NCBI GenBank assembly: GCA_947259685.1
Contig: CAMYNC010000063.1
Coordinates: 1 to 20,660, forward strand
DNA length: 20,660 nt
Source of the DNA: an uncultured Desulfuromonadales bacterium
Lineage (GTDB): Bacteria; Desulfobacterota; Desulfuromonadia; Desulfuromonadales; Geopsychrobacteraceae
Direction: 5' to 3'
Shown: in pieces, positions 1-20,660 of the stretch
Position numbering within the stretch: the first letter of the stretch is position 1
How the letters are laid out: each line of letters opens with the position of its first letter
Position numbers and translations under genes: made by a program
Notes under the pieces: model-generated
Told to the model about the DNA's origin: nothing
What the model saw: the letters and a program-made list of their open reading frames with translations, nothing else
Database searches by the model: none

Positions 1-149
1 CCGACGAGCAGGAGCTTTATCTTGAGCAGAAAGGCCGTAGGACGTCACATGGCGGAAAGAGGCGGTAACGGCAAAATCTGGCGCTGGTGCGAAACACCCC
101 GCAGAGCAGAACAAAGCTACCAGCCGCCCTGCAGATACTTGCGCAGCAA
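1..149 (-). pseudogene. Edge of a possible lipoprotein-like gene, frame-broken, cut by window start
   Basis: Just downstream of lolA, a TTG at 149-147 lies 7 bases after an AAGG. It opens a short basic peptide (LRKYLQGGW) that stops at a TAG (119-117). The next frame then carries on open to the window edge with VALFCSAGC, which looks like the hydrophobic part and lipobox of a lipoprotein signal, followed by an Ala/Pro-rich stretch. Joined by a one-base shift, the two pieces would make a normal lipoprotein leader, so either the gene is broken or there is one base error. I do not recognise the product. The reading is tentative because most of the gene is outside the window. Confidence 0.22.
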
Positions 150-158
150 CAATCCGCC

Positions 159-941
159 TTAATACCCCATCCGCAATTCACTCGGCCTGACCACCTCGAC
201 CCCCGCCGGGCGGTTAAAGTTGAAAAAGCGTTCAGAGATGTTGCGGTTGACGCGGATATCGCTGAATTCGATGATGGTGCGATTGCCGTTAGGGTCGGCC
301 ACCGTGGTTGCCAGAATCGGGAACAGCTCGCCGGTGGTGTTATTTTCCACAAATTCCCGCACCGCATCCCGGTCGACGACGATCTGCAGCTGCTGAATCA
401 GCTGCGAGACCCGACGCGGCTGCAGTTCAAGGATATAATTGCCATCCTCATCCATATTGGGGGCGGCCCAGTTGATATTGAAATCGCGCGAGAGGTTGCC
501 CAGACCGGTGAGAAAGGTCACCGGGTTATCGCTCTGCTGCTTACTCACCTCGCGGATATCGCTTTCGATCACCTGACGATTCTCAGGCAGGTAGACCCAC
601 ATGGTATTTCCGTCGGAGACGATTTCCTGCGGGCTCGGCTCGCGATATTCCCAACGAAACATCGCCTGCGGGACTTCATCGTCTCTGCGCTGCAGAAACT
701 TGAAGCTGACATCGCCGCGGCCGCGCTGAATGCGGTCGATAGAGGCGATGTGTGATTCCTGAAAGAAATCCGCCGAAAAATCGTAAATAGCCGAAGTCGG
801 GGTGCCCCGTTTGGCCTGAGCGGTTGGTTTGAAAGGGGTTTCCAGGGTTTTAATGACATCGCTCAAGCCGACCGCTGCTGCGGTGGCGAATCCTGACCAG
901 AAGCCGAATAACAGGAATATGACGATCAGCCCAATGCGCAT
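159..941 (-). CDS. lolA: Outer membrane lipoprotein carrier protein LolA-like
   Basis: Predicted periplasmic chaperone of the LolA family, which takes lipoproteins from the LolCDE exporter to the outer membrane. The 260-residue product begins with a signal peptide (MRIGLIVIFLLF, then AAA before a cleavage site). It contains the beta-rich half-barrel typical of the family, with recognisable segments GDVSFKFLQ, FRWEYREPSPQEIVSDG, TMWVYLPENRQV and TFLTGLGNLSRDF. The last two match the positions where LolA proteins carry conserved residues. The start at 941 is preferred over 977 because an AAGGAG box (951-956) lies 9 bases before it and the signal peptide begins there. It is somewhat longer than E. 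coli LolA (about 200 residues), as is usual in this group. Its upstream region now abuts a RAYT unit. Identification is good; the symbol is by family. Confidence 0.85.
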   Translation of the reverse strand: MRIGLIVIFLLFGFWSGFATAAAVGLSDVIKTLETPFKPTAQAKRGTPTSAIYDFSADFFQESHIASIDRIQRGRGDVSFKFLQRRDDEVPQAMFRWEYREPSPQEIVSDGNTMWVYLPENRQVIESDIREVSKQQSDNPVTFLTGLGNLSRDFNINWAAPNMDEDGNYILELQPRRVSQLIQQLQIVVDRDAVREFVENNTTGELFPILATTVADPNGNRTIIEFSDIRVNRNISERFFNFNRPAGVEVVRPSELRMGY

Positions 942-1026
942 CTTATCTATCTCCTTTTGCAGTAAAAAAATATCCACAGAGTTTAGCAGGTTTTTTTGAC
1001 TAGAGATAGCGACTCAAGGGTCAAGA

Positions 1027-1042
1027 TGGGGTCAGGCTTTCA
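1027..1042 (+). repeat. Left 16-bp inverted repeat of the RAYT unit
   Basis: TGGGGTCAGGCTTTCA, perfectly complementary to 2026-2041 and about 40 bases before the transposase start codon. It is likely a recognition sequence for the Y1 transposase. Confidence 0.75.
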
Positions 1043-1080
1043 TAAATTGACAAAACGCGATCTCGAGTTATTCTCTTCCT

Positions 1081-2028
1081 ATGGCGAGAAAACAGAGAAT
1101 TCATTTTCCAGGGGCGGTTTATCATGTGATGCAGCGGGGAAACGGGGCTGGGACCATCTTCTTCTCTGACCAAGACCGGTGCCGATTTTTTCTGCTGCTC
1201 CAGGAAGCAACTGCTCGTTTTCATTGTCGGGTGCATGCCTTTTGTATGATGGAAAATCATTTTCACTTGGCCATCCAGGTAGGTACTGTCCCCTTGTCCA
1301 AGATTATGCAAAATGTTTCCTTCAGATACACCTCCTGGGTGAACAAGAATCAGGGCCGGATTGGGCACCTTTTTCAGGGACGCTACAAGGCCATACTGGT
1401 TGAAAAGAAAAGTTATCTTCTCGAACTTGTACGTTACATTCACTTAAATCCTGTTCGTGCCGGACTAGCTGCCAACCCCGAGGATTACTTATGGTGTGGA
1501 CACCGGACCTATGTGGGAGACGAAGCAATTCCCTGGTTGACGACCGATTGGATTCTTGGGCAACTCGGGGATGATTTGGATGTTGCCAGGGCGCGTTATG
1601 TTCGCTTTGTGCTGGATGGGGTAGGACAGGAGTTGGAAGAAGGTTTTCGATACGGAAGTTCGATCGATAGTCGTGCATATGGGACGGATAGCTTTGTTGA
1701 ACAGGCTTTAGAGCAGGGTACCGAATCTGAAAATAGACCACCAGAGTTTGTTGGTATTGTTGAAGCTGTATGCCGAAGTTATGATTCATCCGCAACTCGC
1801 CTTAAATTGAAGGGACAAGGGCGTATTGAGTCGCAGGCGCGTGCACTGATCGGTTTTGTCGCTACTTCCACCAAGAGTGCAACACTGACCGAGGTGGCCA
1901 AATATTTTGAAAGAGATGTCGCTACTTTAAGTACAGGGATCAAACGATTGAAAACCAGGATTTATGCCAGTGAGAACGAAACGGACATCTGGCGGAAGGT
2001 CCTCGAACAATTCAAATTGCAATTGTGA
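1081..2028 (+). CDS. REP-associated tyrosine transposase (RAYT), Y1/HUH family
   Basis: Single-strand DNA transposase of the IS200-like Y1 superfamily. The N-terminal half (about 1-135) holds the Y1_Tnp domain: FPGAVYHVMQRGN at the start, the HUH metal-binding motif as HFH (residues 60-62 in ENHFHL), and the nucleophile Tyr119 in RYIHLNPVRAGL. The C-terminal third (about 220-310) resembles the DnaA-type helix-turn-helix found in long RAYTs (LTEVAKYFERDVATLSTGIKRL). The 315-residue length is full for this long subclass, and all catalytic residues are present, so the enzyme may be active. No Shine-Dalgarno sequence is evident before the ATG. The stop codon lies inside the right inverted repeat. 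Its effect on the neighbours is unknown. Confidence 0.92.
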   Translation: MARKQRIHFPGAVYHVMQRGNGAGTIFFSDQDRCRFFLLLQEATARFHCRVHAFCMMENHFHLAIQVGTVPLSKIMQNVSFRYTSWVNKNQGRIGHLFQGRYKAILVEKKSYLLELVRYIHLNPVRAGLAANPEDYLWCGHRTYVGDEAIPWLTTDWILGQLGDDLDVARARYVRFVLDGVGQELEEGFRYGSSIDSRAYGTDSFVEQALEQGTESENRPPEFVGIVEAVCRSYDSSATRLKLKGQGRIESQARALIGFVATSTKSATLTEVAKYFERDVATLSTGIKRLKTRIYASENETDIWRKVLEQFKLQL

Positions 2029-2041
2029 AAGCCTGACCCCA
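2026..2041 (-). repeat. Right 16-bp inverted repeat of the RAYT unit
   Basis: TGAAAGCCTGACCCCA, the exact reverse complement of 1027-1042. Its first three bases are the transposase stop codon, so gene and repeat are physically fused. Confidence 0.75.
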
Positions 2042-2071
2042 GAACTGGAATACAGAATATTTAGGTGACAA

Positions 2072-3055
2072 TTGACATCTCCCAGAAAACAAATTCTTCA
2101 ATGGGCCAAACAGGGCCACCTGAATGAAGCTCTCCTCCCTGAAGCTCTTTGTCTCGCTGAAGCAGAACCTTCCCCATCAGACTGGCGACAGTTCATCGAT
2201 AAACTGATGCTCTGGTTCGGGTCGATCTTCATGGCGGTGGGGGTGATTTTCTTCTTTGCCTACAACTGGCAGGAGATGGGTCGCTACGCCAAGTTCGGGC
2301 TGGTTGAGTTCTGTATCGTGGCGGCGATTGCTATCTGCTGGAAGCTAGGGCTTGATCGGTTGTCGGGTAAGGCGGCGCTATTCGCTGCGACCATTTTGAT
2401 CGGTGCGCTGCTCGCCCTGGTCGGGCAGACCTATCAGACTGGGGCTGACCCCTGGCAACTGTTTGCTGTCTGGGCGGCAATGATCCTCCCCTGGGTTGTG
2501 ATCGGTCGGTTCGGTGCTCTGCTGCTGTTCTGGATCGGGTTGATCAACCTTTCCATGTTTCTTTACTTTCAAACCTTTCCCCGCTTCTTCGGCGTTTTTG
2601 GGGTGCTATTCGGCAGCGAAGCCATGCTCTGGACCTTTTTCATCTTCAATACGGCTATCCTCTGCCTCTGGGAACTTGCTGCCCAGCGGCAGGTCTCATG
2701 GTTGAGTGAACGTTGGCCGTTGCGGGTGCTGGCAGTTGCCAGTGGAAGTTTGATTACAACCCTGGTTGTGTGGTCGATCTTTGAATTCCGTTCTTTTGGC
2801 GTTGCCTGTCCGATTGGTTATCTGCTCTGGCTGGCTGCGGCATACTTCGTTTATCGACATAACTACACAGATGTCTTTGTCTTGGCTGGAGGGGTGTTAA
2901 GCGTCATCATTGTTGTGACAGTCCTGCTGGCGCATTCGATGTTCAATCACGGAGGAAATGCCGGTTCTTTCCTGATCATCGGTCTGGCTGTTATCGGTCT
3001 TTCGGCGGTTGGCGGGTTGTGGTTGAAATCGATTGCTCTGGAGGACAAGTCATGA
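2072..3055 (+). CDS. DUF2157 multi-pass membrane protein
   Basis: Integral inner-membrane protein of the DUF2157 family, function unknown. The cytoplasmic N-terminus (about 1-38) is a small helical region (QWAKQGHLNEALLPEAL) typical of the family. It is followed by about nine or ten hydrophobic segments, starting with IFMAVGVIFFFAYNWQEMG; the F-x-AYNW-x-x-M signature is characteristic. The start is a TTG with AGGTGA (2063-2068) close upstream, and no better ATG is available. The TGA stop overlaps the ATG of the next gene, so the genes are translationally coupled. DUF2157, DUF4401 and GDYXXLXY proteins are commonly found together, which supports one membrane complex, though its role is not established. 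Confidence 0.88.
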   Translation: MTSPRKQILQWAKQGHLNEALLPEALCLAEAEPSPSDWRQFIDKLMLWFGSIFMAVGVIFFFAYNWQEMGRYAKFGLVEFCIVAAIAICWKLGLDRLSGKAALFAATILIGALLALVGQTYQTGADPWQLFAVWAAMILPWVVIGRFGALLLFWIGLINLSMFLYFQTFPRFFGVFGVLFGSEAMLWTFFIFNTAILCLWELAAQRQVSWLSERWPLRVLAVASGSLITTLVVWSIFEFRSFGVACPIGYLLWLAAAYFVYRHNYTDVFVLAGGVLSVIIVVTVLLAHSMFNHGGNAGSFLIIGLAVIGLSAVGGLWLKSIALEDKS

Positions 3056-4131
3056 AGATTCTCTCCAGACAAAGCTTGTGGCAACGTTTGCAAAGTGGCG
3101 GACTGGTTGAGAGGGATCTCCCCCCGGCGGAAAAGGGTGATTCGCTCTGGTATGTGCGGGTCATGCTCGGTGTCGCTGGCTGGATCGGATCTCTGTTTCT
3201 ACTCGGTTTTGTCGGAGCCGGGTTCGCTTTTGTGATGGAGAACGCAATAGCCGCTCTGGTTGTCGGCGGCCTAGTCAGTGGCGGCGCCTACGCAATATTT
3301 AAAACCAGGCAGGATAGTGATTTTTTCACCCAGTTCGGTCTGGCGGTTGGCCTGGCCGGGCAGATGATGTTGATTTACGGCATCTTTGAACTGTTCGATC
3401 ATAATGAGTCTCTCGTTTATGGTCTGATCTTTGTTGCCGAAGCGCTACTGACCTTTCTCATGCCGAATTTCATTTATCGTGTGCTGTCCAGTCTGGCGGC
3501 GGCGCTTGCGCTGACCTTTGCCCTGCACAGTGCCGGCGTCTACGGTCTTGCCTCAGGGTTGCTTGCTGCAGGGTTCTCGTTGGTGTGGTTACAGGATGTT
3601 CGCTGGTTCAGGTTCAGTGAAACCTGTCGCCCGGTTGGCTATGGGCTGGCCTTTTCTCTGCTCTACTACAAAGCCGGTATATTTTGGGGACATTGGATCT
3701 GGTGGTCGCGACCGGCGGGACCGAACTGGATTTCCCAAAATGCTTTATGGCTGGGCAAAGCATTGATCCTGATCGTTTTTTTTGTCGTGTTTTTCGTCCT
3801 GCTCAAACGGATGCAGATTGTCGTTACCAGTCGATCCGGCTTAGCTGCTCTGGCTGCGACCGGTATAGGGATATCAGCAGCTTTTGCTACTCCTGGGTTA
3901 GGGCAGGCCTTGTTGATTCTTATCATCGGCTTTACCGTTTGCAATCGCGTCCTGATCGGCATCGGCTTGCTGGCGAGCGGCGCGTTCCTCTCCAATTATT
4001 ACTATCTGCTGCAATCGACCCTGTTGGAAAAATCACTGCTGCTGATCGGCATCGGTGCTGTTCTGCTCATCAGTCGGGTCCTGGTACGGACATGGCTTCC
4101 GCTATCTGAGAGAGGGCAAGCCGATGCGTAG
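3052..4131 (+). CDS. DUF4401 multi-pass membrane protein
   Basis: Second gene of the DUF2157-DUF4401-GDYXXLXY operon; 359 residues with about ten membrane helices and function unknown. The N-terminal stretch (about 1-40) is polar, with LWQRLQSGGLVERDLPP, then WYVRVMLGVAGWIGSLFLLGF opens the membrane part, as in DUF4401 proteins. The start at 3052 is chosen because its ATG overlaps the upstream stop as ATGA; an in-frame start at 3019 would lie far inside the previous gene. The 3' end overlaps the next gene by 8 bases. Strong overlap on both sides implies one transcript and balanced synthesis. Confidence 0.87.
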   Translation: MKILSRQSLWQRLQSGGLVERDLPPAEKGDSLWYVRVMLGVAGWIGSLFLLGFVGAGFAFVMENAIAALVVGGLVSGGAYAIFKTRQDSDFFTQFGLAVGLAGQMMLIYGIFELFDHNESLVYGLIFVAEALLTFLMPNFIYRVLSSLAAALALTFALHSAGVYGLASGLLAAGFSLVWLQDVRWFRFSETCRPVGYGLAFSLLYYKAGIFWGHWIWWSRPAGPNWISQNALWLGKALILIVFFVVFFVLLKRMQIVVTSRSGLAALAATGIGISAAFATPGLGQALLILIIGFTVCNRVLIGIGLLASGAFLSNYYYLLQSTLLEKSLLLIGIGAVLLISRVLVRTWLPLSERGQADA

Positions 4132-4618
4132 AACTATCCTGATTGCCACGACCCTGCTTCTGCTGGTGGGGGTCAATTTCACCATTTACCAGCGTGAAAA
4201 TCTGATCAGCTATGGTCGTGTGATCCTGCTGGAACTGGCCCCGGTCGATCCTCGTTCGCTCATGCAGGGCGACTACATGGCGCTACGCTTTCAGATTGCC
4301 AATCAGGCCTTTGCCGGGCTGGATCTGAAAACGCTTGATGACGGTCATCTGGTGACAGTTCTCGATGAAAGGGGAGTCGCCTCTTTCTCCCGCTTTGCTG
4401 ATTCGTCGCCACTGGCGAAGAATGAAGTCCTGTTACGCTATCGCATCCGCAATGGACGCTCAAAGTTTTCGACCAATGCGTTCTTTTTTCAGGAAGGTCA
4501 TGCTAAGGATTACGAGGCTGCCAGATTCGGAGAATTTCGCGTAGATACGGATGGTGAGGCGATTCTGGTCCGGTTGCGAGACAAGGATCTGGTTATGCTT
4601 GGGGCGGAGAAGTTGTAA
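4124..4618 (+). CDS. GDYXXLXY family protein
   Basis: Third gene of the membrane operon; 164 residues. A single N-terminal hydrophobic helix (about 4-20) anchors or exports the protein, followed by an extracytoplasmic domain. The family signature appears as GDYMALRF (residues 49-56), preceded by the usual APVDPRSLMQ. A C-terminal beta region (FFFQEGHAKDYEAARFGEF, then GEAILVRLRDKDL) also matches the family. The ATG at 4124 overlaps the DUF4401 stop by 8 bases, which fixes the start. These proteins accompany DUF2157/DUF4401 membrane proteins; molecular function is not known. No clear rho-independent terminator follows. Confidence 0.87.
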   Translation: MRRTILIATTLLLLVGVNFTIYQRENLISYGRVILLELAPVDPRSLMQGDYMALRFQIANQAFAGLDLKTLDDGHLVTVLDERGVASFSRFADSSPLAKNEVLLRYRIRNGRSKFSTNAFFFQEGHAKDYEAARFGEFRVDTDGEAILVRLRDKDLVMLGAEKL

Positions 4619-4720
4619 ATAAGAAGAGTGTGATTTGTGGAAGAATACAGAGAATTTGAGACATATGAGGAGTGCCCCTAAATAATCCCAAAGTGCCATA
4701 AGAAAGTAATAGACGCTAAG

Positions 4721-4832
4721 GCCTAACTAATCAACCGGACGGAAAATATGTCTGTGCTAAATTGAAAAACAAAACCAATTGCGGTGGGCCACGCAAGTTC
4801 ACGTCGCCGCCGGTTTTCGTTACCCGTTATGC
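4721..4832 (+). other. Putative integron attC site (best preserved)
   Basis: The segment has the four-box layout of an attC site. R'' is GCCTAAC (4721-4727, fits RYYYAAC), L'' is AACCGGACGG (4733-4742), L' is CCGCCGGTT (4807-4815) and R' is GTTATGC (4826-4832). L'' and L' pair fully except for one extra A in L'', the extrahelical base that integron integrases use to choose the strand. R'' and R' pair at six of seven positions. The 112-bp length is within the known range. A close copy of the central part occurs at 11166-11252. No integrase gene is in the window, so the call rests on structure only. Confidence 0.55.
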
Positions 4833-4875
4833 GTAAAAATTAAATAGATCGAATACCAACCAAGGAGGACGATAA

Positions 4876-5268
4876 ATGAAATTTCGTATTCTATTTGTGT
4901 TGGCCGTTCTATCATTTTCTGTGGTCAACGCCAAAGCAGGTGAAAAAACTAAACTGATCGGCGAGCAACTTTCAAAAAGAATTCAAGGGTACGAAGTCTT
5001 GGCTGGCATATCCAAAGAACCTGGCATTGGTTTCAATTTCATGGTTGTCGCATACCAAAACGGCACTCGCGAGCTTTACTGGAACGATGGTGTCAAATCA
5101 GGAATAGACACAGGAAACCACCGATTTATAGGCGACCAAACATGCGTAATCTGGAAGACGTCCTTTGAAGGTAAAGAACGGTGCTATGACGTTTACCAAA
5201 CCGATAATAATCAATACGAAAGTTGGCATAATGGGGAAATTGCCTTTTCGTATTACAAAATAAGGTAG
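4876..5268 (+). CDS. Small secreted protein of unknown function
   Basis: A 130-residue protein with a clean signal peptide (MKFRILFVLAVLSFSVVNAKA, split near residue 21), so it is exported. The mature part is beta-rich with two cysteines (in QTCVIW and ERCYDVY) spaced like a disulfide pair. The pattern Cys-x-x-W ... Cys-Tyr-x-Val-Tyr recalls small DUF995-type periplasmic proteins, but I would not assign it firmly. A strong AAGGAGG lies at the right distance before the ATG. The gene stands alone between two attC-like boxes, consistent with an integron gene cassette (inference). Confidence 0.75.
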   Translation: MKFRILFVLAVLSFSVVNAKAGEKTKLIGEQLSKRIQGYEVLAGISKEPGIGFNFMVVAYQNGTRELYWNDGVKSGIDTGNHRFIGDQTCVIWKTSFEGKERCYDVYQTDNNQYESWHNGEIAFSYYKIR

Positions 5269-5279
5269 GTGGGCAAAAA

Positions 5280-5308
5280 ACGCATAACAACTCAATGAAC
5301 CGTTATAT
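5280..5308 (+). other. attC remnant at the end of the secreted-protein cassette
   Basis: ACGCATAAC (5280-5288) is the exact 9-base reverse complement of GTTATGCGT at 4826-4834, the point where the preceding attC ends. In integrons a cassette's R'' box is complementary to that cassette's own first bases, so this is what a real cassette would show. The remaining boxes are lost: only AACTCAATGAACCG and a GTTATAT (5302-5308) follow, far too short for a working attC. It is probably a deleted site. Confidence 0.4.
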
Positions 5309-5431
5309 TTAAATAATTGATTATTAACCGAAACGAGAGAAAGGAGGCCGGAAGTTAAAGGGTCTTATGCCAACTTCGAGCCCAAAAGCCGTTCATCTGG
5401 TTTAAGCTCAGCATTCGATTACCAACGGTTC

Positions 5432-6487
5432 GTGGCCCGGCGAGAGCGTCTGACTATCTCGACATGGGTGTTCTGCGTTGCCTGGTGGGCTACCCTCATG
5501 GTGGTTGGCATTGGCTCGCAGTGGTGGGCGCCTTTGGCCCGCTTGAAGGGCGCCACCATCTGGGGCGACCTGACCGTCGACCGCCTTCTCGCGCTGGGGG
5601 CGTTGGTCTCGGTCGTCGTCTGCATTGGCGGACCGTGGCTCATTCGGAACCTACGCCGTCCTCCGCAGCTCTTCATTCTACTCCGCGACTTCCAGAGCAG
5701 CGCCGCGGCCCAGCTCGCAAGCAGGTACGTGCGCCAGCATGGCGCGGCGTGGGGGTACTGGCTGACACTTGAGAACGCGGACCTTCAGGCGACCGACAGC
5801 GTCAGCGGGGAGGCCGAGATCGATCCCGACGACGAGAAGGACCGGAACAAAAAGCCTCCCGTCGGCGCCTGGTGGATTACCAGCTTGGTGCTTGGTCTCG
5901 TCTCGACGACGGTGCTTCTCCTAAGTTACCTCGATTCGGCACCACTGCAGTGGATGCGACGGACGTCGGAGCACTTCGGATTGATCGGCGATCTCGGGTT
6001 CGGAGTCGTCAGCATCGCCGGAATCTGCACTGTCTGGCTTGCCACCGCGCTGAGCATTCGTTGGGTGCTACTCAAGGTGCAACGATCAGCGGTTCTCCCG
6101 GAGCGGATCAACTCCGCGGAGACCTGCCAAAGAGTGCTCGATATGATCGTCTCCCGGGTCCGCCGCCGCGCGACAACGCTCACACTCGGCCCCCTGCCGG
6201 TAATCTCAGTCGGTGATGCCTGGTGGGAGGATGCCGTCCTGCGCTGCATCGCCGAAGCCCGCCTAGTCGTATTCATAATCACCGCGCGCGAGTCGACGGC
6301 CCTGAATTGGGAGATGGACCAGGTCCGCCAACTATTCGACCCGCGCCGCACCCTCTACATTGAGCTGAGCGGGGACGACCTCTGCCTCACTGACGGAACC
6401 GGTGACCCGATACCCGGCACGTCGCTGGGGCCAGAGGAGGACCGGATCGAAGCCGCCGTCCGCAGGATGCTGGTCGGCGACGGATGA
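5432..6487 (+). CDS. Membrane protein with C-terminal TIR-like/Rossmann-type domain
   Basis: A 351-residue protein, unusually GC-rich relative to its surroundings. There are two hydrophobic helices at about 11-33 and 52-72, a soluble part with ILLRDFQSS (about 82-90), two more helices at about 146-167 and 186-215, then a cytosolic tail. The tail reads GPLPVISVGDAWWEDAV, then ARLVVFIITARES-TALNWEMDQV. This resembles a family of bacterial membrane proteins with LRxF and an A-x-LIV ... GLxWE pattern, related in layout to TIR-type domains with a conserved Glu (here E294). Function is unknown; signalling or defence is speculation. The GTG start is weak: the frame is open back to 5321, and an AAAGGAGG at 5340-5347 has no start codon at a suitable distance, so the 5' end may be altered. 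Confidence 0.65.
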   Translation: MARRERLTISTWVFCVAWWATLMVVGIGSQWWAPLARLKGATIWGDLTVDRLLALGALVSVVVCIGGPWLIRNLRRPPQLFILLRDFQSSAAAQLASRYVRQHGAAWGYWLTLENADLQATDSVSGEAEIDPDDEKDRNKKPPVGAWWITSLVLGLVSTTVLLLSYLDSAPLQWMRRTSEHFGLIGDLGFGVVSIAGICTVWLATALSIRWVLLKVQRSAVLPERINSAETCQRVLDMIVSRVRRRATTLTLGPLPVISVGDAWWEDAVLRCIAEARLVVFIITARESTALNWEMDQVRQLFDPRRTLYIELSGDDLCLTDGTGDPIPGTSLGPEEDRIEAAVRRMLVGDG

Positions 6488-6629
6488 GCTGCGACCTGGA
6501 GCGCTGGTTCGATTTTGGGCCCTCGGCGTGGTCGGAACTGAAATACCAAGATGGAAGACACTGAGTAACCTGGGACACTCCCCCTATTTCCTAATTGCCT
6601 GCAGCCCAGCCCTCCCCTCTTCCAATCAT

Positions 6630-6683
6630 ATGCCATGAATCGCCCGCATCGGCACTCCCGGTTATTCCCATCACATCACACAG
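6630..6683 (+). pseudogene. Remnant of a second RAYT transposase (N-terminus only)
   Basis: ATG CCA TGA followed by codons for IARIGTPGYSHHITQ reproduces the N-terminus of a common RAYT type (MPRIARI-x-x-PGYPHHxTQRGN). The third codon is TGA where CGA (Arg) is expected, and the similarity ends after ITQ. This type differs from the intact RAYT at 1081-2028, so a different element once stood here. GGGACACTCCCC upstream (about 6571-6582) resembles the palindromic flanks of such units. Confidence 0.5.
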
Positions 6684-7089
6684 CTTCTCAACAACGGCGC
6701 CACGATCAGATGCCCTCTTGCGTTAGCAGATAGGTCTCAGCCCACATTGGCTGGACGAATTTAAATCGAAAATAGACAAATCATGTCAAAGAACTATTAT
6801 TTTTAGTAACTTGCATCGTTGCTATACTTTTCAACCGGACAGTATTGTGCATACATATAAATTATTATCTGGCAAAGCTCTAGTATTTAAATTCTTTGCT
6901 ATAATATTGATATCGAACAAAGTTATTTGTTTAGACATTAACAGGAATAAAATAGAAATTACATGGACAACAAAAAACAATATCTTATGAAAACTTGAGA
7001 CTTATTGTTGGTATATATTTTTTATTCATTTCAATCTAAATGCCAGGGATTAGCCACCCTTTAAAAACCCCAAAAAGTGGGAGAAGGCC
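6684..7089. other. Long AT-rich spacer without a supported gene
   Basis: From about 6760 the sequence turns strongly AT-rich, in sharp contrast to the GC-rich gene before it. No reading frame with coding character was found on either strand. TCAACCGGACAG at 6831-6842 matches the first part of the L'' side of the two attC-like repeats (4731 and 11166), but no L' partner follows. A GAGAAGG just before 7090 serves as ribosome binding site for the next gene. The spacer appears to be a patchwork of remnants. Confidence 0.5.
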
Positions 7090-7311
7090 ATGACAAACGA
7101 CCTCAACACAAATATTCCAGAGGAATGTTGTTCATGCGGAGTAAAAAAGGCATTAACAGATCTCCACAAATCGCCCTGTTGCCAATATTCTGTCTGCAGT
7201 GCCTGTGCTACGTACCATAAGATGCCGTGGACATTGGGATATCTTTGTGAAAATTGCCAGTCTAAAGTAAGCCTTGGCAACAGCAAACAAGGCCACGCGC
7301 TACTTCATTAG
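7090..7311 (+). CDS. Small cysteine-rich putative zinc-binding protein
   Basis: A 73-residue protein with nine cysteines in pairs: ECCSCG (about 13-17), SPCCQYSVCSAC (about 28-39) and CENC (about 53-56), plus histidines at 26 and 43. The spacing of CxC and CxxC pairs suggests a compact zinc-binding fold that could hold two metals. I do not recognise the family. A GAGAAGG ends a few bases before the ATG. It stands alone in the accessory region. It is short, so non-coding status is not excluded, but regular Cys pairing argues for a real gene. Confidence 0.55.
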   Translation: MTNDLNTNIPEECCSCGVKKALTDLHKSPCCQYSVCSACATYHKMPWTLGYLCENCQSKVSLGNSKQGHALLH

Positions 7312-7650
7312 CTGGCGCCTATAACGAATATCTCTGGACCCTTGCCCGTTACATTGAAAAAATCCACTGAAGGCCGGGCTTGGCCTCATTAGTTGCCTGG
7401 TTTATTGCTAATTATTTAGAGAATGATAAATTTTACAGCACGATCATTAAACCGGGAATAGACAAATTGTATAACTATTGACTTAAGAGCACCATACGGG
7501 GACAGGGGAAAATGGCAGGCTGAATCAACAAGCGGCGTACCGCTACGGCCAGGACCACGATAACCTCACCATCGACAATCAAGATCGATTAAATAGAGAC
7601 ACTCCCGAATGGCGCTAGACATTATGACCCGTTATGTTTCATAAGGAGGA
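7312..7650. other. Spacer with possible attC pieces and no supported gene
   Basis: CTATAAC at 7319-7325 could be a degraded R'' box. At the right end, ACCCGTTATG (7627-7636) equals the 3' end of the attC at 4721-4832 and is followed within 10 bases by a strong ribosome binding site, as at the start of a cassette; GTTATGT at 7631-7637 would be the R' box. Between them an open frame ending GQDHDNLTIDNQDRLN (stop about 7618) looks coding-like but has no start and no family I know. GAGACACTCCC (about 7594) echoes RAYT-type flanks. Confidence 0.35.
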
Positions 7651-8361
7651 ATGACCTTGCCGGAGCGCAAAAATATCGCATTGCTGATCGACGCAGATAA
7701 TTCGCCCGCGAAGTCAATCCAAAGAATCCTGTCGGAACTCGCACGTCACGGCAAGGTGAACATTCGGCGGGCTTATGGAAATTGGACGTCCCAAAACTTG
7801 AAGGGCTGGGAAGCTTCACTGCAAGAGCATGCCATTCAGCCAATTCAGCAATACGATCTTACGAAAGGAAAGAACGCCACTGATATTGCGATGACCATTG
7901 ATGCAATGGACATGCTGTACACAAAGCAGATAGATACATTTTGCCTAGTTACATCGGATTGTGATTTTACGCCGCTGGCGACCCGACTATTGTCAGAAGG
8001 AAAATCTGTTATTGGCTTCGGAGAAAGAAAAGTTCCCGCCGTGTTTGTGAATGCGTGTTCGACATTCTTGTTCCTCGATGACGAGGAAGAAAAACCCGTA
8101 AGGAAGTTGACGGCAAACGAGCTCCGGGGCGATACCAGGTTGACGAATCTGATAAGAGAAGCCATATCGGGTACGGAGGACGATGAGGGATGGGCAAGGC
8201 TTTCCAAAGTTGGCGCGCATATTTCAAATCACGCCTCTTTTGACGCAAGGAATTTCGGTTACTCACGCCTTAGTGATCTTATCGAAGCGATTGGCTTATT
8301 TGAGCTAAGGCGCGATGGCAACATGCATTTCGAGGTTCGCAATGGGAAGCGAAAAACCTAA
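7651..8361 (+). CDS. NYN domain ribonuclease-like protein with C-terminal LOTUS (OST-HTH) domain
   Basis: A 236-residue protein. Residues about 8-145 form a NYN (PIN-like, DUF88/LabA) domain with the acidic metal-binding set: D14 and D16 in LLIDADN, D78 in KNATDIAM, and D103/D105 in TSDCDF. These are expected to cut RNA with a divalent metal. Residues about 160-230 match an OST-HTH/LOTUS module (TNLIREAI ... WARLSKVGAHI ... FGYSRLSDLIEAIGLF), an RNA-binding winged helix. The target is unknown. AAGGAGG (7643-7649) is only one base before the ATG but seven before the in-frame TTG at 7657, so translation may really begin at 7657. The gene is flanked by attC-like boxes on both sides, and its stop codon lies inside one, as in integron cassettes. 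Confidence 0.9.
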   Translation: MTLPERKNIALLIDADNSPAKSIQRILSELARHGKVNIRRAYGNWTSQNLKGWEASLQEHAIQPIQQYDLTKGKNATDIAMTIDAMDMLYTKQIDTFCLVTSDCDFTPLATRLLSEGKSVIGFGERKVPAVFVNACSTFLFLDDEEEKPVRKLTANELRGDTRLTNLIREAISGTEDDEGWARLSKVGAHISNHASFDARNFGYSRLSDLIEAIGLFELRRDGNMHFEVRNGKRKT

Positions 8362-8424
8362 AAATACGTTCAAGCCATTCGCTACGCTCACTCGGTCGAC
8401 CTGTTGCGCCGGCCGCCGCTTAAC
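8356..8424 (+). other. Degenerate attC-like site after the NYN gene
   Basis: ACCTAAA (8356-8362) differs by one base from an R'' box (ACCTAAC) and contains the stop codon of the NYN gene. After AATAC comes GTTCAAGC (8368-8375), a very common attC L'' sequence. GCTTAAC (8418-8424) is the matching L', leaving one C of L'' unpaired. No R' follows at the usual distance, but GGCGTTAAGA at 8592-8601 could be a displaced one. The rest of the spacer to 8647 has no supported gene and ends with the ribosome binding site of the next one. Confidence 0.45.
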
Positions 8425-8647
8425 TATGAGACTGTCGGACTATCCATGAGCCGGCTGCAAATTCGACTGTTTGGCCCAGATTTCAGCTCTTTTTCGGCCC
8501 ATAGCTACAACTATGAGCTCTCAAACGAGCCAAAATCTGGTCTCAAACATCCAAATTTTCGCTTCGGCCCGAATAGCCCGACAGCCCCCTAGGCGTTAAG
8601 ATTTTATTAGTACATTTGAATTTATTGTTTAGAAAGGTGATACGCAT

Positions 8648-8965
8648 ATGGCTCAATACATTATTACTTACCTAGGCGGCGATCAGCCATCTAGCCCAGA
8701 GGAAGGTAAGCAACATTTCGCGAAATATAAAGAATGGTTATCTTCATTGGGCGCCTCAGTCGTTAGTCCTGCTAATCCGTTTAAAAATACCCATAACATA
8801 AATCCTGACGGCACTGTCACCACTGGAAGCACAACGACAATGTCCGGATACACTATAATTGAAGCTGATTCTATGGAGACGGCACTGGAGATTGCAAAAG
8901 CCTGCCCGTTTCTTGATATTGGCGGTTCACTTGAGGTGTCAGAGTTAGTACAGATGCCAGGCTAA
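8648..8965 (+). CDS. YCII-related (YciI/DGPF-type) protein
   Basis: A 105-residue single-domain protein of the YCII superfamily, a ferredoxin-like fold related to muconolactone isomerases. It begins MAQYIITYLGG, has a central QHFAKYKEWLSSLGASVVSP helix region, and the typical GYTIIEADSMETALEIAKACPFL block (about 67-89) followed by a C-terminal strand. The biochemical role of most members is unknown. An AAGGTGAT box lies about 8 bases before the ATG. It is a lone gene between attC-like remnants, so it may be another former cassette. Confidence 0.85.
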   Translation: MAQYIITYLGGDQPSSPEEGKQHFAKYKEWLSSLGASVVSPANPFKNTHNINPDGTVTTGSTTTMSGYTIIEADSMETALEIAKACPFLDIGGSLEVSELVQMPG

Positions 8966-8971
8966 AAACTC

Positions 8972-8994
8972 ATATAACAATCGCATCACTTGCT
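8972..8994 (+). other. Possible attC left-half remnant after the YCII gene
   Basis: ATATAAC (8972-8978) resembles an R'' box and is the reverse complement of GTTATAT at 5302-5308. AA and then TCGCATCAC follow, as an L'' arm would, but I find no L' or R' partner before the next gene. Weak evidence on its own. Confidence 0.22.
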
Positions 8995-9100
8995 CCGCGG
9001 AGAAAGCCCAGGTCACTAAACCTGTTGGTGGTGAATGGTGCTTACTGCTGTTTTGTTGATTCTTCTTACATACGGGATTAAAAGATGAAAGCAGTGTGAC

Positions 9101-10312
9101 ATGTCGTGGCATGCAAGTCTTCTCAAGGCGATCAGCTCGCCTTATACGCGCCTGGCATACGCCCTTTTGGTTTTTTCTCTCTCGTTATTAGCAATCTTTG
9201 CGGCCCCGACCTACTCTCTTTGGAAGCTGGCAATTCTCGCAACGGAATATGGCCACTTTTTATCAATACTATCCCTCATTGTTCTTCTCCCTGGTTGGCG
9301 ACATTCATGGCTTGGCCGGTTCAGTGTCGGGCTAGGACTCATGGCATCCCTGCTTTTCATGACGCCTGTTTTTCGCGCGCTGGCGGTGGGAAACCGGTTG
9401 CCAGAGCAATTGGAAATCGCCTTCGGCAACAAAAGTGACAACGGCAGCCGTGTTGAGATCGGCAGACAAGACCCATTAGACCTTGCCGACCTCTTTTTCG
9501 GCATCGAGTATCACAGGATTGAGAGCAGTACCCATGTCTATCGCCGCACAGAAGGAAAAGAGCTGACTCTTGATCTCTACCGAGCCGCGAGCGACAATCC
9601 GGCCCGACCGGGAGTTATAGTCATTCACGGTGGCGGCTGGCGCAGCGGCGACAGCAAAGAGTTGCCCGCTCTCAATAGTTACCTGGCCAGCAGAGGCTAT
9701 CTCGTGGCGGCGGTCAACTACCGCTTGGCGCCAGAGTTTTGTTACCCTGCTGCTGTCTCGGATATTCAATCAGCCATCGCCTATCTCAGGGACCACGCCG
9801 TCGAATTTGGCCTGGACCCGAACCGCCTGATCTTGCTGGGACGTTCGGCTGGGGCACACCTGGCTCTGCAGACGACCTATACTTCAGCTGAGCCGGCTAT
9901 CCAGGGCGTGGTGTCCCTCTATGGAACCGCTGATTTATACTATGGCTACACCCATCCGGCCAAACCGCTGGTTTACGATACCAATAGCGTGCTGGAGGAA
10001 TTCTTGGGTGCGAATCCGACGGAACGACCAGAGCTCTATCGTGCCGCGTCACCTATTCATTTCGTTGCTGCGAACACACCGCCGACTTTATTGGTTCATG
10101 GTGGGCGAGACGAACTGATTTCGCCGGAACAAAGCCGTAGATTGGCCGACAAGCTACGCGCAAGTAATGTCCCCCACCTCTACTTGCAGCTGCCCTGGGC
10201 AACCCACGCTTGCGATTTCAATATCAGTGGTCCATGCGGACAATTGATCCTCTATGCGCTTGAGCGTTTTCTTGATCGGCTTTTGGATCGGAAGCGTTCA
10301 ACGACACAATAG
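9101..10312 (+). CDS. Membrane-anchored alpha/beta hydrolase (HSL/BD-FAE-type esterase)
   Basis: A 403-residue protein. The first 95 residues hold about three hydrophobic segments (about 17-35, 52-64 and 75-92), so the enzyme is membrane-bound. The catalytic part starts near 140. HGGGW (176-180) forms the oxyanion hole, GRSAG (247-251) carries the nucleophile Ser249, Asp337 lies in HGGRDELI and His369 in WATHAC, giving a complete triad. This arrangement is typical of carboxylesterases/lipases of the HSL and BD-FAE type; the substrate cannot be told from sequence. No good ribosome binding site precedes the ATG. The methyltransferase gene follows 93 bases later on the same strand, so the two may be co-transcribed. 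Confidence 0.88.
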   Translation: MSWHASLLKAISSPYTRLAYALLVFSLSLLAIFAAPTYSLWKLAILATEYGHFLSILSLIVLLPGWRHSWLGRFSVGLGLMASLLFMTPVFRALAVGNRLPEQLEIAFGNKSDNGSRVEIGRQDPLDLADLFFGIEYHRIESSTHVYRRTEGKELTLDLYRAASDNPARPGVIVIHGGGWRSGDSKELPALNSYLASRGYLVAAVNYRLAPEFCYPAAVSDIQSAIAYLRDHAVEFGLDPNRLILLGRSAGAHLALQTTYTSAEPAIQGVVSLYGTADLYYGYTHPAKPLVYDTNSVLEEFLGANPTERPELYRAASPIHFVAANTPPTLLVHGGRDELISPEQSRRLADKLRASNVPHLYLQLPWATHACDFNISGPCGQLILYALERFLDRLLDRKRSTTQ

Positions 10313-10405
10313 AATTTGAACTGAATCAATCTTTTGGACCAGGTAAACCGTGAGACCTAAAAAGAAAACCAGGGCGTGTTCTATTCCCCTCAGGAAGAAT
10401 AAGGA

Positions 10406-11152
10406 ATGAAAAATCAATCAGATACTACCGTCCTCGTTGACCGCTATCGGAACGCTGCGACGGAAAAGGTTGAGGCGAACTCGTACAAAGGACTGCGTAT
10501 CCACGCGCTGCCTGGCTTGCACGATTTCATCGCAACCAAGGCTTTGGAGCACTTCGAGCCTGGAGTCAGGTTGTTGGACTTGGCCGCTGGCACCGGTGCG
10601 ATGAGCTTGCGCATGCAAGATCTCGGATTCAAGGTGTCGGCAACAGACTATGTGCCCGAAAATTTCCAGCTGGATTCGATTTCATTCATCCAAGCAGACC
10701 TGAATGAGCCCTTCTCAGCTGTGTTTCCTCAGCCCTTTAAAGCAGTCATCGCTTCGGAGATCATCGAGCACGTGGAAAACCCGCGGCACTTCGCACGCGA
10801 GTGCTTCAAACTTCTAGAGCCAGGAGGCCGTATGGTACTGTCCACCCCAAATGTGGAGAATGCGGCGTCTAAGGCGTCATTCCTCCGTTCGGGCTCCTTT
10901 CTCTGGTTTTCTGAAGAAGACTACGAGGGGCACGGTCACATCACACCGCTAACGCAGTGGCAGATTCGCAGAGCATTCGAAGAAGCAGGGTTTCGATTCC
11001 GCTGGGAAGGATCCTTTGGAGAAGGAGCAAGTCTGTTGGCCGGCTCGCCGAGACTGGCGCTGCTGGCAAGACTCGTTGCATTGATATCGACACGTGATTC
11101 GGAGCTTGCCCGAGAAATTTTCGTAGCGGTCGTGGAGAAGCCTGAGGCATGA
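10406..11152 (+). CDS. Class I SAM-dependent methyltransferase
   Basis: A 248-residue Rossmann-fold methyltransferase of the Methyltransf_11/23 kind. SAM-binding motif I is LLDLAAGTGAMS (about 56-67), the acidic residue at the end of strand 2 is D81 in SATDYVPE, motif II-like QADLNEPF is at about 96-103, then EIIEHVENP (118-126) and LEPGGRMVLSTPN (137-149). These features resemble UbiG-like and other small-molecule or lipid methyltransferases; the substrate is unknown. The start is supported by AGGAAG about 9 bases upstream. It follows the esterase gene with a short gap, suggesting a shared transcript. The attC-like repeat begins five bases after its stop, and that repeat could end a two-gene cassette. 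Confidence 0.88.
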   Translation: MKNQSDTTVLVDRYRNAATEKVEANSYKGLRIHALPGLHDFIATKALEHFEPGVRLLDLAAGTGAMSLRMQDLGFKVSATDYVPENFQLDSISFIQADLNEPFSAVFPQPFKAVIASEIIEHVENPRHFARECFKLLEPGGRMVLSTPNVENAASKASFLRSGSFLWFSEEDYEGHGHITPLTQWQIRRAFEEAGFRFRWEGSFGEGASLLAGSPRLALLARLVALISTRDSELAREIFVAVVEKPEA

Positions 11153-11156
11153 TCAA

Positions 11157-11252
11157 CCTATCAACTCAACCGGACGGAAAATACGTCTGTGCTAAATTGA
11201 AAAGCAAACTCTAAATTGCGATAGGTCACGCAAGTTCGCGTCGCCGCCGGTT
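11157..11252 (+). repeat. Second copy of the attC-like repeat
   Basis: Positions 11166-11252 match 4731-4815 with roughly 88% identity by eye. L'' (AACCGGACGG, 11168-11177) and L' (CCGCCGGTT, 11244-11252), including the unpaired A, are unchanged. Inside, TTGCG/CGCAA arms are also kept, and GACG pairs with CGTC here but with TGTC (a G-U pair) in the other copy, so structure seems maintained. The left box CTATCAAC is only near an R'' and no standard R' follows; instead the ecotin leader begins. Confidence 0.6.
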
Positions 11253-11282
11253 ATCATGAACCATTCGGCAAGAGGAGGAAAT

Positions 11283-11759
11283 ATGAAGAAAGTATGTTCC
11301 ATCACTGTGCTCGCGTTTCTCTGCGCAATATTGTCTGTCCAAGCGGCGGACAATATGCAGGCGTTTCCACCGGCCGAGGAGGGTATGGTGCGACATGTCC
11401 TGCAACTTCCGAAACAGGATGATGAATCCGCTTTCAAGGTGGAACTGATCGCCGGTAAGACCGTCGAGGTTGGCAAAGAGAACAAGTATTTTTTCGGTGG
11501 CACGATCGAGAAGGAAACGATCAATGGCTGGGAATACCCACGCTACAATATCAGCAAATTGGGACCGATGGCGGGCACACTGATGGCAATCGATCCCAAT
11601 GCGCCGAAAGTAAACCGCTTTATCGCGCTGGGCGGAGACCCCTATCTGATCCGCTACAATAGCCGGTTGCCCATAGTGGTGTATGCACCCGAAGGTGTTG
11701 AAATACGTTATCGGATTTGGAGCGCCGGGCCGGAGACAAAAGCGATTGAAAAGGGCTGA
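11283..11759 (+). CDS. eco: Ecotin-type periplasmic serine protease inhibitor
   Basis: A 158-residue secreted inhibitor that dimerises and blocks trypsin-fold serine proteases in ecotins. It has a signal peptide (about 1-21, ending SVQAA) and the family core: PPAEEGMVRHVLQLP, DESAFKVELIAGKTVEV, GGTIEKETINGWEYPRY, and the strongly conserved RYNSRLPIVVYAPEGVEIRYR-type C-terminus. The reactive-site loop reads GPMAGTLMAI, with Met101 in the P1 position, as in E. coli. Both cysteines of the E. coli loop disulfide are replaced (Lys and Ile). The start at 11283 is chosen over 11256 because GAGGAGG precedes it by 5 bases and the signal peptide begins there. It stands directly after the attC-like repeat. 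Confidence 0.9.
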   Translation: MKKVCSITVLAFLCAILSVQAADNMQAFPPAEEGMVRHVLQLPKQDDESAFKVELIAGKTVEVGKENKYFFGGTIEKETINGWEYPRYNISKLGPMAGTLMAIDPNAPKVNRFIALGGDPYLIRYNSRLPIVVYAPEGVEIRYRIWSAGPETKAIEKG

Positions 11760-11854
11760 GGGGACATCGCCCAGAACCATGACTGCCGAACCAGCGGATA
11801 GGGTGGCGTGTACAGCCGGCAGCGTCGTTGACCCAATCATTCATAGGAGTGCTT

Positions 11855-12220
11855 ATGTTTAAAGTGATACCAAATGGCATAAATCGCTTGGATATTGAGT
11901 TGAGCGGAAAGTTGAATACTGAAGAAATGAAAATTGCCTTAGACGAACTGGTCAGCAAGTCGAAGGATATTGAAAACGGCAAAATGCTGTATGAAATTAG
12001 CGACTTTCATATTCCTTCACTTGGGGCGATTGCCGTTGAATTTTCCCGGCTTCCTGCGATGTTTGGGCTTATGAAAAAATTTGACCGGGCGGCTGTATTG
12101 ACTGATAAGACTTGGTTACAGAAAGTAAGTGAATTTGAGGGAGCGTTGTTCCCTGGCCTGGAAATTAAAGCATTTAACAGAGATCAAAAAGCGGAGGCCG
12201 AAGCCTGGCTATCGAGCTAG
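11855..12220 (+). CDS. SpoIIAA-like (STAS-related, DUF3478) protein
   Basis: A 121-residue cytosolic protein of the SpoIIAA-like family, a STAS-type alpha/beta fold. Typical segments are IELSGKLNTEEMKIALDEL, GKMLYEISDF, and a C-terminal block FDRAAVLTDKTWLQKV-SEFEGALFPG, then KAFNRDQKAEAEAWL. These proteins have been linked to lipid binding or membrane association, but no role is firm. The start at 11855 is preferred to 11828 because TAGGAGT precedes it and the family begins with a short M-x-x-x-I strand. It is convergent with the chemotaxis block, whose last gene ends 67 bases downstream; that gap shows only short inverted repeats. Confidence 0.85.
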   Translation: MFKVIPNGINRLDIELSGKLNTEEMKIALDELVSKSKDIENGKMLYEISDFHIPSLGAIAVEFSRLPAMFGLMKKFDRAAVLTDKTWLQKVSEFEGALFPGLEIKAFNRDQKAEAEAWLSS

Positions 12221-12286
12221 TTTCCAAATCAGAAAGGTTGCCATTGCCATCCCGAAACTCAGGATCGACACGGCGGGATAGAGCTG

Positions 12287-12892
12287 CTAACCAGGCTCGG
12301 CGGTTAGTTTGGAAAGCAGCATCTGCAGAGATTTTTCCTGGGGGAACAGGTAGATCGCCCCCTGCAAAGGCTCCCCCTGCTGCTCGGCACAGCAGAGGCG
12401 GGTGCGGACGATCATGCAGGGTTCGCTGTCAGCAGGGTGCAGCCGCAGTAATAATTCTGCGATCCTGGCCCGGGAGATCTGTGGCGGCGAGGGCAGGCAG
12501 CACAAGCCGTACTGGTTATCAAAACTGGTCAGAAACGCCGAAGCGAGGATGTTGCCGACCTCCTTCAAGGCGGAACTGGCCGGTTCGCTGAGCAGATTTT
12601 CCAGCGAGCTGCGCCGCAGCAGTTGGCAGCCTAGCCAGCTGGCGCTGGCCTCGGGGAAAAACAGCAGCAGGCCACCTTCGAGGTCACCGCTGAGCGCCAG
12701 AGAAATACCAATGCCCGGCTCTCCTCCTCGCTCCTCTAGCAGCAGCCGATCAGACATCCAGGCAGCGGCGACTTCAACCCGGACCGGCTGGGCGAGAAGT
12801 TTTGACAGCATTTCCGCTGCCTGCTCTAGTCCCTGCTGACAGATTCTGCGCAGTTCAGCGCCGCGTCGTCGATCGATTTTATCCAGCCGCAT
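12287..12892 (-). CDS. cheC: Chemotaxis protein CheC (CheY-P phosphatase)
   Basis: A 201-residue CheC/CheX/FliY-type phosphatase expected to remove phosphate from CheY. The active-site signature (acidic/Ser-x3-Glu-x2-Asn) is seen once, as SALKEVGNILASAF with Glu111 and Asn114. The corresponding N-terminal helix, which in two-site CheC proteins reads like EIGNIGAG, is here RRICQQGLEQAA (about 15-26) and has lost both catalytic residues. It is therefore a one-site enzyme. It is the last gene of the che operon, starting 3 bases after the cheA stop, with AAAGGC as ribosome binding site inside the cheA end. It may also bind CheD in other species; no cheD is visible here. Confidence 0.85.
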   Translation of the reverse strand: MRLDKIDRRRGAELRRICQQGLEQAAEMLSKLLAQPVRVEVAAAWMSDRLLLEERGGEPGIGISLALSGDLEGGLLLFFPEASASWLGCQLLRRSSLENLLSEPASSALKEVGNILASAFLTSFDNQYGLCCLPSPPQISRARIAELLLRLHPADSEPCMIVRTRLCCAEQQGEPLQGAIYLFPQEKSLQMLLSKLTAEPG

Positions 12893-12895
12893 GGT

Positions 12896-14731
12896 TCAGC
12901 CTTTTTGCTGTTCCAGTAAACTTGCCAGATCAAGGACAAACATGATCCGCCCATCGCCAAGCATGGTGCCTCCGCTGTTGCCGGGCAGGCGGTCAAAGGG
13001 CGCGGGCAGGCTCTGCACAAACACTTCCCGCTGGCCGACCAGGCGATCGACCACCAGACCGACCTTGCGTCCGAGCAGCTCGGTCACCACGAGCGCCAGA
13101 GACTTCTTCGCTGGCCCCTTGGGGCGCTTCAGCATCCGCCGCAGCGAAAGTAACGGCAGCAGCTCGCCCTGGTGAGAAATCACCAGCTGCTTGCCGCTGG
13201 TCTGCAGCTGCTGGGGAGAGATTTCCAGGGTCTGCAACACCCGGGTGATCGGCAACGCCATCAGGGTCTGCTCGCATTCGATCATTAAAACCCGGATGAT
13301 CGCCACCGACAGCGGCAGTTTCATGGTGATGCGGGTCCCCTCACCCAGGGTCGAATCGATCAGCAGCACCCCGCCAAGCTTTTCCACCGCGGTTTTCACC
13401 ACATCCATGCCGACCCCGCGCCCCGAGGTTGCGGTAACTTCAGAGCGGGTTGAGAACCCTGGTTGACAGATCAATTGCAGCAGATCGTAATCACGGCTGC
13501 TGACCGCCTGTGCCGGGCTCAGCAGCTTCCGCTCCAGCGCCCGCTGCTTGACCTGTTGCGGGTCGATGCCGCGGCCATTGTCAGCCACCTGAATCAGCAC
13601 CTGATCCTGCTCCCGCCAGGCCTTGATCAGCACCTTGCCGCTGGTTTCAATGCCATGATCGATGGCGTTGCGCAGCATATGGGTCAGTGGATCGGTCAAC
13701 TCTTCCAGAATCGCCCGGTCAAGCTCGATAGCCGCCCCATCGACAATAAAATCAACCTGTTTGCCGCTGCTACGACAAAGATCGCGCACCGCCCGCGGCA
13801 ACCGGTCGGTAACGCTGGCCAGCGGCATCATCCGCACCTGCAGGACCTGATGATGCAGGTTTTTCACCAGCCGGGCCAGCTTCCCCAAACCTTCGTTCAG
13901 CTCACTCCAGTTCTTTTCCCCGGCGGCACTCTGCAGCTGGTAACGATTATTGATCAGCTCACCGGTCAAGTTGATAAAGTGGTCGAGCAGGTCGGTACTG
14001 ACCCGAACACTACTGCCTGCTGCTGCTTTGCTAGTGCTTTTAGTGGGAAGATCGACAGGGAAGTCGATAGCTGCCAGCTCGCGGTAATTCTTCAGCTGTT
14101 GGCGGATCTCGTCTTTCTCCAACCCGGTTTCGAACTTGACCAGCAGCTGGCGACTGGTGTTGCCCTGCAGAATCTCCGCTTCGCTCGGCGCGGAATGCAG
14201 CACCTGTCCGAAGCTGGCCAGCGCCTGCAGCAAGACCAGCCAGCGTGGCCCGGGTGAAGCGGTCGATTCATCAAGTTTCAGTTTAAGCTGGCGGACGCTG
14301 ACCGGGTTTTCGTCGGTTGCATCCGCCGGAACCGAGTTCGACTCAGCTGGGTCTGTCGCAGCTGACGTACCGTTCTGCATGGCGGCAATCAAGCTGTCGA
14401 CCTCTCGCTCCGGCTGCTGTTGACGGATATCGTCCAGCAAACCACCGAGCAGATCGACCCCCACCAGCAGCTGATCGATCAATTCGCTGCTGATCTGCCC
14501 CTGCTCGCGGCAGAGGTCGAGGCCATCCTCAAAGTGATGGGCCAAACGGGCGGTGGCGTCATACCCCATGGTCGCCGCCATCCCTTTGATCGAATGGGCC
14601 TCGCGAAACAGGGAATTGATCCCCTGTTGATCTTCCGGGTCCGCTTCCACAGCCACCAGCAGCTCGGCCATCTGCTGCAGATGTTCCGCCGTTTCAGTCA
14701 AATACAGCTCGCGGTATTTTTCAATATCCAT
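12896..14731 (-). CDS. cheA: Chemotaxis histidine kinase CheA
   Basis: A 611-residue sensor kinase that phosphorylates CheY in response to the receptor. Domains in order, numbered from the TTG one codon before the ATG: HPt/P1 (about 1-110) with phospho-acceptor His47 in REAHSIKG; a divergent linker or P2-like region (about 150-225); P3 dimerisation helices (about 243-300) running into RMMPLASV; the ATPase domain with N box HMLRNAIDHGIE (352-363), G1 DNGRGI (385-390) and G2 GRGVGMDVV (438-446); and a CheW-like P5 domain (about 475-612). All catalytic boxes are intact. The ATG at 14731 is preferred over the adjacent TTG at 14734. Fifty-one bases separate it from cheY, and a 12-base motif shared with the mcp upstream region lies in that gap. 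Confidence 0.93.
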   Translation of the reverse strand: MDIEKYRELYLTETAEHLQQMAELLVAVEADPEDQQGINSLFREAHSIKGMAATMGYDATARLAHHFEDGLDLCREQGQISSELIDQLLVGVDLLGGLLDDIRQQQPEREVDSLIAAMQNGTSAATDPAESNSVPADATDENPVSVRQLKLKLDESTASPGPRWLVLLQALASFGQVLHSAPSEAEILQGNTSRQLLVKFETGLEKDEIRQQLKNYRELAAIDFPVDLPTKSTSKAAAGSSVRVSTDLLDHFINLTGELINNRYQLQSAAGEKNWSELNEGLGKLARLVKNLHHQVLQVRMMPLASVTDRLPRAVRDLCRSSGKQVDFIVDGAAIELDRAILEELTDPLTHMLRNAIDHGIETSGKVLIKAWREQDQVLIQVADNGRGIDPQQVKQRALERKLLSPAQAVSSRDYDLLQLICQPGFSTRSEVTATSGRGVGMDVVKTAVEKLGGVLLIDSTLGEGTRITMKLPLSVAIIRVLMIECEQTLMALPITRVLQTLEISPQQLQTSGKQLVISHQGELLPLLSLRRMLKRPKGPAKKSLALVVTELLGRKVGLVVDRLVGQREVFVQSLPAPFDRLPGNSGGTMLGDGRIMFVLDLASLLEQQKG

Positions 14732-14782
14732 CAACAGTTATCCACTTTTCAGCAGGGCGACAGAAAGATCCCGAGGCCAGCA

Positions 14783-15148
14783 TCATTCGCCGCAAACCCG
14801 CGTGATGATATCCAGCACCTGTTGATCCTGGAAGGGCTTGACGATAAAATCGCGGGCGCCGGCCCTGATCGCCTGCATCACCATAGTTTCCTGGCCAAGC
14901 GCGCTGCACATCACCACCCTGGCCTGCGGCTGCGCGGCAATAATCTGTTTCAGCGCCTCAATGCCGTCCATTTCCGGCATGACAATATCCAGGGTCACCA
15001 GATCCGGCTGGTGGCGCTGAAACTCTTCGATCGCCTGCTGGCCGTTTTCGGCCTCCGCGACCACCTGCCAGCCGGCCTGTTCAAAAACATCCCGCAGCAA
15101 GCTGCGCATGAACAGCGCATCATCAACAATTAAGACCTGCTTTGCCAT
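14783..15148 (-). CDS. cheY: Chemotaxis response regulator CheY
   Basis: A stand-alone 121-residue receiver domain. The acidic pocket is D9/D10 in LIVDDALFMR, the phospho-acceptor is Asp54 in TLDIVMPEMDG, the switch residue is Ser82 in MCSALG, and Lys104 lies in FIVKPF. There is no output domain, so it signals by binding a partner such as the flagellar switch or another effector. GGAGG lies 5 bases before the ATG, and the gene begins one base after the cheW stop. Its expected partners CheA (kinase) and CheC (phosphatase) are the next two genes. Confidence 0.93.
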   Translation of the reverse strand: MAKQVLIVDDALFMRSLLRDVFEQAGWQVVAEAENGQQAIEEFQRHQPDLVTLDIVMPEMDGIEALKQIIAAQPQARVVMCSALGQETMVMQAIRAGARDFIVKPFQDQQVLDIITRVCGE

Positions 15149-15149
15149 C

Positions 15150-15581
15150 CTAGCCTCCGCTGTCGGAACATAGCTGTTCGATCTTGAAAGCTAACTGCTG
15201 CAGATCCAACAGGCTGATCATGGTCTCTTGCCAGCGGAGTACCCCGCAGATGCAATCCTGCTCCGAGCGACTCTGCGTCAAACAGTCCTCGACCGAATCG
15301 GCACTGAAGATTGGCAGCAGCTGATCGACCGCCAGAGCCAGAGGGCCGTGTTCAGCAACCAGCACCAGCAAACGCTCGGCACGCTCTTTGACCGCAAAGC
15401 CGAGCAAGCGCGGCAGATCGATCACCGGCAGGATCCGGCCATGAAACCCGATCGCGCCGCTGACTTGTTCCGGTGACCCAGGCAGATCATAAACCGTCCC
15501 GCCTTCGACCACCTCTTGAATCGCGGTGACTTCCAGGGCATAGACCTCTTCCCCCAATTTAAATGGCAGAAATTGCGTCAT
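15150..15581 (-). CDS. cheW: Chemotaxis coupling protein CheW
   Basis: A 143-residue single CheW-like beta-barrel domain, which links the receptor to CheA. Typical parts are [19 protein letters not shown] near the N-terminus, then [24 protein letters not shown] (about 33-56), [18 protein letters not shown] and a C-terminal ISLLDLQQL. Its ATG overlaps the mcp stop in an ATGA, so it is translationally coupled to the receptor. Only one CheW is present, consistent with a single dedicated signalling array for this operon. Confidence 0.92.
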
Positions 15582-16858
15582 ACTGAGTCGGCTTCTCCTC
15601 TGCCGAGTTTGAACCGGCTGACCGAGGTCAGCAGGCCATCGGCCAGTTGCGACAGCCGCTGCGAGGCAAAGGTCATTTCCTCCATCGACGCCGACTGCTC
15701 TTCGGTGGCTGCTGAGACCTCCTCGGTGGCGGCGGCATTGTCATCCGTGACCTTGGCGATTTCTTCCATCGCTTCGACAATCGCCTGAGCCCCATGGCTT
15801 TGCTTCCCGGCCAGTTCGGAAATACTCACCGCCTTCTGCTGAGCCGCCTCGGCTTTGTTGATAATCGCCTTAAAAGAACTGCCGGTAACGTCGATCGCTT
15901 CGCGCCCGGCATCGATCGCTTTGATACTTTCGGCCATCGATTGCTGCACCTGCTGACTCTGCTCGCGAGTGGTTTCGATCAGCCGGGTAATCTCACCGGC
16001 AGATTCACTGGTGCTGTCGGCCAGCTTGCTGACCTCTTCGGCCACCACGGCAAATCCCTGACCGTACTCGCCGGCACGGGCCGCCTCGATGGTGGCATTG
16101 AGCGCCAGCAGGTTGGTTTTCTGGGCGATACCGGTAATCACATCAATGATACTGCCGATCTTCTGCACCTGGCCGCTGAAGGCAACAATCTGCTGGCCGT
16201 TATCCTCAATTCGGGAGAGCACCTGTTTCATGTTGTCCAGGGCGTTTACCGACATCTGCTGACCCTCGCGAGCGGTTAGAGTGGTTTCCTCCGCTGAACT
16301 CGACAGCTTGTTGGCCGAAGAACAAATCACTTCGATTTCCATCGCCATCTCTTTAATGACCTTGGAGGCCCGCTCAACCATCTCGGCCTGGGTCCCGGCA
16401 CCGCGACTGATCTGCTCGATGGAGCCGGCCACCTCATGGGAGGTCGCGGTCATCTCTTCCGCGGTCGCCGCCAGCGCCAGGGAGGAATCATTGACGTTGA
16501 CCGATGAATTGCGGATCTGCCCGACCAGGTTGCGCAGGTTATCGACGACCAGGTTCAACGAATTGGCCAGGTCTTCGGTTTCGTCGGAGAAGATCGTCTT
16601 GCGCAGCCGCAGCTTACGACTCAAATCACCTTCGCTGACCTGCTCGGCCCCAGCGCTGAGAATTCCGAAATTGGCGGTAAATGCTTTGGAAAACCCCCAG
16701 CCGAACAGCAACCCGACCAACAGCGCCCCGACCACCGTCACCCACTGATGAGCGGCCTCGGGGATCCCCAGTTTCGGTACCAACATATCCAGCAGCACCA
16801 CTGAAGCCACCACGACGATAAACCCGACAACAAATTTGTAACTGATTTCAACCCGCAT
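15578..16858 (-). CDS. Methyl-accepting chemotaxis protein without periplasmic sensor
   Basis: A 426-residue receptor, first gene of the mcp-cheW-cheY-cheA-cheC run. Two closely spaced membrane helices (about 8-28 and 40-58) leave only about a dozen residues outside, so there is no periplasmic ligand domain. A HAMP-like linker (about 58-111) follows, then a long coiled-coil signalling region. The hairpin tip reads [21 protein letters not shown] (about 244-264, continuing [11 protein letters not shown]), the highly conserved CheA/CheW contact. Q/E-rich pairs such as [18 protein letters not shown] are candidate methylation sites. No CheR-binding pentapeptide is present at the C-terminus. It probably senses membrane, cytoplasmic or energy-related cues rather than an external ligand (inference). 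Confidence 0.9.
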
Positions 16859-16984
16859 CTGCAGTCTCCTTCGGACCCTTTAGCTGCCCTGTTCTACTGT
16901 GATAAATCATTTTATTGGTTATCCACTTTACTCAACTAAAAACCGTGCTTGCCTTTGGCTAACGTAAAATCAAAGGGCAAAAGC

Positions 16985-17066
16985 TTCTCACGCAGAGTTC
17001 GCAGAGCCCACAGAGAAAGATCCACCATCAAGCCTGATTGTTTCTCAGCGTTCTCTGCGTCTCGCC
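16985..17066. repeat. CGCAGAG-type intergenic inverted repeat
   Basis: The left arm contains CACGCAGAGTTCGCAGAG and the right arm, read on the other strand, GACGCAGAGAACGCTGAG. They are separated by about 45 bases. Such CGCAGAG-rich repeats occur in many unrelated bacterial genomes between genes and are often mistaken for short ORFs. Its function here is unknown. Confidence 0.55.
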
Positions 17067-17128
17067 TCAAGGCGCCTACTTCTGGCAAGTGAGCATCCGC
17101 GAACGGGCGTGAGGTGATTATCTGTTCT

Positions 17129-17160
17129 CTGGTTATTGGTGGAGCGAAGTAGATAACCAG
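17129..17160. repeat. 8-bp perfect inverted repeat (hairpin)
   Basis: CTGGTTAT at 17129-17136 and ATAACCAG at 17153-17160 are exact reverse complements around a 16-base loop. GATCATTTTTTT follows on the plus strand. It would look like a weak terminator for plus-strand transcription, but no plus-strand gene precedes it, so its role is unclear. Confidence 0.35.
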
Positions 17161-17231
17161 GATCATTTTTTTATAAGAGGTTAGCACTCCGCCGAAGAAC
17201 CCATGTCAGTCGTTCGAAGCGCAACTTAAGG

Positions 17232-18170
17232 TTACTGATCCGGCAACCGCCGGTAGATCCGTTCCGCCGGGTCGACACAGCGGAACTGTTTTCGACAGCT
17301 GGCAACCAGGGTTTCTGCCCGGCCGAGGATCAGGTATCCGCCGGGCGGCAATGCGCTCGCCAGAAACTGCAGCACCTGCTGTTGCTGTTCTCGGGAAAAA
17401 TAGATCAACACATTGCGACAGAGGATCAGGTCAGCCCGGTAAAAGGATTGCCCGCTGAGAATGTCATGCTGAAAAAATCGCACCTGCCCACGTAGCGCAT
17501 CGATCAAGCGGAAATCCTTGCCCTCTGGGATGAAATAGCGCTGCATGACTTCAGCCGGCACCTCGGCCAACCGACTGGGGGAAAACACCGCTCGTTTGGC
17601 CCGCTGCAGAATTTCGCCACTGAGATCGGTGGCCATAATCGACAGCAGGTCAGTCTTTTCGAGGATCTCCTGGCAGAGCAACGCCAGGGAATAGGGTTCT
17701 TCACCGCTGGCACAACCAACACTCCAGATGCGCAGCTTGGCGTTTTTCTGCCGGGCCCGGTCCCGCAACTCGGGTAACAGCTGCCGCTCGATATAGGCGT
17801 AGGTGCTGGGATTACGAAAGAACTGCGAAACATGGATGGTCAATGCCGCCATTAAATGCTGCTGCTCGGCTGGCTCGCTGTGCAGCAATTCAAGATAAGC
17901 CTCTGCGCTATTTAAACCGAGTTTGCGCACCCTTGCGGCCATTCGCCGTTTGATGCAGAGATCCTTATAACCGCCCAGGTCAAAGTTCTGCTCAGCTTTG
18001 AGCAGGGCAGAGATTTCCAGATAAACCGGCTCGGGAAAATCTGCACCGACAAAAGGTGCGCTGGCAGCTGTTCCCTGGCCAGGCAGCGGTTGCTGACCAT
18101 CCGGGTCGCCGGGATTTTGTTCAGGTGAAATGATCAAACCCAATCCTTGAACATTGATAACCCGATCCAT
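17232..18170 (-). CDS. cheR: Chemotaxis protein methyltransferase CheR
   Basis: SAM-dependent glutamate methyltransferase that modifies the chemoreceptor for adaptation. The first 45 residues are a low-complexity Gly/Pro/Gln extension, then the CheR helical N-domain starts at DFPEPVYLEISALL. Conserved parts are TIHVSQFFRNPSTY (111-124), the SAM-binding WSVGCASGEEPYSLAL (149-164), ATDLSGEILQRA (180-191) and DLILCRNVLIYF (247-258). The ATG at 18170 would overlap thiL by 50 bases and has no good ribosome binding site; a TTG at 18137 has AAGGA 6 bases upstream and may be the true start. It lies between thiL and the rest of the che genes. No cheB, its usual opposing enzyme, is in the window. Confidence 0.9.
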   Translation of the reverse strand: MDRVINVQGLGLIISPEQNPGDPDGQQPLPGQGTAASAPFVGADFPEPVYLEISALLKAEQNFDLGGYKDLCIKRRMAARVRKLGLNSAEAYLELLHSEPAEQQHLMAALTIHVSQFFRNPSTYAYIERQLLPELRDRARQKNAKLRIWSVGCASGEEPYSLALLCQEILEKTDLLSIMATDLSGEILQRAKRAVFSPSRLAEVPAEVMQRYFIPEGKDFRLIDALRGQVRFFQHDILSGQSFYRADLILCRNVLIYFSREQQQQVLQFLASALPPGGYLILGRAETLVASCRKQFRCVDPAERIYRRLPDQ

Positions 18171-19101
18171 CTGGATTTTTGATAAATATTTCTGTTCCCT
18201 TAGTGATCCTGCCGATCCGGGTAAGGCGACCGGAAAATTCCGGCAGCCGATCCAGCTGCTGCTCGGAGGAGGTCAGCAGCAGTTGATAATCTTCGCCACC
18301 GCTTAACGCCAGATCGAGCAGTTGCCGGTCCTGAACGCAGGCCGCCTGAAAGGCTGCCGATAACGGCAGCGCTGACAACTGCAGTTCCGCACCAACCCCT
18401 GAAGCCTGAACGATGTGCCGCAGATCGCCCAGCAGGCCATCGGAAACATCCAGCATCGCCGTGGCCAGTTGCTGCTGAGCCAGTCTTTGCCCCAACTCCA
18501 CCTGGGCTTTGGGATGGTGGTGGTGCAGCGCCAGATCTGCAGCAGGTTGTTCTCCTTGCTGCAGCAGGTGCAGGGCCAGGGCGCTATCCCCTAAAGTACC
18601 AGAGACATAAATCGCATCGCCGGGTTTTGCACCGCTGCGACAAATCGCCCGGCCAGCCGCGACCTCCCCCAGAACAGTCACTGAAATCACCAGTGGTCCG
18701 GGTGAGCTACTGGTATCGCCGCCAGCCAGCACCGCCTGGTAGCTGCGCGCTTCGTCGAGAAAGCCGGAGATAAACTCCTGCAGTTCTTCATCGCTGATTA
18801 CGGCCGAGCGGGCCACCCCCAGCAAGAGACTTTTCGGAGTTCCGCCCATGGCGGCAATATCACTGACATTGACCGCGACCGCTTTGCGTCCCAACTGCTC
18901 CATGCTGGTCCAGCGGCGGTCAAAGTGAACCCCTTCGATCAGCAGATCGTTACTGGTCAACAGCTGCTTGTCAGCAACCATCTTCAGCAGGGCGCAATCA
19001 TCACCAATCCCTTTGAGCAGATGCTCGGCGCTGCCCGCCTGCTGTTGAATCTGTTCGATCAATTCGAACTCGCCCAACCTGCGCTGTTTATTGCTTGTCA
19101 T
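18121..19101 (-). CDS. thiL: Thiamine-monophosphate kinase ThiL
   Basis: A 326-residue kinase that converts thiamine monophosphate to the active cofactor thiamine diphosphate using ATP. It has the AIRS/PurM-like fold: GIGDDCALL (31-39) with the paired Asp, TSNDLLIEGVHF (49-60), KAVAVNVSDIAAMGG (73-87) and AGGDTSSSPG (126-135). These are the Mg-ATP and substrate ligands of the family; MLDVSDGLLGDL and SGGEDYQLL follow in the second half. Length is normal (about 320). It is a housekeeping gene that begins the transcript running into cheR, overlapping it by up to 50 bases. A good sigma70-type promoter lies about 35 bases upstream of the ATG. Confidence 0.94.
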   Translation of the reverse strand: MTSNKQRRLGEFELIEQIQQQAGSAEHLLKGIGDDCALLKMVADKQLLTSNDLLIEGVHFDRRWTSMEQLGRKAVAVNVSDIAAMGGTPKSLLLGVARSAVISDEELQEFISGFLDEARSYQAVLAGGDTSSSPGPLVISVTVLGEVAAGRAICRSGAKPGDAIYVSGTLGDSALALHLLQQGEQPAADLALHHHHPKAQVELGQRLAQQQLATAMLDVSDGLLGDLRHIVQASGVGAELQLSALPLSAAFQAACVQDRQLLDLALSGGEDYQLLLTSSEQQLDRLPEFSGRLTRIGRITKGTEIFIKNPDGSGYQCSRIGFDHFT

Positions 19102-19137
19102 AAAAGCTCTTTTCTCCCACCCGCACTTTAAACGTTA

Positions 19138-19166
19138 ATTATTATTATTCCTTCATAATAAGTCAA
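19138..19166 (-). promoter_or_regulatory. Predicted sigma70-type promoter of thiL
   Basis: On the minus strand, TTGACT (-35, at 19161-19166) and AATAAT (-10, at 19138-19143) each match consensus at five of six positions, with the ideal 17-base spacing. The thiL ATG is about 37 bases downstream. The left end of the insertion sequence begins only about 12 bases beyond the -35 box, so anything once regulating thiL from further upstream is now separated from it. Confidence 0.6.
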
Positions 19167-19177
19167 GCACAAGCCTC

Positions 19178-20555
19178 TTCCAAAATGAAATGAGTCTGAA
19201 GAGCTCCTCGTGTTTCTAACATGAGATGAGTCTGAACAGCAGGCCAGAAAACGTTCATGATGAAAGGATGAAAATCATCATGAATGTCAAACACCTTCAA
19301 ACCATGCAACAGGTTACCGACTTCCTTCACGGGAGCAGCGCCTTCGAACCTGCGCCAGCCCCCCAATCCGAACGCTACCAATGGATTGAGCAGACTTTAG
19401 GTCAGTTTCGCTATGCCAGTCGATCCAAGGCCGACAAGGGGCTCCTGATGGCTTACTTAGGCCGCGTTAGTGGTTATTCCCGTCAGCAGCTCACGCGCCT
19501 GATCCGTCGCTACCGCGATCAGGGCGAACTGAAGTGGGCCCTGTGCCCAGCCAAGGGGTTCGCCTCGCGCTACACGGCAGAAGATATTCGCTTGTTGGCC
19601 GAAATTGATGCTCTGCACGATACGCTGTCTGGACCGGCGGTCAAAAAGCTCTGCGAACGGGCCTGGCTGACCTTTGGGGATCAGCGCTTTGCACGTTTGG
19701 CAGGAATCTCAGTGGCGCACCTCTACAACCTGAGAAAACGCTCGGAGTATCGCAAAACCCGGAGCGTTCAAAACAAAACCCGCCCCGTGAAAAACCTGAT
19801 TGGGGTTCGGCGTAAACCCGATCCGCAGGGACGGCCGGGCTTTATCCGAATCGATACGGTTCATCAGGGTGACCTGGATGGCGTCAAGGGCCTGTATCAC
19901 ATCAATGCGGTCGACGAAGTCACCCAGTTCGAGGTGGTTTTTACCGTTGAGCGGATCTCCGAGCAATTTCTCATTCCGGCGCTGGCGGCCATTCTGGATG
20001 CCTTCCCGTTTCTTATTCTCGGTTTCCATGCCGACAACGGCTCGGAGTACATCAACCGCCAGGTTGCCGCACTGCTCGAAAAACTGCGCATCGAACTGAC
20101 CAAGTCGCGCCCCCGGCACTGCAACGACAATGCTCTGGCCGAATCAAAAAATGCCGCCATTGTGCGTAAAATCCTCGGCTACTGCCATATCCCTCAGCGG
20201 TTTGCACCTCAGGTTAACCGCTTCAATCAGGAACATCTTATCCCGTATATCAACTATCACCGGCCTTGCTTCTTCGCCGAAACTTTCACCGATACCAAGG
20301 GCAAGCAACGCAAACGCTATCGCTACGAAGGGATGATGACGCCCTATGAAAAATTCAAATCGCTCCCCAACGCCGCACAGTTTCTTAAACCCGGACTGTC
20401 TTTCCGGTCTCTGGATGACATCGCCTCTGCGATCAGCGATAATGAAGCTGCTAGGCTCCTCCAGGAACAAAGACGTCAACTCTTTGAATCTATCGACGAA
20501 CGTTTACTCGCAGGGTGATTCAGACCTCCCCTTCAGACTCATCTTCGGATTGGAA
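19178..20555 (+). mobile_element. Insertion sequence with integrase-core transposase, about 1.38 kb
   Basis: Outer ends pair as imperfect inverted repeats: TTCCAA ... ATGAGTCTGAA at 19178-19200 and its complement at 20532-20555, differing by a few bases and one gap. A second copy of ATGAGTCTGAA occurs inside the left end (19226-19236) and a degenerate one (TTCAGACCTC) inside the right end (from 20519). Such tandem end motifs are typical transposase binding sites. One intact transposase gene fills the element. No target duplication was recognised, and a few more bases may belong to each end (GCCTC / TAGAC). Confidence 0.75.
19280..20518 (+). CDS. DDE/integrase-core (rve) IS transposase
   Basis: A 412-residue transposase. 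The N-terminal half carries helix-turn-helix DNA-binding regions, including GRVSGYSRQQLTRLIRRY and GISVAHLYNLRKRSEY. The retroviral-integrase-type catalytic core follows: first Asp in FIRIDTVHQGD, second Asp in GFHADNGSEY, and Glu in ALAESKN about 40 residues on. The full DDE set is intact and the reading frame complete, so the element may be mobile. The layout recalls the IS481/IS1202 neighbourhood, but I do not assign a family. The frame is open from 19226, but that ATG lies within an end repeat; the ATG at 19280 has AAAGGATG about 10 bases before it. Confidence 0.88.
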   Translation: MNVKHLQTMQQVTDFLHGSSAFEPAPAPQSERYQWIEQTLGQFRYASRSKADKGLLMAYLGRVSGYSRQQLTRLIRRYRDQGELKWALCPAKGFASRYTAEDIRLLAEIDALHDTLSGPAVKKLCERAWLTFGDQRFARLAGISVAHLYNLRKRSEYRKTRSVQNKTRPVKNLIGVRRKPDPQGRPGFIRIDTVHQGDLDGVKGLYHINAVDEVTQFEVVFTVERISEQFLIPALAAILDAFPFLILGFHADNGSEYINRQVAALLEKLRIELTKSRPRHCNDNALAESKNAAIVRKILGYCHIPQRFAPQVNRFNQEHLIPYINYHRPCFFAETFTDTKGKQRKRYRYEGMMTPYEKFKSLPNAAQFLKPGLSFRSLDDIASAISDNEAARLLQEQRRQLFESIDERLLAG

Positions 20556-20660
20556 TAGACTCGGCAGAAAATAAATCTTCAAAGCTGGCCGGATATCAGT
20601 TGGATGATTAAATTGCCCCCATGTAGCTATATAGGACGTACCGACATAGTCAAAATTTAG

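What the first reader, a model, noticed from the sequence alone, without database searches (positions are those of the whole stretch)
4721..9000. Decayed integron cassette array without an integrase (CALIN-like)
Seen: lone, same-strand small genes with clashing base composition; attC-like boxes at 4721-4832, 5280-5308, 7627-7637, 8356-8424 and 8972-8978; unpaired bases in L'' at two of them; stop codon inside an R''-like box after the NYN gene. Known: attC sites show R''/L''/L'/R' with an extrahelical base, and clusters can persist without integrase. Inference: the region is an eroded cassette array, possibly reaching the repeat at 11157. Most sites are damaged, so some may be chance.
Basis: partly seen in the sequence, partly recalled or inferred. 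Interest (0 to 1): 0.7.

Follow-up and report, generated by a model that had tools for sequence, protein, structure and literature searches.

The report
Decayed integron gene-cassette array
A stretch of an uncultured bacterium's DNA is a worn-out row of captured genes of the integron kind, and it shows how the gene-swapping sites can die: one lost exactly its hairpin, one was probably split by a small jumping element, one was worn by point changes.

Summary
Confirmed, with corrections. A covariance model built without the window finds two strong attC sites, 4721-4832 and 11152-11269 (E 2.6e-23 and 9.2e-25), of a family that sits beside integron integrases in Desulfuromonadales. The array reaches at least 11269. 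The gene 4876-5268 is a cassette: in relative G071 its copy lies in an array of 27 attC matches and keeps a full attC. In the window that attC is 27 nt long (5282-5308): the hairpin is gone, R'' and R' remain. The same form with the same junction follows the same gene in G015 and three other, unrelated cassettes (G015, G081, G088). The NYN-gene site (8356-8601) is probably an attC split by a 161-bp MITE. Sites 7627-7637 and 8972-8978 are not above chance. No integrase was found in the window; the genome is not held. The array sits in an 11.3-kb island missing between the same flanking genes in two relatives. Best reading: a relic cassette array (CALIN-like) frozen by several kinds of damage. 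The array is ordinary; the repeated same-junction hairpin loss is the new part, though two of its five examples were found by asking for that junction.

The parts
978..12286 (.). island between LolA (159-977) and a chemotaxis gene (12287-12892); contains a RAYT-like gene, DUF2157, DUF4401, GDYXXLXY, the cassette array, ecotin and an 11828-12220 gene
   Evidence: LolA and che12287-CheA-CheY-CheW-MCP-CheR-ThiL are direct neighbours in G014 (L099) and G088 (L100)
4721..4832 (+). full attC: R'' 4721-4727, L'' 4733-4742 with extra base A4739, L' 4807-4815, R' 4826-4832
   Evidence: R1 97.1 bits E 2.6e-23, R2 E 9.7e-23; the only site above the maxima of all 20 shuffles in a generic scan
4876..5268 (+). 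hypA: 130-aa cassette gene of unknown function (cassette from 4827)
   Evidence: 88% aa identity to a cassette gene in the G071 array, 86% in G015; dN/dS 0.18
5282..5308 (+). mini-attC: R'' 5282-5288 and R' 5302-5308 with 13 nt between, hairpin lost
5432..6487 (+). hypB, GC-rich cassette-position gene; homolog P0026 aligns by eye from about 5354, where the codon is not a standard start
7090..7311 (+). small cysteine-rich ORF (73 aa), status uncertain
   Evidence: ORF only; no family
7558..7637 (+). possible attC remnant before the NYN gene; not significant
   Evidence: R2 E 6.2
7651..8361 (+). NYN + OST-HTH/LOTUS domain gene
   Evidence: Pfam PF01936 1.3e-40, PF12872 9.9e-17; most relatives in the order are beside attC
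8356..8601 (+). probable attC of the NYN cassette, split: R'' 8356-8362 (changed), L'' 8368-8375 with extra C8371, L' 8418-8424, R' 8595-8601; 81 bp without the insert and one duplication
   Evidence: chance-level by shape alone
8428..8588 (+). 161-bp palindromic MITE, target duplications 8424-8427 (CTAT) and 8589-8592 (CTAG)
   Evidence: family in 85 of 136 genomes of the order; CTAG on both sides in 11 of 16 aligned copies; fold z -5.7
8648..8965 (+). YCII-related gene, cassette position
   Evidence: PF03795 3.8e-6; 0 of 136 genomes of the order
8972..8978 (+). R''-like box, not above chance
9101..10312 (+). alpha/beta hydrolase gene
   Evidence: PF20434 3.2e-47
10406..11152 (+). class I methyltransferase gene, ends at the next attC
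   Evidence: PF13489 6.7e-19; 0 of 136 at E 1e-25
11152..11269 (+). second attC of the same family; L'' and L' intact, both R boxes changed
   Evidence: R1 102.6 bits E 9.2e-25
11283..11759 (+). ecotin gene, starting 14 nt after the last R'; possible last cassette
   Evidence: PF03974 1.9e-43; no attC match after it

Best explanation
The region 4721-11269 is a relic integron cassette array (CALIN-like) in the DNA of an uncultured Desulfuromonadales bacterium. Cassettes were laid down by an integron integrase of the kind that many relatives still encode. The array then froze as its attC sites died in different ways: loss of exactly the hairpin, leaving a 27-nt R''-13 nt-R' scar that fuses hypA to the next cassette; probable insertion of a MITE between L' and R' of the NYN cassette's site; and changes in both R boxes of the last site. 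Shown: two attC of one family, hypA as a cassette with a full attC elsewhere, the same scar in other arrays, the MITE and its duplications. Inferred: that the scar and the split site cannot be recombined, that the hairpin was lost by slippage across the extruded hairpin (AAT before L'' and CAT before R', sharing only AT), and that no integrase acts here.
For: attC hits with models free of window sequence. The family occurs beside integrases: integrase profile over its cut-off in 54 of 136 genomes of the order and in 0 of 14 controls; 97 matches at E up to 1 in 65 loci, some of them the integrase loci. G071: 27 distinct attC matches (E up to 1.7e-5) from C1:7847 to 27100 beside intI at 28073-28909. 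hypA window 4827-5301 versus G071: 425 of 474 aligned nt identical; then full attC in G071 and scar in the window. Scar after hypA also in G015, followed by another cassette. Other scars: G015 second site, G081, G088, after genes without similarity to each other. NYN: 6 of 9 homolog loci have an attC within about 60 nt of the gene. MITE anatomy. hypA dN/dS 0.18 against G071 and G015. LolA next to che12287 in G014 and G088.
Against: Only two full attC, 6.3 kb apart. Their single-strand folding energies are not unusual (z 0.31 and -1.17). The covariance models alone do not make 5282-5308 significant (E 0.99, 0.19). The NYN site is at chance level by shape. The integrase beside the G071 array is itself interrupted by a copy of the MITE, so that array too may be idle. 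YCII and methyltransferase genes were found in 0 of 136 genomes of the order, so their cassette status rests on position. About 6740-7600 has no recognisable site. The whole genome is not held, so an integrase elsewhere is possible; 4721-4832 looks intact and could still recombine if one exists.
Confidence: 0.87

Rival explanations
1. The cassettes are still mobile: an integrase elsewhere in the genome acts in trans on 4721-4832 and perhaps 11152-11269, so this is a side array rather than a relic.
For: 4721-4832 keeps all four boxes and the extra base. The nearest relative by ThiL, G087 (71%), has an integrase match over the cut-off. CALINs can be mobilised in trans (passage of PMC12444791).
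Against: 5282-5308 has lost its hairpin, 8356-8601 is probably split, and the last site has both R boxes changed; no integrase match in the window.
Confidence: 0.25
2. The array is not the rest of a lost integron: cassettes were inserted one by one, or as a block, into a non-integron (attG-type) place inside an island.
For: The array lies in an 11.3-kb island that also holds genes not known as cassettes (RAYT-like, DUF2157-DUF4401-GDYXXLXY) and is missing in G014 and G088; no integrase trace in the window; attG insertion is described (recalled; named in a passage of PMC12444791).
Against: No target-site evidence was found at 4618-4721; loss of an integrase end is equally possible.
Confidence: 0.3
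3. The 27-nt sites are not scars but a working minimal recombination site.
For: The same junction AAT/GAACC in five sites of four distinct cassettes (hypA in the window and in G015, and one each in G015, G081, G088); the sequence after the hypA scar differs between window and G015 from within R' on.
Against: R''-L'' is reported as essential for attC (passage of PMC2727003); a truncated attC was inactive in one integron (abstract and passages of PMC4670013), although another truncated site was reported there as active. G071 shows the full site for the same cassette. Two of the five were found with a pattern that demanded this junction.
Confidence: 0.08
4. The attC-like boxes are chance repeats in ordinary DNA.
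Against: E 2.6e-23 and 9.2e-25 for two sites and 31.1 bits against a shuffle maximum of 15.0 for a third.
Confidence: 0.01

Closest known systems
CALIN (cluster of attC sites lacking an integron integrase)
   Same: several attC sites, same-strand small genes, no integrase found in 20.66 kb; [quoted passage not shown]
   Different: only two full sites remain, 6.3 kb apart; others are a hairpin-less scar and a probable MITE-split site; IntegronFinder itself was not run
Fused gene cassettes by partial loss of attC (for example blaGES-1/aacA4)
   Same: hypA and the following cassette are joined by an attC that lost its stem-loop; slippage on attC stem-loops is already proposed as a cause (section 2.4.4 of PMC8876359, read)
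   Different: the clinical case had its attC replaced by part of attI1, leaving 6 bp (passage of PMC4670013); here R'' and R' both stay, 13 nt apart, with one repeated junction in several unrelated cassettes
Sedentary chromosomal integrons with taxon-specific attC (Deltaproteobacteria model of Ghaly et al. 2021, author and year recalled)
   Same: one attC family shared by many genomes of the order; a Deltaproteobacteria-specific model exists (passage of PMC8352920)
   Different: that model was not available here, so identity with it is untested
Prokaryotic MITEs
   Same: short, palindromic, no gene, many copies, target duplication
   Different: no autonomous parent was seen; TSD CTAG; a 68-bp form also occurs in G055

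Membership tests
[quoted passage not shown]
   4721-4832 and 11152-11269
CALIN | neighbouring attC sites within about 4 kb (recalled default; not found in the passages) | tested here: inconclusive
   6.3 kb between the two full sites; 3.5 and 2.6 kb if 8356-8601 counts
CALIN | no integron integrase nearby | tested here: met
   the five integrase ORFs that match the G071 integrase gave no match to the window at E up to 1; the only rows, E 0.12 and 0.74, came from other ORFs of those loci. Only the 20.66-kb window could be tested
CALIN | hit by IntegronFinder's own attC model | not testable with these tools
   model not on hand; own models R1 and R2 used
Fused cassette | two cassette genes joined by a partly lost attC, full attC known for the first cassette | tested here: met
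   hypA full attC in G071, 27 nt in the window
Fused cassette | truncated site no longer recombines; genes move as one cassette | not tested
   needs an assay
MITE | inverted-repeat ends, no transposase gene, many copies | tested here: met
   85 of 136 genomes at E up to 0.001; 70+75 ends in G055 with up to 1 mismatch; fold z -5.7
MITE | target-site duplication | tested here: met
   CTAG on both sides in 11 of 16 aligned copies; left CTAG in 15, right in 12 (counted by eye); window CTAT/CTAG
MITE | autonomous parent with the same ends | tested here: inconclusive
   no inward-facing pair of ends 1-2 kb apart seen among the listed places of four genomes; the G055 list was cut

The most novel reading that the evidence does not exclude
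attC sites in Desulfuromonadales die by one stereotyped event: exact loss of the hairpin between AAT before L'' and CAT before R', leaving a 27-nt mini-attC. This would be a recurring route that turns mobile cassettes into fixed operons, and the mini-site may still serve as an insertion target.
Probability: 0.3. Interest if true: 0.6.

Novelty: new variant of a known kind. Interest (0 to 1): 0.42.

Why it matters
How cassettes become fixed, and how integrons shrink to CALINs, is as far as I know mostly inferred from clinical arrays (recalled). Here the before state (full attC, G071) and the after state (27-nt scar, window and G015) can be compared for one cassette. A repeated deletion at one junction would make the cost of keeping hairpins in DNA measurable: the scar can be counted across genomes and the event rate tested in the laboratory. 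The covariance models used here hardly saw the scar (E 0.99 and 0.19), so attC finders of that type would be expected to miss such sites and undercount cassettes.

Tried and rejected
Own-genome searches failed because no genome is held. Rfam on the window gave one weak CRISPR match below its cut-off and nothing at the gathering scores for five loci with odd R'' boxes. A generic attC shape scan of 4501-12400 is too weak: only 4721 exceeded the maxima of 20 shuffles; the narrower shape scan put the NYN site at chance. Bottom-strand folding energies do not separate attC from shuffles. hypA in a sample of 395 genomes of the phylum: 0, although the order search of 136 found 2, so that sample says little. 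hypA in viral contigs: 7 stretches matched a peptide pattern, none encodes a relative. The DNA search of plasmids found 18 records, those with annotation being NYN genes where a feature was named; the protein search there was with NYN only. A possible remnant of the G015 upstream cassette at 4637-4653 (15 of 17 nt) has p 0.047 by shuffling and was chosen after the fact: not used. No tRNA. IS110-type insertions explain odd R'' boxes (TAGTATC) in some relatives, not shown for the window.

Ascertainment: the mini-attC pattern was written from three known sites, so G081 and G088 were found by asking for the same junction (6 places with up to 1 mismatch; 4 in or beside attC arrays; G061 lies in an acetate kinase gene; G080 has no attC match; reversed control 1). 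Support for G081 being an array is one R2 match at E 0.0014 and an attC-like stretch seen by eye. The right-half scan that did not ask for the left junction gave 28 rows over 135 records: 21 with L', 2 full sites with a variant L', 5 rows (4 distinct sites) of the mini form; one of these, L122, came from the pattern search. That scan needs ATGAACCGTT and misses sites with other spacers.
Full report
What was checked. The window has 20,660 bases; no genome is held for it. Its ThiL is 71% identical to G087 and 64% to G014, the best of 136 genomes of the order of G013, and its LolA / chemotaxis / ThiL gene order is that of G014 and G088. So it comes from an uncultured relative of this order, whose records in hand are titled Desulfuromonas, Desulfuromusa, Malonomonas and Desulfuromonadales.

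The attC sites. A two-box pattern written from the repeat at 4731 and 11166 occurs twice in the window and in none of 100 shuffles. In the genome collection it matched 30 stretches, 26 of them from Desulfuromonadales and other former Deltaproteobacteria by title, and 5 viral stretches, 37 sites in all. With flanks, most read R''-spacer-TCAACCGGACGG...CGCCGCCGGTT-spacer-R', the anatomy of attC (by eye); a few do not (for example L002, L014). I aligned 29 of the 37, without the window, and built model R1. R1 finds 11152-11269 at E 9.2e-25 and 4721-4832 at E 2.6e-23; then follow a minus-strand match at 14465-14492 (E 0.35) and 5282-5308 (E 0.99). A broader model R2 from 97 matches at E up to 1 in 65 loci, some of them duplicates, gives 1e-22, 9.7e-23 and 0.19 for the three sites. 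The 11152 site keeps L'' and L' but both R boxes are changed; the 4721 site keeps all four.

The family belongs to integrons. The integron-integrase profile passes its cut-off in 54 of 136 genomes of the order and in 0 of 14 control genomes. In G071, a 4.24-Mb contig, 29 R2 rows over two overlapping stretches, 27 distinct, run from 7847 to 27100 beside intI at 28073-28909. That integrase gene is interrupted by a copy of the MITE described below, so the G071 array may no longer be active either.

hypA is a cassette. The gene 4876-5268 has homologs in 2 of 136 genomes of the order, G071 (88%) and G015 (86%). Window 4827-5301 and G071 agree in 425 of 474 aligned bases, while the preceding attC agrees in 80 of 106 and the sequence after the site differs. 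The R'' of this cassette (GCATAAC) is the exact complement of the R' at its own start (GTTATGC), as a circular cassette requires. In G071 the gene is followed by a full 118-bp attC; in the window and in G015 the hairpin is missing and R'' and R' stand 13 nt apart. Window and G015 share 86% over the 500 nt before this site and show no similarity in the 500 nt after it. dN/dS is 0.18 for window against G071 and G015 (about 20 changes of each kind), which suggests that the gene has been kept by selection.

The mini-attC. With weight matrices from the two ends of the 29 full sites of relatives, 5282 scores 31.1 bits; the next place in the window scores 10.2 and 60 shuffles reach at most 15.0. Among the other loci four sites score 27.4 to 32.3 (two in G015, one each in G081 and G088); the next scores, from 21.7 down, are mostly full sites. 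All five have the form R''-AANNNAATGAACC-R'. The 500 nt before the four different cassettes show no similarity to each other. Of 117 pooled distinct full-site rows (overlapping sites with different ends counted apart) 44 read AATCAACC on the left, 23 CATGAACC on the right, and 18 both, so the mini form equals a jump from AAT on the left to GAACC on the right; the letters shared at the jump are only AT. A pattern for this form met 6 places in 136 genomes: two in G015, one each in G081 and G088, one in an acetate kinase gene, one in DNA without attC matches; the reversed control met 1. Because that pattern asks for the junction, the less biased evidence is the right-half scan: besides 21 sites with L' and 2 with a variant L', only the mini form was seen, in 4 distinct sites, one of which had been fetched by the pattern. 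That the jump is slippage over the extruded hairpin is inference; slippage on attC stem-loops is an existing proposal for fused cassettes (section 2.4.4 of PMC8876359, read).

The NYN cassette and the MITE. The NYN gene ends inside a box ACCTAAA (8356-8362); five bases on stands GTTcAAGC, and GCTTAAC at 8418-8424. The expected R' follows only after a 161-bp palindrome (8428-8588) flanked by CTAT and CTAG. Sixteen copies chosen from relatives show ends like GAGGCTGTCGGACTAT, with CTAG on both sides in 11 of 16 (by eye); the element matches in 85 of 136 genomes of the order. With the element and one duplication out, the site reads on to GTTAAGA, 81 bp in all. attC of this L''/L' type occur in L118 and L003. 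By shape alone such a site turns up about twice per shuffled strand, so I rate it probable (about 0.75), not proven. NYN homologs at E up to 1e-30 occur in 9 of 136 genomes; in 6 of the 9 loci an attC lies within about 60 nt of the aligned gene, on both sides in 3.

What fails. 7627-7637 and 8972-8978 are at chance. Folding energies of the attC bottom strands are not unusual. The YCII and methyltransferase genes were not found in the order (0 of 136 each; the latter at E up to 1e-25), which suits cassettes from elsewhere but proves nothing. No integrase match in the window; none can be excluded in the rest of the genome.

Setting. LolA and the chemotaxis gene are 147 nt apart by the aligned ends in G088 and 75 nt in G014; in the window 11.3 kb separate them. 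The island also holds a REP-transposase-like gene (65.6 bits, below the NCBIfam cut-off of 80), a DUF2157-DUF4401-GDYXXLXY set and ecotin. Whether the array is what is left of an integron or was inserted without one is open.

Papers. Seen as passages: PMC9024848, PMC12444791, PMC2727003, PMC5371416, PMC4670013, PMC8352920; one section of PMC8876359 read. I found no description of a recurring 27-nt hairpin-less attC in the search listings, which cover open-licence papers only. Details of attG insertion and the 4-kb default are recalled.

Noticed in passing
window 8428-8588; L102-L117; A 161-bp palindromic MITE with CTAG duplications matches in 85 of 136 genomes of the order, with 145 ends (up to 1 mismatch) in one 4.1-Mb genome (G055) and a second, 68-bp size class there; no autonomous parent was seen.
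   Followed up: partly
L094 13890-14049 (G071:C1:28890-29049): A copy of the same MITE interrupts the integron integrase gene of G071: the first integrase match ends at 13909-13912 and a second piece ends at 14172-14184 in L094.
   Followed up: partly
L008, L013, L016, L021 at the attC R'' box: Four loci have about 45 similar bases ending GGCCTGCAC directly before TAGTATC in place of R'' (by eye); in L016 an IS110-family transposase lies there (PF02371, PF01548), as expected of IS1111-attC elements (their papers seen only in a reference list). L010 has TAGTATC with other sequence before it.
   Followed up: partly
window 1081-2028: REP-associated tyrosine transposase-like gene with a weak DnaA-C-terminal-like tail (below cut-offs), at the left edge of the island.
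   Followed up: no
L127-L129, L132-L134: NYN plus LOTUS-type genes are a repeated cassette cargo in this order (6 of 9 homolog loci next to attC).
   Followed up: partly
window 6740-7600: About 0.9 kb of mostly AT-rich DNA (down to 34% GC) between hypB and NYN with one small ORF (7090-7311) and no clear attC; origin unexplained.
   Followed up: no
L003, L004, L005 (viral contigs): Three viral-collection contigs carry 6, 4 and 2 matches to the attC model; they may be phage-borne or host-derived cassette arrays.
   Followed up: no
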